Part shown: in pieces, positions 1-64,000 of the stretch
Position numbering within the stretch: position 1 is the first letter of the stretch
Layout of the letters: the number at the start of each line of letters is the position of its first letter
NCBI RefSeq assembly: GCF_018304965.1
Contig: NZ_JAGQED010000025.1
Location: 1-64,000, forward strand
Length of the DNA stretch: 64,000 bases
Direction of reading: 5' to 3'
Origin: Collimonas antrihumi
GTDB taxonomy: Bacteria; Pseudomonadota; Gammaproteobacteria; Burkholderiales; Burkholderiaceae_D
Position numbers and translations under genes: made by a program
The notes under the pieces: model-generated
What the model was told of the DNA's origin: nothing
Databases searched by the model: none
The model's input: the letters and a program-made list of their open reading frames with translations, nothing else

Positions 1-48
1 CAGCAGCCGCTCACGCCATACCGCGCTACGCTCTTGTGCATTCTCCAT
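1..48 (-). CDS. IS66-type accessory protein TnpA, N-terminus only (partial at window edge)
   Basis: A reading frame starts with ATG at 48 behind a good ribosome site (AGGAGA, 6 bases upstream) and runs off the left edge. Only 16 residues are visible, MENAQERSAVWRERLL. This opening resembles the small TnpA accessory protein of IS66-family elements, whose N-termini often contain a W-x-x-x-L helix. The call leans on that short similarity and on the terminal-repeat-like sequence about 80 bp upstream. It could be another small DNA-binding protein. Confidence 0.4.
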   Translation of the reverse strand, partial: MENAQERSAVWRERLL

Positions 49-127
49 ACGACTTCTCCTCTTCGAAAAAGTCCGATTCTCGGCCGATCGATTCAGCAGC
101 GGAAGGTGGGTAGGAAAGAGCGATTAC
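1..127 (-). mobile_element. Left end of a probable IS66-family element inserted into IS21-type istA
   Basis: Similarity of the istA frame to IS21 transposases stops near base 130. At 127, read leftwards, the sequence begins GTAATCGCTC, which resembles IS66-family ends (these typically start GTAAGCG). The first gene-like start lies about 80 bp inside, the usual layout of IS66 elements. The rest of the element would lie left of the window. The exact boundary is inferred because the second end cannot be seen. Confidence 0.4.
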
Positions 128-469
128 GTCAGTTTGACCCGCCCGCCATACCCTCGCGAACGCCGCGACCCTGTCATAAGACCCCTCAAAACCCAATTCC
201 TTCAGGTCTTCATGGATCTGCTTCAATGTACGTCGTTGCTTGCGTGATTTGGCCGCCTCAGTCTTTAGCAACGCCGATAACTGAAACGCATATTTGTCGA
301 TTGCACTGGGCGAACGCCGCTCTGCGTAGGACGGCTCTGTAATTTCGGTACGCAGATAGCGCCGGACAGTGTTTCTGGAGATGCCAAGACGTCTGGCGAT
401 CTCTCTTAAGGGGACCTGGTCGCGAATGTGCCAGCGTCGAATAATGCCTAGTAATGCCACGTCGATCAC
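128..469 (-). pseudogene. istA: IstA transposase, truncated (IS21 family)
   Basis: The frame opens with GTG at 469 (AGGGGATTG ribosome site). It has a helix-turn-helix at about residues 18-40, containing REIARRLGISRNTVRRYL, the standard N-terminus of IS21 IstA. The expected sequence continues to WRAGQTD at about residue 113 and then becomes unrelated. The open frame itself runs to 26, but those last residues come from the inserted DNA. The catalytic DDE core and the IstB ATPase gene are absent, so the remnant cannot transpose by itself. Confidence 0.75.
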
Positions 470-513
470 TCCAATCCCCTACTCAATGTTGTGAGCAGGA
501 TTGTGTCTTAAAC

Positions 514-571
514 GTGGGTCAGTTTCGTGTGCAAATTATGCGGCAAAGTGGGTCAATTTTGGATGCAAATC
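514..571. repeat. IS21-type terminal repeats (two copies)
   Basis: Two imperfect direct repeats at 514-537 and 548-571 begin GTGGGTCA and share a GCAAAT block, 34 bp apart. In IS21-like elements such repeats are transposase binding sites at the element end. Here they lie between istA and the element border at about 575. Confidence 0.6.
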
Positions 572-581
572 AACAGATTGA

Positions 582-1250
582 CGCAAAGATGCGCCGGTCA
601 GGGCCAATCGTGAAATAGCGCTTTTCAGCCACGTCTGGAATTTCGCCCGCGACCAGGGGCTTACGAACAATTCGAACCCATGCAGAGGAGTGAAGAAGTT
701 CAAGGAAGCAGGACGCAACATCTACATCGAAGACGATATCTACAAGATGCTGTGGAAAGCCGCTGAACTGCCTTTGCGCGACGCCCTGGACATCGCATAT
801 CTCACCGGCCAACGCCCCGCAGACGTGCGCAAGCTATAAAGAGCCGACATTAAAGATGGTGCGCTTCGCATCAAGCAGAACAAAGGTGACAAGAAACTGC
901 GTATTGCCCTGGAGGGTGACCTCGGGGTTATTATCAAACGACTCAGCAGCCGCAAAGTCATGGGTATGATGTTGATAAACAATGCCGAAGGCAAACCGAT
1001 GACATATTCTATGATGCGAGGATCGTTTGACCGCGCCAGAGATGCCGCCGTGTTGAAAAATCCACTTCGAGAAAAGGAAATAAGGGCATGCCAGTTCCGC
1101 GATCTGCGAGCGAAGGCAGGCACAGATACGGAAGAAAGTGGCGGAATGGAAAAGGCTCAGGCTCAGCTTCAGCTCGGACACACCACGCCGGCAATGACAG
1201 CTCACTATGTCCGGAACCGTCTTGGCAAGCTCGTCAAGCCTACAAAATAG
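582..1250 (+). pseudogene. Phage-type tyrosine integrase, 5'-truncated and with an in-frame stop
   Basis: One frame reads through 582-1250 with a single TAA at 837-839. It encodes most of the core-binding and catalytic domains of a tyrosine recombinase. The first catalytic Arg sits in LTGQRPADV, just before the stop. The second box reads FRDLRAK, with Arg where His is usual. The C-terminal LGHTTPAMTAHYV box supplies His and the Tyr nucleophile. The N-terminal arm-binding domain is missing because the IS21 end lies at 575. Position next to a tRNA fragment fits an integrase of a tRNA-targeting island. It must be inactive unless the stop is suppressed. Confidence 0.85.
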
Positions 1251-1256
1251 CCAATT

Positions 1257-1369
1257 TTCCGCTCCGCAAAAGAATGTTGACCCGCGCTGTTATTGGGTTT
1301 CCAGCTTGCCGATTTTACGCAATTGCGGAGCGGAATTCAGCCTAAATGGTTGATTTATATGAATTCCGC
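1257..1369. repeat. Nested inverted repeats between integrase gene and attachment site
   Basis: TTCCGCTCCGCAA at 1257-1269 is repeated as its perfect inverse at 1323-1335. The second arm shares GCGGAATTCA (1330-1339) with an inverse copy TGAATTCCGC at 1360-1369. So three arms of one motif lie in about 110 bp of otherwise empty DNA between int and the tRNA fragment. Such arrays are common as integrase or excisionase arm sites, or as a phage terminator. There is no T-run after the arms. Confidence 0.55.
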
Positions 1370-1373
1370 GTCA

Positions 1374-1430
1374 GACTTAAAATCTCTCGCTCGTAAGGGT
1401 GTGCCGGTTCAAGTCCGGCCTCGGGCACCA
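1374..1430 (+). other. 3' fragment of tRNA-Leu(UAA): attachment-site scar
   Basis: The stretch contains the anticodon loop CTTAAAA, a long variable arm, the T-arm GCCGGTTCAAGTCCGGC and an acceptor 3' strand ending CGGGCACCA. That is the 3' half of a class II tRNA-Leu with anticodon UAA. The 5' half (acceptor 5' strand and D-arm) is absent: the bases upstream belong to the integrase region. A tRNA 3' end without its 5' half beside an integrase gene is the classic distal att site of an integrated element. The intact tRNA should lie left of the window. Confidence 0.8.
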
Positions 1431-1456
1431 CACTACATTGCAGTAAATGCAAATAA

Positions 1457-1498
1457 AACGCCGCAAACCAGGTAAATACAAGGTTTGCGGCGTTTTTT
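1457..1498 (+). terminator. Rho-independent terminator of the original tRNA-Leu locus
   Basis: A 13-bp perfect stem (AACGCCGCAAACC / GGTTTGCGGCGTT) with a 12-nt loop is followed by a run of T. It lies 27 bp after the CCA end, where the chromosomal tRNA terminator would be. This shows that the right flank is ancestral chromosome. Confidence 0.85.
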
Positions 1499-1570
1499 CA
1501 TTAATGGCTGCCTTGCCTGCGTACCTTGTTCGGCAGCCGGCTGAGTCGCAGAGCAGAGCTGTTAAACAGA

Positions 1571-2104
1571 CTAGCTTGCGAAATGTAATTCAGAGGTAGC
1601 GACCGCTGTGATTTTCGGGCCGAAACTGTCGATGTGAGGCAGCGTCGCATTTTCGTGCGCCCGTATCTGCAATCCGGTCGCATGCGGCTTGTCGTGTGTA
1701 GTGTGGGCATCGGATACCAGCATCACCGGATAGCCCAGTGCGGCGGCGCGGCGGGTGGTGGTGTCGACGCAGAATTCCGAAGCGTAGCCGCAGATCACGA
1801 CTTGTTCGGTGTGCCATGAAGCAAGCAATGCCTCGAGCTCGGTGCGGAGGAACGAGTCAGGCGTGTTCTTGCGTAGTTTTACGTCGCCTTCCTTTACCTG
1901 CAATCCGCGCTGGAGTTGCCAGTCTGCGGAGTTGTATTCGATATCGCTGGCTTCATGCTGGATGAAAATTACAGGAACCTCCGCAGCGCGGGCTTTGGCC
2001 GTCAAGGTGTTGATGCGTTCTATGACTGCTTCGGCTTCGAACGGGCGCGGTGTTTGATCAAATAAGCCGTGCTGGACATCGATGACGAGGAGAGCGGTTT
2101 TCAT
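1571..2104 (-). CDS. Isochorismatase-like cysteine hydrolase
   Basis: A 177-residue cytoplasmic hydrolase of the isochorismatase/nicotinamidase superfamily. The catalytic triad of the family is in place: Asp9 in LLVIDVQ, Lys79 in RKNTPDSF, and Cys112 in SEFCVDTT, preceded by the cis-peptide region VICGYASE. Members hydrolyse amides or enol ethers such as nicotinamide, ureidoacrylate or isochorismate; the substrate cannot be told from sequence. It is the first intact chromosomal gene right of the att scar, stands alone and points towards the tRNA terminator. Confidence 0.85.
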   Translation of the reverse strand: MKTALLVIDVQHGLFDQTPRPFEAEAVIERINTLTAKARAAEVPVIFIQHEASDIEYNSADWQLQRGLQVKEGDVKLRKNTPDSFLRTELEALLASWHTEQVVICGYASEFCVDTTTRRAAALGYPVMLVSDAHTTHDKPHATGLQIRAHENATLPHIDSFGPKITAVATSELHFAS

Positions 2105-2409
2105 GGGTTCCTGCAGAGGAAGGGGGCATGGATCGGGCCAGGTTGCAAGAAAGTAATAATAGCAAAAGCAACAGCAATTCGGGCATTAATACATGTTGTT
2201 GTATTTAAAATGTATCCCCAAGAAAACAATTTCTACAAATAAACAAAAATACGGAAATGTTGCAATAAACGCGAGCATAATAAATTGCACAAATGAAATT
2301 AAAAGAGATTCTTTTCTTAATACTGATGCGCGACTGAGTATGTGAATGCAGCAAGCCGATATGCCGGTCATGGCCGGATTGAAGTTAGTGCACATATGGG
2401 GGAGACGTT
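2105..2409. other. Intergenic region, AT-rich, upstream of the autotransporter gene
   Basis: A visibly A/T-rich spacer between two divergent genes with long A and T runs around 2200-2330. It probably carries the promoters for both neighbours, but no clear -35/-10 pair or operator stands out. A hydrophobic 69-codon frame on the minus strand (2186-2395) has no family resemblance and is probably chance. Confidence 0.5.
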
Positions 2410-5304
2410 ATGGGCAAAGAATTGTCTCGTCGGGGATCCTTATCGATTATCTCTGTTGCTGTATTAGTAATTATTTCAGGTTGTGGCGGCGGCGGAGGCG
2501 GTAGCAGCAATCCGAATCCCCCGGCAACGCAGGTCCCAAGCACGCCACCTGCTACCGATACGCCACCGGTTTTAACCACGCCACCTGCCAGCGGCAGCGG
2601 CAGCGCGACAGCAACCGCGCCGCCGGTCGTGACGCCGCCACCGACGATGTTGAACGTGCTGGATCCCAGCAATGTCAAGGCTGCTCGCAGCCAGGGCTTG
2701 ACCGGGGCCGGTGTCACGGTCGGCATAATCGATACCGATTTCGATACCGGCGATCCCCAGCTGGCCGGACGCATCGGCAAGACGGTCTACAGCGCCGGCG
2801 GTGCCAACGGCAATATGCACGGCACGGAAGTGGCTGAGGTCCTGGCGGGGAGTATGTCAGGTGTCGCTCCCGACGCGTTCTTGCAGGCCGCCGCCGCCGG
2901 TGCTGCCGACAACAGTTTGCTGCTCAATAACCAGATATACCAGGATCTGTTTGCCAAGGGCGCGCGGATTTACAATCAATCCAACGGAATCAGCACAGCC
3001 GGTGCGTCAGTCGGCCTGGAGCTTGCGCTGCACAGCTTGTACCAGCCTTATGTGGCCCGGCAGGGGTTGTTCATCTGGTCCACCGGTAACGACGGTGCGG
3101 CGCAGCCGAATCTGACTGCCAGCCTGCCGAACTTGTTCTCCGACCTGCAAAGCGGCTGGCTGGCGGTGACAGCGGTCAATGCCGCCGGCGGCGGCAACGG
3201 CTATGCCATTAGCGACACGGTGCCGGGCGTCATTTCAAGCTACGCCAATCGCTGCGGCGTCGCAGCCAACTGGTGCCTGGCGGCGGCCGGCGATTTCATC
3301 TCGGGCACTAGCGGCACGCGCGTCTTCGGTACTTCGTTTGCCGCACCGGCGGTGAGCGGTGCGGCCGCCCTGGTGCAGCAAGCCTATCCCTGGATGAATG
3401 CCGACCTGATCCGCCAAACCATTCTCTCGACGGCCACCGACATGCACGATCCCGCCACCTACGGCTGGGGACTGCTCAATGCCAGCAAGGCGGTCAATGG
3501 CCCGGCGCTATTTGATCAACGGCTGGCGCTCGGGCCGAACGTGAATGTCCAGTTCGATAACGCCAGTTCGGTGTTCAAGAACGATATTGGCGGCGATGCC
3601 GGCTTGAACAAGAGCGGCAGCGGCCAATTGACCTTGGCCGGCAATAATACCTACACGGGTGCCAGCAATATCCTCGGCGGCCGCCTGAATATCACCGGGG
3701 CGGTGGCTTCCGGCGTCAATGTCGGTGCATCCGGCCAGCTGGGCGGCGACGGCGGCCGCATCCATGGCAATGTCAACAATAGCGGCCGGGTCAACAACAG
3801 CGGCGCCGGCTTGACCATCGACGGCAATTACGTTGCGGTGCCGACGGCGGTGCTGGCCAATCAGCTCAATACCACCTTGACGGTGGGCGGCGCGGCGATA
3901 CTGGGCAATTCGCACCTGATCGCCACCACCCCGGGCGGCAGCCAGGATCCTTCGGGTTATGTCACGCAGCAGGCCGGCATCACCGGCAAGGTGCTGACCG
4001 CTGCCGGCGGCGTCAGCGGTCAGTTCAAGGACCTCAGCTTCGAGGCCGATGGCGTCAGCTTCGTGCCGGGGGTGTTTATTGCGGCGACCTTGTCGTACCA
4101 GGCGCAGCAAGTCGATCTGCAGATCAGCCGCACCAATGTGGTCAGCATGGCGGCTGCGGCGTTTGGCAACGATCCTACCCGCCGCAGTGCGGCGGCCAAC
4201 TTGGAGGCCGGCCTGCAGGCGGCGGATCAGATGGTCGCCAGCGGCAATGTGAGCGGCGTCAACGGCGCGTTCCTGGCCAGTGCGGCGGCGGTGCAGAAGA
4301 GCGCCAGCGTGGCGGTGGCGGGGCAGGTGCTGGATAGCTTGTCGGGCCAGATCCATGCTTCGGCCCAGGCGCTGACGTTCCAGCAATCGCAGGCGCTGAA
4401 TCGCGATCTGGGCAATCGGCTGGCGGCCCTGGGGAGCCAGACTGAGGGACAAGACGGCACCGGCTTGTGGGTCAGCGCCATCGGCGCTTCGGGCAAGCTG
4501 AGCGAGAGCGGTTATGCCACTGGCGATACCTCGCTGTGGGGTGGCCAGTTCGGGATTGATACCCACCTTGGTCCGGGCACGATCGTCGGTGCGGCGCTGG
4601 CGTATGCCGACAGCAAGGCCAGCTTTGACCGGCTGGGCGGCCAGTCCAAGGGGCGCAATACCGGCGTTTCCCTGTATGGCCGCCATGCGTTTGGCGAGTT
4701 TGCCGGTGGCGGCTGGTACGTATCGGGCCGGGCCGGCGTGGCCGGCATCGACAGCACGGTGACGCGTACGGCGGTGATCGGCAATACGGAGCAACACCTG
4801 GGGGCGGGACACAGCGATAGCCTGTGGTCGGCTTATGCGGAGAGCGGTTATGTGTTGCCCTTGTCAGGCAACTCCCGGCTGACACCCTACGCCGGACTGA
4901 CTTACGATCACCTCAAGCGCGGCGGCTTTATGGAAAACGGCGGGGTGTTCGGATTGACGGCAGACAGCCAGGCGTATCGACAAACAGCGGGTTTGCTGGG
5001 CCTGCGCGGCGACAGCAGTTTCCAGTGGTCGGGAGGTTTGAGCGTGGTGCAGGCCTACGCGGCCTGGCAGCATGCGTTCACGGCGGGTAGCCTGGATTTC
5101 GCTGCGGCGTATGTGGGTGCGCCGGCGGCAGCATTCACGGTGCAGGGGATCGGCTTGCCGCGCAATTCCGGCTGGGCCGGGTTGAGTTTGAATACGGCGG
5201 TGGACAAGCGCTGGGGCTGGTATCTCAACTACGATGCGCAGCTGGGCAGCGGCGGCTTGCGTAACAATGTGCTGTCGCTGGGGCTGCGCTTTAAACTCGA
5301 TTGA
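2410..5304 (+). CDS. Subtilisin-like (S8) autotransporter serine protease, lipoprotein type
   Basis: A 964-residue surface protease. Residues 1-25 form a lipoprotein signal ending in ISGC (lipidated Cys25), followed by a poly-Gly stretch and a Pro/Thr-rich linker to about 80. The S8 domain spans about 85-360 with the triad Asp108 (VGIIDTD), His137 (NMHGTE) and Ser309 (FGTSFAAP). An autotransporter-associated beta-strand repeat lies near 400 (SGSGQLTLAGNNTYTGASNI). The last 280 or so residues are the 12-strand beta-barrel, ending LGLRFKLD. This is the architecture of Bordetella SphB1 and Neisseria NalP, which mature other secreted proteins at the surface. A comparable role is inferred. Ribosome site GGGGGAGACGTT precedes the ATG. 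Confidence 0.9.
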   Translation: MGKELSRRGSLSIISVAVLVIISGCGGGGGGSSNPNPPATQVPSTPPATDTPPVLTTPPASGSGSATATAPPVVTPPPTMLNVLDPSNVKAARSQGLTGAGVTVGIIDTDFDTGDPQLAGRIGKTVYSAGGANGNMHGTEVAEVLAGSMSGVAPDAFLQAAAAGAADNSLLLNNQIYQDLFAKGARIYNQSNGISTAGASVGLELALHSLYQPYVARQGLFIWSTGNDGAAQPNLTASLPNLFSDLQSGWLAVTAVNAAGGGNGYAISDTVPGVISSYANRCGVAANWCLAAAGDFISGTSGTRVFGTSFAAPAVSGAAALVQQAYPWMNADLIRQTILSTATDMHDPATYGWGLLNASKAVNGPALFDQRLALGPNVNVQFDNASSVFKNDIGGDAGLNKSGSGQLTLAGNNTYTGASNILGGRLNITGAVASGVNVGASGQLGGDGGRIHGNVNNSGRVNNSGAGLTIDGNYVAVPTAVLANQLNTTLTVGGAAILGNSHLIATTPGGSQDPSGYVTQQAGITGKVLTAAGGVSGQFKDLSFEADGVSFVPGVFIAATLSYQAQQVDLQISRTNVVSMAAAAFGNDPTRRSAAANLEAGLQAADQMVASGNVSGVNGAFLASAAAVQKSASVAVAGQVLDSLSGQIHASAQALTFQQSQALNRDLGNRLAALGSQTEGQDGTGLWVSAIGASGKLSESGYATGDTSLWGGQFGIDTHLGPGTIVGAALAYADSKASFDRLGGQSKGRNTGVSLYGRHAFGEFAGGGWYVSGRAGVAGIDSTVTRTAVIGNTEQHLGAGHSDSLWSAYAESGYVLPLSGNSRLTPYAGLTYDHLKRGGFMENGGVFGLTADSQAYRQTAGLLGLRGDSSFQWSGGLSVVQAYAAWQHAFTAGSLDFAAAYVGAPAAAFTVQGIGLPRNSGWAGLSLNTAVDKRWGWYLNYDAQLGSGGLRNNVLSLGLRFKLD

Positions 5305-5538
5305 TTACATTTCGCTGCCGGCTGGCTGCGCGGGTGTTTGCACTTCCGGCGCCATTGCCGGGCTGGTTTTCATGATGCGTTTCTTGCCCATCAGGCCCAG
5401 ATCCGCACCGGTAATGCCATACTCGTTCATCTTGGCTTTGATTTCGGTGATGACGTCAGCGATTTCAGCTTGACGCAGTTCCTCTGCCTGTTTTCTCAAT
5501 TGTTCGATTTGTGCTTGCAGCTCTTTGTAGGTCGTCAT
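5305..5538 (-). CDS. H-NS-like protein lacking the DNA-binding domain
   Basis: The 77-residue product starts MTTYKELQAQIEQLRKQ and is the coiled-coil oligomerisation half of beta-proteobacterial H-NS/Bv3F-type proteins (residues 1-50). After GADLGLMGKKR the usual C-terminal domain (YRHP...W.GRGR.P.W) is missing. It is replaced by a short Pro/Ala tail ending PAGSEM. The start at 5538 has an AGAAAG ribosome site; the frame continues upstream but without family similarity. It is convergent with the autotransporter, the stops being adjacent. By analogy with H-NST-type proteins it may poison or tune full-length H-NS. That role is inferred. Confidence 0.8.
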   Translation of the reverse strand: MTTYKELQAQIEQLRKQAEELRQAEIADVITEIKAKMNEYGITGADLGLMGKKRIMKTSPAMAPEVQTPAQPAGSEM

Positions 5539-5802
5539 TTCTGGTGCTTTCTTTCTGCGTTTGGGACGGGCAAGTATACCGTAACCACGTAACGAGATGA
5601 ATGTGTCCTTGCCGCCGTTTTGCCGCAGATCCGGCTTGCCGTTGATACTGTGCATAGATACATGTTGTTGCAAACCTTACCGATTTGTAGTTACCCTTTT
5701 TATTGCTCAAACTATATTGAATACAGGAATGTGGTTTGTGCTGTCGTTGTGGCGTTGTCTTGGCGGTAAGCAAAGCAAACGCCGGAAGTAAAAGGTGTTG
5801 CC

Positions 5803-6228
5803 ATGAAGAGGTTCTCAGTTTTATGGTTTGCGGTAGCCGCGTTGATGTTGAGCGCCGCCAGCGATTTTGCGGTTGCGCAAAATCACGGGTTTCAGGGACA
5901 CGGGGGCTTTCATGGCAACGCCAGCGGCATGCATCATGACGGCATGAACCGCGGCGGCATGAACCATGGCGGTGGAATGGAAGCTCGCCATGGCTTTCAT
6001 CGGTTTCACGATTTCCATGGCCGCACCAGGATAATCATAGGCGGCCCTTTTTTCTGGCCGCCAATCTACTATGATCCCGCTTTCTATCCTGGTCCGGCGT
6101 CATTGATGTATGTACCGCCAGGCGCTGATTTCAGTTACTACTGTAACGATCCGGTCGGCTATTATCCGGATGTGCCGAGTTGTCCTGGCGGCTGGTTGCG
6201 AGTGGTTCCCGGCGACGCGCCTTACTAA
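5803..6228 (+). CDS. His/Gly-rich exported protein of unknown function
   Basis: A 141-residue protein with a clear signal peptide (cleavage near residue 25, AVAQ). A His/Gly/Met-rich stretch (about 27-75, with repeated GMN-GG and HGFH elements) follows. The C-terminal part is Tyr/Pro-rich, containing FFWPPIYYDP and two Cys (SYYCNDP, PSCPGG). Similar proteins with His-Gly segments and a Y-P-rich tail are frequent in beta-proteobacteria and carry no known function. Metal binding by the His cluster is plausible but unproven. The gene is monocistronic, with a terminator just after it. Confidence 0.75.
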   Translation: MKRFSVLWFAVAALMLSAASDFAVAQNHGFQGHGGFHGNASGMHHDGMNRGGMNHGGGMEARHGFHRFHDFHGRTRIIIGGPFFWPPIYYDPAFYPGPASLMYVPPGADFSYYCNDPVGYYPDVPSCPGGWLRVVPGDAPY

Positions 6229-6246
6229 TCAGACTCAGCCCGTGCA

Positions 6247-6283
6247 AAAACGCTACCCAATTCAAATTGGGTAGCGTTTTTTT
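6247..6283 (+). terminator. Rho-independent terminator after the His/Gly-rich protein gene
   Basis: A near-perfect stem (AAAACGCTACCCAATT with its inverse ending at 6280) and a T-run of seven lie 19 bp after the stop codon. An A-run on the other strand makes it potentially bidirectional. Confidence 0.85.
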
Positions 6284-6398
6284 ACGCATGTCGTGGCCGC
6301 AGGGTGCGAGCAAAATTTTGCCAGGCATCTTGCTGCCAATTAACATGGCGCGTACCATGACGTGAAAGTCCATTCAACTTCCTATCCCGGAGACATGC

Positions 6399-6713
6399 AT
6401 GTCCATTCATATGATTGAAGCGGTTCGTTTTAACGTAGCTGGCGACCGGGTCGAAGAAGTGCGTTGGGGACGGGCAAAGCCCAAGGATGACGGTTCTATC
6501 GGCTGGGAGCACAAAACCTCGGAACAGGATGTCAGCCTGGTGGTTGACGCGCTGCATTTCGGCGATGAGGTTGCCACCGCATTTTCAGTTGATGGAAGAA
6601 TCGTGCGCGGCCCCAGCATCGCGCTGGTGATTTACGAGCACGGGATCGAGGGTATCGGCATGGCTGAATCAGAAGTATCCGGGCGCACGCTGGCAGATTT
6701 GCCGCGATTTTGA
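6399..6713 (+). CDS. Small conserved-looking cytoplasmic protein, function unknown
   Basis: The 104-residue product (MSIHMIEAVRFNVAGDRVEEVRWGR...) has no signal peptide or membrane segment. It is mildly acidic, with regularly alternating hydrophobic residues suggesting a beta-rich fold. The start at 6399 has a GGAGA ribosome site 5 bases away. A second ATG 12 bases on is possible. I do not recognise a named family. It is flanked by a terminator upstream and by the diguanylate cyclase gene downstream. Confidence 0.65.
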   Translation: MSIHMIEAVRFNVAGDRVEEVRWGRAKPKDDGSIGWEHKTSEQDVSLVVDALHFGDEVATAFSVDGRIVRGPSIALVIYEHGIEGIGMAESEVSGRTLADLPRF

Positions 6714-6721
6714 GCCGGATT

Positions 6722-6760
6722 GAATCTGCCATCCGAATCTGCCATCCGAATCTATAATCC
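6722..6760. repeat. Three tandem 13-bp repeats upstream of a diguanylate cyclase gene
   Basis: GAATCTGCCATCC occurs twice in perfect tandem (6722-6734, 6735-6747) and a third time with changes (GAATCTATAATCC, 6748-6760). The array ends 66 bp before the ATG at 6827, so it lies in the promoter zone. The third copy contains TATAATCC, which could double as a -10 element. Confidence 0.6.
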
Positions 6761-6826
6761 ATTAACATCCGCTGACTCCGGCCTTTCTTCAAGCAACCGG
6801 CTAACGATTTTCTGTATTATTGCCCA

Positions 6827-8476
6827 ATGCGAATATTTCAAAGCTTGAAATTCCGCTTTATCGGGCTCGGCGTATTGCTCATCGTTGCCGGTATCTCACT
6901 ACGCGTGTTTTTTGCGCTGCCGTTCGCACAAGAACTCCTGCGTGACGAAGTTGCAAATCAGCAATTATCGATTGCTTCTTATGTCGCGCGCGATATCGAT
7001 CACAGTATCCAGGCAAGACGTGCCCTGATTGGCGAGCTGAGCACGGCGTTGCCGCCAGAACTGCTGCAGCAGCCGGAGAAACTGGCGACCTGGGTCCGTG
7101 AACGGCAGCGAGTAAATCCCTTGTTTAATAGCGGTTTGCTGGTGGTGCGGCCGGACGGCGTTGGCCTGCTAGCCGAATATCCGGCACTTGCGGGGCGCAG
7201 CAATCTGATCTTTTCGGGTGCCGACTGGTTCCAGGCCGCGTTGCATGCCGATTCCCCTGTGATGAGCAAGCCGGAGCGCGGACGCGTCAACGGTGAGCCG
7301 ATCTTGATCATGGCGGCGCCGGTACGCGACGCCGCCAGGCGGGTGGTGGCGGTGCTGGCGGGCGTGGTGGTGCTCAATACGCCTGGTTTTCTCGATCGCC
7401 TGCAAGAAGTCCGGCTCGGAGCAAGCGGCGGCTTTCTTTTGATTTCGCCGGCCGATAAGTTATTCGTCGGCTCTAGCGACCCTGCGATGATATTGAAGCC
7501 GACCCCGGCGCCCGGCGTGAATCTGCTGCACGACCGCGCTATGGCCGGCTTCCGCGGCACCGGGATAACGATTAACGCTAAAGGTGTCGAGGAGTTGTCT
7601 TCCATGGCGACGGTGCCAAGTACAGGATGGTTTGTCGTCGCACGGATACCTACTACGGAAGTGTTTCACCCGATTCAAGCCATGCGGAATTTCTTCCTGA
7701 AAAACACGCTGGCGGTACTGTTCGGCACGATTGCGATATTGATGCTGGTGTTGCCGCGCTTGTTGCGGCCGCTGACGAGTGCGGCGCTGGCGATGCGCGA
7801 AATGGCGGATGGCAAGCGGCCGTTGGCGCCGCTGCCAGTCAAGCGCCGCGATGAAGTCGGCGACCTGGTGCTCGGTTTTAACTACCTGGTGGAACGCTTG
7901 TATGAAAAGGAAGTCGCGCTCAAGGCGAGCGAGGCAAGCATGGCGTTCATGGCGCATCACGATGCGCTCACCGGCCTTTACAACCGCGCTGTGCTGGAAG
8001 ATCGTTTGCAGCAGGCGCTGGCGCGCGCCCAGCGCGACGGCTCGCATTTTGCGCTGCTGTTTTGCGATCTGGATGACTTCAAGCCGATCAACGATCAATA
8101 TGGACACGCGGCCGGCGACGCCGTCTTGCGCCAGGTCGCCGCGCGATTGCTGGACGAACGAAGAGCTACGGATACCGTGGCGCGCCTGGGTGGCGATGAG
8201 TTCGTGATCCTGCTGACGGATCTCAGCGATGCCCGCAGTGGAGCGATTGTCGTGGCTCGGCAATTGCTGGAGTTGCTCGGCATACCTTTCAATGCCGGCG
8301 GCAAGATATTTGAACTCAGCACCTCGATCGGTATCGCGCTGTACTGCGGCACCGGCGTCTCAGCGTCGCAGCTGATGTCGCAGGCCGACATCGCCATGTA
8401 TCGCGCGAAACGGGCCGGCAAGAACGAATTTTGTGTTTTTGATGAAACCTTCGAATCTTTCACGCTGAGAGCGTGA
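6827..8476 (+). CDS. Membrane diguanylate cyclase with periplasmic sensor domain and HAMP
   Basis: A 549-residue inner-membrane enzyme that should make cyclic di-GMP from GTP. The first membrane helix is at about 10-32 and a Cache-type periplasmic domain spans about 35-285. A second helix (about 292-312) leads into HAMP (to about 365) and the cyclase domain (about 385-549). The active motif GGDEF is intact at 455-459. The inhibitory RxxD site (RATD) stands five residues before it, so product feedback is expected. No EAL domain follows. It is probably monocistronic. The ligand of the sensor domain is unknown. Confidence 0.93.
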   Translation: MRIFQSLKFRFIGLGVLLIVAGISLRVFFALPFAQELLRDEVANQQLSIASYVARDIDHSIQARRALIGELSTALPPELLQQPEKLATWVRERQRVNPLFNSGLLVVRPDGVGLLAEYPALAGRSNLIFSGADWFQAALHADSPVMSKPERGRVNGEPILIMAAPVRDAARRVVAVLAGVVVLNTPGFLDRLQEVRLGASGGFLLISPADKLFVGSSDPAMILKPTPAPGVNLLHDRAMAGFRGTGITINAKGVEELSSMATVPSTGWFVVARIPTTEVFHPIQAMRNFFLKNTLAVLFGTIAILMLVLPRLLRPLTSAALAMREMADGKRPLAPLPVKRRDEVGDLVLGFNYLVERLYEKEVALKASEASMAFMAHHDALTGLYNRAVLEDRLQQALARAQRDGSHFALLFCDLDDFKPINDQYGHAAGDAVLRQVAARLLDERRATDTVARLGGDEFVILLTDLSDARSGAIVVARQLLELLGIPFNAGGKIFELSTSIGIALYCGTGVSASQLMSQADIAMYRAKRAGKNEFCVFDETFESFTLRA

Positions 8477-8565
8477 AGTTTGTACAAATGTTGGCACAAG
8501 TCGGCACAAGCATTGCCTCACCTGAAACAGTGCTGGTGGCATGCCGACCGGCCGTCTGGCCGGTA

Positions 8566-8934
8566 TCAAAAACTGCTAGAGGATGGCGGAGCGCCGGCAA
8601 CACTGTTGTCGACCGGAACCATGATGGCATCGCTGCCATGCGCTTCGCGCCATTGCTGGCGATGCCATTCGATCTCAGCCCATTGCTCGACGCGCCGTTT
8701 TTCCCATTCGTTGCGTTCACGTAAAACCGGTGCGGCCGTGACGGCTGAAGGTGGATGGAACAGCGGCGCCGGATGCAGTTCTGCGCCATATAACGCCGGC
8801 GGCGCAAAAAATGGCGCTGTTCCGGCAGTTACCAGGCCCAGGCTATTATCGGCAACGGCCCGTTTCGGCGCTACTGCTGCAAGGCAGCCCAGCAATAATA
8901 CGAGCAGTATCCGTCCAATATGTATCCTTCCCAT
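8566..8934 (-). CDS. Small exported protein, function unknown
   Basis: A 122-residue protein with a signal peptide (MGRIHIGRILLVLLLGCLAA..., cleavage probably after AVA near residue 28). A Pro/Ala-rich segment leads to a charged helix around 72-98 (RERNEWEKRRVEQWAEIEW) and a Ser-rich end. No family is recognised. It is convergent with the upstream diguanylate cyclase gene. A ribosome site (GGGAGGCGATATGGGAAGG context) supports the start. Confidence 0.6.
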   Translation of the reverse strand: MGRIHIGRILLVLLLGCLAAVAPKRAVADNSLGLVTAGTAPFFAPPALYGAELHPAPLFHPPSAVTAAPVLRERNEWEKRRVEQWAEIEWHRQQWREAHGSDAIMVPVDNSVAGAPPSSSSF

Positions 8935-9322
8935 ATCGCCTCCCGATTTATTGACTTGATTTGAGACTCAAATTAGAAACGTGCAAGCATATCCAGGATT
9001 TCATTCTAGGAAACAAAGCTCAGGTAAGCTAATAAATAATCGCTGAACTGCGCGATTTCGCGGACATCTTTGGCAATGCGCAGCGCAAAGCAGTTGCTGG
9101 TGGCAATGTTTGCAATCGAGAAACGATTTTCCAACGGAGATAGCTGATGCAATCACAGAGCGAAAAAGCCCATGTTTTTCAGCAGCTTCACATGCGTGAC
9201 GGGGCTTTCATCATTCTAAATAAACTTGGCAAATAAGCTTTAATCAGCAGGGGCGGGAAATAAGTTATATGCTGGTTAGTGTAAGATCCCTGTTTTTCCG
9301 CGCCGACGAAGTGCCGCTCATT
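8935..9322. other. Intergenic region holding gene remnants
   Basis: Besides the PEP-mutase-like fragment at 9147-9236, a stretch on the minus strand from about 9139 to the TAG at 9006-9008 reads like protein (ENRFSIANIATSNCFALRIA...) but has no start and no recognised family. Both look like leftovers of deleted genes. No RNA gene or terminator is apparent. Confidence 0.4.
9147..9236 (+). pseudogene. N-terminal fragment of an isocitrate lyase/PEP mutase family gene
   Basis: An ATG with ribosome site CGGAGATAGCTG opens a frame of 29 codons, QSEKAHVFQQLHMRDGAFII followed by LNKLGK and a stop. The first 23 residues match the standard N-terminus of isocitrate lyase/phosphoenolpyruvate mutase family proteins, which continue with NPWDAGSARL. 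Here the match breaks off after GAFII, leaving only a stub. This points to a deletion that removed about 90% of the gene. Confidence 0.6.
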
Positions 9323-9769
9323 ATGAAAGTCTACAATTTAGCTTGTGACCATAATCATCGTTTTGAGGGTTGGTTTGCCTCGGAGGAAGATTTTCTGTCG
9401 CAATCGGCGGAGCGGCAGATTATTTGCCCGGTGTGCGACAGCATGAAGGTCGGCAAGCTGCCGTCAGCCCCGCATCTGAATTTATCCGCGGCAAAATCAA
9501 ATCCTGCCGGCGGCGAGGCTGGTTTGAGTGGGGCGGCAGTGGTGCAATTTCAGCAGCGCCTGCAAGATGTGGCACGTCATGTGATGGAAAATACGGTAGA
9601 TGTGGGCGCAGGTTTTACCGAGGAGGCACGCCGGATTCATTACAAGGAAATCCCCGAGCATGGAATACGTGGTATTGCATCGGCGGAACAATGCGAGGAG
9701 CTGGCGGAGGAAGGCATCGATGTTTTCCATTTGCCGATGTCAATGCCGCCCAAGCGCTCGCTTCAATAA
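9323..9769 (+). CDS. DUF1178 family protein
   Basis: A 148-residue cytoplasmic protein beginning MKVYNLACDHNHRFEGWFAS, the hallmark of DUF1178. The Cys/His set C8, H10, H12 and the later ICPVC pair look like a small zinc-binding N-terminal module. A helical C-terminal part holds the conserved EEARRIHYKEIPEHGIRG segment. The family is widespread in proteobacteria and has no known function. The start at 9323 is chosen from family similarity; an in-frame ATG at 9269 adds 18 residues. It is convergent with spoT. Confidence 0.85.
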   Translation: MKVYNLACDHNHRFEGWFASEEDFLSQSAERQIICPVCDSMKVGKLPSAPHLNLSAAKSNPAGGEAGLSGAAVVQFQQRLQDVARHVMENTVDVGAGFTEEARRIHYKEIPEHGIRGIASAEQCEELAEEGIDVFHLPMSMPPKRSLQ

Positions 9770-9803
9770 TCCATCATTCAATAATTCAGCAGAGCGGCAA
9801 TTA

Positions 9804-12089
9804 CTACGCGTTGCGGTCTCGCAGAATCCGTGTGACACCGCGGATGCGGCGGACATTGCGCATCAACCTGGCCAGGTGCACCCGGTCTTCGACCTGGATG
9901 GTGAAGATCAACTGCGTCATCAGCTGGTCTTTGTCGTCATCCATGTTGACGTAGATGATGTTGGCGTCGGAGTCGCCGATTTCGGCGGCGACCCGGGCCA
10001 GGATGCCCTTGTCGTTATGCACCAGCACCTTGATGCGGCAATCGAAGCGGCGATTCAGGTCGTCACCCCACAGCACTTCAATCCAGCGGTCCGGATCCTT
10101 GTTGCGTTGGCGCTTGGCGATGTGGCAGTCTTCGGTGTGCACCACCAGGCCTTGGTCGCGCTTGAGCTGGCCGGTGATGTGATCGCCCGGAATCGGCTGG
10201 CAGCATGGCGACAGCTGTACCGACACGCCTTCGCTGCCATAGATCACCACCGGGTCCATCCTGGTGGGAGCGACAACCCCTTCCATGTCGAGCAGCGGCG
10301 TTTGTAAAGGTTCGTTTTCGAGCAAGCCCATGATATGGCGCGCCACCAGGGTCGCCATGCGTTTGCCGACGCCGATGTCGGCATAGATTTCATCCAGCGA
10401 CTTGGCGCTGGATTCATTCAGCAGGCGATCGATTACGATCGGCGCCAGCACCGGATTCAGGTTGAGCATCGCCAGCGCCTGCGACAGCAGCCGCTGGCCG
10501 AGTTCCACCGACTCGCTCAGGTTGATGGTGCGCAGATGATGGCGGATGGCCGAACGCGCTTTGCCGGTACGCACAAAACTGAGCCAGTTGGGGCTAGGGC
10601 GTGAACTGGTCGAGGTAATGATTTCGACGATGTCGCCGTTGTGCAATTCTGTGCGCAGCGGCGCAGCTTCGTGATTGATCTTGGCGGCGATGGTCTGATC
10701 GCCGACATCGGTATGGATGGTGTAAGCGAAATCGAGCGCAGTGGCGCCACGCGGCAAGGCGATGATTTTGGATTTCGGCGTAAACACGTATACCGAATCG
10801 GGGAACAGGTCGACCTTGACGTGTTCCAGGAACTCAGCCGAATCGCCGGTTTGTTTCTGGATGTCGAGCAACGACTGCAGCCATGCATGGGTGCGCTGCT
10901 GCAAATCGCTCAGATTGCCTTCTTCATCCTTGTACAGCCAGTGCGCGGCAACACCCGACTCAGCCACCCGATGCATGTCCTGGGTGCGAATCTGGAATTC
11001 CACCGGCGTACCGTAAGGGCCGATCAAGGTCGTATGCAGCGACTGGTAGCCATTCAGCTTGGGGATTGCGATGTAATCCTTGAACTTGCCCGGCATCGGT
11101 TTGTACAGCGCATGCAGGGTGCCGAGCGCGAGGTAGCAATTAGCGAAGGTGTCGACCACGATACGGAAGCCGTACACATCCAGCACCTGTGAAAACGACA
11201 GATGCTTGTTGTGCATCTTGCGGTAGATGCCGAACAGGCTTTTCTCGCGGCCGTCTATTTGCGCGTTGATGCCGGTTGCCGCCAGCGTGGTGCTGACCGA
11301 TTCCAGGATCTTGCTGACCACTTCACGCCGATTGCCGCGCGCCGCCTTGACTGCTTTGGCCAAGGTGCGATGGCGCAGCGGGTACAGATGCGAAAACGCC
11401 AGTTCCTGTAACTCGCGGTAGATATTGTTAAGGCCCAGGCGATGCGCGATCGGGACGTAGACTTCCATGGTCTCGCGGGCGATGCGACGCTTCTTTTCCG
11501 GCACCATCACGCCCAACGTGCGCATATTGTGCAAGCGGTCGGCCAGCTTGACCAGGATCACGCGCACGTCGCGCGCCATCGCCAGCAGCATCTTGCGGAA
11601 ATTCTCGGCCTGGGCTTCGATCTGGCTCTGGAACTCGATCTTGTCCAATTTCGACAAACCATCAACCAAAGTCGCCACTGGCGCACCGAAGCGTTCGATC
11701 AGTTCGTCCTTCTTGACGTCCTGGTCTTCCATGACGTCGTGCAGCAGGGCAGCCATGATCGCCTGGGCGTCAAGTTTCCAGTCGGCGCAGATTTCGGCGA
11801 CGGCTATCGGGTGTGAAATATAAGGTTCGCCGGATTTGCGCATCTGACCCAGATGCATTTCATCCGAAAAGCGATACGCTTCTCTGACTTTCTTCAGCTC
11901 GGCTGGTGTCAGGTAATCGGCAAGCTTGTTGGCCAGATGCGTGATCGAGGCGACGCCAGGTTGGAGCGTGGGCGGATGATCTGGCAAGGGAGGCGTATTA
12001 GCGGGTTTTCTGGCTGAGCGGGGGGAGGCCGCCCGTTTTTTAGCGGTTGCGGCTGATGACAGGGTTGAATCTGGAGAGGTCAGGTTCAT
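9804..12089 (-). CDS. spoT: Bifunctional (p)ppGpp synthetase/hydrolase
   Basis: A 761-residue stringent-response enzyme. An HD hydrolase domain carries His93 and the HD pair at 117-118 (LLHDVMED), so the hydrolase should be active. The synthetase domain (about 270-390) is followed by the TGS domain around 430-490 (VYVFTPKSKIIALPRGATALD). A zinc/helical segment with SPCCQPIPGD and a C-terminal ACT domain from about 685 complete it. An N-terminal extension of about 45 residues is rich in Ala/Ser/Lys and probably disordered. It is last in the operon gmk-rpoZ-spoT, conserved in beta-proteobacteria. It sets growth control by synthesis and breakdown of ppGpp. Confidence 0.97.
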   Translation of the reverse strand: MNLTSPDSTLSSAATAKKRAASPRSARKPANTPPLPDHPPTLQPGVASITHLANKLADYLTPAELKKVREAYRFSDEMHLGQMRKSGEPYISHPIAVAEICADWKLDAQAIMAALLHDVMEDQDVKKDELIERFGAPVATLVDGLSKLDKIEFQSQIEAQAENFRKMLLAMARDVRVILVKLADRLHNMRTLGVMVPEKKRRIARETMEVYVPIAHRLGLNNIYRELQELAFSHLYPLRHRTLAKAVKAARGNRREVVSKILESVSTTLAATGINAQIDGREKSLFGIYRKMHNKHLSFSQVLDVYGFRIVVDTFANCYLALGTLHALYKPMPGKFKDYIAIPKLNGYQSLHTTLIGPYGTPVEFQIRTQDMHRVAESGVAAHWLYKDEEGNLSDLQQRTHAWLQSLLDIQKQTGDSAEFLEHVKVDLFPDSVYVFTPKSKIIALPRGATALDFAYTIHTDVGDQTIAAKINHEAAPLRTELHNGDIVEIITSTSSRPSPNWLSFVRTGKARSAIRHHLRTINLSESVELGQRLLSQALAMLNLNPVLAPIVIDRLLNESSAKSLDEIYADIGVGKRMATLVARHIMGLLENEPLQTPLLDMEGVVAPTRMDPVVIYGSEGVSVQLSPCCQPIPGDHITGQLKRDQGLVVHTEDCHIAKRQRNKDPDRWIEVLWGDDLNRRFDCRIKVLVHNDKGILARVAAEIGDSDANIIYVNMDDDKDQLMTQLIFTIQVEDRVHLARLMRNVRRIRGVTRILRDRNA

Positions 12090-12183
12090 ACTGGTTCGAT
12101 ATCAGCCGCATGAGTTTTACTAGTTGCGGGACAGAGTTTATAAGTCACCGAAGCGTGACGCATTACTCTGTCCTCAACTAATT

Positions 12184-12387
12184 TTAGCCAGGTACCTTTT
12201 TCAGCATTTCGATACCGATCTTGCCTGCAGCGATTTCGCGCAGTGCAATCACGGTCGGCTTGTCTTTTGCGTCAATTTTTGCAGTGTGGCCTTGCAACAA
12301 CTGGCGCGCGCGATAAGTCGCGGACAGCGTCAACTGAAAACGGTTAGGGATTTGTTTCAAACAATCTTCGATGGTGATGCGGGCCAT
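12184..12387 (-). CDS. rpoZ: RNA polymerase omega subunit
   Basis: The 67-residue product, starting [23 protein letters not shown], is the RNA polymerase omega subunit. It stabilises the beta-prime subunit and, in proteobacteria, helps form a ppGpp binding site. The conserved [10 protein letters not shown] element is present. The start ATG has an upstream GGAGAATAT ribosome site. It lies between gmk and spoT, so the ppGpp enzyme and a ppGpp-responsive polymerase subunit share a transcript. Confidence 0.97.
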
Positions 12388-12441
12388 ATATTCTCCGGAA
12401 AACGGTGTTGCTAGGTGTTGATGCCAAGTATTGATTCGATA

Positions 12442-13134
12442 CTAACTTAAATTGGCGTGAATGCCCAATTGGGCAAACAAAGACGCGTTGCGCACCGCCT
12501 GCTGTGAAAAGCGGCAGCGGGTAGCTTTGACGATCGCTGTTAATTCCGACAGAGCAGTTGCAAACTCTTGATTAATAATAACATATTCAAACTCGGGGGC
12601 GTGGGCGATTTCACCGCCGGCGGCAAGAATCCGGCGCGTAATGACCTGCGGCTCGTCCTGGCCGCGCTTTTTCAGGCGGTCTTCCAAGGCTGCAATCGAT
12701 GGCGGCAGGATAAAAATGCCGACCGCGTGCGGGAATTGTTTCTTCACTTGCTGTGCGCCTTGCCAGTCGATTTCCAGCAAGACGTCGGTGCCGGATTGCA
12801 TTTGCTCGGCAATTGCCAAGCGTGAAGTGCCGTAATAATTGGTATGGACTTCGGCCCATTCCAGGAATTCGCCTTGTTTGTGGCGCGCACGGAAATCTTC
12901 AACCGTAGTGAAATGGTATTCGCGGCCGTCCTGCTCACTCGGGCGTGGTGGCCGCGTAGTGTAGGAAATCGACAGTTTGATGGCTTTTTCTTGTGCCAGC
13001 AAGGCGTTCACCAGTGTCGATTTGCCGGCACCGGAAGGTGCTACCACCATGAACAGGCTGCCCGACATGGGGTGTTCATCCGGCATTGCCGAAACAGGTT
13101 CAATCGGTGAGGTAGGGAGAAGTGGAGGTGTCAT
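12442..13134 (-). CDS. gmk: Guanylate kinase
   Basis: This enzyme phosphorylates GMP to GDP with ATP. The P-loop APSGAGKST and the GMP-binding segment [19 protein letters not shown] are intact, as is the [15 protein letters not shown] core. From the first ATG at 13134 the product has 230 residues, about 22 more than usual. Starts at Met17 or Met23 (13086, 13068) would give the canonical [13 protein letters not shown]. None has a strong ribosome site, so the N-terminus is uncertain. It is the first gene of gmk-rpoZ-spoT. Confidence 0.96.
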
Positions 13135-13366
13135 GACAATTGTGTAGTGTGCAATCTTTCAAGCATCTAACATGCCCGAATTCATACCTGAATATAAGGG
13201 TGACATTGTATCAGCGCGGCAATAAGGCTGCAGCGTGGATTTGTATCTGTCATATTGGTGGTGTGATAACGGCTGCACGGGGCATGGTGTACATTTATGG
13301 GTTTTCAAAAAAGCGTACGCATTCACCGTTCGCTTCAATAATGTAAAAACGATAAGGAAATCCACC

Positions 13367-13621
13367 GTGGCGATCAAATTACAGCAAAGCGTGCAGAAGG
13401 ATCTGGTCGGATCGATTCAGCGCTATTTCAAGGAAAACATGGAAGAGCCGATCGGCGACCTGAAAGCGGCCATGCTGCTCGATTTCTGCCTGCGGGTAAT
13501 CGGTCCCGGCATTTATAACCAGGCGATTGCCGATGCGCAAGCGCATATGGAGGCGAAAGTCTCGGACCTGGCGGTCGAGTGCTATGAAGAGACTGAGGAT
13601 TACTGGAAGAAGAAAAAATAA
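13367..13621 (+). CDS. DUF2164 family protein
   Basis: An 84-residue, mostly helical protein beginning with GTG (VAIKLQQSVQKDLVGSIQRYF). TAAGGAAA upstream is the ribosome site that decides this start over longer frames. The sequence KENMEEPIGDLKAAMLLDFCLRVIGPGIYNQAI identifies DUF2164, a small uncharacterised family. It is followed by a short GC-rich dyad (AGCCCGGCCGGGCT, 13622-13635) without a T-run. Confidence 0.8.
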   Translation: MAIKLQQSVQKDLVGSIQRYFKENMEEPIGDLKAAMLLDFCLRVIGPGIYNQAIADAQAHMEAKVSDLAVECYEETEDYWKKKK

Positions 13622-13762
13622 GCCCGGCCGGGCTCTGCCGCGCATCCAAAGCTGACAGCGGCATGGTGGCGGACGCTATAATGCAAGCAGGCGGTTATAT
13701 CCTGGCGCTATCCTGATTTCATCCTTATTTGCAACGCAACTTTACCCAACACCATCCACAAT

Positions 13763-15223
13763 ATGCATTATGTCTCGACTCGCGGCCACGCAGCTGCCCA
13801 AAATTTTTCCGAAATTCTGTTAGGCGGCCTGGCGCCGGATGGTGGTTTGTACCTGCCTGAGAAATATCCGCAAGTCACCGGCGCCGAGCTGGATCAGTGG
13901 CGCAGCTTGTCGTATGCCGACCTGGCGTTTGAAGTGCTGAAGAAATTTGCTACCGATGTGCCGGAGGCGGATTTGAAGGCACTGGCGCATAAGACCTACA
14001 GCGCCGACGTTTACCGCAATGCGCGGGCGGGCGAAGACGCCAGCCAGATTACGCCTTTGCGCGTGCTGGAAGAAAAGGACGGCAGCAAGCTGCTGCTGCA
14101 GGCACTGTCAAACGGCCCGACGCTCGCCTTCAAGGATATGGCGATGCAATTGCTGGGCAGTCTATTCGAATACACGCTGGCCAAGAACGACGCCAAACTG
14201 AACATTTTCGGCGCCACTTCCGGCGATACCGGCAGCGCGGCGGAATACGCGATGCGCGGCAAAAAGGGCATACGCGTCTTCATGCTGTCGCCGCACAAGA
14301 AAATGAGCGCGTTCCAGACCGCGCAAATGTTCAGCCTGCAAGACCCGAATATCTTCAATATCGCGGTGGAAGGCGTATTCGACGATTGTCAGGATATGGT
14401 CAAGGCGGTGTCCAACGATCATGCGTTCAAGGCCAGCCAGAAAATCGGCACCGTCAATTCGATCAACTGGGCGCGTGTCGTGGCGCAAGTGGTGTATTAC
14501 TTCCGTGGCTACCTGAGCGCTACTACCAGCAACGATCAAAAAGTATCGTTTACCGTTCCTTCGGGTAATTTCGGCAATATCTGCGCCGGCCATATCGCCC
14601 GCATGATGGGCTTGCCGATAGATAAATTGGTGGCAGCCACCAACGAAAACGACGTGCTCGACGAATTTTTCCGCACCGGTATCTATCGGGTCCGCAAATC
14701 GGCCGAGACTTACCACACCAGCAGCCCCAGCATGGATATCAGCAAAGCCTCGAATTTCGAGCGTTTCATCCACGATTTGCTGGATGGCGACAGCGAACGC
14801 GTGCGCGCTCTGTTCCATAAGGTGGAAACCGAAGGTGGATTCAACCTGGCGGGCGGCCCCGGCAGCGACGGCGACGAGTTTGCCAAGATCGGTGGCTTCG
14901 GCTTCCAGTCCGGCAAATCGACGCATCAGGACCGGTTGGACACTATCCGCGATATCGAACAGCGCTATGGCATCACGATTGACACGCACACCGCCGATGG
15001 CGTCAAGGTAGCGCGCGAATACGCGACCCCGGGCGTACCGATGATCGTGCTGGAAACCGCTTTGCCGGCCAAGTTCAACGAGACCATCCGTGAAGCGCTG
15101 GGGCGCGATGCCGAGCGGCCAGCCGGCTTCGAAAACATAGAAGCACTGCCGCAGCGCTTCGAAGTAATGGCGGCCGATGTGGCGCAGGTCAAGGCTTTCA
15201 TTGCCGGCCATACCGGCCTATGA
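13763..15223 (+). CDS. thrC: Threonine synthase
   Basis: A 486-residue PLP enzyme converting O-phosphohomoserine to threonine. The PLP lysine is Lys124 in PTLAFKDMAMQ. The N-terminal MHYVSTRG and the FGATSGDTGSAAEYA phosphate-binding loop are typical of the long (type 2) threonine synthases. The gene is 35 bp upstream of moeA. The homoserine dehydrogenase gene, commonly just before thrC in relatives, is not here: a DUF2164 gene takes its place. Confidence 0.97.
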   Translation: MHYVSTRGHAAAQNFSEILLGGLAPDGGLYLPEKYPQVTGAELDQWRSLSYADLAFEVLKKFATDVPEADLKALAHKTYSADVYRNARAGEDASQITPLRVLEEKDGSKLLLQALSNGPTLAFKDMAMQLLGSLFEYTLAKNDAKLNIFGATSGDTGSAAEYAMRGKKGIRVFMLSPHKKMSAFQTAQMFSLQDPNIFNIAVEGVFDDCQDMVKAVSNDHAFKASQKIGTVNSINWARVVAQVVYYFRGYLSATTSNDQKVSFTVPSGNFGNICAGHIARMMGLPIDKLVAATNENDVLDEFFRTGIYRVRKSAETYHTSSPSMDISKASNFERFIHDLLDGDSERVRALFHKVETEGGFNLAGGPGSDGDEFAKIGGFGFQSGKSTHQDRLDTIRDIEQRYGITIDTHTADGVKVAREYATPGVPMIVLETALPAKFNETIREALGRDAERPAGFENIEALPQRFEVMAADVAQVKAFIAGHTGL

Positions 15224-15258
15224 GTTTGCTGCAATAAGTTTGCTGTGATCAGAACCAG

Positions 15259-16500
15259 ATGATGCAAAAACCACCTATGTTGTCCGTTGCAGAAGCCCTC
15301 GACGTATTGTTGGCCGCGCCGCGTCCGCTGGTCGACAGCGCCGCCATCGAACAGATGCCGACGCTGGAGGCCAATGGCCGGATACTGGCAAGCGCCCAGG
15401 TTTCTCAAATCAACGTGCCGCCGGCAGACAATACGCAGATGGACGGTTATGCCGTGCGCGCTGCGGATTGCGCCGGCGGTGCCGCCAGGCTGCAAGTATC
15501 GCAACGGATTCCGGCCGGCCATGTCGGCGCGCCGCTGCAGGCCGGCACCGCTGCCCGGATTTTTACCGGCGCCATGATTCCCGATGGCGCGGATGCCGTT
15601 GTGATGCAGGAAATGTGCGAGGCCGACGGCGATGCCGTGGTGATCAAGCATGCGCCGGCTTCCGGTGAATGGGTACGCCGCGCCGGTGAAGATATCCGCC
15701 GCGGCAGTGTGATCCTGCCGGCCGGCACGCGGCTGCGGCCGCAGCATCTCGGCCTGGCGGCATCGGTCGGCATGGAAACATTGCCGGTGTTGCGCAAAAT
15801 GCGGGTGGCGATGTTTTTCACCGGCGATGAACTGACCATGCCCGGCCAGCCATTGAAGCCGGGCGCCATTTACAATTCGAACCGATTCGTATTGCGCGGC
15901 CTGCTGGAAAACCTCGGTTGTGAAATCAGCGATTACGGCATCGTCCCCGATAATCGCGAGGCGACCCGCGAGGCCCTGCGCGTGGCGGCCCGGGAGCATG
16001 ACTTGATTCTGACTTCCGGCGGCGTATCGGTCGGCGAAGAAGATCACGTCAAACCGGCGGTCGAAGCGGAAGGGCGTCTGAACATGTGGCAAATCGCCAT
16101 GAAACCAGGCAAGCCGCTGGCCTTCGGCGAAGTCCGTCGCGCCGGCGGCGGCACGGCTTTCTTTATCGGTTTGCCCGGCAATCCGGTCTCCAGTTTTGTG
16201 ACCTTCCTGATCTTTGTACGGCCCTTCATTCTGCATCAGCAAGGCGTGGCGGCAGCCGCACTGGCGCCGCAGGCGATCTACATGCGCGCCGATTTCGACT
16301 GGCCCAAGGCTGACCGCCGCCAGGAATTCCTGCGCGTAAAAATCAACGCCGGCGGCGGTCTCGATTTATTCCCGCACCAAGGCTCGGGCGTGCTGACATC
16401 TACTGTCTGGGGCGACGGCCTGGTCGACAATCCAGCCGGAAAAACCATCGCCAAGGGCGACTTGCTGCGTTTCTTGCCGTTTTCAGCTTTACTGCAGTAA
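15259..16500 (+). CDS. moeA: Molybdopterin molybdotransferase MoeA
   Basis: A 413-residue enzyme that inserts molybdate into adenylylated molybdopterin in the cytoplasm. Recognisable are the N-terminal DNTQMDGYA motif, the IFTGAMIPDGADAVVMQE segment, the central MoCF-binding TSGGVSVGEEDH loop and the GLPGNPVSS motif. Length is normal. It starts a run of cofactor genes (moeA-moaD-moaE), co-oriented with thrC. Two ATG codons in tandem begin the gene; the first is used here. Confidence 0.96.
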   Translation: MMQKPPMLSVAEALDVLLAAPRPLVDSAAIEQMPTLEANGRILASAQVSQINVPPADNTQMDGYAVRAADCAGGAARLQVSQRIPAGHVGAPLQAGTAARIFTGAMIPDGADAVVMQEMCEADGDAVVIKHAPASGEWVRRAGEDIRRGSVILPAGTRLRPQHLGLAASVGMETLPVLRKMRVAMFFTGDELTMPGQPLKPGAIYNSNRFVLRGLLENLGCEISDYGIVPDNREATREALRVAAREHDLILTSGGVSVGEEDHVKPAVEAEGRLNMWQIAMKPGKPLAFGEVRRAGGGTAFFIGLPGNPVSSFVTFLIFVRPFILHQQGVAAAALAPQAIYMRADFDWPKADRRQEFLRVKINAGGGLDLFPHQGSGVLTSTVWGDGLVDNPAGKTIAKGDLLRFLPFSALLQ

Positions 16501-16515
16501 AAATAATAGTAAAAG

Positions 16516-16542
16516 CAAACAAGGCAAACAACGCAAACAATC
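16516..16542. repeat. Three 9-bp direct repeats in the moeA-moaD gap
   Basis: CAAACAAGG, CAAACAACG and CAAACAATC follow one another without gaps, 28 bp before the moaD start. The stretch lacks G/C structure and may simply keep the mRNA leader unfolded, or be slippage-derived. Confidence 0.5.
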
Positions 16543-16569
16543 TTGTAATTGATCGAAAAAGAGAATGTA

Positions 16570-16827
16570 ATGAAAATCCAGCTGCGCTTTTTTGCGAGCC
16601 TCCGTGAGGCGCTTAATGTGTCCCAGGAGACACTGGAGTTGCCGGCTTCGATCGCCACAGTTGGCGAGCTGCGCACTTTTTTGCGGGCGCGCGGTCCGGT
16701 CTGGGCTGAGGCGCTGGCGGATGGCAGGGCCTTGCGCATGGCGTTCGATCAGGAGTTGGTGAATGCCGATGCGGCCCTGGCCGACGGCGGCGAGGTAGCT
16801 TTTTTCCCGCCGGTTACCGGTGGCTAA
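16570..16827 (+). CDS. moaD: Molybdopterin synthase small subunit MoaD
   Basis: An 85-residue ubiquitin-like sulfur carrier. The C-terminus ends FFPPVTGG; the terminal Gly-Gly is activated as a thiocarboxylate and gives sulfur to precursor Z in the MoaE complex. The start at 16570 (MKIQLRFFASLRE) has a GAGAATGTA ribosome site. The frame opens 21 bases earlier, but that extension does not fit the family. Confidence 0.95.
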   Translation: MKIQLRFFASLREALNVSQETLELPASIATVGELRTFLRARGPVWAEALADGRALRMAFDQELVNADAALADGGEVAFFPPVTGG

Positions 16828-16888
16828 CGACTGGTGGCCAACTACCGGCGGCTGACATTGGTTTGCTGCTTCCCATGAGGTTTTGACT

Positions 16889-17395
16889 ATGCCCATCCGT
16901 GTTCAGACAGAGGATTTCGATTTCGCCGCCGAGCTTGCTCGATTGCGGCTATCCAATCCCAAAATCGGCGCCGTAGTCAGCTTCCTCGGTACCGTGCGCG
17001 ATTTGAGCGACGGCAGCACCGTCGCCCAGATGGAGCTGGAACATTATCCCGGCATGACCGAGAAAGCCTTGACTGCGATTGTCGATCAGGCCAAGCAGCG
17101 CTGGGATATCTTCGATGCGCTGGTGATACACCGCATCGGCCCCTTGCTGCCGCTCGACCAGATCGTGCTGGTAGCGGTGAGTTCGGCGCATCGCGGCGAC
17201 GCCTTTGCCGCCTGCGAATACATCATCGACTACCTGAAAACCGAAGCGCCATTCTGGAAAAAAGAACACACGGACAAGGGTGCGCGCTGGGTCGACGCCC
17301 GTAGCACCGACGATGAAGCGCTGGCCAAATGGGAGCTGGAGGAGTCGGGGGAGCAGGATCCGTTGCCGCTGCCTATGCGCGAAAGCAAGAAGTGA
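16889..17395 (+). CDS. moaE: Molybdopterin synthase large subunit MoaE
   Basis: A 168-residue catalytic subunit of molybdopterin synthase. The family core GAVVSFLGTVRD, the LEHYPGMTEK segment and the active-site region APFWKKEHTDKGARWVDA are present. The tail after about residue 150 is longer and more acidic than in short homologs. The ATG at 16889 lies 8 bases after TGAGG. Its stop codon overlaps the crcB start, so crcB is probably translated by coupling. Confidence 0.95.
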   Translation: MPIRVQTEDFDFAAELARLRLSNPKIGAVVSFLGTVRDLSDGSTVAQMELEHYPGMTEKALTAIVDQAKQRWDIFDALVIHRIGPLLPLDQIVLVAVSSAHRGDAFAACEYIIDYLKTEAPFWKKEHTDKGARWVDARSTDDEALAKWELEESGEQDPLPLPMRESKK

Positions 17396-17766
17396 GTTGG
17401 CTGGCAGTTGGTATCGGCGCGATGCTGGGCGCCTGGCTACGCTGGGGCGCGAGCATCTGGCTGGGTGCCTATCAGAATCAATTGCCGTGGGGTACTTTGC
17501 TGGTGAATCTCGCTGGCGGCTACCTGGCTGGGCTGGCAGTGGGTTTCTTTGAGGGACATCCTTCGCTGCCTGTTGAATGGCGGCTACTGGTAATTACCGG
17601 GTTCCTTGGCGGTTTGACTACTTTCTCCACCTTTTCTGCCGAATCGATGGTGTTGTTACAGCAGGGCGAGTATGGTTGGTTTCTTGGGCATACCCTTCTG
17701 CATCTCTGCGGTTCGATTGTCTTGTGTATTGCCGGGTTCGCGACCTATCGCGCCCTCACTTTCTAA
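17392..17766 (+). CDS. crcB: Fluoride channel CrcB/Fluc
   Basis: A 124-residue inner-membrane protein with four hydrophobic helices. The fluoride-pore motif GFLGGLTTFSTFSAE is intact, as is the LRWG signature at the N-terminus. Fluc channels work as antiparallel dimers and let cytoplasmic fluoride escape. The start is GTG at 17392 overlapping the moaE stop (GTGA). A longer in-frame ATG within moaE does not fit the family. No fluoride riboswitch can precede it because its upstream DNA is moaE coding sequence. Confidence 0.93.
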   Translation: MSWLAVGIGAMLGAWLRWGASIWLGAYQNQLPWGTLLVNLAGGYLAGLAVGFFEGHPSLPVEWRLLVITGFLGGLTTFSTFSAESMVLLQQGEYGWFLGHTLLHLCGSIVLCIAGFATYRALTF

Positions 17767-17811
17767 CATATTTACTGAGCTATTCGGGTTTATCTGTTTC
17801 TTTGCATGCGG

Positions 17812-17839
17812 CTTGAAATAAGCAGGCCTGTCCCAATTT
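17812..17839 (+). promoter_or_regulatory. Heat-shock (sigma-32) promoter of clpB
   Basis: CTTGAAA (17812-17818), a 13-bp spacer and CCCAATTT (17832-17839) match the sigma-32 consensus closely. The predicted start would be near 17846, about 22 bp before the clpB ATG. A strong GGAGGA ribosome site follows. Confidence 0.75.
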
Positions 17840-17867
17840 TCTATTCATTAGATATTTTGGAGGAACC

Positions 17868-20471
17868 ATGCGTTTCGATAAATTAACCACAAAGCTACAA
17901 GAAGCAATCGCCGATGGCCAGAGCCAGGCTGTCGGCAATGATAATCAATATATTGAGCCGGTCCATGCCCTGATCGCTTTATTGAATCAGGACGATGGCA
18001 GCGCCACCTCGTTGCTGCAACGCGCTGGTGTCAACGTCGCCGGGCTGAGCGCCGGCTTGAAGGCAGCGCTGGAGCGCTTGCCTAAAGTCTCCGGCCATGG
18101 CGGCGAAGTACAGATCGGCCGCGATCTTTTGGCTTTACTCAATCTGGCCGACAAGGAAGCACAAAAACGCGGCGACCAATTCATCGCCAGCGAGATGCTG
18201 CTGCTGGCTCTCCTTGACGATAAATCGGATGCCGGGCGTCTGGCGCGTGAAAACGGCCTGACCCGCAAGGCGCTGGAAGCCGCGATTACCGCCGTGCGCG
18301 GCGGCGCCAATGTCGCTTCGCAGGATGGCGAGGGACAGCGCGAAGCATTGAAAAAATACACACTCGACCTGACCGAACGGGCCCGCCTCGGCAAACTCGA
18401 TCCGGTGATCGGCCGCGATGATGAAATCCGCCGCGCGATCCAGATCTTGCAGCGGCGCAGCAAGAATAATCCGGTGCTGATCGGCGAGCCCGGGGTGGGC
18501 AAAACCGCGATCGTGGAAGGACTGGCGCAACGGATCGTCAACGGCGAAGTACCTGACAGCCTGAAATCGAAGCGCGTATTGTCGCTAGACATGGCGTCGT
18601 TGCTGGCCGGTGCGAAATTCCGCGGCGAATTCGAAGAACGCCTGAAAGCCGTGCTGAAGGAAATTGCCCAGGACGAAGGCCAGACCATTGTGTTCATCGA
18701 TGAGTTGCACACCATGGTCGGCGCCGGCAAGGCCGAAGGCGCGATAGATGCCGGCAATATGCTGAAACCGGCGCTGGCGCGCGGCGAACTGCATTGCGTC
18801 GGCGCCACCACACTGGACGAATATCGCAAGTACATCGAGAAAGATGCGGCGCTGGAACGGCGTTTCCAAAAGATCCTGGTCGACGAGCCTAGCGTCGAAG
18901 CCACGATCGCCATCCTGCGCGGCTTACAAGAAAAGTACGAAGTCCATCATGGTGTTGAAATCACCGATCCGGCGATTGTTGCGGCGGCAGAGTTGTCGCA
19001 TCGTTACATCACCGATCGCTTCTTGCCGGACAAGGCCATCGACCTGATCGACGAAGCGGCTGCCAAGATCAAGATTGAAATCGATTCCGAGCCGGAGGTA
19101 ATGGACAAGCTTGATCGCCGACTGATTCAACTCAAGATCGAGCGTGAAGCAGTGCGGCGCGAGAAAGACGAGGCATCGCAAAAACGCTTCGCCCTGATCG
19201 AAAGTGAAATCGAGAAATTGTCGCGCGAATATGCCGATCTGGAAGAAATCTGGAAATCGGAAAAAGCCAGTGCCCAAGGCAGCAGGCATCTGAAAGAAGA
19301 AATCGAAAAGCTGCGCCTGCAAATTGATGAGGCAACGCGCAAGAGTGACTGGCAAAGGGTTTCCGAGCTGAAGTACGGCAAGCTCAACGAGCTTGAAAAA
19401 GCGCTTGAGACGCAATCCAGGCAGGACGCCTTGGCGGCCGAGCACCCGAATCCCGACGGCAAGCCGCAACTGGTACGGACTCAGGTCGGCGCAGATGAGA
19501 TTGCCGAGATCGTCTCGCGTATTACCGGCATCCCGGTGGCCAAGATGATGCAGGGCGAACGCGATAAGCTCATCAAGATGGAGGATGAGCTGCATAAACG
19601 CGTGGTCGGCCAGAATGAGGCGATTGTTGCCGTGTCGGATGCTATTCGCCGCTCGCGAGCAGGTCTGAGCGATCCTGACCGGCCGTACGGTTCGTTCATG
19701 TTCCTTGGCCCCACCGGCGTCGGCAAGACCGAATTGTGCAAGGCGTTGGCAGGATTCTTGTTCGATAGCGCCGATGCCCTGGTACGCATCGACATGAGCG
19801 AATTCATGGAGAAACATTCGGTGGCACGCCTGATCGGCGCGCCGCCGGGTTATGTCGGCTACGAAGAGGGGGGTTACCTGACTGAACTGGTGCGTCGTAA
19901 GCCGTACAGCGTGATCTTGCTGGATGAAATCGAAAAAGCGCATCCGGATGTTTTCAACGTGCTGCTGCAAGTGCTGGACGATGGCCGCATGACCGATGGC
20001 CAGGGGCGTACCGTGGATTTCAAGAACACGGTGATCGTGATGACCTCGAACCTCGGTTCGCATCGGATCCAGGCGATGGAAGGTGCGGATCCGGCGGCGG
20101 TCAAACAAGAGGTAATGGAAGAAGTGAGAAACCATTTCCGTCCTGAGTTCATCAACCGTATCGATGAAATCGTGGTGTTCCATGCTTTGGACGAGAAGAA
20201 TATAGGCGCGATCGCCAAGATCCAGCTGAAAATTCTCGAGCAGCGCCTGGCAAAAATGGACCTGGGGCTGGAGATTTCAGAAGGCGCGCTGCAAAAGATC
20301 GCGGAGGCAGGTTTCGATCCGGTCTATGGCGCCCGGCCTTTGAAGCGAGCGATCCAGCAGCAGATCGAGAATCCATTGTCCAAATTGATCCTGGAAGGTA
20401 AGTTTGGGCCAAAGGACATTGTTCATATAAATGTTAACAATGGTGAGATTGTGTTCAAAGCAACAATGTAA
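17868..20471 (+). CDS. clpB: ATP-dependent disaggregase ClpB
   Basis: An 867-residue Hsp100 chaperone that works with DnaK to pull proteins out of aggregates. The N-terminal Clp repeat domain opens with [21 protein letters not shown]1 has Walker [10 protein letters not shown] near 206. The middle coiled coil spans about 410-520. NBD2 has Walker [10 protein letters not shown] near 615, and the family C-terminal region follows. Length is normal. It is preceded by a sigma-32-like promoter and followed by a strong terminator, so it is a monocistronic heat-shock gene. Confidence 0.98.
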
Positions 20472-20537
20472 GCGCGAATTTTGCCGGCGCAAACAGGTAG
20501 AATCGCAACAGGCTTGAATGTGTTGCTTTATGAGAAG

Positions 20538-20570
20538 AGGTCACATGGCTATGCCGTGTGGCCTTTTTTT
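20538..20570 (+). terminator. Rho-independent terminator after clpB
   Basis: GGTCACATGGC and GCCGTGTGGCC pair over 11 positions (two G-U pairs) around a 3-nt loop, followed by T7. Confidence 0.85.
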
Positions 20571-20637
20571 AAGCTTATGCTGCTTATTTACTGCTTATTT
20601 GCTGCCTATATGTCGCTCATTTTCTGATTTATCTTAG

Positions 20638-22473
20638 ATGAGGCATTGCCATTTTTTGCATTTTGTCGAGGCAATTTTGAAGCGAACGTCACTGCAACGC
20701 CTGTTCATTTTGCCGTTTGCAGCGCTACTGTTGTGCCTCGCCGTTTCAGTCGGCTGGCTGCTCTATCAAACCGGTCAGGAAGCTACCGATGCGTTATCGC
20801 AGAAGGTCCTGGCCGACATGATGGGAGGCATCAACAGCGTCATCAACAGGCAATTATTCGACGCCGGCGCGGCGTTGCGGGTGGTCGCGCCCGATCAAAT
20901 TGCCGACGCCGCCAATAAAACCCCGACTCCTATCCCTTTCCCTGCCAGCGTCAGCCGGCTGGAGGAGCGCATGTGGATTGCCAGCGGTCTGTTTCCGGCG
21001 GTGGGCGGCTTGATCAGCTTTGCCGGTACGGACGGCCATTACGTCTCTATCCGTAAAAGCGCTGCCAACGAATTCCGGGTCAGGCTGAGAGGCGCCGGCG
21101 AGACTGCTGTCCAGATGTATCGCAGTCGCGGCCCCGCGTCAGAAATGATTTTTCTGGAAACGGAACACTACGAGCCGCGCGAGCAGAGCTGGTATTTGAA
21201 TGCCGTCAGCCAGAAAAAAGATATCTGGTCGCCAGTTTTCATCGATGCCGCCAGCATAGAGCCGGTGCTGATGCTAGCGCGGCCGGTGGTTGGCGCCAGC
21301 CAGGAAGTGATCGGCGTGGTGGCCCGGGAATTGTCGCTGAGGCCGCTACGGGAATATTTGCAGACTTTGCACATGGATAGAAACGGCGTCGCCTTTGTGG
21401 CTGAGCGCGACGGCGACCTGCTCGTAGCGTCGAACGGAGAAGGCGCCTTCGCCCTGCGCAACGGCGCTCAGAGGCTATCTATAAGAAACAATCTCAACCA
21501 TGCCGCTTCACCCTTCATGCGCCAAAGCTGGCAATTGGTGCAAGCCTATTTGCAAAAGCACCGTGAAGTGGCGCCGGTTACCGATCCGGTAGATACCTCG
21601 GCGGCCAGCCCGCCGACGCCAGGCAAGTTGATCATTGGCGCATTTCCCAGCCAGTATGGACAGATCGAAGTGGCGGCGCAGATTCATCGTGATGCTGCCG
21701 GGCTGGAATGGGTGGCGGTAGTTGCGCTGCCGCGTTCGGATTTCTGGGGAGCTGTCAATTCCAGTGTTTATAAGAGCTTGTATCTGGGCCTGCTGGTAAT
21801 CCTGCTGGCTTTGCTGGTCGGCTATGCGATATTGCGCTGGGTCCTGCGCGATATCCGCAAGCTGACGCTGGCCGTGCGCAACATCGGCAGCGGCCGGCCA
21901 TTTGCCAAATTGAATATCAACCGCAAGGATGAGATTGGCGAACTGGCAAAGAGCTTCCAGGAAATAGAGCGCCACCTGCGCACCGACCGCCTTACCAGTC
22001 TGCTCAATCGCGATACCCTGATCGCGCAAATCGAATTCCGCCGCCGCACGGATGTCGATCCGTCGCTATTCCGGTTTGCCGTTCTGTTTGTCGACCTGGA
22101 CAAGTTCAAGCAGGTCAACGATCACTATGGTCATGACGAAGGCGACCGGGTGCTGATTGAAGTCGGCTTGCGCCTGCAAAACGCCTTGCGCAAGGAAGAT
22201 GAGGTGGCGCGTTTCGGCGGTGATGAATTCATCGTCTACCTGCCTGGCGTGGCCGACGAAGAGTCGGCGTTGGCGATTGCGGAAAAGATCTATGCGGTGT
22301 TGAACAAGCCGATCCTGATGGGTAACGGCGAGCATTGCCAGATCGGCGCCTCTATCGGCGGCGCCCTGTATCCTGCCGATGGCCTCGACCTGGAAACCTT
22401 GTTGAAGGTCGCTGACAAGCGGATGTATAGTGTCAAGAAATTCGGCGGCTTGACGTTTTCGTCGGACGAATGA
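20638..22473 (+). CDS. Membrane diguanylate cyclase with dCache-type sensor and HAMP
   Basis: A 611-residue inner-membrane protein. A signal-anchor helix lies at about 20-42 and a large periplasmic Cache-like domain spans about 45-375. A second helix (about 380-402) leads into HAMP and the cyclase domain (from about 445). GGDEF is intact at 527-531, with an RKED inhibitory site five residues before it, so it should make cyclic di-GMP and be feedback-controlled. The ATG at 20638 has no clear ribosome site. A TTG at 20677 (MKRTSLQRLF) with GAGG five bases upstream may be the true start. Confidence 0.92.
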   Translation: MRHCHFLHFVEAILKRTSLQRLFILPFAALLLCLAVSVGWLLYQTGQEATDALSQKVLADMMGGINSVINRQLFDAGAALRVVAPDQIADAANKTPTPIPFPASVSRLEERMWIASGLFPAVGGLISFAGTDGHYVSIRKSAANEFRVRLRGAGETAVQMYRSRGPASEMIFLETEHYEPREQSWYLNAVSQKKDIWSPVFIDAASIEPVLMLARPVVGASQEVIGVVARELSLRPLREYLQTLHMDRNGVAFVAERDGDLLVASNGEGAFALRNGAQRLSIRNNLNHAASPFMRQSWQLVQAYLQKHREVAPVTDPVDTSAASPPTPGKLIIGAFPSQYGQIEVAAQIHRDAAGLEWVAVVALPRSDFWGAVNSSVYKSLYLGLLVILLALLVGYAILRWVLRDIRKLTLAVRNIGSGRPFAKLNINRKDEIGELAKSFQEIERHLRTDRLTSLLNRDTLIAQIEFRRRTDVDPSLFRFAVLFVDLDKFKQVNDHYGHDEGDRVLIEVGLRLQNALRKEDEVARFGGDEFIVYLPGVADEESALAIAEKIYAVLNKPILMGNGEHCQIGASIGGALYPADGLDLETLLKVADKRMYSVKKFGGLTFSSDE

Positions 22474-22518
22474 TCTCTTTTCATCACTTCCTTTTCACTC
22501 CCTTGCGATGGAGATGCA

Positions 22519-23013
22519 ATGACTTTTTCTACCTGCGATTTATGCGACGCCAATGAAGACAAACTGGGTACTGCCGTTTTGGCCGTGTTGCCCCCAGTGT
22601 TTATCTCCTTGGGCAAGCAACTGGCGTTTTACGGTCCGGCGCGTACCGTCAAGGTGCATGAAGACAATGTTCTGGTGCGCAGCACGCTGGAAACTGACGG
22701 TAACGGCCAGGTGCTGGTGATCGACGGCGGCGGCAGCTTGCGTTGCGCTCTGGTTGGCGGCAATCTCGGGGTGCTGGCGCAAAAGAACGGTTGGGCCGGC
22801 ATTGTCGTGAATGGCTGCGTACGCGATTCGGCAGAGCTGAACGCCTGCGATATCGGCGTGCGCGCGCTGGCGTTGCACCCGCAACGCAGTGTTCGCAAAG
22901 GGGTAGGGGAGCGTGACATCAGCGTCTCTATCGCCGGCGTGACAATCGCACCGGGCGCATGGATTTATGCCGATGCCGACGGTGTGCTGGTGGCTAGCCA
23001 AAACCTGCTGTAA
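22519..23013 (+). CDS. RraA-like protein (RNase E regulator/oxaloacetate-type aldolase fold)
   Basis: A 164-residue protein of the RraA family: [15 protein letters not shown] at the start, [15 protein letters not shown] in the middle and [17 protein letters not shown] as the conserved signature. In Escherichia coli RraA binds and inhibits RNase E. Many relatives are instead metal-dependent 4-hydroxy-4-methyl-2-oxoglutarate or oxaloacetate decarboxylases with the G-x20-R-D motif, which is present here. The sequence does not settle which role applies. GGAGATGCA upstream is a good ribosome site. Confidence 0.88.
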
Positions 23014-23082
23014 CCAAAGCCATCCGGTCCTTTCTGGCAGGGAAAGAAGTGGGGGGCACGCCTTTGTGCCCACCCTGTATGA

Positions 23083-25434
23083 TCAGCTCTTCTTCAGCTG
23101 ATCCCGGATCGGCAGGTTGCGAATCCGCTTGCCGGTAGCAGCAAAAATAGCGTTGCACAGGGCCGGAGCGATCGGTGGTGTGCCCGGTTCGCCGACACCG
23201 CCCAGCGGCATGTCGTACTTGTGCGGCACCATGTGGACCCGCAGGTCACGTGGGGCGCTGAAGGCGCGCAGCACTTCGTATTCGTGGAAGTTGCCTTGCT
23301 CCGCGCTGCCGTTCTTGAAGGTGATTTCACCAGTCATCGCCAGGCTCAGGCCCATGATGCAGGCGCCTTCGACTTGCGAACGGATCCGGTCCGGCGTGAT
23401 CTGCGGGCCGCAATCGATCGCCATGTCGACTCTTGGAATGCTGATCGTGCCGTCTTCGGCAACCACCACTTCAATCACCGCCGCCACATAAGACATGAAG
23501 CTGTAAGCCACGGCAAGACCCAGGCCGTGGCCCTTGGGCACCTTACGGCCCCAGCCGGCTTCCTTGGTCGCCAGCTCCACCACTTGGCGCATGCGGCCCG
23601 TATCCAGCGGGTACAAGACCGGCGATTCGCCGTAGTTGGTGGTGTCCGACATGTCTTGCGGATTGACCTGCCGCGCCGGGCCGATCAGTTCCAGCAGGAA
23701 TTCCCTGTGATCGCGCTTGGCCGCCGCCGCCAATTCAGCCACGAACGATTGCACCGCAAATGCGTGCGGAATGTTGTAGACCGAGCGGAACCAGCCGATC
23801 CGCGTATGCGCTTCGACTTCCGGCGCTTCGATGCGGATATTCGGAATCACGAACGGAATGTTGATCGCGCCCATGCCGAGTTCGCCAGGCTGTTCACCCT
23901 TGGCGCCGGCGACGAAAGTGGAAGCAATGGTCGGCGCCGCGCTGCGGTGCAGCCAGGCCAGCGGTTTGCCTTTGGCATCGAGCGTACTCTCCAGGTGTTC
24001 CAGCGAGACGGTGTGGAAATAATCGTGGCGCAGATCGTCCTCGCGAGTCCAGGTAACCTTGACCGGTGCGCCATCCATCGCTTGCGACAGCAACGCCGCT
24101 TCGGCCGCGAAGTCTGGCTTGGATTTGCGGCCGAAACCACCGCCCAGCAACGTGACATTGACTTTCACGGCGTCGGTTTTCCAGCCCAGGCGATCTGCCA
24201 CCGTATCGCGGGTGGCTTGCGGATCCTGCACGCAGGCCCAGACTTCGCATTTGCCGTTAGCGGTGCGGGCCGTGGCTGCCGGCGGTTCCATGGTGGCATG
24301 CGCCAGATGCGGGATGTAGTACTCGGCTTCGATATGTTTACCAGCTTGCGCCAGCACCGCCATGGCGTCGCCGTTATTGCGCATCACCTTGGCCGGCTTG
24401 CGCGCTGCTTCCTGCAAGGTGGTCTTGAATGCGGTTGAATCGTAGCCGGCATGCGGGCCATTGTCCCAGGTGATCTTCAAGGCTTCACGGCCCTTGATCG
24501 CGGCCCAGGTGTTGCGCGCAATCACGGCAATGCCGCCCAGCGGATTGAACTTGGCGGGAGGCGGGCTGCCTTTGAGTTCGATCACGCGCACCACACCCGG
24601 GATTTTCAGGGCTGCGGCAGAATCGAAACTCGCCACTTTGCCGCCATACACTGGCGGCCGCGCGATCACCGCATACAGCATGCCGTCGAGACGGGTATCG
24701 ATGCCATAATGGGTGTTGCCGGCGACGATGTCATGGAAATCGACACTGTTGAACACGTCTTTGCCGATATAGCGGAACTGCGCGGGATCTTTCAGCTGCA
24801 CCTGTGCTGCTGGCGGCACCTGCAATTTGGCGGCATCGACCGCCAGTTCGCCGAAGCCCAGCTTGCGGCCGCTCTTGGCGTGCAGTACTTCATGGTTTTT
24901 GGTGGTGATCTCCGATGCCGGCACGCTCCAGCGTGTAGCGGCGGCCGAAACCAGCATCAGCCGGGCTGTGGCACCCACCTGGCGCATCGGGGTAAAGAAA
25001 TGGCGCATGCTGCGCGAGCCGTCCGTATTCTGGTTGCCGTAGCGGCTTTCGTCGGCATTGGCTTGCACCACGCGCACGTGGCTCCAATCGGCGTCGAGCT
25101 CATCGGCCACTACCAGCGGCAGGCTGGTGCGGATGCCCTGGCCCATTTCAGAGCGGTGGGCAACGATGGTGACGATGCCGTCAGCGCCTATCGATACGAA
25201 GATAAACGGGTCGTTGACAGTGCCGCCAGACATGTTGGCGCCGCCGTACTTTTTTGCCGGAGCAGCACCGGCTGCCGCTGCATTGGCCGCCGTCACCAAT
25301 CCATTCACGCCAACCGTCAACGCCAGGCCGGTAAACGCGCCGACACCCTTGAGCCAGGCGCGGCGGCTTACGGAAGTTACGCCGCTGCCTGTCGTGGTAA
25401 CGCTATCTTTTTCAAAATCAAAAGCGGCGCTCAT
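23083..25434 (-). CDS. Molybdenum hydroxylase large subunit (isoquinoline 1-oxidoreductase beta type)
   Basis: A 783-residue molybdopterin-cytosine-dinucleotide subunit of the xanthine dehydrogenase family. A twin-arginine signal (SRRAWLKG, Arg24-Arg25) predicts folded export to the periplasm. The family segments around [13 protein letters not shown] and the C-terminal [15 protein letters not shown], holding the catalytic Glu, are present. It forms a two-gene operon with the iron-sulfur subunit (4-base overlap). Members oxidise N-heterocycles or aldehydes; the substrate here is unknown. Electron transfer would need a cytochrome not encoded nearby. Confidence 0.9.
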
Positions 25435-25895
25435 TTGGCTACTCCTTTAGCGGCGACTTGTTTGATCGCGGCACGGATGCGCGTATAAGTGCCGCAGCGG
25501 CAGATATTGCCGCTCATGGCATCGTCGATTTCCTTGTCGGTGGGCTTGGCGGTGGTTTTCAGCAGGGCGGTCGCCGACATGATCTGGCCGGCCTGGCAAT
25601 AACCGCATTGCGGCACGCCCAGTGCGATCCATGCTTCCTGCACCGCATGGCCGACCTTGTCGTCAGCCATCGCTTCGATGGTGGTGACTTTCTTGCCGGC
25701 AGCGGCACTGATCGGGGTAATGCAGGAGCGGATCGGTTCGCCGTCCAGATGCACGGTGCAGGCGCCGCAGAGGGCCATGCCGCAACCGAATTTGGTGCCG
25801 GTCAAGCCGACGTGGTCGCGCAGGGTCCACAGCAACGGCGTGTCTTCCGGTAAGTCGATTTCATGCTGCTTGCCGTTGATGTTCAGGCTTGTCAT
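25431..25895 (-). CDS. [2Fe-2S] subunit of molybdenum hydroxylase (isoquinoline 1-oxidoreductase alpha type)
   Basis: A 154-residue iron-sulfur protein. The N-terminal plant-ferredoxin-like cluster uses Cys38, Cys43, Cys46 and Cys58 ([16 protein letters not shown]). The second cluster uses Cys97, Cys100, Cys132 and Cys134 ([10 protein letters not shown] and ICRCGTY). It passes electrons from the molybdenum centre of the partner subunit. It is the first gene of the pair, overlapping the large subunit by 4 bases. It lacks a signal, so export would be by piggy-back with the Tat partner. Confidence 0.93.
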
Positions 25896-26142
25896 GGTGG
25901 GTTCTACCTTTCCAACTTGGGGGTTGATAACCTGGTGAAAGACAAATTCGCTGTAGCTAAATTGTTGCTAGTGTAATCTAAATGATAATTTTTCGAGTTG
26001 ATCGCCAATTACTGGCACTGGCTGCCGGCGATTCGATCGGATTTATTGTCCCTTGGCATTGTAGACCCAAGTCAAATTCTTTGATGGCGGGCAACTGTTT
26101 CAGGGATAATTGGCAGATTGTAATTTTGGTGATGGAGTTTCG

Positions 26143-28203
26143 ATGTCCGATTTGTTGAATAAAACCGGTCGTATTCCCGACAATGTTTCGCTGCCCGAGC
26201 TGACGGTGCGGGGCATCATTTTAGGCGCGTTGATAACGGTCGTATTTACAGCGTCCAACGTGTACCTGGGCTTGAAAGTCGGCCTGACTTTTTCTTCCGC
26301 GATTCCTGCCGCAGTCATTTCCATGGCGGTGCTGCGGATGTTCAAGACTGCCAATATTCTTGAAAACAATATGGTGCAAACCCAGGCCTCGGCCGCGGGT
26401 ACCTTGTCTTCAATTATCTTTATCCTGCCCGGACTGGTAATGATCGGGTACTGGCAGGGCTTCCCTTACTGGCAAACCCTGGCGATTTGTGCCGCCGGCG
26501 GCATGCTGGGCGTGATGTTCACGATTCCGCTGCGGCACGCGATGGTGGTGCAAAGCGACCTGCCTTATCCGGAAGGCGTGGCGGCTGCGGAAATCCTGCG
26601 GGTCGGCAGTGCGGAAGTTGAACTCGACGCGGTTACCGGCAAGGCCGGGGCCAAGGCAGAAACCGGCATTGTCGACATCATGGCCGGTGGTTTTACCGCC
26701 GCCATCGTGACCTTGTTCTCATCCGGCTTCCGGGTGCTGGGTGAAGGCCTCAACCTGTGGTTTGCAGCCGGGCCCGCGGTAGTGCGTTTGTCTGCCGGAT
26801 TTTCGCTGGCGTTGCTGGGCGCCGGCTACCTGATCGGCATCGTGGCCGGTATCGCCATGTTGATCGGTTTGCTGATTGCCTGGGGCGTGGCAGTACCGGT
26901 GCTGACTTCGATGCACAGCATCCCGGACGGCATGACGCTGGCCAAATATGCCACCGGCTTGTGGAGTAAGGATGTGCGCTTCATCGGCGCCGGCACCATC
27001 GGCGTGGCGGCGGTATGGACGCTGATCACACTGTTCAAGCCAATGCTGGAAGGCGTCAAGACTTCCTTCCAGGCGCTGCGCGGCGGTAATGGCCGCATCA
27101 ATATTCCACGTACCGAGCGCGATTTGGCGCCGGGTTGGATCATCGCCGTCACGCTGGCGCTGGTAGCGATCCTGGTGGCGACCTTTGCCAGCTTCCTGAG
27201 CGCCGCGCCGTTGTCCGCCGGCATGGTGTGGGGTCTGGTTGCCTACAGCGTCTTGTTCGCGGTTATCTTCGGTTTCCTGATTGCCGCTGCCTGCGGCTAC
27301 ATGGCTGGGCTGATCGGTTCTTCCGCCAGCCCGATTTCCGGCGTTGGCATCGTTGCCGTGGTGTTGATCTCCTTGCTGATTTTGCTGGTTGGCAGCGGTG
27401 ACGGCCTGCTGGCCTCCGAAAGTGGCAATAAACTAGGGATTGCGCTGGCCATCTTCACCACCTCGGCAGTGATCGCAGTGGCGACTATTTCCAACGATAA
27501 CCTGCAGGATCTGAAAACCGGCTGGCTGGTCGGCGCCACACCTTGGCGCCAGCAGGTGGCGTTGCTGATCGGCTGCGTGGTCGGTGCCGTGGTAATTCCG
27601 CCGGTGCTCGAGTTGCTGTATAACGCTTACGGTTTTGCCGGAGCGATGCCGCGCGCGGAAATGGATGTGGCGCATGCCTTGTCGGCGCCGCAAGCGACCT
27701 TGATGACTGCCATTGCGACGGGGATTTTTACCCACCAGTTGAACTGGGACATGATCTTGATCGGCCTCGGACTGGGCGTGGTGCTGGTAGCGATCGATGA
27801 AGTATTGCGCCATCGCGGCGGTGTCGCACGCTTGCCGGTGCTGGCGGTAGGGATCGGCATTTATCTGCCGCCGACGGTCGCCTCGACACTGGTGCTGGGC
27901 ACATTGCTGGCGTGGGTCATCGAACGCATCTTGAAAAAGCGCGCGCAAAAGCAAGGCGTGCCCTACGAGCAGTTCGCTGAAGCGCCGAACCGGCGTGGTG
28001 TCTTGCTGGCTTCCGGTCTGATCGTCGGTGAGAGCCTGGTGGGTGTGTTGCTGGCGGCGATCATCGGCTTTACCGGCAGCGATTCGCCGTTGGCGCTGGT
28101 TGGCGGCACGTTTGAAAATACCGCGCAATGGCTGGGCTTGATTGTATTTGCGGCTGTGGCGTGGGTCTTCTCGCGTCGGGTATTGACGGCACAGAAGGCA
28201 TAG
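26143..28203 (+). CDS. OPT family oligopeptide/metal-chelate transporter
   Basis: A 686-residue protein with about 14-16 hydrophobic helices. The family motif near the N-terminus (GALITVVFTASNVYLGLKVGLTFSSAIPAAVISM) and the NMVQTQASAAGTLSSIIF segment mark bacterial OPT transporters. These import oligopeptides or iron-chelate compounds with protons. The start at 26143 (MSDLLNKTGR) has a TGGAG ribosome site. It is divergent from the molybdenum hydroxylase pair and appears to be a single gene. Confidence 0.92.
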   Translation: MSDLLNKTGRIPDNVSLPELTVRGIILGALITVVFTASNVYLGLKVGLTFSSAIPAAVISMAVLRMFKTANILENNMVQTQASAAGTLSSIIFILPGLVMIGYWQGFPYWQTLAICAAGGMLGVMFTIPLRHAMVVQSDLPYPEGVAAAEILRVGSAEVELDAVTGKAGAKAETGIVDIMAGGFTAAIVTLFSSGFRVLGEGLNLWFAAGPAVVRLSAGFSLALLGAGYLIGIVAGIAMLIGLLIAWGVAVPVLTSMHSIPDGMTLAKYATGLWSKDVRFIGAGTIGVAAVWTLITLFKPMLEGVKTSFQALRGGNGRINIPRTERDLAPGWIIAVTLALVAILVATFASFLSAAPLSAGMVWGLVAYSVLFAVIFGFLIAAACGYMAGLIGSSASPISGVGIVAVVLISLLILLVGSGDGLLASESGNKLGIALAIFTTSAVIAVATISNDNLQDLKTGWLVGATPWRQQVALLIGCVVGAVVIPPVLELLYNAYGFAGAMPRAEMDVAHALSAPQATLMTAIATGIFTHQLNWDMILIGLGLGVVLVAIDEVLRHRGGVARLPVLAVGIGIYLPPTVASTLVLGTLLAWVIERILKKRAQKQGVPYEQFAEAPNRRGVLLASGLIVGESLVGVLLAAIIGFTGSDSPLALVGGTFENTAQWLGLIVFAAVAWVFSRRVLTAQKA

Positions 28204-28216
28204 GCCGTCGGTGGCA

Positions 28217-28247
28217 GGGGCTATCGCACACGGTGTGCGATAGCCCC
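28217..28247. terminator. Perfect hairpin after the OPT gene (no T-run)
   Basis: GGGGCTATCGCACA and its exact inverse are separated by 3 bases (28217-28230/28234-28247). It sits between convergent genes, 14 bp after the OPT stop. No T-run follows on the + strand, so it may act as a bidirectional RNA stabiliser or a Rho-assisted terminator. Confidence 0.55.
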
Positions 28248-28274
28248 GTACCCGAGGCGCACAAGGACATCCGG

Positions 28275-28586
28275 TTAAGACTCGGAGCGCGTCCGAATGT
28301 GAAACAAAACGTCCACTGGCAACACGGCCAAGATGCCTGCGCCTGGAATATCGGAGTGCGCAACATCAAAAATGGCATTCGTCAACACTTCAACCTTTGA
28401 CTCCTCCACGAAGATTTCTACTTTGAGGTGTTCCGTCAGATGGTTTTTTGAATAGAAGTCGGTGTACTCACCGAATCCCTTTACCTTCGTCACGGTCATG
28501 CCTTGTACGTGCAGCTTGCCGAGTTTGGTTTCCAGTGCCGGTAAAGCGTCGGGACGAATGATGGCAATGACATATTTCACGTTCAT
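28275..28586 (-). CDS. PII-like signalling protein of the metal-efflux-linked (PII-NG) type
   Basis: A 103-residue PII-fold protein: MNVKYVIAIIRPDALPALETKLGKLHVQGMTVTKVKGFG. It lacks the uridylylation Tyr context of GlnB but keeps the ferredoxin-like core (KVEIFVEESKVEVLTNAIFDVAH) and the C-terminal IPGAGILAVLPVDVLFHIRT. PII-NG proteins are known to occur beside CusA-type efflux pumps, which is exactly the case here. Its ligand and partner are not established. The frame also allows ATG at 28613 (9 residues more). It is the last gene of the Cus cluster. Confidence 0.85.
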   Translation of the reverse strand: MNVKYVIAIIRPDALPALETKLGKLHVQGMTVTKVKGFGEYTDFYSKNHLTEHLKVEIFVEESKVEVLTNAIFDVAHSDIPGAGILAVLPVDVLFHIRTRSES

Positions 28587-28669
28587 GGTGTTCCAATCAA
28601 TCAATTTCGCCATTTACCGGCGGAGACGGCGCCCATGAACCGGAACAAGGCGCCCGCCCATGGAAACAG

Positions 28670-29056
28670 TTATTTCACGCTGCTGACAACATAATCCGCG
28701 CCCTGTTTGGCAAAATCGATGGTCACTTTCTTGTCGATGGCGAGTTTGTCGAAGAGCATCTTGTCTTTCACAGAGAAGGTCATCGTCATGGCCGGCCAAT
28801 TCAAGCTTTTGACAGGTCCGTGTGCCAGTGTCACGGTACCCTTAGCCGTATCAACGGCCTTCACCACACCTGTCGCCTGGTGGGTTGTTACCTTTGCAGT
28901 GGAGCCGGAATTCATGTTGTCCATCGGCATGTTCTTCATGTCCATACCCTTCATATCCATGGTTTTCGCGCTGCCAGACTGCGCGATAGCCGGTCCAGAT
29001 ACCGCTACGGATGCGGACAACGCCAGAAGCAAGGAGAGGATTGCGGTCGGTTTCAT
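28670..29056 (-). CDS. cusF: Periplasmic copper/silver chaperone, CusF type
   Basis: A 128-residue exported protein. After the signal peptide (to about residue 25) comes a Met-rich stretch (MDMKGMDMKNMPMDNM) and then the CusF barrel. His79, Trp87, Met90 and Met92 have the same spacing as the Cu(I)/Ag(I) ligands of Escherichia coli CusF (His36, Trp44, Met47, Met49). It delivers metal to the CusCBA pump. It lies downstream of the pump genes and upstream of the PII-like gene. Confidence 0.92.
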   Translation of the reverse strand: MKPTAILSLLLALSASVAVSGPAIAQSGSAKTMDMKGMDMKNMPMDNMNSGSTAKVTTHQATGVVKAVDTAKGTVTLAHGPVKSLNWPAMTMTFSVKDKMLFDKLAIDKKVTIDFAKQGADYVVSSVK

Positions 29057-29190
29057 GCTTATTTCCTTTTTTTTAATTGAGAGTGGTGATTTGAAACAGA
29101 TTGCACCCGTCCGCTAAACAAATAAACAAATATTAAACGGTTGAATGCCGCGCCTGCTTTCATGCGCGCTTACTGCAATTTCTTTACGCT

Positions 29191-32100
29191 TCAACGGCCG
29201 TTGGTAATCTGACGCCGGCGTAACAGCAGATAGACCGCCGGAACCACAAACATCGACAGCAGCGGCGCCGTGATCATTCCACCCACCATCGGTGCGGCGA
29301 TCCGCTGCATGACCTCCGATCCGGTGCCGGTACCCAGCATGATCGGCACCAGACCGGCGATGATGACGGCTACCGTCATCGCCTTGGGGCGCACCCGCAG
29401 CACCGCACCTTCGCGTATTGCATCGAGCAGATCGGCTTCATTGCCGTTACCGTTAGCCAACCGCTCTTCCCAGGCATGTTTTAAATACAGCAACATGATC
29501 ACGCCGAATTCCGCCGATACGCCGGCCAGTGCAATGAAGCCGACGCCGCCGGCGACCGACAGGTGATAGTCGAGCAGCCACAACAGCCAGATACCGCCGG
29601 CCAGTGCAAACGGCAGCGTCGCCATGATCAAGGCCGCTTCGTCGAAGCGCTTGAAGGTCAGGTAGAGCAGGATAAAAATAATCAGCAAAGTGGCGGGCAC
29701 CACGATTTTGAGTTTGGCGGTGGCGCGCTCCAGATATTCGAACTGTCCTGACCAGGTAATCGAATAACCTGCCGGCAATTTGACTTCCTTCGCCACGACT
29801 TGCTGCATGTCGTGCACGGTGGAGCTCAGGTCACGGTTGCGGATATCGACATAGACCCAGCCCGACAAGCGGGCATTCTCGCTTTTGAGCATCGGCGGGC
29901 CATCGTTGATACGAATCGCGGCGACATCGCCCAGTTGGATTTGGGCGCCGCGTTCTGTCAGCACCGGCAGCTGGCGCAGTTTCTCGACCGAGTCGCGCAC
30001 CTCGCGCGGATAACGCACATTGATCGGGAAACGCTGCAATCCCTCGACGGTTTCGCCAATGTTGTCGCCGCCGATCGCCGCCGACACGACGCTTTGCACG
30101 TCTGAAATATTCAAACCATAGCGTGCAGCGGCATCGCGGTCGATGTTCACATCGATATATCGGCCGCCGTTCAGGCGCTCGGCCAGTGCCGAAGATACTC
30201 CCGGCACGTGCTTGATGGCGCGTTCGATATCCCCGGTAATGCGGTCGATTTCGTGCAGGCTGACGCCTGCTACCTTGACCCCGACCGGACTTTTGATACC
30301 AGTCGCCAGCATATCGATCCGGTTGCGTATCGGCGGCACCCAGATGTTCGATAATCCCGGCACCTTGACGATGCGGTCCAACTCCTGGATCAGCTTGTCC
30401 GGCGTCATCCCAGGCCGCCATTGGTCGTGCGGCTTGAACTGGATCATGGTTTCAAACATTTCCAGCGGGGCTGGGTCGGTGGCGCTCTCGGCGCGGCCGG
30501 CTTTGCCGAATACGCTTTCTACTTCGGGCACGGTTTTAATCAGCCGATCGGTCTGTTGCAGCAGTTGCTGCACCTTGCCGGCCGACAGCCCAGGCAGTGC
30601 CGACGGCATATACAAGACATCGCCTTCATCTAACGGTGGCATGAACTCGCCACCGAGCTGCGTCATGGGCCAGATGGTTAAGGTGGCTATCAACAATGCG
30701 ACCAGCACGGTGAGTTTCGGGAATCTCAACACAATATCAAGCAAGGGACGGTACAGTGTGATCAAGAAGCGATTCAGCGGATTCTTTTGTTCGTCCGGGA
30801 TCCGGCCACGAATCAAGTAGCCCATCAAGACCGGGATCAGCGTCACCGCCAGCCCTGCAGCGGCCGCCATGGCATAGGTTTTGGTAAAAGCCAGAGGAGA
30901 AAACAAGCGTCCTTCTTGCGCTTCCAGCGTAAACACTGGAATGAACGAGAGCACAATGATCAGCAGCGAGAAAAACAGCGCCGGACCGACTTCGGCTGCG
31001 GCATCGCCGATGACGCGCCAGTGGTCATTGCCTTTCAGCTTTTCACCGGGATGCGCGTGGTTCCAGGCTTCGATATGTTTGTGGGCATTCTCGATCATCA
31101 CGACGGCGGCATCGACCATGGCGCCGACCGCGATCGCAATCCCGCCCAGCGACATGATGTTGGCGTTGACTCCCTGGTAATACATGACGATAAAGGCGAT
31201 CAGGATGCCGATCGGCAGCGTGACGATGGCAACCAGCGCCGAGCGGAGGTGAAACAGGAAGATGGCGCACACCACGGCGACAACGATGAATTCCTCGATC
31301 AGCTTTTCTTTCAGGTTGGTGACGGCGCGCTTGATCAGGTTCGAGCGGTCGTAGGTAGGAACGATCTCGACACCGGGCGGCAAGCTGGCCTTCAATTTCT
31401 GCAGCTTGGCTTTCACGGCATCGATTGTTTCCAGCGCGTTTTTACCGGAGCGCATGATGATGACCCCGCCGGCGACCTCACCTTCGCCGTTCAGCTCGGC
31501 AATCCCGCGCCGCATTTCCGGCCCCACCTGGATGCGGGCGACATCACCCAGCCGCACCGATACCCCGGCGTCGGTCGTCATCAATGGAATCTTGCGGAAA
31601 TCGTCCAGCGATTTCAGATAGCCTGATGCACGCACCATGTATTCGGCTTCGCCTAACTCCAGTACGGAACCGCCGGTTTCCTGGTTGGCTTTCTGCACCG
31701 CGTCGACGATCCTGCCGTGCGGAATGTTGTAGGCGCGCATCTTGTCCGGATCGAGCACGATCTGGTATTGACGCACCATGCCGCCGATACTGGCGACCTC
31801 CGAGACATTCGACACCGCTTTCAACTCATACTTGAGGAACCAGTCCTGCAAGGCGCGCAACTGAGACAGATCCATCTTGCCGCTATGATCGACCAGCGCG
31901 TATTCGTAGACCCAGCCGACGCCGGTGGCATCCGGTCCGAGCGCGGTTTTGGCTTGCGGCGGCAGGCGCGATTGCACCTGGTTGAGATATTCCAGCACCC
32001 GCGAACGAGCCCAATACGGATCGGTGCCATCTTCAAACAGAACATAGACGAAGGAATCGCCAAAAAACGAATAGCCACGTACTGTCTTCGCCCCCGGCAC

Positions 32101-32325
32101 CGACAGCATGGTGGTGGTCAGGGGGTAGGTCACCTGGTTCTCGACAATCTGTGGCGCCTGGCCCGGATAACTGGTGCGGATAATGACTTGCACGTCCGAT
32201 AAATCCGGAATGGCATCCAGCGGCGTGCGCGCCAGCGACCAGATGCCCCAAGCCGTCATTATCAGCGTCGCCAACAGCACCAGGAAGCGGTTGGCGATGG
32301 ACCAGCGGATCAGCTTTGCGATCAT
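29191..32325 (-). CDS. cusA: CusA-type heavy-metal RND efflux pump
   Basis: A 1044-residue inner-membrane antiporter of the heavy-metal-efflux RND family, probably for Cu(I)/Ag(I). Typical are [18 protein letters not shown] at the start and the TM4 motif [18 protein letters not shown] with the proton-relay Asp/Glu. Two large periplasmic loops are present, with the second-half repeat ending [11 protein letters not shown]. With the CusF neighbour the copper/silver class is favoured over Zn/Co/Cd. Its ATG overlaps the cusB stop (ATGA). Confidence 0.94.
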
Positions 32326-33605
32326 TGCGCAGCTCCTGGCGGTGTGCGGGGTGTGCTCGAGCCTTCCATCCGTGTTTCGGTACCCTTCAAGCTGGCTTCG
32401 GAATCGATCAGGAACTGGCCGGAGACGACGACCTGTTGTCCGGCATCCAATCCCTTGCGGATTTCGGTCTGGCCGTTGGTCTCAGTGCCGATTTCAACAT
32501 CGACCGGGGAAAATTTGCCGTTACCTTGCGCCACCATGACGACACTGCGGGTTCCGGTCTGAATCACGGCTTCAGTTGGCACTAGCAAGACGTCCTTGCG
32601 CGCGGCAGAAGAAAAATTGATCGTCGCAAACATGCCCGGCACCAGTTGGCCCGACGGATTAGCCAGCTCGATGCGCGCCTTGAGCGTGCGGGTCGCCGGA
32701 TTCACATCCGGCAGGATCGCGCTGACCTTGCCTTTGAATACCGTTCCTTGCAGTGCCGGTGTGCGCGCTTCGACCATGTTTCCCGGGCGGACTTGTGCCG
32801 CCAGGCTCTCCGGCACGTCGGCATTTACCCATATTGTATTGAGGCCGTTGATCTTGAACATCGATGCACCGGCCATCACGGTCATGCCCTCACGCACGGC
32901 AAGTTCCGAGACCACGCCATCGATGGGAGCGAAAATGGTCAGACGAGCGTGTACTTTGCCACTCGATTCCACAAGGCGGATTTGGTCATCCGTCATGCCG
33001 ACCAGGCGCATGCGTTGGCGCGCACCGCCAAGCAGGCTATCCATGCCATTTCCCTGCATGCGCCTGACCGACAGGTACTCTTCTTGCGCCGCCACCCACT
33101 CAGGCACATACAATTCGGCCAAAGCTTGCCCCTTGCGTACCGGATCGAGAGGCGCGCGAACATACAGCCGTTCAACGAAACCATTGCTGCGCGCCGGTAC
33201 TACTGCTGCATCGCGTTCGTTGTACGCCACACTTCCTACCGCTACGACTGCCGAGGTCAAATTGCCCTTGGTGACTTCAGCGGTACGAATGCCGAGATTT
33301 TGCTGGATGCTCGGACTGATATTGACTTTGCCGTCGTCGCCGGCATCGTCGGCATAGACCGGGACCAGTTGCATATCCATGAATGGCGATTTGCCGGGCT
33401 TGTCGAATTTTTGGTCCGGCACCATCGGGTCGTGCCAGTACAGTACTTTTTTGTCGGAGTCGCCGGCTTTCAGTTCGTTGGACGGCGACGTTACCATCTT
33501 CTTGCCATGATTCATGCCAGCCCAATACAAGCCGTAGCCGGTTGTTCCGAGGACAGCAGTAATGGCGGTAATTGCAGCGGCGAGGAATAGCTTCTTGTTT
33601 TTCAT
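32322..33605 (-). CDS. cusB: CusB-type periplasmic adaptor of the RND pump
   Basis: A 427-residue membrane-fusion protein. An N-terminal membrane anchor ([20 protein letters not shown]) leads to a heavy-metal-binding module ([20 protein letters not shown]), then barrel-sandwich and helical hairpin regions and a C-terminal domain. The start at 33605 fits the cusC overlap (ATGA); the frame extends further upstream into cusC without family support. It links pump and outer-membrane channel and takes part in metal transfer. Confidence 0.92.
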
Positions 33606-34951
33606 GGCGTGTCCTTGTTCATCCCCGGATGCATCATCACATCGTCGATGGGAAAGAGAAAATCGAGTTGCGCCCACAGGCGATCGGTTTCGCTCGCCAG
33701 TTGCAATGCCTGGATCCGAACGTCGATCACATTGCGCCGTGCCGTAAGCACGTCAGCCAGACTGGCTTTGCCGCCGCGGTATGCGGTTATCGCGGCCAGC
33801 GTGCGTTGATTGGCCAACGGGATCAGCTCACGCTCATAACGGGCATACCGCTCGCGGTCGTTTTGCCATTCGTCGATCATGGTGCGGGTCTCGGCGACAT
33901 GGGCGCGCAGCATGTCCTCGCGCTCGGCCTTCGCTTGCTCCACTATCGCCAGCTTGGAAGAGAGTTCACGATCCTGGCGATTCTTGCGATCCCACTGCAG
34001 CGGGATCGAGAGGCCGATGGACACCATGTTGGAGAAAGCCGCACTGCGTTGCTGGAACGCCATTTCCACTGTCCAGTCCGCTTTTTCGCTGGCTTTCGCC
34101 AGTTTTGCTTCCGTCTCGGCCACATCGACTTTTTTGGTCAGGACGGCAATTTCCGGATGATGCGCAAGGTCGCTGTCGAGCGTTGCCGGATCCAGTCGGA
34201 TGGCATCGGTAGCGGGCTTGTCGGCCAAGGAAAGATCCGAGACATTCCCGATCCAGCGCGCCAGCATGGTATTGGCATTGCGCACGCGACGCCGGATTTC
34301 ACTGGCGCGATCATCAAACGCCGCCATTGCGCTCCGGGCCGCGAAAACGTCGGCCTGACTGCCACGGCCGGCCCGGTAAGCCCCTTTGGCCGATTGCATT
34401 TCAAGTTTGGCTTGTTCACCTTGTTCCGCGATGACCGCCGCCATCGCATCCGCGTAATACCGGTCGAGCCAGGCCAGGGCTGTATTGCGCTCGATGGCGG
34501 CGGTTGCCACGGTCTTCTCGGCCAGGGTCTTTTGCGCTTCAAGCTCGAAGCGGTTGGAACGCAGCTGGCGTTTGTCAGAGCGTGTGATTTCCTGCATCAC
34601 GCCAACCCGGCGCATGGTCATGAAATCGTTGTTGAGACTGCCGCGGTCACGGCCAGTGACCGGCAGGTTGTCGATGCCGACCTTCAATACCGGATCAGGC
34701 AACTGACCCGCTGCGACCGCCATGTCACGCGACGCGGCGGCGGAAAAATCCTGCGCTGCAAGTTGACGCGAGCGCTCTACGGCGCGACGTTGGGCCTCGG
34801 CTAGCGTCAGTGGCGCTTCAACCGCGTAGACATTGGCCGCCAGCATCAGCGCCCCGGCAAGTGCGGCAAGGCCGGTTTTTACGAAAAGACGACGAACCGC
34901 ATTGCGCCCCGGATAGTGCGCAATATGCGGAAATGACAGCAGGAATGACAT
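33602..34951 (-). CDS. cusC: CusC-type outer-membrane efflux channel (TolC family)
   Basis: A 449-residue TolC-family protein with two outer-membrane efflux repeats. The signal region is long (MSFLLSFPHIAHYPGRNAVRRLFVKTGLAALAGALML...VYA). The APLTLAEAQRRAVERS start of the mature part is standard. The ATG at 34951 is chosen for its GGAGG site, six bases away. It is first of the cusCBA genes, with 4-base overlaps down the operon. Confidence 0.9.
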   Translation of the reverse strand: MSFLLSFPHIAHYPGRNAVRRLFVKTGLAALAGALMLAANVYAVEAPLTLAEAQRRAVERSRQLAAQDFSAAASRDMAVAAGQLPDPVLKVGIDNLPVTGRDRGSLNNDFMTMRRVGVMQEITRSDKRQLRSNRFELEAQKTLAEKTVATAAIERNTALAWLDRYYADAMAAVIAEQGEQAKLEMQSAKGAYRAGRGSQADVFAARSAMAAFDDRASEIRRRVRNANTMLARWIGNVSDLSLADKPATDAIRLDPATLDSDLAHHPEIAVLTKKVDVAETEAKLAKASEKADWTVEMAFQQRSAAFSNMVSIGLSIPLQWDRKNRQDRELSSKLAIVEQAKAEREDMLRAHVAETRTMIDEWQNDRERYARYERELIPLANQRTLAAITAYRGGKASLADVLTARRNVIDVRIQALQLASETDRLWAQLDFLFPIDDVMMHPGMNKDTP

Positions 34952-35026
34952 GAAACCTCCAGATAGCAATAGACAACATCGGGCGTGCACGCGGCACGAC
35001 GATGGCGGACTAGGCGATCTGGGGAG

Positions 35027-35440
35027 TTAAATGCGGAAACAGCAGTTGCGTATGGACAGCGGCGGCGCGGTGGATCGCACCAGAAGAAGAGAATTGGGTT
35101 GGGCGTCGTTGGAATTGTCGACGATTTCTATATTTTGGAACACCAGCGTCAGTGCGGCGGCCATAAAGGGCTGCACATGTGGCACAGATGGCCTGTCCAG
35201 CGACTGGTTGCCTGCTTGGTCATTCGCGTGGCAGAGACTGGGTTGTTCTTTATCCACACCGGCGCACCCGCTCATCGCCTGCTCACTATCCATGGACATC
35301 GACACTGATTCATCGATTTGTCCCGCGTTGAGAGTCGGACAGGCATAACCCGCCACAGCAAGCTGCATGAACAGCATGCTGACCAGCACGATGAGCGCGG
35401 CAATCAAGCGGGATGGGCGGGAGAGTTTCACTATTTTCAA
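35027..35440 (-). CDS. Small Cys-containing exported protein at the head of the Cus operon, function unknown
   Basis: A 137-residue protein with a signal peptide (hydrophobic to about residue 30, AVAGYACP). It has a Met/Ser/Asp segment (SVSMSMDSEQAMSGCAG) and ends in SIRNCCFRI with adjacent Cys residues. Proteins of this shape are often found at the start of copper operons in beta-proteobacteria. The Cys pattern suggests copper contact, but no function is known to me. A sigma-70 promoter lies just upstream, and cusC follows 75 bp downstream on the same strand, so it probably opens the operon. Confidence 0.75.
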   Translation of the reverse strand: MKIVKLSRPSRLIAALIVLVSMLFMQLAVAGYACPTLNAGQIDESVSMSMDSEQAMSGCAGVDKEQPSLCHANDQAGNQSLDRPSVPHVQPFMAAALTLVFQNIEIVDNSNDAQPNSLLLVRSTAPPLSIRNCCFRI

Positions 35441-35454
35441 TTTTTGCTTGATTT

Positions 35455-35484
35455 ATAGTAAGCAGCAACGGTATTTGTTGTCAA
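35455..35484 (-). promoter_or_regulatory. Sigma-70 promoter of the Cus operon
   Basis: On the minus strand TTGACA (35479-35484), an 18-bp spacer and TACTAT (35455-35460) form a good promoter pointing to the gene at 35440. No CueR-type long-spacer dyad was seen, and no clear CusR box could be assigned. Confidence 0.65.
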
Positions 35485-35594
35485 GCAATTGAGAGCCCGT
35501 AAATCAATCTTGATGGCGCATGGTCGTCGCTGAAGTTCTGCGACAGCCCCAGCGACGTCCAGGCAACACGCCTGGTTCTTGTCGCTAAATCGCT

Positions 35595-36758
35595 TCAATG
35601 ATGCATCAAGGGGTAAATCGCTATCCCGATCAGCGCAGCGCCAATCACGACAACGGGCTCAGGTAGTTTCTTGAATTTCCACAACAGCGCTGTGGTCACA
35701 AGCGCCAGCAGAGCGGTCGGGATGTCGGTGATGGACCTTTGCGCTATCACCACCACTGAACCGGCGATGGCGCCGATCGCTGCCGCAGTGATGCCATCCA
35801 CGAACGCAATGAGTGCCGGCAGCTTGCCGTATTTCTTGAAGTATGGCGCGGCGATTACGGTCGCCAGGTAGCAGGGAACAAAAGTCCCCACGGCTGCCAG
35901 GATGGCGCCTGGCAAGCCGCTGATCAGGTAACCGATGAAACCAGTGGTGATGACCACAGGCCCGGGCGTAATCATGGCGACGGCGACGGCATCGACGAAT
36001 TGCTTTTCGGTGAGCCAGTGATGCTCTGTAACAACGCCGCCGTAAAGGAACGGTACGATGGCCAGGCCCGAGCCGAATACGAAGGCGCCGGCCTTGGTGA
36101 AGAACAGTGCGATCTGGATCAGCGTATTGGCATCGGTTGCGGAAGCCAGGGCAATATTGGGTAATTGCGCAGGTAGCAGGACTGCCAGGTGCGATGTGCC
36201 GAACTTAGGCTTGCAGCGGATCACCCAAACCAGCACTCCCGCACCAATGAACAGCAAGGCGATTTCCGACTGCGTGATGATAGTCACGGCCGCTAACAGT
36301 ATGAAGATGCCCCACAGTAATTTGTCGCGACCGATGTTCTTGCTGGCTAGCTTATGCGCGCTGATGGCCATGATGCCGATCACCGCTGCTCCCACACCGT
36401 AGAACACGGATTGCATCCAGGCCAGTCCGCCGAATCCGACGTAGGCCCATCCCAAGGCGACCACCATCAGGAATGAAGGCAGCACGAAGGCCAGTCCTGC
36501 CACCGTCGCGCCGCGGATCCGGAAGTGCACGAAACCGAGGTAGATGCCCAGTTGCGCGGCCAGTGGGCCAGGTGCGATCTGCGCCAGCGCCAGCCCTTCT
36601 TTGTAGTCGGATTCGCTGATCCAGCCGCGCCTCTCCACCAGGTCTCGGTGCATATAGCCAACCAATGCGACCGGCCCGCCAAAGCCAAACGTACCCAGGC
36701 GCAGAAAGTACAGCATGAGCTGCCACAAGGTGTAGCTTGGCTTGCTTGTTTCGTCCAT
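35595..36758 (-). CDS. chrA: Chromate transporter ChrA
   Basis: A 387-residue, long-chain CHR-family exporter with two homologous halves. The motif FGFGGPVALVGYMHRDLVERRGWISESDY near the N-terminus and the second-half repeat VTEHHWLTEKQFVDAVAVAMITPGPV are family signatures. It expels chromate from the cytoplasm. It starts 2 bases after the chrB stop, so the two genes are co-translated. Confidence 0.95.
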   Translation of the reverse strand: MDETSKPSYTLWQLMLYFLRLGTFGFGGPVALVGYMHRDLVERRGWISESDYKEGLALAQIAPGPLAAQLGIYLGFVHFRIRGATVAGLAFVLPSFLMVVALGWAYVGFGGLAWMQSVFYGVGAAVIGIMAISAHKLASKNIGRDKLLWGIFILLAAVTIITQSEIALLFIGAGVLVWVIRCKPKFGTSHLAVLLPAQLPNIALASATDANTLIQIALFFTKAGAFVFGSGLAIVPFLYGGVVTEHHWLTEKQFVDAVAVAMITPGPVVITTGFIGYLISGLPGAILAAVGTFVPCYLATVIAAPYFKKYGKLPALIAFVDGITAAAIGAIAGSVVVIAQRSITDIPTALLALVTTALLWKFKKLPEPVVVIGAALIGIAIYPLMHH

Positions 36759-36760
36759 GA

Positions 36761-37711
36761 CTACGATTCCTGTTGTGATGTGGTTTCTTTTTGAAAGGCG
36801 GTCAGCAGTCCGTCAAACATGCTGCTGGCTGTCGCCTGAAGTTGATCGTCATCCTTGATGGCTTCACGCAAGCCGGCGAGAACGCTTTCAATCCCCGCAG
36901 ACTCGGGCGGTTGCACGCCGCCGACATCGAGGTAATGCACCAATGCACCGATACGCTTGAGTGCTGCCTGCTCAAGGCCGAAGCTTGCCAGCAACACCTC
37001 AAAGCTGACGCGGCTGCCGACATGGCTGAAGGTGGCGCCGTCGAAGTCGAAGCCGAGGGCGTCAGCCGGGCAGTCGGCGGGAGCCGCCAGCCATAGCAGC
37101 CGGGCCTGCGGGTCGATGAAGCGGCGGATCAGCCAGGCGCAGGCCAATCGATCTACCCAAGGACGACGGCGGGTTGCCCAAGTGCGGCCCTGATATTGAT
37201 CAACTGAAAGAAGGAGAATGGTGCCGTCGACCGGGTGAGGTTCATCTGGAGCCAAGACACGGGCCGCAGCCAGTTCCAACTCTTGCAGTGTCGCATCGGT
37301 TTGTCGTTGGGCCTCACTGGGAAAGAAATCGATATCGGCCATATTGGCAAAGGTCTTGCGCAGCTTTCGAATCTGCTTGAACGCTTCCAGCACGGTGTCG
37401 GTCGTCAGCATTTCACGCACCTTGGCCACTTCTGCCAGTAATGCAGCGTAGTCTTCGCTGCGGTCGAACAACCCAACGAAATTAGCGCCTTCGGGCTCTT
37501 CAACCCGCAGCACAATGGCGGTGCCGCCGCCTGACAACACATCGGCGGCAACCGCTTCCAACGTATTGCGGCACGTTTCGCGCTCTGGCATCAGATAGAC
37601 GCCATCACGTAATACGGCGGAGCCGGATGCTTTAAGCGCGCGCCATGCGCGCATGCGCACCGTTGCGTTTTCTGTCGGCAGGCTGGTAATAAGCGATAAA
37701 TAAGTATTCAT
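36761..37711 (-). CDS. chrB: Chromate resistance regulator/accessory protein ChrB
   Basis: A 316-residue protein whose N-terminal part resembles a winged-helix domain (ATVRMRAWRALKASGSAVLRDGVYLMP). The C-terminal ChrB domain contains TWATRRRPWVDRLACAWLIRRFIDP. ChrB is required for chromate-inducible chrA expression in other bacteria and is proposed to be the sensor-regulator. The ATG at 37711 is fixed by similarity to ChrB and by the promoter directly upstream; there is no ribosome site. It forms the chrBA operon. Confidence 0.93.
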   Translation of the reverse strand: MNTYLSLITSLPTENATVRMRAWRALKASGSAVLRDGVYLMPERETCRNTLEAVAADVLSGGGTAIVLRVEEPEGANFVGLFDRSEDYAALLAEVAKVREMLTTDTVLEAFKQIRKLRKTFANMADIDFFPSEAQRQTDATLQELELAAARVLAPDEPHPVDGTILLLSVDQYQGRTWATRRRPWVDRLACAWLIRRFIDPQARLLWLAAPADCPADALGFDFDGATFSHVGSRVSFEVLLASFGLEQAALKRIGALVHYLDVGGVQPPESAGIESVLAGLREAIKDDDQLQATASSMFDGLLTAFQKETTSQQES

Positions 37712-37747
37712 GTAGATAATTCTACGTGTGGGTAGGTTAATCTACAA
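37712..37747 (-). promoter_or_regulatory. chrBA promoter with two operator-like dyads, leaderless start
   Basis: On the minus strand TTGTAG (37742-37747), 17 bases and TAGAAT (37719-37724) form the promoter. The -10 box ends seven bases before the chrB ATG, so the transcript should start at or next to the ATG. Two dyads of form GTAG-N6-CTAC (37712-37725 and 37732-37745), centred 20 bp apart, cover the -10 region and the spacer up to the -35 box. They suit a repressor, most likely ChrB itself. Confidence 0.65.
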
Positions 37748-37901
37748 GTTTACTTTTCTTGCGAACATAGATGCCTATGAAAACCAAGCCGATTGACTAG
37801 AATGATTGTTCCGGGACGCTCAATGAGACGCTGCACGCAGAGATTGACAAGGCCGTCGTCGCAGGATTGATTCCGACATACACAAATAATGGAGGCTGAA
37901 A

Positions 37902-38555
37902 ATGACAATTCGCATAGGTGATGTAGCTCCGGATTTTACTGCCGAGACCACTGAAGGAAAGATCCAGTTTCACGAATGGATCGGAGATCAATGGGCCATC
38001 CTGTTTTCCCACCCGAAGGATTTCACCCCGGTTTGTACTACCGAGCTGGGTTATATGGCTCGCCTGAAACCGGAGTTCGACAAACGCAACACCAAGATCG
38101 TGGGACTGAGTGTGGATCCTGTCAGCGACCACAATGCCTGGGCCACGGATATCGAGGAGACGCAAGGTCACGCGGTCAACTATCCGATGATCGGCGATGC
38201 CGATCTGACGGTCGCGAAACTCTATGACATGATTCACCCCAACGCCAGCGGCGGCCAGCGCAGCGCGGCTGACAATGCTACCGTGCGTTCGGTATTCATC
38301 ATCGGACCGGACAAGAAGGTCAAGGCAATGTTCGTCTACCCGATGAGCTCGGGCCGCAATTTCGATGAAGTATTGCGCTTGCTCGACTCGATTCAGCTCA
38401 ACGCCAAGCACACTGTGGCGACGCCGGTGAACTGGAAACCCGGTGAAGACGTCATCATTCCGACTTCGGTTTCCGACGAGGATGCCAAAAAGAAATACCC
38501 ACAGGGTTTCAAAACATTGAAACCGTATTTACGGTTGGTGGCGCAACCGAAGTAA
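37902..38555 (+). CDS. 1-Cys peroxiredoxin (Prx6 type)
   Basis: A 217-residue thiol peroxidase. The peroxidatic Cys45 lies in FTPVCTTELG, and the C-terminal part (VNWKPGEDVIIPTSVSDEDA) is that of Prx6-type enzymes, which lack the resolving Cys. It reduces hydrogen peroxide and organic peroxides. A GGAGG ribosome site supports the ATG. It is divergent from chrBA; chromate reduction creates oxidative stress, so the neighbourhood makes sense. Confidence 0.94.
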   Translation: MTIRIGDVAPDFTAETTEGKIQFHEWIGDQWAILFSHPKDFTPVCTTELGYMARLKPEFDKRNTKIVGLSVDPVSDHNAWATDIEETQGHAVNYPMIGDADLTVAKLYDMIHPNASGGQRSAADNATVRSVFIIGPDKKVKAMFVYPMSSGRNFDEVLRLLDSIQLNAKHTVATPVNWKPGEDVIIPTSVSDEDAKKKYPQGFKTLKPYLRLVAQPK

Positions 38556-38635
38556 CAGAACCTGTGAACTGGGAAGAACCAGCTGGTCTTCCCAGTCCGG
38601 CACAACTTGGACGTGTTCGTCCACAGGGTCAGGAC

Positions 38636-39838
38636 TCAACGCAAGTCGGCAGCCTTGGTTAAGGCGGCTAGCGCCAGCGCACAAAAAATCGCGCCGGAAT
38701 AAAAGGTGAACGATGCGCCAAGCCGGTCCCACAACAATCCAGCCAGTACGCTTGCCAGCAACATGGCAAGTCCGCTCACCAGGTTGAAGAAGCCATACGC
38801 GGTACCGCGTAAATCGGCCGGCGCCGTATGCGCCACCATCGTTGCCAGCAAGCCTTGTGTGATCCCCATGTGGAGCCCCCAGAGGGCGACACCTGCCAGT
38901 ACGACACCCCAATGATTGCTGGCGGCCAGCACCAGGTCGGCGATGATCAAAACCACCAGGCCGAACGCGAGTAGTCTCCTATGGCTCATTCTGTCGGAGA
39001 GTTTACCGAAGGGGTATGCAGACAACGCGTAGATCAGGTTCATGGCCACCATAACGAGCGGCACCATGGCAACTGGAATACCGCTCTGTTGCGCACGCAG
39101 AACCAGGAACGCTTCGCTAAACCGCGCCAGCGTAAATACGGCGCCTATGCCAACCACCCACCAGTAAGAGCTCCCGAGTCGAAGCAGGTTTTCGCGTCGA
39201 ATCGGATTAGTGCGCTTTTCAGTTTGCAGATGTTCCGGTTCGCGCAAGCCAACGAACAGCAGCGCAACCGCCATCAAGCCAGGAATGACTGCTACCCAGA
39301 ACACCGCGCGAAAATCGTTGGCCCAAAGCAGCATCAAACCAACCGCCAACAAGGGACCAAGGAATGCGCCCACCGTATCGAGAGACTGGCGCAGGCCAAA
39401 TGCGGCGCCGCGCAGGTGCGCCGGGGTAACGTCTGCGACCAATGCATCCCTCGGCGCACCTCGTATCCCTTTGCCAACCCGATCCAGGAGACGAGCTGAC
39501 AGCACGATGCCGACCGTTGGTGCGATGGCAAAAAATGGTTTGCTGAGAGCCCCCAACGCATAACCGAACACCGCCAGCCCTTTACGCTTGCCCAGATAAT
39601 CGCTCAATGTGCCGGAGAACACCTTGACAATCAGAGCGGTCGATTCGGCCAGGCCCTCCACCAACCCGACAGCCAAGGCGCTGGCGCCGAGTGTCGTCAC
39701 CATGAATAACGGTAGCAGGCTATGGATCATTTCCGAAGAAATATCCATCAGCATGCTAACGAATCCGAGTATCCAGACCCCGGCGGGGATCTGGCGCAAT
39801 ATGCTGAGTTTGGCGGTACTGGTAGTTTGCAAATGCAT
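38636..39838 (-). CDS. MFS transporter
   Basis: A 400-residue permease with about 12 hydrophobic helices. The loop motif after helix 2 reads GTLSDYLGKRKG. The segment RLLDRVGKGIRGAPRDALVADV in the first half is shared by a family of MFS proteins often found in metal-resistance clusters. AAGGAGC before 39838 decides the start. It lies 36 bp after the DMT exporter gene, in one operon with the ArsR-like regulator. The substrate is unknown. Confidence 0.85.
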   Translation of the reverse strand: MHLQTTSTAKLSILRQIPAGVWILGFVSMLMDISSEMIHSLLPLFMVTTLGASALAVGLVEGLAESTALIVKVFSGTLSDYLGKRKGLAVFGYALGALSKPFFAIAPTVGIVLSARLLDRVGKGIRGAPRDALVADVTPAHLRGAAFGLRQSLDTVGAFLGPLLAVGLMLLWANDFRAVFWVAVIPGLMAVALLFVGLREPEHLQTEKRTNPIRRENLLRLGSSYWWVVGIGAVFTLARFSEAFLVLRAQQSGIPVAMVPLVMVAMNLIYALSAYPFGKLSDRMSHRRLLAFGLVVLIIADLVLAASNHWGVVLAGVALWGLHMGITQGLLATMVAHTAPADLRGTAYGFFNLVSGLAMLLASVLAGLLWDRLGASFTFYSGAIFCALALAALTKAADLR

Positions 39839-39874
39839 GCTCCTTGGAAAAACAGGATAGTTCACCAGGATGGT

Positions 39875-40957
39875 TCAATGGCTATGCCGATGATGTATGT
39901 CCGGGTAATGCGCGTGGCTATGGCTGATGGGCAGGTGGCGGTGAGGGTGGCTGTGCGGTTCGCGGCCATCCCAGTCAAAGTCGTGTTGGTGCTGGTGGTG
40001 CACATCGTCCGGATAGTGCCGGTGGCTGTGCGCATGCTCGGTTTCTTCATGCGTGTGCAGATGCTGGTGGCTTTCAGTCAGGTGCAGCCAGATGCCGATT
40101 CCCATCAATCCTGCGGCCAGCCAGAACCAGCCGCCCACCGTGTCATGCAACACCAGCAGGGAAATCGCAGCACCGATGAATGGTGCGGCCGAAAAGTAGG
40201 CGCCAGTTCTTGCGCTACCCAGGTGGCGTAACGCTAAAACGAACAGCACCAGGCTGACGCCGTACCCGCAAAAACCGATGAGCGCCGCGGCGCCGATACT
40301 GGCGATGGCGGGCAATTGCGCGCCCAGCAGCAAGGCCGCGCTGAGATTGACTACGCCGGCGACCATGCCTTTGAGCGCGGCTATCTGGACCGCATCGCTG
40401 GCGGAGATCCGGCGTGTCAGATTGTTGTCGATTGCCCAGCACAGGCAGGCTGCCAGAATCGCCAGAGGCCCCCAAGGGACACCAAACTCCGGTACTTGCT
40501 GCCATGACAGCAAGATCCCGGCCAATACGATGGCGAGCATGCCCAGAACAATCCGGCGATCGAAATTTTCCTTGAAAACAAACCAAGCAAGAGCCGCAGT
40601 CAGGACGCCTTCCATATTCAACAACAAGGAAGCACTGGAAGCAGGGGTGATCGAAAGGCCGAGCATCAGCAGGATCGGGCCGCAGATCCCGCCGCTGAGG
40701 ATCACCGCGCCGAGCCAGGGCAGGTCGGCTTTGGACAATGCGCCACTGCCAGCTTGATTACGTAATTGATTACCCAAGTGATTACGTAAGCGCGCGTGTC
40801 GTATTACATACCATAACGATAAGCCGAGACCGCTGCCGAGATACAGCAGGCCGGCCAGCATGACCGGTGAGACTTGCCCCACAAGCAGTTTGGCAAAAGG
40901 TGTGCTGGCGCCAAATAGCGCCGCCGCCAACAATGCGAAGAGAACACCTTGATGCAT
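39875..40957 (-). CDS. DMT (EamA) transporter with a long His-rich cytoplasmic tail
   Basis: A 360-residue, ten-helix drug/metabolite transporter made of two EamA halves (FALLAAALFGASTPFAKLLVG at the start). After the last helix (about residue 295) comes a tail of about 60 residues, nearly half His, with HSHRHYPDD and HPHRHLPISHSHAHYPDIHHRHSH-like runs. The tail suggests binding of Ni, Co, Zn or Cu. A loop near residue 60 holds three 4-residue repeats (LRNH, LGNQ, LRNQ), encoded by three 12-bp repeats. Second gene of the operon begun by the ArsR-like regulator. Metal export is inferred. Confidence 0.85.
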   Translation of the reverse strand: MHQGVLFALLAAALFGASTPFAKLLVGQVSPVMLAGLLYLGSGLGLSLWYVIRHARLRNHLGNQLRNQAGSGALSKADLPWLGAVILSGGICGPILLMLGLSITPASSASLLLNMEGVLTAALAWFVFKENFDRRIVLGMLAIVLAGILLSWQQVPEFGVPWGPLAILAACLCWAIDNNLTRRISASDAVQIAALKGMVAGVVNLSAALLLGAQLPAIASIGAAALIGFCGYGVSLVLFVLALRHLGSARTGAYFSAAPFIGAAISLLVLHDTVGGWFWLAAGLMGIGIWLHLTESHQHLHTHEETEHAHSHRHYPDDVHHQHQHDFDWDGREPHSHPHRHLPISHSHAHYPDIHHRHSH

Positions 40958-40995
40958 GGTTTTACCTTGAGTCTTACATTGAATTACCGTGTCAC

Positions 40996-41685
40996 TTATT
41001 CCTGATGCAGTGCAATCCCGAACTGTTCCGCCAACGCGGTGTGGCCTTCCGGCGTAATCCCTACCACGCGTGAATTCTTGGTTCTGGTCAGCCACCCGAG
41101 CTCGATCATGCGCTTTGCCAGCGTTGCTCCCAAGGCGCCTGCCAGATGATCCCTGCGCTCGCTCCAATCCAGGCAGGGATAAGCAAACTGGCGTCGGCTT
41201 TTCCGTAGTTCTCCGGTATCGATACCAAGGCCGTTGAACCAGGCTTCGCCCTCCGCCGACAGCGAAAATACCCCATCGTCGGCATCCAGCAAGCCGCGTT
41301 CAAGCAGCACCTCGGTCAACCGGGTGCCAAGTTTTCCTGCCAGGTGGTCATAGCAGAAGCGTGCGGTGCAGATGGCGTCGTTGCCGGTAGCCGGGCCGAT
41401 ACGTTTACGTTTCGGCGCAAACACCATCAACGATTCGATTAGGCGCGCCACCTCCGGCGAGGCCAGGCGAAAGTATTTGTGCCGGCCCTGAGTGGTCATG
41501 TCGAGCAGCTTGTCTTCCAGCAGTTGGCGCAAATGCGTAGTCGCGGTGGCAGGTTTGATTTCGGTGCCGTATGCCAGTTCCTTGGCGGTCAGGGCGCGTC
41601 CTTCCATCAGCAGCGACAGCATGCGGATGCGGGTCGGATCACCGATGGTGCGGGCTAGCCGGCTGAGGTCTGGTTCGTCGTTCAT
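40996..41685 (-). CDS. ArsR-type winged-helix repressor
   Basis: A 229-residue regulator. The N-terminal ArsR winged helix spans about 1-95 (DLSRLARTIGDPTRIRMLSLLMEGRALTAKELA, then TTHLRQLLEDKLL). A C-terminal domain with several Cys and His (ICTARFCYDHLAGKLG, YPCLDWSERRDHLAG) may sense the inducer. The longer upstream frame lacks family similarity, so 41685 is used. It reads into the DMT and MFS genes and is divergent from another MFS pump 100 bp away, which it may also control. Confidence 0.87.
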   Translation of the reverse strand: MNDEPDLSRLARTIGDPTRIRMLSLLMEGRALTAKELAYGTEIKPATATTHLRQLLEDKLLDMTTQGRHKYFRLASPEVARLIESLMVFAPKRKRIGPATGNDAICTARFCYDHLAGKLGTRLTEVLLERGLLDADDGVFSLSAEGEAWFNGLGIDTGELRKSRRQFAYPCLDWSERRDHLAGALGATLAKRMIELGWLTRTKNSRVVGITPEGHTALAEQFGIALHQE

Positions 41686-41785
41686 AGTTTGATGGTAACC
41701 GTACTGTTGTTGTGTGACAAGCGGCCCCAACTGGCTCAGAATCAGGACTTGATCGCTTACACAATGACACAATGGAGTCGCTGCA

Positions 41786-43222
41786 ATGACATCTCCCCAA
41801 CCGGTGCAAGTATTAGATCGAGATAGCACCACTCCTGTTACGCAAACGCCGACATCAACGCCGGCAGCAGGCTGGACCATAGCGGCCAGCAGTTTCGCCT
41901 TTATCATCGTGCAGCTGGATATCACCATCGTCAACGTGGCATTGCCGCAGATCGGCGCCGATCTGAACGCGCGTGTCTCGGCCTTGCAGTGGGTGGTGGA
42001 CGCCTACACCCTCGGTTTTGCCGTGTTTCTATTGTCGGCCGGAGCTTTGGGCGACAAATTCGGTTCCAAGCGCCTGTTCCTGGCCGGCTTCCTGTTGTTT
42101 GCCCTGGCTTCGGCCGCCTGCGGCCTGTCGCCCAATGCCGCCTTTTTGAATATTGCCCGGGCAATCCAGGGAATCGGCGCGGCGTTGCTGGTGCCTAGTT
42201 CTTTGGCGATCCTGAATCGTGCTTGTGCCCACGACAAGAAACTACTGGCCAAAGCCATCGGCCTCTGGACCGCGGCAGGCGGCGTTTCGATTGCCGCCGG
42301 CCCGGTGTTAGGCGGTTTACTGTTGGCGACTGCCGGATGGCGCAGTATTTTTTGGGTGAATATTCCGATTTGCATCCTGGGTTTCATGCTGACCATGCGC
42401 GTGGTGCCAACCATGGCAGCCAAACAGCACACACATTCCTTCGATTTCCTGGGGCAGATACTGGCGATTTTTGCGCTGACGGGACTGGTTGGCGCGGTGA
42501 TCGAGCTTCACCCGTTAGGCTTGGGACACCCGCTGGTGTTGTCCGGATTCTGCCTGGCGCTGGTCGCCGGCGCCGCCTTCATCATGGTGGAAAAAAAGGT
42601 GGCGCATCCGATGCTGCCTTTGAATTTCTTTCATCAGACCAGTTTTACAGCAGCCGTCTTGTTTGGGGTGCTGGTGAATTTTTCCTACTACGGCGTGATT
42701 TTCGTGATCAGTTTTTATCTGCAAAAAGTGCAGGGCTACAATCCGATGCAAGCGGGGTTGGCGTTTTTGCCGCTGACCGGCACCTTCATTCTTTCAAACC
42801 TGGTCAGCGGCTGGCTGATCGGGCGTGCCGGCATACGTTTGCCGATGGTGCTGGGCGGTTTTATCGGCGCCTTGGGGTATGGTTTACTCGGGACGATCGG
42901 GATTGCGACAGACGCCAGTTTCCTGCAGATGCTGCCGGGTTTCGTGCTGATCCCGGCCGGCATGGGACTGGCTGTGCCGGCCATGACGACCTCGATATTA
43001 TCGAGTGTCGAGAAAGCTCGGGCCGGGACCGCATCTGCAGTACTCAATACCGCCAGGCAGGTCGGCGGAGCGGTCGGAGTGGCGGTATTTGGCGCACTGG
43101 TCAGCGATAGTTTCGGCGGGGATGCGATTGCCGGCGTCAAAATTGCGATGTTGACGGCGACAATTTTGCTATTGATGGCGGCCGGGATGGGTTATCTGGT
43201 TCGGTCAACTAACGGCAAGTGA
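41786..43222 (+). CDS. DHA2-type (14-helix) MFS efflux pump
   Basis: A 478-residue drug:proton antiporter of the EmrB/QacA branch. The first helix carries QLDITIVNVALPQIGADL, which is diagnostic, as is the motif C-like PVLGGLLLATAGWRSIFWVNIP. It exports hydrophobic compounds from the membrane. No membrane-fusion partner lies next to it. It is transcribed away from the ArsR-like gene across a 100-bp gap, so shared regulation is likely. Confidence 0.92.
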   Translation: MTSPQPVQVLDRDSTTPVTQTPTSTPAAGWTIAASSFAFIIVQLDITIVNVALPQIGADLNARVSALQWVVDAYTLGFAVFLLSAGALGDKFGSKRLFLAGFLLFALASAACGLSPNAAFLNIARAIQGIGAALLVPSSLAILNRACAHDKKLLAKAIGLWTAAGGVSIAAGPVLGGLLLATAGWRSIFWVNIPICILGFMLTMRVVPTMAAKQHTHSFDFLGQILAIFALTGLVGAVIELHPLGLGHPLVLSGFCLALVAGAAFIMVEKKVAHPMLPLNFFHQTSFTAAVLFGVLVNFSYYGVIFVISFYLQKVQGYNPMQAGLAFLPLTGTFILSNLVSGWLIGRAGIRLPMVLGGFIGALGYGLLGTIGIATDASFLQMLPGFVLIPAGMGLAVPAMTTSILSSVEKARAGTASAVLNTARQVGGAVGVAVFGALVSDSFGGDAIAGVKIAMLTATILLLMAAGMGYLVRSTNGK

Positions 43223-43352
43223 GTTGAACGCACACAGCTAAATTCGGATGTCTTTCAAAAAATAAACAACAAATGTATTTTAAAAAATGCATGACTTTAT
43301 TTTAAAATAGGATATATCATATAAAATATATTAAAAAAATGGAGATAGCCTG

Positions 43353-44387
43353 ATGAAACATTTATTGACCTTGGTATTAATTCTCATCGTTGGTTTGAGC
43401 GGTCAGGTATTTGCCCGAGACTTGACCGTAGTCTCTTTTGGCGGCGCCACGCAAGACGCCTTTAATCGCGCTTACTTTCAGCCGTTCTCTGCACAGGCGA
43501 AGAAGCGGATCGTACAAGATAGCTATACGGGCGGCATTGCTCGTCAAAAGGCGATGGTGGAGTCCGGCAACATCACGTGGGATGTGGTGCACATGGATGA
43601 AAATGAAATGGCGTTAGCGTGCGACCAAGGCTTGCTTGAAGTGATCGATTTCAAGCAGTTGTCAAATGCCAGGGACGTCGCCCCGGTTGCGCTTTCCAAG
43701 TGTGGCGTGGGCGCGTTTGTCTGGTCGGAAGTCATCACCTACGATAGTAAAAAATTCGGTATGGATGGGCCTAAAACCTGGGCCGAATTCTGGGATATAA
43801 AAAAGTGGCCCGGTAAACGCGGTTTGCGCAAGCAGGCCCGGATGACAATTGAAATTGCGTTGATGGCAGATGGCGTCAAGCCGGCTGATGTGTACAAATT
43901 GCTCGCGACGAAAGCCGGACAGGACAGGGCATTCGCCAAGATGGACCAGATCAAGTCGAGCATTCAATGGTGGGAGTCTGGCGCACAACCGCTGGAGTGG
44001 CTGGCGTCCGGAACTGTTGTTGCAACTGCCGCCTATAGCGGACGTATCGCGATTGCAAACCGCGAAGGCAGTAATTTTCCGATCAGTTGGGACAATCAGC
44101 TATACAGCATGGATTACTGGACCATCATCAAGAACACGCCTAACAAAACGGCTGCGCTTGAGCTGTTGAACACGATGCTGAGCGCTGATAGACAAAAGAA
44201 TTTCACCGATCTGATTCCTTACGGCATCGTCAATACGCGTGCTATCGACATGATCAAGCCGGATGTCCTTGCGCAACTGCCCACAGCGCCGCAAAACCTG
44301 AAGACGGCGCTGCTGCTGGATACCCATTTCTGGGTGGATCATGAAGAAGAGATCATGGCGCGATTCAATAAATGGATTGTGCAGTAA
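43353..44387 (+). CDS. Polyamine-type ABC transporter binding protein
   Basis: A 344-residue periplasmic solute-binding protein. The signal peptide ends at VFA (about residue 21). The mature start RDLTVVSFGGATQDAFNRAYFQPF and TWDVVHMDENEMALACDQG are typical of the PotD-like family that binds polyamines and related amines. ATGGAGATAGCC precedes the ATG. The upstream 130 bp are strongly AT-rich and probably contain the operon promoter. First of five co-directional genes. Confidence 0.9.
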   Translation: MKHLLTLVLILIVGLSGQVFARDLTVVSFGGATQDAFNRAYFQPFSAQAKKRIVQDSYTGGIARQKAMVESGNITWDVVHMDENEMALACDQGLLEVIDFKQLSNARDVAPVALSKCGVGAFVWSEVITYDSKKFGMDGPKTWAEFWDIKKWPGKRGLRKQARMTIEIALMADGVKPADVYKLLATKAGQDRAFAKMDQIKSSIQWWESGAQPLEWLASGTVVATAAYSGRIAIANREGSNFPISWDNQLYSMDYWTIIKNTPNKTAALELLNTMLSADRQKNFTDLIPYGIVNTRAIDMIKPDVLAQLPTAPQNLKTALLLDTHFWVDHEEEIMARFNKWIVQ

Positions 44388-44454
44388 ATAACAACCAAAG
44401 CGCGGCGGCCGATACGGTTCGGGTCGTTACGTACTCAGTTGTATCATCGCCACC

Positions 44455-45807
44455 ATGAAGGATCGCGTTTTGCCTACACCGTCCGTTCCAGTATCGCTGC
44501 AGCAGGCGATACGCCAATCGACACAGCGCAAGCGGACTATCTCGTTATTGCTGATGGCTCCGCTGACGTTGTATATCGCTATATTTTTTATGCTGCCGAT
44601 AGGAATGATGTTTTATCGCGCAGTCGCCAATCCGGAAATGATCGAAGCCATGCCGCGCACCGTTAAGGCATTGGCGGCGTGGCGAACTACGACCGCATTA
44701 CCGCCGCCAGAGGTGTACCAGGCAGTGGGTGATGATCTGATTGCCGCCAGCGGTAGTAAGCCGCTCGGTGAAATGGCCCGGCGTTTCAATTACGAAGCCA
44801 GTGGCTATCGTAGCCTGATTCTGAAAACCGCCAGGCACTTGTCGCAGACAGATGCAGCGCCGGTTCCGGCGTGGAATCCCAATGCGGTGGCCGTGAATGA
44901 TTTGCTGGCTCCAATTGCTGCAAACAGCGATGCCGTCAATGTCGCCGCGCCAGCACTGCCAGACATGCGATCGCGCCTGGGGGCGATCGATGAACGCTGG
45001 AGCGACCCCGATCTCTGGCTTTCCCTGCGTCGTGTGGCACCCGCCTATACCCCGTACTACCTGTTGACGGCGCTCGACTTACGCATGACAAACGATGGCG
45101 GTATCGGCCGTATGCCAGAGGACCAGCGCATTTACCTGAATATCCTTTTCAAGACAGTCAAGATTGCTTTGGTAGTTACGTTGATATGCCTGTTCGTCGG
45201 TTATCCGCTGGCTGCACTGATGGTCAAAGCGCCGAAATGGTTTGGTTTTCTATTGCTGATGGGGGTGATGTTGCCTTTCTGGACCTCGCTGCTGGCGCGT
45301 ACCACTGCCTGGATCGTCGTGTTGCAAGAAGGAGGGCTGGTGAACAAATTGCTGTTGGCGCTGAGCCTGATCGACAAACCGGCGGAGCTGATATTCAATG
45401 CCACCGGTTTGTACATCGTCATGGTCCACATCCTGCTGCCGTTCATGGTGTTGCCGATTTATAGTGCGATGAAAGGCGTTGCACCGCAGTTCATGCGTGC
45501 ATCGGCGTCGCTCGGCGCACACCCGGTACGCGGCTTTTTCCGGGTATACCTGCCGATGACCATGTCGGGCGTCGGCGCCGGCGCATTGCTAACGTTTATC
45601 GTCGCGGCAGGGTATTACGTTACGCCGTCGCTGGTCGGCGGCGCCAAGGAACAGATGCTGGGTTATTTCATCGCGTTCTATACCAATACCACCATCAACT
45701 GGGGTATGGCATCGGCATTGGGTATCGTGATGCTGAGCTGCATCATGCTCATATATATCATCGCCGCACGCACCATCGGTGTCCGTCAAATCGTAGGGCT
45801 GCGTTAG
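44455..45807 (+). CDS. ABC transporter permease (PotB type) with an enlarged periplasmic loop
   Basis: A 450-residue inner-membrane permease. The first helix (about 28-48) is followed by a loop of nearly 180 residues before the canonical five-helix core. The EAA-type loop GVAPQFMRASASLGAHPVRGFFRVYLPMTM is intact and would dock an ATPase. PotB proteins are usually about 290 residues, so the long loop is notable, though such loops occur in related permeases of other proteobacteria. Ribosome site is not obvious at 44455. Confidence 0.88.
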   Translation: MKDRVLPTPSVPVSLQQAIRQSTQRKRTISLLLMAPLTLYIAIFFMLPIGMMFYRAVANPEMIEAMPRTVKALAAWRTTTALPPPEVYQAVGDDLIAASGSKPLGEMARRFNYEASGYRSLILKTARHLSQTDAAPVPAWNPNAVAVNDLLAPIAANSDAVNVAAPALPDMRSRLGAIDERWSDPDLWLSLRRVAPAYTPYYLLTALDLRMTNDGGIGRMPEDQRIYLNILFKTVKIALVVTLICLFVGYPLAALMVKAPKWFGFLLLMGVMLPFWTSLLARTTAWIVVLQEGGLVNKLLLALSLIDKPAELIFNATGLYIVMVHILLPFMVLPIYSAMKGVAPQFMRASASLGAHPVRGFFRVYLPMTMSGVGAGALLTFIVAAGYYVTPSLVGGAKEQMLGYFIAFYTNTTINWGMASALGIVMLSCIMLIYIIAARTIGVRQIVGLR

Positions 45808-45817
45808 GAGTTTTATC

Positions 45818-46633
45818 TTGAATCATTCGCATCTATGTCTGATAAGCAAGTCGCTGCACTATGTGTTTGGTGCAGTGATGATGGCGTTTCTGATCGTACC
45901 CCTGATAGCCGTGGTGCCGATCTCGTTCAGTGCCGGCAGCTTTCTTTCCTATCCGCTTCCGGGTTTTTCGACGCAGTGGTACCAGACGGTATTTACTTCG
46001 GGGCCGTGGATGGATGCGTTGCGCAATAGTTTGATCGTTGGTGTCGCTTCGACCATGCTGGCGACCGTGATCGGCACGCTGGCAGCGCTAGCCTTCGCGC
46101 GCCGCAATCTACCGGCGGCGCGTACCTGGCTGGCGTTTATGATTTCACCCATGATCATTCCATCGGTGATCAGCGGTTTGGGTATGTACTTCCTGTTCGG
46201 TCAGGTCGGTCTCGCGTCCACGTTGCCAGGGTTGGTACTGGCGCACGCTGTGCTGGCAACACCGTTTGTCTTGATCACAGTCACGGCGACATTGCAAGGC
46301 TTCGACATGAATCTGCTGCGCGCCGCCGCCAGCCTGGGCGCATCGCCGATACGCGCTTTTTTCAATGTTGCGATCCCACTGATTTCACCTGGCATGATTT
46401 CCGGTGCGCTGTTTGCATTCATGACTTCGTTTGATGAAATCGTCGTCGCACTGTTCATCAGCGGTCCGTCTCAACGCACTTTGCCGCGACAGATGTTCGA
46501 CGGTATTCGCGACAGCATCAACCCCTCCATCCTGGCGATGTCGTCCTTCTTGCTTCTACTGGCAGTGTTCGTTCTGCTGGCTGCCGCTTGGATGGCGCGT
46601 CAATCAAAACAACATCTCACTAGCAACGGATAA
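45818..46633 (+). CDS. ABC transporter permease (PotC type)
   Basis: A 271-residue, six-helix permease beginning with TTG at 45818 (AGGAG seven bases upstream). The cytoplasmic coupling loop reads DMNLLRAAASLGASPIRAFFNVAIPLI. It follows the first permease by 10 bp. No ATP-binding subunit is encoded in this operon or elsewhere in the neighbourhood, so the pair must use an ATPase from another locus. Confidence 0.9.
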   Translation: MNHSHLCLISKSLHYVFGAVMMAFLIVPLIAVVPISFSAGSFLSYPLPGFSTQWYQTVFTSGPWMDALRNSLIVGVASTMLATVIGTLAALAFARRNLPAARTWLAFMISPMIIPSVISGLGMYFLFGQVGLASTLPGLVLAHAVLATPFVLITVTATLQGFDMNLLRAAASLGASPIRAFFNVAIPLISPGMISGALFAFMTSFDEIVVALFISGPSQRTLPRQMFDGIRDSINPSILAMSSFLLLLAVFVLLAAAWMARQSKQHLTSNG

Positions 46634-46637
46634 TCAC

Positions 46638-47582
46638 ATGAATGTTCTTGATCCCCGCAACAATCACGGCGTCGCCTATGTGGACGATGCATACATGCCG
46701 GTCCACGAAGCGCGCATGCCGTTGCTCGATCGTGGTTTTGTCCGTTCCGACGCCACCTACGATGTCGCTCACGTATGGAAGGGCAGCTTTTTTCGGTTGG
46801 ATGATCATATCGATCGATTTTTTTCATCGATGCATGCCCTGCGTATGGCATTGCCACACAGCCATGAGGAGATTGCAGCCATCCTGATCGAGTGCGTGCG
46901 CCTGAGCGGCTTGCGCGACGCCTACGTGCAGATGACATGTACACGTGGTGTGCCACCGCCGAGCTCGCGTGACCCCCGCGATTGCAGCAACCGTTTCTAT
47001 GCGTTTGCGACGCCATTCGTCTGGATCGCCAATGACACGCAGCGTCGCGATGGGCTACCCATGGTGCTGAGCAGCGTGACACGGATTCCACCGGAATCGG
47101 TGGATCCCCGCATCAAGAATTTCCACTGGCTGGATTTGACGATGGGTATTTTCGAGGCATACGACCGGCAAGCCATCGTAGCTCTTTTGCACGACGGGCA
47201 TGGCAACGTTACCGAAGGCGCCGGCTTCAACGTCTTCGTCGTCAAAAACGGTGTGCTGTCGAGTCCGGCACGAGGCGTTTTCGAGGGGATGACGCGTCGG
47301 ACGGTAAGCGAATTATGCGTATTGCTGGAACTGCCCTGCGAATTTCGATTGGTCAGGGTGTTGGAGATGCTGGACGCAGACGAAATATTTCTTACCAGTA
47401 CTGCCGGAGGCATCATGCCGGTTTGCTTGCTTGATGGCAGACCGGTTGGCACTGGTATGCCAGGGCCGATCACCGCATTGTTGATGTCGGAATACTGGGC
47501 TCGCCAGGAACAAGGCTGGCTTGGCACGCCTGTGACGAATTATCCGATAAACGCGAACGGGAACGGCGCATGTACATCGTAA
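46638..47582 (+). CDS. Fold-type IV PLP aminotransferase, resembling (R)-amine transaminases
   Basis: A 314-residue class IV aminotransferase. The PLP lysine is Lys160 in DPRIKNFHWLDL; Glu193 in VTEGAGFNVF holds the pyridine nitrogen. The segments RSDATYDVAHVWKGSFFRLDDHIDRF and SPARGVFEGMTRRTVSEL are close to (R)-selective amine transaminases of the Arthrobacter ATA-117 type, as I recall that sequence. D-amino-acid or branched-chain aminotransferase activity remains possible. It is 4 bp after the permease gene and overlaps the SDR gene by 13 bases, so it is part of the uptake operon. Confidence 0.88.
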   Translation: MNVLDPRNNHGVAYVDDAYMPVHEARMPLLDRGFVRSDATYDVAHVWKGSFFRLDDHIDRFFSSMHALRMALPHSHEEIAAILIECVRLSGLRDAYVQMTCTRGVPPPSSRDPRDCSNRFYAFATPFVWIANDTQRRDGLPMVLSSVTRIPPESVDPRIKNFHWLDLTMGIFEAYDRQAIVALLHDGHGNVTEGAGFNVFVVKNGVLSSPARGVFEGMTRRTVSELCVLLELPCEFRLVRVLEMLDADEIFLTSTAGGIMPVCLLDGRPVGTGMPGPITALLMSEYWARQEQGWLGTPVTNYPINANGNGACTS

Positions 47583-48313
47583 CCGGCGGTACCCACGGCA
47601 TAGGCGAAGCTGTCGTCAGGCGTTTGGTTGCAGCAGGTGAACGCGTATTGTTTACCGGGCGCGAACAGGTTGCCGGTGCAGCGTTGGAAGCCGCACTTGC
47701 CGGCGCCACCTTCGCACGTGGCGACGTCTCGATCGAACAAGATTGCATCAATGCCGTGGCGCAGGCGATGGAACTTGGTGGCGGCAAGTTGAAAGGCCTG
47801 GTCAACAACGCCGGCACATCTTCGCGCGCCAAATTTCGCGAAGCTACAATCGACGATTGGGATCGGGTGTTCGCCGCCAACGCCCGTTCGACCTTTCTGT
47901 TTACGCGTGAAGCCTTGCCCGGGTTGATTGCGGCGCGGGGAGCGGTGGTCAATGTGTCATCGATTGCGGGTAAGGTGGGGGAAGAAGGCCTTGCCATTTA
48001 TTGCGCATCGAAAGCCGCCGTGTTGGGACTGACGCAGGCGCTGGCGCTCGAGTATGGTAAGGAGGTTCGCTTTAATGCTGTGTGCCCGGGCCAGATCGCC
48101 ACGCGCATGATGGACAAGGTGGTTGCCGACAGCGCTCGCCTGGCAGCACTGACCTATCGCATACCGGCCGGGCGGCTGGCGGAGCCAAGCGAGGTGGCGG
48201 AAGCGATTTACTGGTTGTTGTCATCGGCCGCCAGCTATATCAACGGCGCGGTACTGACTGTGGATGGCGGCGAAACAGCAGGTTTGCGTACCCCGGCGCT
48301 ACTTAACTCCTGA
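47570..48313 (+). CDS. Short-chain dehydrogenase/reductase
   Basis: A 247-residue classical SDR. The cofactor motif TGGTHGIG is at 5-12, NNAG at 79-82, the catalytic Ser at about 130-131, and Tyr144/Lys148 in YCASK. The C-terminal NGAVLTVDGGETA is typical of 3-oxoacyl-ACP reductase-like SDRs. It would oxidise an alcohol or reduce a ketone, possibly handling the keto product of the transaminase. Last gene of the operon; a Tn3-type inverted repeat begins 24 bp after its stop. Confidence 0.9.
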   Translation: MYIVTGGTHGIGEAVVRRLVAAGERVLFTGREQVAGAALEAALAGATFARGDVSIEQDCINAVAQAMELGGGKLKGLVNNAGTSSRAKFREATIDDWDRVFAANARSTFLFTREALPGLIAARGAVVNVSSIAGKVGEEGLAIYCASKAAVLGLTQALALEYGKEVRFNAVCPGQIATRMMDKVVADSARLAALTYRIPAGRLAEPSEVAEAIYWLLSSAASYINGAVLTVDGGETAGLRTPALLNS

Positions 48314-48336
48314 TTTGTTTCCATCCTTGCCTAGTA

Positions 48337-48374
48337 GGGGTCATGCCGAGATAAGGGTAAAAATAACCCATAAC
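48337..48374 (+). repeat. Tn3-family left inverted repeat
   Basis: A 38-bp end starting with GGGG and containing CCGAGATAAGGG and ATAACCCATAAC. The four G at the tip and the position 167 bp before tnpA suit a Tn3-family terminal repeat. Confidence 0.7.
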
Positions 48375-48540
48375 ACTTTTAGTTATATGTGAGAGATAAT
48401 TTGTTTTTATTTTGCATAAGTGATCGTTTCCGCGCTCTTGCATGGGTGTGGTAAAGCGAGCGTTTGCATCCCCCACCTGGTACGTTTCTTTTTCTTGATC
48501 GCTGCGATAATATTTCCCATTTCGCCCACTCGGAGGCTGG

Positions 48541-51500
48541 ATGGCATCGATCGAACGTACCGCGTATCCTCGTTTTCCCAACGTCCTTCCAAGTCGGGAT
48601 ATTCAGGCTTACTACACGCCCTCTCCGGAGGAAATTGAATGGGTTCGCAGCCTAGCCCGCGGTCAGGACACCCAGCTCAGTGTGCTGGTACTGCTTAAAT
48701 GCTTCGAACAACTTCACTACTTTCCACCAGTCGCGGATATTCCTCCAGAAATTGTTTCGCATATCGCGGCTGTGCGCGGATTTCCGGTTGCCAATACAGT
48801 CGTCTACAACAGCGCGACCACGCTATACCGCCACCATGCCGCCATACGCAAATATCTTGGCGTCTCCCCGTTCGATGGCCCAGATGCCAGAAAATTGGCC
48901 ATTCGTGTCGCCCGGGAGGCGGCTCAGGTGGTGGATATGCGGACTGACATTATCAATGCGATCGTAGAAGAACTGATTGGCTGCCACTACGAACTGCCTG
49001 CTTTTAGTACGTTGGACAAGATCGCCGAACAGGTTCACACAACTGTTCAAGACCAGCTTTTCAAACGTGTCGCCAAACGACTCACTAGCGAACAGCATGA
49101 TTATTTAGAAAACTTGCTGGCCACCGAACTCGCACAACGACAGACGCAGTTCAATCAGATCAAGCGTAGTGCCAAGCGCGCGTCTAAAAAGCATCTGGAA
49201 AACCTACTCGACCATCTCACTTGGCTGGAATCCTTAATTGAAGTTGACCAGCCTCTGGAAGGTATTCCGTTATCAAAGCTCAGGCATTTCGCCAGCCAGG
49301 CGATGGCGTTAGACGCCGCGGAATTAAAAGGCTTGAACGTAGAAAAGCGCCACACCTTGATTCTTGCTCTGATCCGCAGCATGCGTGTGCGAGCACGCGA
49401 CGATTTGACTGAGATGTTCATCCGCCGCATGGCAGTCATTCACAAGCGTGCCAGAGAGGAGTTAGCCAGCATTCAGTTGCGCCAGCGTGCGCTATCTGAG
49501 CGCCTTGTCGAGAAATTGGACAGCGTCCTTGATATCTTGGTAGACGATCTCGGCGACCAGAGAACTGGCTTAGAGATACGCAAACTCCTGGCGCCCGGCG
49601 GCAACCTGGAACGTTTGAGAGAGGAATGCGAGGCCATCCGGGTATGGAGCGGGAAGAATCATCTGCCGTTATTGTGGAAGCCGTTTACGAGCCATCGCGC
49701 CATCATTTTCCGGATTGCCCGCGTGCTTGTCTTTGAGTCGGTTACGCAGAACCGGGCATTGCTGGATGCGCTCAACGTGGTGTTGGAAAACGAAACTCGT
49801 CGTACTGACTGGGTGGAGGACGTCGTGGATCTTTCATTTGCAACCGACCGGTGGCATAAATTGGTCAAGCGTCCTCACGAAGACGGTGAACCTACCAACC
49901 GGCGCTATCTGGAACTGAGCGTATTTTCACATTTGGCTAGTGAGTTACGCTCCGGCGATGTTTGCGTGGCTGGATCTGAAACATTTGCAGACCACCGGCA
50001 GCATTTGCTATCCTGGGAGGAATGCCAAAAGATGCTGCCCGCTTATTGCGAAAAAATTGGGCTCCCCGATAATGCCAAGGATTTCGTCGCCGTACTCAAA
50101 AAGAAACTTGCTGACAAAGCCGAAGAGGTTGATCGTGAGTTTCCGGATCATCACGGCGATGTCGTTATTGGCCCTACCGGCGAACCGGTGCTGAAGCGGG
50201 TCACCGCCAAGGAAATCCCCGCATCAGCGATCGCATTGCAGAGTACGATCATGAATCGGCTGCCGACCCGCAATTTACTTGATGTGTTGGCCAATTTGGA
50301 GCATTGGGTACGGTTTACGCGGCATTTTGGACCGATTTCCGGCAGCGATCCCAAACTTAAACGTGCGGCAGAGCGTTATCTACTGACCATCTTCGCATTG
50401 GGATGCAATCTGGGGCCGAATCAGGCTGCCAGGCACTTGGCAGGTGACGTTACGCCGCACATGCTGTCCTTCGTGAACCGTCGGCATATGACGGTCGAAA
50501 ATCTGGATGCAGCCATCCGCGACCTGAATGAACTACACCTGCGCCTGGATTTACCTAAACTCTGGGGCGACGGCAAGTCAGTAGCGGCTGACGGGACACA
50601 GTACGATTTTTACGAAGAAAATCTGTTGGCCGGCTTCCATTTCCGATATCGGAAAATGGGCGCGGTCGCTTACCGACATGTAGCCAATAATTATATTGCG
50701 GTATTTCGCCATTTCATCGCTCCCGGTGTCTGGGAGGCGATCTATGTCATTGAAGGCTTGCTGAAGGCCAAATTATCGGTGGAAGCTGACACTGTCTACT
50801 CGCATACCCAAGGACAATCGGCCGCCGTCTTTGCTTTTACGTATTTGCTCGGGATCAATCTGATGCCGCGTATTCGCAACTGGAAAGATCTGGATTTGCA
50901 GCGCGCAGATAAGAAGACGCGTTATAAGCACATTGACCGTTTGTTTACCGAGACGACCGATTGGGGCCTGATTGAATCGGAATGGCAAAACATGATGCGC
51001 ATTGCGCTCTCCATCCAAGCTGGCCGCATTGCGTCACCACTCTTGTTGAAGAAATTAAGTGCGCACACTGGACGCAGCCGCCTGTTTGCCGCGGTACGTG
51101 AGTTGGGCGGTGCAGTACGCACCATCTTTTTACTCAAATGGATTTCGGATATCAAGTTACGGCAAGAAGTGACCGGCGAGACCAATAAAATGGAATCCTA
51201 TAACGGCTTCGCAAAATGGCTCTCCTTTGGGGGCGACGTGATCGCACAGAACGATCCAGAAGAACAACAAAAGCGGCTGCGCTACAACGACCTCGTAGCG
51301 GCTGCCGTGATCTTACAGAATACGGTGGACATGATGCGCGTCGTTCAAACATTGGTCGCCGAGGGGCATGAAATCGACATCTCCGACTTGACGTTCTTGA
51401 GCCCTTACATTACCAGCGGGGTCAAGCGATTCGGTGACTACCACCTCAACCTCAAACGGACACCAGAACAATGGATCCGCGATACTTTATTTCGCAAAGC

Positions 51501-51546
51501 GGCAACTGAATCACGTCGAAAGGGAAATGAAGGGGAAAACGCATGA
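48541..51546 (+). CDS. tnpA: Tn3-family transposase TnpA
   Basis: A 1001-residue DDE transposase, full length for the family. The N-terminal DNA-binding region opens MASIERTAYPRFPNVLPSRDI. The catalytic core holds SVAADGTQYDFYEENLLAGFHFRY with an acidic residue, and later LIESEWQNMMRIALSIQAGR and TNKMESYNGFAKWLSFGG with the C-terminal Glu. It cuts and joins the 38-bp ends in replicative transposition. Its stop overlaps tnpC (ATGA). The frame is intact, so the enzyme may still act in trans. Confidence 0.95.
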   Translation: MASIERTAYPRFPNVLPSRDIQAYYTPSPEEIEWVRSLARGQDTQLSVLVLLKCFEQLHYFPPVADIPPEIVSHIAAVRGFPVANTVVYNSATTLYRHHAAIRKYLGVSPFDGPDARKLAIRVAREAAQVVDMRTDIINAIVEELIGCHYELPAFSTLDKIAEQVHTTVQDQLFKRVAKRLTSEQHDYLENLLATELAQRQTQFNQIKRSAKRASKKHLENLLDHLTWLESLIEVDQPLEGIPLSKLRHFASQAMALDAAELKGLNVEKRHTLILALIRSMRVRARDDLTEMFIRRMAVIHKRAREELASIQLRQRALSERLVEKLDSVLDILVDDLGDQRTGLEIRKLLAPGGNLERLREECEAIRVWSGKNHLPLLWKPFTSHRAIIFRIARVLVFESVTQNRALLDALNVVLENETRRTDWVEDVVDLSFATDRWHKLVKRPHEDGEPTNRRYLELSVFSHLASELRSGDVCVAGSETFADHRQHLLSWEECQKMLPAYCEKIGLPDNAKDFVAVLKKKLADKAEEVDREFPDHHGDVVIGPTGEPVLKRVTAKEIPASAIALQSTIMNRLPTRNLLDVLANLEHWVRFTRHFGPISGSDPKLKRAAERYLLTIFALGCNLGPNQAARHLAGDVTPHMLSFVNRRHMTVENLDAAIRDLNELHLRLDLPKLWGDGKSVAADGTQYDFYEENLLAGFHFRYRKMGAVAYRHVANNYIAVFRHFIAPGVWEAIYVIEGLLKAKLSVEADTVYSHTQGQSAAVFAFTYLLGINLMPRIRNWKDLDLQRADKKTRYKHIDRLFTETTDWGLIESEWQNMMRIALSIQAGRIASPLLLKKLSAHTGRSRLFAAVRELGGAVRTIFLLKWISDIKLRQEVTGETNKMESYNGFAKWLSFGGDVIAQNDPEEQQKRLRYNDLVAAAVILQNTVDMMRVVQTLVAEGHEIDISDLTFLSPYITSGVKRFGDYHLNLKRTPEQWIRDTLFRKAATESRRKGNEGENA

Positions 51547-51908
51547 ACACCCCAAATGACAAAACGGTCAACACGCCATACGGCACAGTCAATGCCAATA
51601 CTTTGCATACGCTGGAAGATAGTTATGACACGGCTGGATTGCTGCGCATGGTCGATCAGCTGGACGCCATTCGCGCGCGACTTGGTGGGATAGACGGTGC
51701 ACGCGACGATCTACTACGCTTACACGCAATGGCTCACACCGTAGTCAACGGTGCACGACTGGTTGTGCCAAACGATGGAACGAGTATTTGGGAGGCCGCC
51801 GACGAGTTGGTTTCTGAATTCAAAGACTGGTCCAGGGCATTTGCGGGTTTTGCCCGCCAGTTGGAACCGTTGGCCGCCTTAACCCCACAAGACGGAGATG
51901 CCGTCTGA
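51543..51908 (+). CDS. tnpC: TnpC-like regulator of Tn3-family transposase
   Basis: A 121-residue, helical, acidic protein (MNTPNDKTVNTPYGTVNANTLHTLEDSYDTAGLLRMVDQL). Position directly after tnpA with a 4-base overlap and size match TnpC of Tn4652, known to reduce transposase level after transcription. The middle LRLHAMAHTVVNGARL is typical. No nucleic-acid-binding motif is obvious. Confidence 0.8.
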   Translation: MNTPNDKTVNTPYGTVNANTLHTLEDSYDTAGLLRMVDQLDAIRARLGGIDGARDDLLRLHAMAHTVVNGARLVVPNDGTSIWEAADELVSEFKDWSRAFAGFARQLEPLAALTPQDGDAV

Positions 51909-52677
51909 TAAGAACTCAGGCGGATAGTTGGACCAACAGGCTTTCGTCCTGAGAGCTTGAGCGCAACGTCAACGCTTCAAAGCATTTGAACAGCAAGCTA
52001 CCCTTCTGACGTTCGCTTGTTCGCTGAAGAATTACAGGCGTGGGCCAAGTCCAAAGAAGGCAAATAAACCTGTTCTGACGTTCAGAAGAAATAGAAAAAG
52101 AACGGCGACGATCAGGACGCCACCCGGCAGCAGTGCGGTGCGCAGATGACTGATGGCGGCAACGATAAAAATTGGCTGGGCGAAAAATATTCGGAAGAAA
52201 AACGATCTGATCGGCGGCCGATACCGGCTTTAACCCGTTCAGCGCTTTCTCGACTGATTCCGTGAATAACCGGAAAAAGGAACTACACATGTGCCAAGGT
52301 GCAGCGACACATGGAACAGATCGAGGCCAGCATTAGCTGGTACCTCGTTGGGCTCGACATGACAGATCAGGAGGAGCCCTCTGTCGCGCAAGCCAAGACG
52401 GCACGATAGAACCGACGAGTCGCGCTAACCTTGCGCGATCGCCTCCAATCGCGAAATTTTCTCCTCGTCCCTGTTTATGCAAAGGTTTCTTATACCCATC
52501 CGGAGAGTTGGTCACATTTGGAACCCGACGCTGGCGGCATAACGCCTTACACTCCCATCAATTCGTGTGGTCGAATTCTTCCGGTTTGCAGAAAAATCCT
52601 ATGTTTCCCCTAAGTTTCACGGGCCATAGTGACCGCTACAATTGATGCACCCCATCGATCTTTCAGGAGAAAACCTC
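51909..52677. other. Gene-poor stretch after the Tn3 unit
   Basis: About 770 bp without an intact gene. The first two thirds hold a decayed transposase (separate entry). The rest (52440-52677) shows no recognised coding sequence or right-hand transposon end; a ribosome site for the next gene lies at 52665-52670. Confidence 0.6.
52004..52410 (+). pseudogene. Decayed transposase remnant (probably IS1182-like)
   Basis: Short frames shifted against one another read LFAEELQAWAKSKEGK, then MTDGGNDKNWLGEKYSEEKRS, then KVQRHMEQIEASISWYLVGLDMTDQ. In order these resemble the middle part of IS1182-type transposases (the linker helix that reads EIEASLARYL..LD in intact members). Stops and frameshifts interrupt them, and both ends are missing. 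The family assignment is from memory and uncertain. Confidence 0.5.
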
Positions 52678-53454
52678 ATGAACAGGCCTCTGAGTAAAAG
52701 CACGGTGCGAATGCTGAACAAGGTTCCAGAAGTCACGATTTTCTTCTGGATCATCAAAATCATGGCGACGACCGTCGGAGAAACAGCGGCGGATTTTCTG
52801 AAGGTTATTTTACATTTGGGTCTGACTGGCACCTCGCTGATCATGGGGGCGTTGCTTCTGATTTTTCTGATCACTCAGATCCGATGCATGAAATACGTGC
52901 CTTGGGTTTACTGGGTCACCGTCGTCTTGCTCAGCATTTTCGGCACGCTCATTACAGATAACCTGGTGGATAACTTTGGCGTGACGTTACAAACTACCAC
53001 TGCCGTATTTGGCGTGGCTTTATTGGCAACGTTTGCCGGTTGGTACGCTAGCGAGAGAACTCTGTCGATTCACACCATTTACACTTCCAAACGTGAGCTC
53101 TTTTACTGGGCGGCCATCCTGTTCACGTTTGCCTTGGGTACGGCGGCGGGCGACCTTGCTGCGGAAGGTCTGCGCCTCGGTTACGCGGTGTCAGCGCTGA
53201 TTTTCGGTGCGCTGATTGGTGCCGTCACCATTGCCCATTACGTCTTCAGGCTCAACGCGATCTTAGCGTTCTGGATTGCCTACGTTCTCACTCGCCCGTT
53301 TGGGGCATCGTGCGGTGATCTATTGTCGCAACCTGCTAGCAACGGCGGTTTGGGCCTGGGAACTGTCGGCACGAGCGCTATCTTCCTCTTGACCATTGTC
53401 GGGCTGGTAGCGTATTTGACGATTGACCAAAGAAAATTGCTCGTGCAGGAATAA
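52678..53454 (+). CDS. Integral membrane protein with fourfold W-x9-G-x4-D repeat (COG4705-like)
   Basis: A 258-residue, roughly 8-helix protein of an uncharacterised family. The same motif, [FY]W-x9-G-x4-D, appears four times: Trp24/Gly34/Asp39, Trp79/Gly89/Asp94, Trp144/Gly154/Asp159 and Trp199/Gly209/Asp214. Spacing between copies is 55, 65 and 55 residues, so a pair was duplicated as a unit. Each Asp falls in or next to a hydrophobic helix, which suggests an ion or proton path. The start at 52678 is set by AGGAGAAAACCTC. Function unknown. Confidence 0.75.
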   Translation: MNRPLSKSTVRMLNKVPEVTIFFWIIKIMATTVGETAADFLKVILHLGLTGTSLIMGALLLIFLITQIRCMKYVPWVYWVTVVLLSIFGTLITDNLVDNFGVTLQTTTAVFGVALLATFAGWYASERTLSIHTIYTSKRELFYWAAILFTFALGTAAGDLAAEGLRLGYAVSALIFGALIGAVTIAHYVFRLNAILAFWIAYVLTRPFGASCGDLLSQPASNGGLGLGTVGTSAIFLLTIVGLVAYLTIDQRKLLVQE

Positions 53455-53570
53455 TGGTGAACTGAACCATCTACGTCCATACTAAACGGTTGAAAAAAGA
53501 CCTTTTATTAAAGAGGTCATTTTCACTTTCACGATGAATTATCAATAAATATGCAATTGATTGATTTTAT

Positions 53571-55130
53571 ATGATGGCTGTATTGACAACGCTCTATAAA
53601 ACATTACAAGCCAAAGAGACACTGAAGCGCGAGCAGACACTCGTACTTTCATTTGCCGGTGCTGTGTTCATCCATGTGATGGTGTGGACTTTGCTGCCAA
53701 TGATGTTGCAAAACAACGCCTCTCTCGACATGGTCGAAGGACTGGCCTGGGGGCGTGAATGGCAACTTGGCTATGAGAAGGATCCACCGCTCTTCGCATG
53801 GGTGATTGAACTCATCACGACTTGGTCTAATAAGGGGCTCTGGATCAGCTATCTCGCCGGACAACTGTGCGTAGCGACCGTCTTCTTTTCCGTGTGGCAG
53901 CTCGGGCGACGCATTGCAACGGATGCTGAAGCCCTGGTTGGTGCGCTCCTGCTCGAAGGTGTTTACTATTTCAATTTCCCAACTCCAGAGTTCAACGATA
54001 TTGTCCTGCAGATGCCTTTTGCGGCGCTGTTTGGCTGGCTGCTGCACAAAGCTATTACCGGCAATCGTCTAACCGATTGGTTCTTGAGCGGAATCGTCGC
54101 TAGCCTGGGGCTATGGTCACGCTATTCGATGGGCGCTTATCTTTTGCCGCTCGCCTTGTTCATGATTGCCCATCCAGTGGCTCGCCGTCGTCTGGCATCA
54201 CCCGGTCCCTGGATTTTAGTGCTGACTTCGACGCTGTTATTTCTTCCACACTTATATTGGATAGTTAAGAGCGGCTTTGTCTCAATCGAATATGTGGGAA
54301 GACGTGCGCCGGAAATCACAAAGATAACGGCTTTTCTAAAGTGCTTCCTTTCATTTCTAGGCGCGCAACTACTAGCGCTTCTTCCCATGCTCTTGATGGC
54401 AATCATGCTATGGCGTTGGAAATCATCCCGTACCTGGTTACAGCTAAAGTGGAAAAATTTTGATCAGGCTTATGTCACTACGCTAGCACTTGGGCCAATC
54501 GCTATCTCGTTATTCTTGTCCATCATCACGGCACGGCCGCTCAGAGCGATGTGGGGTGCGCCACTATGGTGTTTCGGGGGTCTTTTTATTGTCATGGCAA
54601 TACGCCCGGCGTTAACAACAAAGAGATTGCGTTATTTTGGCCGCGCTTGGTTTGTTGTGTTATTGCTACCAATAGCGTTTTTCATTCTTGACCAACTCTA
54701 TGCACCGAAAATCACAGGAAACGAAAAAAGAACGCACTTTCCCGGTACAGAGCTTGCCCAGACCGTGGCGGATAGATGGCACGCGGCCATCAAAAGCCCT
54801 CTGAAATATGTCGCAGGTGACACTTGGTATGCTGGCAACATCTCTTTTTATTCAAGCGAACGGCCTTCCACCATGTTTTCGCATGGCAGTTTCCGTTTTA
54901 GCCCTTGGATCGACCCACAAGATCTAAAACGTTCTGGCGCCGTACTGATTTGGGATGCAACGCATGAGGGAGATGCTATTCCAGCAGCGCTCGCGACTCA
55001 ATATACAAATGCCATGCTGCAGCCTCCCGTGACCCTGGATGGCGATGTTTCGGTGTACCGCATCGGATTGGCGTTTGTCACGCCGAAGACTCTCGAAAAT
55101 CTCGAAACAATAGAGCATAACGAAAAGTAA
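53571..55130 (+). CDS. GT39-type membrane glycosyltransferase (ArnT/PMT-like)
   Basis: A 519-residue protein with about 10-12 hydrophobic helices. Early loop residues GLAWGREWQLGYEKDPPLFAW carry the Glu/Asp and DPPL pattern of lipid-phosphate-sugar-dependent transferases (GT39, ArnT-like). A C-terminal soluble part of about 130 residues faces the periplasm. Such enzymes move a sugar from a polyprenyl-phosphate carrier to lipid A, a protein or another acceptor; the acceptor is unknown. Two ATG codons in tandem begin the frame; no strong ribosome site is seen. Confidence 0.85.
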   Translation: MMAVLTTLYKTLQAKETLKREQTLVLSFAGAVFIHVMVWTLLPMMLQNNASLDMVEGLAWGREWQLGYEKDPPLFAWVIELITTWSNKGLWISYLAGQLCVATVFFSVWQLGRRIATDAEALVGALLLEGVYYFNFPTPEFNDIVLQMPFAALFGWLLHKAITGNRLTDWFLSGIVASLGLWSRYSMGAYLLPLALFMIAHPVARRRLASPGPWILVLTSTLLFLPHLYWIVKSGFVSIEYVGRRAPEITKITAFLKCFLSFLGAQLLALLPMLLMAIMLWRWKSSRTWLQLKWKNFDQAYVTTLALGPIAISLFLSIITARPLRAMWGAPLWCFGGLFIVMAIRPALTTKRLRYFGRAWFVVLLLPIAFFILDQLYAPKITGNEKRTHFPGTELAQTVADRWHAAIKSPLKYVAGDTWYAGNISFYSSERPSTMFSHGSFRFSPWIDPQDLKRSGAVLIWDATHEGDAIPAALATQYTNAMLQPPVTLDGDVSVYRIGLAFVTPKTLENLETIEHNEK

Positions 55131-55261
55131 ATGTGAATTCTAAAGTTGCCTTCGCTGAGTGATAGGATCGTACTTTTGGTGCAGATTGATACGGAACGCG
55201 ACCAAAAGCCGTTGTCAACAGAATGATTCGGTGACAGTTCAGTGCACATATGTGCATATCG

Positions 55262-57916
55262 TTAAAGCTCGCGCATTCGTTGTACTGCCGGGACGCGCGT
55301 TTCCCACTGAGCGCCAATCACTGCGACAACAACTGAGACAATCGCCACACCGACCAGGGCGGCCAAATAGAGCCACGGCACACTGAGCAACTCGGGCGGG
55401 GGATCGAAAACACCCGTCAAGAGCTTGACCAACATCCAAGCGAGCGCAAAGCCGGTCAGTATTCCGGCGCTAGTCCCGGCGATCAAGAGCAATGCGGCTT
55501 CGCTCCAGAGAAACGCGCCGAGCTGACGGGGTTTCGCTCCGAGCGCCGAAAGAATGGCGAAGGTGCGCCGTCGGTCGGCAAGTCCGAGAGCAAGAATAAG
55601 TCCTGTTGACCCGGCCACCAGAAGAACGGCGATGCCAAGTTCCAGGCGCGTCAGTCCGCCAAGATCGACCGCGGTCAGGCTGGATCCGATGAGGTGCCGG
55701 GCTTGACCAAGGTCGGTGACCTTGACCCCTGGCAACGCGGCGACGAGAGCCCGCGCTGCCGCCGCAACTTGCACGGGCGCAGTGGATGTCTTTAGCAGAA
55801 CGAGTTCGGCCGCGTCGGCATTGGTCTGCTGTGCAACGTAGCGGGCATTGGCCACCAGGAAAGAGTCACGCGGCGCGGTCGGAAATTCACGCACCACGCC
55901 AATGAAGTGGAATCTGGCAACGCGATACTGATGATCCTGTGCATTTTGCAGCCGCAGGTTGATCTCATCGCCGACATGTAGTTGGAAATCCTTGACGGTT
56001 TCCTCCGAAACAAGAATGCCGTCAGGAGTTCGCGCAAGCAGGTCGAGCGTCTTTTTTGCATTTCCGCCCTCGAAGTACGCATCCGACATCCGCGTTGCAT
56101 CCCCAATGTGCGTGGCGTCTATCCCGTACAGGTCTTGCAGGTCGGTACCAACGTAGGCAAGCCGGTGCTGCATCGGTTGCGCAGCACTCACGCCGGGTAG
56201 GGCTGCCAGCGCCTTGAGCTTGGTTGACGCCGGTGTCTGTGACGTACCCGTGACCGTTACGTCCGCACCATTCGTGAGTTCGGCGTCGACGCGCGTCTGC
56301 GCATTGTAGGTTGTGTTGAAGACGGCCGTCGACGTCGCGAAAGCAAAGGCCAGCGCAACCAGGACGATACCCTGCGTCATTCGTTTGCGCTGCCGGCTGA
56401 TGGCGGCGGCAACGACTCCCGAAAGGGACCCCGCGATAGGCTTCAGCCATCTGGCCAGGCGTTCGCGCCCGCGACCGAGCCCCACCAGGCACAACCGGAT
56501 GGTTAGCAGCCCCAGACCCAGCCATAGCAAGACCGGCGCGAGAAAGGCCTGGTAATCCACCGAGGACGCGGGCGTTCCTTCGGGTGCCAGCACCACCTGA
56601 TAGCCGGTACTCCATGTTCGCCAGAAGATGAGGGCCGACAGGGCAATGAGAATGAAGTCGAAGCCGATGCGTTGCCAGAGTCGGGCGCGTTCGTTGCCGA
56701 TTGTCATCCGGGCCGCCGCGACCGTTTTCTGTCTCGCATCGAGCCATGCCGTTGCGAGAATGGCGGCAGGGGCAAGCAGAACGCCAGCCAAGACAGCGGC
56801 GGCGATCCAGCCGATGGCGGACGCGGCGAAAATACCAGCGCCGAGCAGCATGCGGGACAAGAGCGTGGCCAGCAATAATCCGGTAATTGTGCCGCCCATG
56901 CCAACGCACGCCGCTTCGACCGTCGCCAGTTGCATGATTTGCGTGCGCGCGGCCCCCCGAATTCGCAACAGTGCTTGATCGCGTCGGCGCCGGTCGGCGC
57001 CGGATGCCACCACCGCGATCGTCAGAAAAGCAGCCAGGAGTGCCCCCGGTGCGCCGAGAAACAAAAATAGCACTTTGGCATACAGTGCGTCACTGCGTAC
57101 GGCATCGAGCCTCGCCGCCAGATTGTCGGCCACGATTGCGTTACCCGCAATGCGTGCCTCAAGGTTTCTCGCCGCCCTTTGCACCGCTGCAAAAGCTGCC
57201 TGCGGATCGTCCGGAAGGCTGGCATGTGCCAGCTGTACATGCAGTTGAACGCGAATAGAATCCGGCTGGATGGCCGCCTGCGGATTGAACAGGCGGTGCC
57301 ACGCGTCGATGGGCATCAACAGGACATTGTCCGGGGGCGCTTGCGGTGCCGCCCCAGCCGGAATCCCAACGGTCTGGAATATCGAATCAGCATGCGGCAA
57401 ATCGACAATTCCAGCCACACTGACCTCGGCTGCCGCAAGGCCGGCACGATGGATCGTCACAGAATCGCCGACCGTCACATGCAAGTTGGCCGCCGTTTGT
57501 TGTGTGACGAGAACGCCATCCAGGCTGCCAAGCAGCGTCCGCAACTGCGCCGGATAATCATCGACGTAGGACGCATCGAAGCCGAGCACCTTGCCTTTGC
57601 CGGTGGTCTGCACGGTCGCACCGGTATGGGCTTCGAACCCGTCCACATCGGCATAACCAACCGTTTGCAGCCTGGACACTGCAGTAGCTTTTCCAATGGC
57701 TGCGGCAATCGACTGCGCGGTCGTCCCGGGAACCAGTTGCACCTGCCAGTCGACCGGCACCCCTGCGACCGCGCGGCGCGTCATGGAAGCGGCACTCTGA
57801 GCCAGAAATGCGCCAAGCGCGGCCAACAACGCCACGGTCAGCATAATGCCCGCCGCGGCACCGACGAGGCGCCCCTTGCGTTCCTTGACGAGGCCGAAAA
57901 ACCACAACCAGGTCAT
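55262..57916 (-). CDS. FtsX-type ABC transporter permease, double-length
   Basis: An 884-residue permease. An N-terminal helix (about 20-40) is followed by a large extracytoplasmic domain. A three-helix FtsX core lies around 270-400. Two more helices precede a second extracytoplasmic domain (about 520-740), and a second FtsX core ends the protein. The layout is that of two MacB/LolC-like halves fused. The start at 57916 (MTWLWFFGLVKERKGRLVG) overlaps the preceding ATPase stop (ATGA). It likely moves or extracts a lipid, lipoprotein or peptide rather than pumping through a channel. Confidence 0.85.
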   Translation of the reverse strand: MTWLWFFGLVKERKGRLVGAAAGIMLTVALLAALGAFLAQSAASMTRRAVAGVPVDWQVQLVPGTTAQSIAAAIGKATAVSRLQTVGYADVDGFEAHTGATVQTTGKGKVLGFDASYVDDYPAQLRTLLGSLDGVLVTQQTAANLHVTVGDSVTIHRAGLAAAEVSVAGIVDLPHADSIFQTVGIPAGAAPQAPPDNVLLMPIDAWHRLFNPQAAIQPDSIRVQLHVQLAHASLPDDPQAAFAAVQRAARNLEARIAGNAIVADNLAARLDAVRSDALYAKVLFLFLGAPGALLAAFLTIAVVASGADRRRRDQALLRIRGAARTQIMQLATVEAACVGMGGTITGLLLATLLSRMLLGAGIFAASAIGWIAAAVLAGVLLAPAAILATAWLDARQKTVAAARMTIGNERARLWQRIGFDFILIALSALIFWRTWSTGYQVVLAPEGTPASSVDYQAFLAPVLLWLGLGLLTIRLCLVGLGRGRERLARWLKPIAGSLSGVVAAAISRQRKRMTQGIVLVALAFAFATSTAVFNTTYNAQTRVDAELTNGADVTVTGTSQTPASTKLKALAALPGVSAAQPMQHRLAYVGTDLQDLYGIDATHIGDATRMSDAYFEGGNAKKTLDLLARTPDGILVSEETVKDFQLHVGDEINLRLQNAQDHQYRVARFHFIGVVREFPTAPRDSFLVANARYVAQQTNADAAELVLLKTSTAPVQVAAAARALVAALPGVKVTDLGQARHLIGSSLTAVDLGGLTRLELGIAVLLVAGSTGLILALGLADRRRTFAILSALGAKPRQLGAFLWSEAALLLIAGTSAGILTGFALAWMLVKLLTGVFDPPPELLSVPWLYLAALVGVAIVSVVVAVIGAQWETRVPAVQRMREL

Positions 57917-58590
57917 ATGTCCTCCACCGGGTTGACTGTTTCGATGAGGGTGCCGCGCTCCATTTGCCACATCCTCTCCATGCGCTCGGCCACCGCCGGA
58001 TCATGGGTAGCGATGACGAGCGCCGTTTGCGTACCTGCGAGATGCGCGAGAAGCGCATCGAGCAATGCGCGGCCGGTTGGCCCATCGAGTTGGCCGGTCG
58101 GTTCGTCGGCCAGGATCACGTTGGGGTTGCCGACAATCGCACGGGCCATGGCGACACGTTGCATCTGCCCACCGGATAGCTGTTCGGGCAGTTTGCGTGC
58201 CAGGTTCTCCAGACCGAAGGTGGTGAGCGCATCCGCCACCGCCCTGTGGATATCGCAGGTCGCTTTCGCCATGAGCAGCGGCAGCGCAACGTTCTCACTC
58301 ACCGTCAGCGGCTCCAGCAAGCTCGGCGCCTGAAACACCAGCGAAATCTTCTCTGGCAGTAGCGTTTCGGCGGTGCCTAACGCGGGCCATGTGACCGCAC
58401 CGCTCGTCGGGACGTCGAGTCCTGCCATCAGGTGCAATAAGGTCGACTTGCCGCTTCCGGATCTGCCGACCAGCGCAACGCGGTCCCCCGCATGCAAACG
58501 GAATGTCGCGGAGGCGACCGCTGCAATAGATACCCCGCCTTGCGGGTAACGCCGGCCCACCGATTGGGCCTCGATCAGGGTGTCAGGCAT
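57913..58590 (-). CDS. ABC transporter ATPase (LolD/MacB type), second of two
   Basis: A cytoplasmic ATPase of about 225 residues. Walker A GRSGSGKST, signature LSGGQMQRVAMARAI, Walker B VILADEPTGQLD and the switch His (ATHDP) are intact. The start at 58590 (MPDTLIEAQSVGRRYPQGG) gives a short overlap with the upstream ATPase gene; in-frame ATGs at 58605 and 58632 would lengthen it. With the first ATPase it probably forms a heterodimer under the permease. Confidence 0.88.
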   Translation of the reverse strand: MPDTLIEAQSVGRRYPQGGVSIAAVASATFRLHAGDRVALVGRSGSGKSTLLHLMAGLDVPTSGAVTWPALGTAETLLPEKISLVFQAPSLLEPLTVSENVALPLLMAKATCDIHRAVADALTTFGLENLARKLPEQLSGGQMQRVAMARAIVGNPNVILADEPTGQLDGPTGRALLDALLAHLAGTQTALVIATHDPAVAERMERMWQMERGTLIETVNPVEDI

Positions 58591-59305
58591 GAGTGATACG
58601 TCCATCTCGAATGTGGAGGAGACGGTCGGCATGTGACGTGAATGCCATGCTGTGCGTCGCGATCAGGACCGCGCCCCCTGCGCGGCATCGTTCCATCAAA
58701 TGGTTCAGGATGCTGGCTTCGGTGACCGCGTCCACTTCCGCGGTGGGCTCGTCCGCCAAAAGCACCTGGGGATTTGACGACAAGGCTACTGCCAGCCCGG
58801 CGCGCGCAGCCTCGCCCCCCGACAGTTGAGATGGATAAGCGCGGCGTTGGCGGGTAAGGCCCATCACTTCCAGCAAGTGGTCGATGGTGCGCTGATCGGA
58901 TTGTCCAGACAGCGACATCTGCAGCCTCATATTGGCCTCCACCGTGAGGTGTTCAAACAGGTTGCCCGATTGCATCAGGATACCGATGTGCCGAGCTCGC
59001 AAAGCGGCGCGAGCAGCTTCTGACCGCCGCGACATACGCAGCCCCATCACCTCGACATGACCGCCATCCGGCTCATCCAGCCCGGCGAGGCAAGCCAGCA
59101 GCGTCGACTTGCCGCTCCCGGACGGCCCCATCAGGGTGACGAATTCCCCCGCCCGCAGCCGCAGCGAGACGCCGCGTAACGCGGCCGTCTCGTCGTCGCC
59201 GCTATGGAAAAAACGGTAGAGTTCAACCGCTTCCAACGGCGACACTTCAGCGCCATTGGAATGAATTTGACATGAGTTCCCATTGGTCGGCATTATCGGC
59301 TCCAA
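58583..59305 (-). CDS. ABC transporter ATPase (LolD/MacB type), first of two
   Basis: A 240-residue ATPase. Walker A GPSGSGKST, signature LSGGEAARAGLAVAL (LSGGE instead of LSGGQ), Walker B VLLADEPTAEVD and ATHS switch are present, so it should hydrolyse ATP. It differs clearly from the second ATPase encoded next to it. The start overlaps the end of the exported-protein gene by about 50 bases; Met5 at 59293 is an alternative. Genes from 59843 to 55262 form one tightly overlapping operon. Confidence 0.88.
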   Translation of the reverse strand: MEPIMPTNGNSCQIHSNGAEVSPLEAVELYRFFHSGDDETAALRGVSLRLRAGEFVTLMGPSGSGKSTLLACLAGLDEPDGGHVEVMGLRMSRRSEAARAALRARHIGILMQSGNLFEHLTVEANMRLQMSLSGQSDQRTIDHLLEVMGLTRQRRAYPSQLSGGEAARAGLAVALSSNPQVLLADEPTAEVDAVTEASILNHLMERCRAGGAVLIATHSMAFTSHADRLLHIRDGRITHA

Positions 59306-59843
59306 GTGGCGCAGAGAGATCGAGAGTGGCTAGCTTGCCGCCCCGATAGATCAGATAACGATTGCTCTCCAGTCGCAATTGTTTGTTCGTGACGGCGTTC
59401 GGTTCGGAATTCGATGTGTAAACGATCCGCAGCGCCGGGCCGGCGTGCAGCATCACGTTCCTGATCGCTACTACCTTTACCGCGCGACCAGCCTTGACCA
59501 GCAGGGCGGCCTCATGATCGGCCGCAGATGCTGCAGTGGGCGCACTGGCAGCGGATGCGACGGTGACGTTGACTGCGTTGTACTTGTCAGAAAAGCTGGC
59601 CCCATCACGACGATCGGTGCGCGCCCAACCCTCCGGCACCTTGAGCGAAAAGCCCAATGGCGACATATAGGTAACAAAGGCCTGGGTGTCTGGAATGTCA
59701 CCGGGTGGATTCTTTTCCGGCGCGGCCGGCCGTTCCGTTGCTATGGCTGGCGTGCCCACGATTGGAGCGCTACCGATCAGAGTTGCCAACGCAACGATGA
59801 CCATTGCGGCTAGCCGCGGGTGTTGCTTGACTCTGTGCTGCAT
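59247..59843 (-). CDS. Exported protein of the ABC operon, PsbP/LpqN-like outline
   Basis: A 198-residue protein with a signal peptide (hydrophobic to about residue 30, TPAIATE). The mature part contains GFSLKVPEGWARTDRRDGASF, a pattern seen in PsbP/LpqN/Mog1-type folds, and a C-terminal ESNRYLIYRGGKLATLDLSAP strand pair. It has no lipobox Cys. It is first in the operon with two ATPases and the permease, so it may be the extracytoplasmic partner or cargo. Function unknown. Confidence 0.7.
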   Translation of the reverse strand: MQHRVKQHPRLAAMVIVALATLIGSAPIVGTPAIATERPAAPEKNPPGDIPDTQAFVTYMSPLGFSLKVPEGWARTDRRDGASFSDKYNAVNVTVASAASAPTAASAADHEAALLVKAGRAVKVVAIRNVMLHAGPALRIVYTSNSEPNAVTNKQLRLESNRYLIYRGGKLATLDLSAPLGADNADQWELMSNSFQWR

Positions 59844-60095
59844 GGTGGCTCCTTTCTTGAACGGGCCTAGCTCACGTGCCGGGCCTTGCGGCGCGCATAC
59901 TGGTTAACGCCGATTGCGTAATAGGTTTGCCAGCACCGGTCCGAACCACGCATGGGTTTCTCCCCGCTACATCCATAGAAAACGCCATTGCGCATTGCTC
60001 CGGCACGGATGCAAGGTTTGAGACCCGAGACGAGGATTAGCATGCCATCCTTTCGCAGCTTGTCTATCCGTATTCCATGGATAGAAACGGGGGCG

Positions 60096-60662
60096 CTACT
60101 TTCCAAGGCTCGCAGGGGGTCTGCGACGTGCGAATAGCCACCACAGTAATCCGGAGAGCAAGATCGCGGCTAGCAGCCAGGCCTCGTCGGCATCAAAACC
60201 CCCTAGCAGATACGCCAGAGCTTGTCCGAAGCCATAGCCCGCACCGGCAATGACTATTGCCCAAACGACCGCCCCCATTAAGTTGAGAACGAGAAATCGG
60301 AACCATGGAACCCCGCTCATCCCTATCGCGATCGGCCCAGCGATGCGCAGGCCATACAGGAATCGAATTGACAGGATCAGCGGAAGGTGATGCCTGTCCA
60401 GCAGCGCCTTGGCGCGTGCTGCGCGTGATTGCACGAACGGAAATCGCTCCAGAAGTGCTGTCCCGTATCGTCGACCCACATAAAAGTAAAGCTGATCACC
60501 TAAAAAGCTTGCAAGCGTGCCGACGACCATCACCGTAGGCAACACGAGATGGCCTCGGTAAGCGGCAACGCCTGCCATGAAGAGAATGGTTTCCCCTTCC
60601 AAAAAGGTTCCCACGGCGACCGCAAGGTAGCCGTAGTTCTGTATTAGGCCCGCGATATCCAT
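60096..60662 (-). CDS. DedA family membrane protein
   Basis: A 188-residue protein of the DedA/SNARE-associated family. The re-entrant motif FLEGETILFMAGVAAYRGHL at 18-37 and the second motif RFLYGLRIAGPIAIGMSGVPWFRF (98-121), with conserved Glu and Arg residues, are present. DedA proteins flip undecaprenyl phosphate or phospholipid and support drug and pH tolerance. It is monocistronic. It is placed between the ABC operon and the small exported proteins. Confidence 0.9.
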   Translation of the reverse strand: MDIAGLIQNYGYLAVAVGTFLEGETILFMAGVAAYRGHLVLPTVMVVGTLASFLGDQLYFYVGRRYGTALLERFPFVQSRAARAKALLDRHHLPLILSIRFLYGLRIAGPIAIGMSGVPWFRFLVLNLMGAVVWAIVIAGAGYGFGQALAYLLGGFDADEAWLLAAILLSGLLWWLFARRRPPASLGK

Positions 60663-60800
60663 AGCAAGGGTACTCGTTCTGGGCGACAGCGGTCTGGGAT
60701 TAGCGCAGCAGTCGTCGTCAACATCAATGCGGTGTAAGCCGCCAGAAAACGGCGCCGGTCAGCCGCATGACTCGGCAGATCATCGTGCCCAGCCTTGTTG

Positions 60801-61232
60801 CTACTTCGTCCACACAAAAATCAGCCGTGCGTGCTTATCTGCCTTGATCTGCACGACGCGTTGTATCGTATCGCCATGCCGGTCAACACTGACGCTATAT
60901 ATTCCTGTGGGTAATTTCGCGAGGAGGAGAGGGCCATCGGAAGTCGTGTCGAGAACCGGCTTGCCTTCCTGGTTTTTAATCAAAACCTTGACATCCGACA
61001 CGTATTCATCCCGTGGAATTGCTTTACGAGCAAATTCCAACTCTAACGCGTACTGCGCGGCGACGTGCTTGATGGCGTCTACTTCGTCACGCCCGATACC
61101 GCCACTAACATACGCTACGGTACCCTGCATTTTTTCGGGTGGGACGCTAATTTGCGCAGTCGCCGCAGGAACCACCGTTACCAGGCTTGCTACAACCATT
61201 GCTGCTCCCATGGCGAGCGTGATGCGTTTCAT
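60801..61232 (-). CDS. Exported beta-sandwich protein, function unknown
   Basis: A 143-residue protein with a signal peptide (MKRITLAMGAAMVVASLVTVVPAATAQ). After a helical part comes SDVKVLIKNQEGKPVLDTTSDGPLLLAKLPTGIYSVSV, the outline of a carboxypeptidase-regulatory-like or Cna-B-type beta-sandwich. AGGAGG before 61232 decides the start; the longer frame is not used. Likely periplasmic; no named family assigned. Confidence 0.7.
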   Translation of the reverse strand: MKRITLAMGAAMVVASLVTVVPAATAQISVPPEKMQGTVAYVSGGIGRDEVDAIKHVAAQYALELEFARKAIPRDEYVSDVKVLIKNQEGKPVLDTTSDGPLLLAKLPTGIYSVSVDRHGDTIQRVVQIKADKHARLIFVWTK

Positions 61233-61341
61233 TGTGAACCTCCTAACTGCCTGATAAGGGAAAGTCGTCGCTGTGGAGCAGGCGAATGTTTTCCTGACAT
61301 GCGCGTCCAGATTCACTCAGGAGTCGCTGGCAGTGATTTGC

Positions 61342-61587
61342 TCATTTCTCTTGCATTTCCTGTGCTTTGGTTTCTTTGGTGTCTTTCATTTCATGCTTTT
61401 TGTTCTCCCCTTTTTCTTCTTTCATTTCCCGCGCCTTGCTTTCTCTATGGTATTTCTTGGCATGCTTAACGGTGTGCGTCTTGGACGCGTCGGCAGCGGC
61501 TCCCGGGGCAGTCGTGTCGGCGGCAACCACAGAGACAGTGAAGGCGGAAAACATCGCCGCAATGAGGACTAACAGTAGCTTTTTCAT
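61342..61587 (-). CDS. Small Lys/Glu/His-rich exported protein
   Basis: An 81-residue protein with a signal peptide (cleavage near VVAAD, residue 23) and a low-complexity mature part: Ala/Thr first, then alternating Lys/Glu/His with TKETKAQEMQEK at the end. AAGGAGTCGAC supports the start. Composition recalls acid-shock-type periplasmic proteins, but there is no true sequence match. Expected to be disordered and highly charged. Confidence 0.65.
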   Translation of the reverse strand: MKKLLLVLIAAMFSAFTVSVVAADTTAPGAAADASKTHTVKHAKKYHRESKAREMKEEKGENKKHEMKDTKETKAQEMQEK

Positions 61588-61705
61588 GTCGACTCCTTGT
61601 ATAGAGCCAAGTCATTTAACGTTCTTGTCGAGGCATTCAAGTCAGTGCTTGGCGTTTCAGCGCCGATTATTCGGCGCCGGTGGAAAATTCATTCATCCGT
61701 GCCGG

Positions 61706-62110
61706 CTATTCCTCTGTTTCTTCCTCGTCGTTGGCGGCACCCACATGCATAATCGCCGCATTGCCGGCATCGATTTTCACGTCCTTGATCTCATTGCTGG
61801 CCGTCTTGATCTCCACGCTGTACACGAGGTTGCCGTTTTCGTTGTCGAGGGCGACCTTGAGCACGGCCCCGGGTACTTGGGCCTGCGCGGCTGAGATCGC
61901 CCGAGTCGCATCAATCTTCGCCAGTGCGGCGAGTCTGGCCGCTTCCCCGCGCTCCCCGTTTTGCTGGTCCGGCACCTTGATGCTGGATTGATAGGCCGGA
62001 GACTGGGATTTTCCGTCACCGGCCGCTTGCGCGCTGCCAAGCAGCCCTGCACCCAACGTGAGTGCTCCCAACACTGCGCCTATCGTTTGCTTCCTTTGCA
62101 TGACGTTCAT
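61706..62110 (-). CDS. PepSY-domain periplasmic protein
   Basis: A 134-residue exported protein (signal MNVMQRKQTIGAVLGALTLGAGLLGSAQA). The mature part has the PepSY pattern: ATRAISAAQAQVPGAVLKVALDNENGNLVYSVEI, followed by KDVKIDAGNAAIM and an acidic tail EEETEE. PepSY proteins often sit beside two-component systems and can modulate proteases or sensor kinases. GGAGTATCGACA precedes the ATG at 62110. The histidine kinase gene ends 155 bp away on the same strand. Confidence 0.85.
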   Translation of the reverse strand: MNVMQRKQTIGAVLGALTLGAGLLGSAQAAGDGKSQSPAYQSSIKVPDQQNGERGEAARLAALAKIDATRAISAAQAQVPGAVLKVALDNENGNLVYSVEIKTASNEIKDVKIDAGNAAIMHVGAANDEEETEE

Positions 62111-62264
62111 TGTCGATACTCCTTGAGCGAATCGTTTGCTTTGCAAGGCCGACCCGATGCCGATATCCATTCGCGGCACCTCGTGCCGCCGACACAGGAA
62201 CCGGCATGCCTACCCCACAGAAGCCATATTAGTCGCGGGATCTTGCCGAGGCCTTTCTCGAACG

Positions 62265-63716
62265 TTACATCTTTGTAAGAGTCGGCTTGTCGCTTGGAGG
62301 AAATGGACTCTCGCTGGTAAAGGCGACGGGAAGCGTGAGAGTGAAGACCGAACCGGCACCCAGCTTGCTCGTTGCATTGACATGGCCTTTGTGCGCCTCG
62401 ACGACAGCCTTCACCAGACTCAGGCCCAGCCCCAAGCCGCGCTGCGAGCGGCTACGGTCGCCGCGGTACAGGCGGTCCCAGATTTTCAATAGCTCGTCGG
62501 TTGTCATGCCGATCCCGGTGTCTGCGACGCGGATCTCGACTCCGTTCTTCCGGGAGCAAACCTGTACCTCGATTCGCCCGCCTTCTGGGGTGTATTTGAC
62601 GGCGTTATCCAGAAGATTCAGCATCACCTGACGAAGGCGGTTGCGGTCCGCTGTCAACCAGATCTGCTGCGGCGCGGTGATCGAGACGATAATAGCTTTA
62701 TCCTCGGCCACGTGCTGATAGAGGTTAATCGCATCGGCCAGGAGTTCCGAAATATTGACGGGTTCCAGGTGCAATTTGAGCGCCCCGGTTTCCGCCTCGG
62801 AAATGTCCATCAAGGTGTTCAGCATCTGGAGCAGTTGATCCGATTCCTCCACGCAGTCCGCCAGCGCTTCCCGATACATATCCGGCCCCGGCTCTGAGCA
62901 CAGGGCGACCTCCGCGATGCCACGAATGCGCGCCACCGGCGTGCGCAAATCATGCGCGACGTTGTCGAGCGCGTTGCGCATGCCCTCGACCAGGGTGGCA
63001 ATCTTGTCCAACATCCCGTTGAACAGCGTCCCCAGTTCATCAAGTTCATCGCCGGTCTGGCGGATCGGCACCCGCGCCGCCATGGCCCCTGACTCGATCG
63101 CGTGGACGGTCTGGATGAGTTGGCGAATCGGTCGCAGGGAGCGCCGTGCGAGGAATGCCCCTCCGAGCACGCCGACGACAACCATCGGCAGCATGACACC
63201 GGCCATGATCCATCCAAAGCTTTCCAGGACGCTATCGCGTTCCTCCGTGCTCTTGCCGATTTGCAACATGCCTCCGTCGGGCAGGGGTGTGCCAACGATC
63301 TCCAGGACGGCCTCATCATCTTTTGCCGGCAGTCGAATCAAGGCACCGGGATCGGCCAGAGGCGCGTGTTCGAGACGGCTCAGATCGAACTGCGCCCACT
63401 GATCGGGAATCTCGATGAAGACAGTCGTATTGCGCGGTCCGGCAATGCGGATGAAAAACGGTTTCGCTTTTCGCAGCCGTGTTTCACGGGTCAGTTCTTT
63501 TTTCAGCCCTGCGAGATCCGTTGCCTGGTATTGAGCCGCCAGTTGCTGAAGCCTCTGCTCAACGCTGTCGCGGTCATGCTGTCGCAGCGTGGAGGCCAGG
63601 AGGAAATACGCGAGCGCGAAAAGCGAGACGGTGCTCAGAATGAAGAAAGCCGAGTACCAAAGCGCGAGCCGGAAGCTGATGGTTTTCCGGAGAGAATCAG
63701 GGACCCTTGAGAACAT
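62265..63716 (-). CDS. Sensor histidine kinase (CusS/QseC-like layout)
   Basis: A 483-residue membrane kinase. Helices at about 18-42 and 168-190 flank a periplasmic domain of about 125 residues. HAMP follows to about 243. The phospho-acceptor is His255 in NVAHDLRTPVARIRG. The N box (LNLLDNAVKYTPEGG) and G boxes (VADTGIGM, GLGLGLSLVKAVV) are complete, so it should be active. Its start overlaps the response-regulator gene by 20 bases. The signal is unknown; a link to PepSY and the small exported proteins is likely. Confidence 0.94.
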   Translation of the reverse strand: MFSRVPDSLRKTISFRLALWYSAFFILSTVSLFALAYFLLASTLRQHDRDSVEQRLQQLAAQYQATDLAGLKKELTRETRLRKAKPFFIRIAGPRNTTVFIEIPDQWAQFDLSRLEHAPLADPGALIRLPAKDDEAVLEIVGTPLPDGGMLQIGKSTEERDSVLESFGWIMAGVMLPMVVVGVLGGAFLARRSLRPIRQLIQTVHAIESGAMAARVPIRQTGDELDELGTLFNGMLDKIATLVEGMRNALDNVAHDLRTPVARIRGIAEVALCSEPGPDMYREALADCVEESDQLLQMLNTLMDISEAETGALKLHLEPVNISELLADAINLYQHVAEDKAIIVSITAPQQIWLTADRNRLRQVMLNLLDNAVKYTPEGGRIEVQVCSRKNGVEIRVADTGIGMTTDELLKIWDRLYRGDRSRSQRGLGLGLSLVKAVVEAHKGHVNATSKLGAGSVFTLTLPVAFTSESPFPPSDKPTLTKM

Positions 63717-64000
63717 ACCCCACCCCCCGGATGGTATGAATCATCTTCACAGGAAAACCGCGGTCGACCTTGTTACGCAGGCGGCAGACCAGTACGTCGA
63801 CGACGTTGGTCTGCGGATCGAAGCTGTAATCCCAAATGTGTTCCATGATCATCGTCTTGGACACTGGACGGCGCGCATTGCGCATCAGGTATTCGAGCAG
63901 GGAAAGCTCGCGCGGCTGTAGGTCGAGTTTTTGTCCGTCGCGTGTCACTTCACGTACCAGCAGGTCAAGAACCAGCTCACTCACGATCAGTCGGGTCGGT
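63697..64000 (-). CDS. OmpR-type response regulator, C-terminal part (runs off the right edge)
   Basis: The visible 100 or so residues form the winged-helix DNA-binding domain: LDLQPRELSLLEYLMRNARRPVSKTMIMEHIWDYSFDPQTNVVDVLVCRLRNKVD and the ending IRGVGYVL. The receiver domain with its phospho-Asp lies beyond base 64000; the frame stays open to the edge. It forms a two-component system with the kinase gene that follows it and overlaps it. Confidence 0.93.
   Translation of the reverse strand, partial: PTRLIVSELVLDLLVREVTRDGQKLDLQPRELSLLEYLMRNARRPVSKTMIMEHIWDYSFDPQTNVVDVLVCRLRNKVDRGFPVKMIHTIRGVGYVLKGP

Follow-up and report, generated by a model that had tools for sequence, protein, structure and literature searches.

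An aminotransferase akin to (R)-amine transaminases in a divided gene cluster with its own predicted importer, regulator and variant split transketolase in Collimonas antrihumi

The 64,000-nucleotide stretch of DNA analysed here (the window) carries five genes head to tail on the + strand at 43353-48313, as delimited by open reading frames and profile matches. The first encodes a binding protein (SBP) of the polyamine/GABA/opine family (43353-44387; 344 aa; SBP_bac_8, 3e-38) and the next two encode ABC permeases. Permease 1 (44455-45807; 450 aa; NCBIfam PotH 6e-49 and PotB 5e-44 over residues 194-440) has a PotB/PotH-like C-terminal half and a long N-terminal extension; the region of ~190 residues ahead of its permease domain (44455-45130) is also found in its paralogue from a gab cluster on contig C3 of the same genome. 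Permease 2 (45818-46633; 271 aa, TTG start; NCBIfam PotC, 2e-48) is PotC/PotI-like and has a paralogue at 48% in the same gab cluster. They are followed by a fold-type IV aminotransferase (AT; 46638-47582; 314 aa; Aminotran_4, 6e-38), which we assign to an RDPR-loop subfamily in the (R)-amine transaminase clade, and by a classical SDR (47570-48313; 247 aa; adh_short_C2, 8e-56) with TGxxxGxG, NNAG and YxxxK motifs. The SDR is nearest to 2,3-butanediol dehydrogenase and FabG types; its first PDB match is the 2,3-butanediol dehydrogenase 6xew, and it matches BudC at 2.5e-59, below the family cut-off. Intergenic gaps are 67, 10 and 4 nt, AT and SDR overlap by 13 nt, and an EmrB-like MFS gene (41786-43222) precedes the operon. 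The order SBP-P1-P2-AT-SDR is repeated in Mesorhizobium (L024), Motiliproteus (L049), Variovorax (L099) and a genome of the same genus (G408), and the shorter order SBP-P1-P2-AT in Shinella and Brucella (L020-L023). Since the same order recurs across genera, it is not due to chance, and the five-gene linkage described in the original prediction is real, with its association of transporter and SDR genes conserved.

No ABC ATPase gene lies within or beside the operon interval in the window. On the opposite strand, at 58.1-59.2 kb, are two genes for ABC ATPases that match at only 31-40%, and no ATPase remnant was found in the window past the transposase described below. A true loss was rejected, as a matching ATPase is encoded on contig C40 of the window's own genome. 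The polyamine-type ABC importer that had been predicted is thus incomplete in the window, which encodes the SBP and two permeases, and its putative ATPase sits elsewhere. Searching this genome with Variovorax query proteins located on C40 genes for a GntR regulator (834-1562, - strand), the C and N chains of a split transketolase (TKC, 1756-2739, and TKN, 2743-3630, both - strand), a class III transaminase (AT-III; 3709-5169, + strand), the ATPase (5153-6298, + strand; TIGR01187 polyamine cut-off passed, 381 vs 356 bits) and an SSADH (6354-7808, + strand; TIGR01780 cut-off passed, 733 vs 646 bits). In G408, eleven genes are contiguous on a 5.57 Mb contig as SBP-P1-P2-AT-SDR / GntR-TKC-TKN / AT3-ATPase-SSADH; its SBP is 88% identical to that of the window, and the C40 half has ~87% DNA identity to it. 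On the evidence of this alignment, the window operon is one half of an eleven-gene set whose other half is on C40. The ATPase, split transketolase, class III transaminase, SSADH-type aldehyde dehydrogenase and GntR genes are the partners found near the five genes in relatives, some of which also carry PDH-like E1/E2, glyoxalase or HDAC-family amidohydrolase genes.

Collinearity with G408 stops at 48299-48300, in the last SDR codons, and resumes at C40:846 (blastn), with only ~39 bp of G408 between the two points. A Tn3-family transposase gene (48541-51546, + strand; DDE_Tnp_Tn3, 1.5e-130; NF033527 over cut-off) begins 228 nt downstream of the SDR. Judged from these alignments, strain-specific DNA starting near this transposase gene parted the cluster into two halves; a 2-kb piece from further along C17, the contig of the window (57900-59900), had no good match in three same-genus genomes. 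A reading of C17 48.3-66.5 kb and C40 1-845 as the two ends of one insertion was considered and not adopted, as a contig gap lies between them. A GGGG-starting 38-mer just past the SDR (48337-48374) resembles a Tn3-family end; no further copy was found in the genome with up to 3 mismatches allowed, and a repeat search showed no such pair.

The two halves have a 13-bp element in common. In the window, GATATATCATATA (43311-43323, + strand), a putative GntR operator, is the single match with at most one mismatch in 64 kb, where 0.02 would be expected, and lies 30 bp ahead of the SBP start. In 18 kb of C40, one exact match (0.01 expected) lies in the divergent TKN/AT-III promoter, and G408 has matching elements at both the SBP and the TKN/AT-III promoters. 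In Variovorax L099, GGATATATCC occurs exactly twice, ahead of SBP and ahead of AT-III; similar elements are present in Motiliproteus L049 and Shinella L134, and no related element was found ahead of the operon in L020-L024. The GntR/FCD regulator is the natural candidate to bind these elements, and the shared element would place the window and C40 halves under joint control.

The class IV aminotransferase (TRANSAMINASE) finds its best PDB sequence matches among (R)-amine transaminases and their close kin (E 1e-82 to 1e-72), with phmmer matches to 8zm7, 6xu3 and 4ce5 at E<1e-78, whereas the bit scores of solved D-amino acid transaminases are ~95 to 102, compared with 278. In a maximum-likelihood tree of 99 proteins it is sister to the Shinella/Brucella enzymes of L020-L023 (support 100/97), in a large clade that adjoins 4CE5, 8ZM7, 6XWB and 6XU3. 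The BCAT and D-AAT-like proteins of the same genome do not cluster with it; they lie far off on long branches, so their position is approximate and we read the tree for the exclusion of BCAT and D-AAT and not for the exact joint. The best 50 Foldseek matches in the PDB to an AlphaFold2 model (pLDDT 88.5, pTM 0.86) were all transaminases that are (R)-selective or close relatives of such enzymes. Sequence, tree and predicted structure therefore agree on the (R)-amine transaminase kind originally proposed, and the phylogeny gave no placement with D-alanine or branched-chain enzymes. Three of the 15 genomes of the genus carry the enzyme, in one case as a protein at 51% that is not near any such cluster; across the order, 7 of 399 genomes have it at E<1e-50. 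In the wider collection the closest proteins come from Alphaproteobacteria, a pattern that suggests horizontal transfer.

To compare active sites we used the residue map of the Aspergillus fumigatus (R)-transaminase (PMC8320979, Table 2). The window enzyme conserves Tyr58, Val60, Trp183 and the TTAG turn, in the form of Tyr41, Val43, Trp164 and STAG 254-257, whereas His53 and Glu115 are changed to Arg36 and Gln98. Arg126, which holds the pyruvate carboxylate in (R)-transaminases (PMC8320979), is replaced by Ser109 in the window enzyme, and 80 of 92 relatives have Gly at this position. Two residues further on lies Arg111-Asp-Pro-Arg114, near-invariant at 88 to 91 of the 92 relatives per position. 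The E. coli-type BCAT positions Gly39 and Arg97 correspond to Val43 and Gln98, which do not match the BCAT signature. The nearest characterised clade is that of the (R)-selective amine transaminases 4CE5, 4CHI, 6XU3 and 3WWH, which share with the window enzyme the fold, the P-pocket (Val60 and the STAG/TTAG turn), Tyr58, Trp183 and the catalytic Lys at ~41-44% identity (Foldseek). It differs from them in having Ser109 in place of Arg126 and RDPR at 111-114, in the changes Glu115 to Gln98 and Ile117 to Thr100 that mark its nearest subclade, and in its setting within a putative transporter/transketolase regulon. By descent and predicted pocket, then, the enzyme belongs to the (R)-transaminase kind and, within it, to a subfamily whose carboxylate loop has been rebuilt; because of that loop we do not claim strict membership of the (R)-amine transaminases. 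A second RDPR-loop branch, 53-55% to the window enzyme, occurs on Ancylobacter and Sinorhizobium plasmids (L102 8235-11108 and L103 8179-11185). Its neighbours there encode an Lrp regulator, a glycine C-acetyltransferase-like protein and deacylases (ArgE/M20), and this branch perhaps serves a 2,3-diamino or beta-amino acid route with CoA-dependent cleavage of the ketone.

The binding protein offers a hint to the substrate. Its best PDB matches are the GABA sensor Pf622 (9d57/6dgv), then AgtB and MotA. The GABA contacts of Pf622, namely W9, T13, F100, F102Y, W202, R205, D228 and Y264 (PMC12999171), align in order with F29, T33, F122, W124, Y228, R231, D254 and Y290 of the SBP. Thus the GABA-contact Arg, Asp and Tyr are kept (Arg231, Asp254 and Tyr290 for Arg205, Asp228 and Tyr264), and across seven SBP homologues the Arg and Tyr are invariant and the Asp position is Asp or Glu; the lining differs at W9 (F29), F102 (W124) and W202 (Y228). 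Since the residues for both ends of GABA are kept, an amino-acid zwitterion is favoured over a plain chiral amine. The genome already has an ordinary GABA cluster on C3 at ~22.8-30.2 kb (L018 4796-12185), with gabD, a GABA-type ABC transporter, gabT and MocR nearby, so the second system should serve something other than GABA. Common to the C3 gab cluster and the divided gene set are the transporter family (SBP at 49%, permeases at 42-49%), an SSADH and a class III aminotransferase; the divided set adds the class IV transaminase, the SDR and the split transketolase, and has a GntR/FCD regulator where gab clusters have a MocR/GabR-type one. The opine-type proteins AgtB and MotA are of the same SBP family, with the family-wide Gly-Arg at the ligand site, but the window cluster, unlike opine systems, has no opine-cleaving enzymes and its SBP scores slightly higher with the GABA sensor (183 vs 173 bits). 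Norephedrine-like amines, chloramphenicol amine, (R)-3-aminobutyrate, 5-aminolevulinate, rhizopines and fumonisin-like amines were also considered as substrates and not adopted.

The split transketolase is the second unusual enzyme of the set. The closest solved structure, 6YAJ (E 5e-66 with the Variovorax chain), is a split transketolase from Carboxydothermus hydrogenoformans and has the same two-chain build. Human and Carboxydothermus transketolase read GEDG(P/A)S(Q/H) at a site where all eight close AT-linked C chains, and that of C40, read GFYGTSHH, with Tyr in place of the Asp. This Asp, which we take to be human Asp424 and yeast Asp477, recognises the donor in transketolases; the change from GEDGxS to GFYGTSHH in the cluster enzyme therefore implies another substrate. 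Of 399 genomes of the order only 3 have the variant, among them the genome of the window, and it is linked to AT in 8 loci with several gene contexts. Among AT genomes without a linked copy, it occurs in 4 of 7 near relatives and in 0 of 19 distant ones (hypergeometric ~0.002, calculated by hand); with the linked cases added the counts become 12 of 15 and 0 of 19 (p 8e-7), in a comparison of related genomes whose near set is not a clade and whose linked cases were not blind. In the near relatives L026, L027 and L028 no such variant was found. GFYGTSHH transketolases also occur apart from a class IV transaminase, in L123 4165-12332 (G138) and L124 4104-12278 (G098), beside BKACE, carnitine-dehydrogenase-like, iron ADH, GMC oxidoreductase, shikimate-dehydrogenase-like and Liv-type transporter genes, the BKACE, carnitine-dehydrogenase-like and GMC names being read by eye from the sequence, with no family search. 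The variant therefore has a wider use, and AT and transketolase are not obligate partners. M. soli G415 (L136 1-10147) has SBP-SBP-P1-P2-SDR together with the split transketolase. There, the place of the class IV transaminase is taken by a class III enzyme that resembles glutamate-1-semialdehyde aminomutase, and the class IV gene is at another site of the genome (L025).

Based on the observed gene content and order, contiguity in G408, shared element, co-occurrence, enzyme family and pocket residues, we propose a pathway whose substrate and order of steps we infer. Our preferred reading, tentative and held at a little short of an even chance, is a GntR-controlled regulon that imports and breaks down a GABA-like compound, either an amino acid or an amino alcohol, whose amine has the (R) configuration. 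First, the window SBP, P1 and P2 would import the zwitterion, with the ATPase from C40 energising the window permeases. The class IV transaminase would then take off the (R)-amino group to leave a ketone or alpha-hydroxyketone, and the SDR would oxidise or reduce the neighbouring carbon; 2,3-butanediol dehydrogenases act in hydroxyketone chemistry, so the likeness of the SDR to them may be a faint hint of the substrate. The thiamine-dependent split transketolase-like enzyme would cleave the C-C bond beside the carbonyl. Finally, the class III transaminase would remove another amino group, further along or at the end of the molecule, and the semialdehyde so formed would be oxidised by the SSADH to a dicarboxylate that enters the TCA cycle. 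A more specific form, to which we give appreciably less credence, is that the RDPR-loop class IV transaminases form a separate functional family, converting an (R)-amino acid or amino alcohol to an alpha-hydroxyketone that is cleaved by a neofunctionalised, non-phosphate split transketolase. If true, enzymes of the (R)-amine transaminase kind, so far mainly used in biocatalysis, would have a pathway in nature.

A counterpoint to the proposed pathway is that PDH-like E1/E2 genes adjoin AT in L020-L024 and L101, instead of or beside the transketolase. They would suit transamination of a D-amino acid, or of a D-configured beta- or gamma-amino acid, in which the RDPR Arg would trap the carboxylate and the 2-oxo acid would pass to the thiamine enzymes, whether transketolase-like or PDH-like E1/E2. 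R111 and R114 are near-invariant in the O-pocket loop, and the carboxylate trap of D-amino acid transaminases includes that loop (PMC8320979). However, tree and structure place the enzyme with (R)-amine and not D-alanine transaminases, the genome has a separate D-AAT-like gene, and the SBP site is of the gamma-amino acid type; we consider this route unlikely. The polyamine-type transporter, the omega-amine type of the class III transaminase and the genes of the HDAC/acetylpolyamine-amidohydrolase family beside AT in L099 (two), L039, L041 and L101 would suit the breakdown of a hydroxylated or acetylated polyamine such as 2-hydroxyputrescine, through HDAC-family deacetylation where present, two transaminases and the SSADH last. 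This we think distinctly improbable, as the window genome and G408 have no close HDAC gene (best 36-37%), the SBP retains the Arg whose Pf622 counterpart touches GABA, which is a ligand with a carboxylate, and the transketolase is left unexplained. Least probable in our view is the route originally predicted, in which a plain chiral (R)-amine is imported and deaminated to a ketone with pyruvate as acceptor and the ketone is reduced or oxidised by the SDR: its (R)-transaminase-kind enzyme, with the kept Tyr58, Val60, Trp183 and TTAG/STAG equivalents, and its conserved AT/SDR adjacency stand, but the pyruvate-binding Arg126 has given way to Ser109, or to Gly in most relatives, the SBP has a GABA-type site, and the transketolase, class III transaminase and SSADH of the regulon would play no part in it.

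Returning to the regulon that we favour, each of its enzyme and transporter families is already known; what sets it apart is the combination of an (R)-transaminase-type subfamily with its own importer, a regulator and an altered split transketolase. In the open-access papers searched we found no description of this gene combination or of a natural role for (R)-transaminases, which does not prove the combination new. The natural roles of enzymes of the (R)-amine transaminase kind are poorly known, as the original prediction said. The proposed regulon, which is conserved and seems to have spread horizontally, surrounds one such enzyme with an importer, a regulator, an operator-like element and downstream enzymes, and so gives a concrete way to seek its natural substrate. 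The split transketolase with its altered signature is a second unusual enzyme in the same proposed pathway, and it and the transaminase narrow each other.
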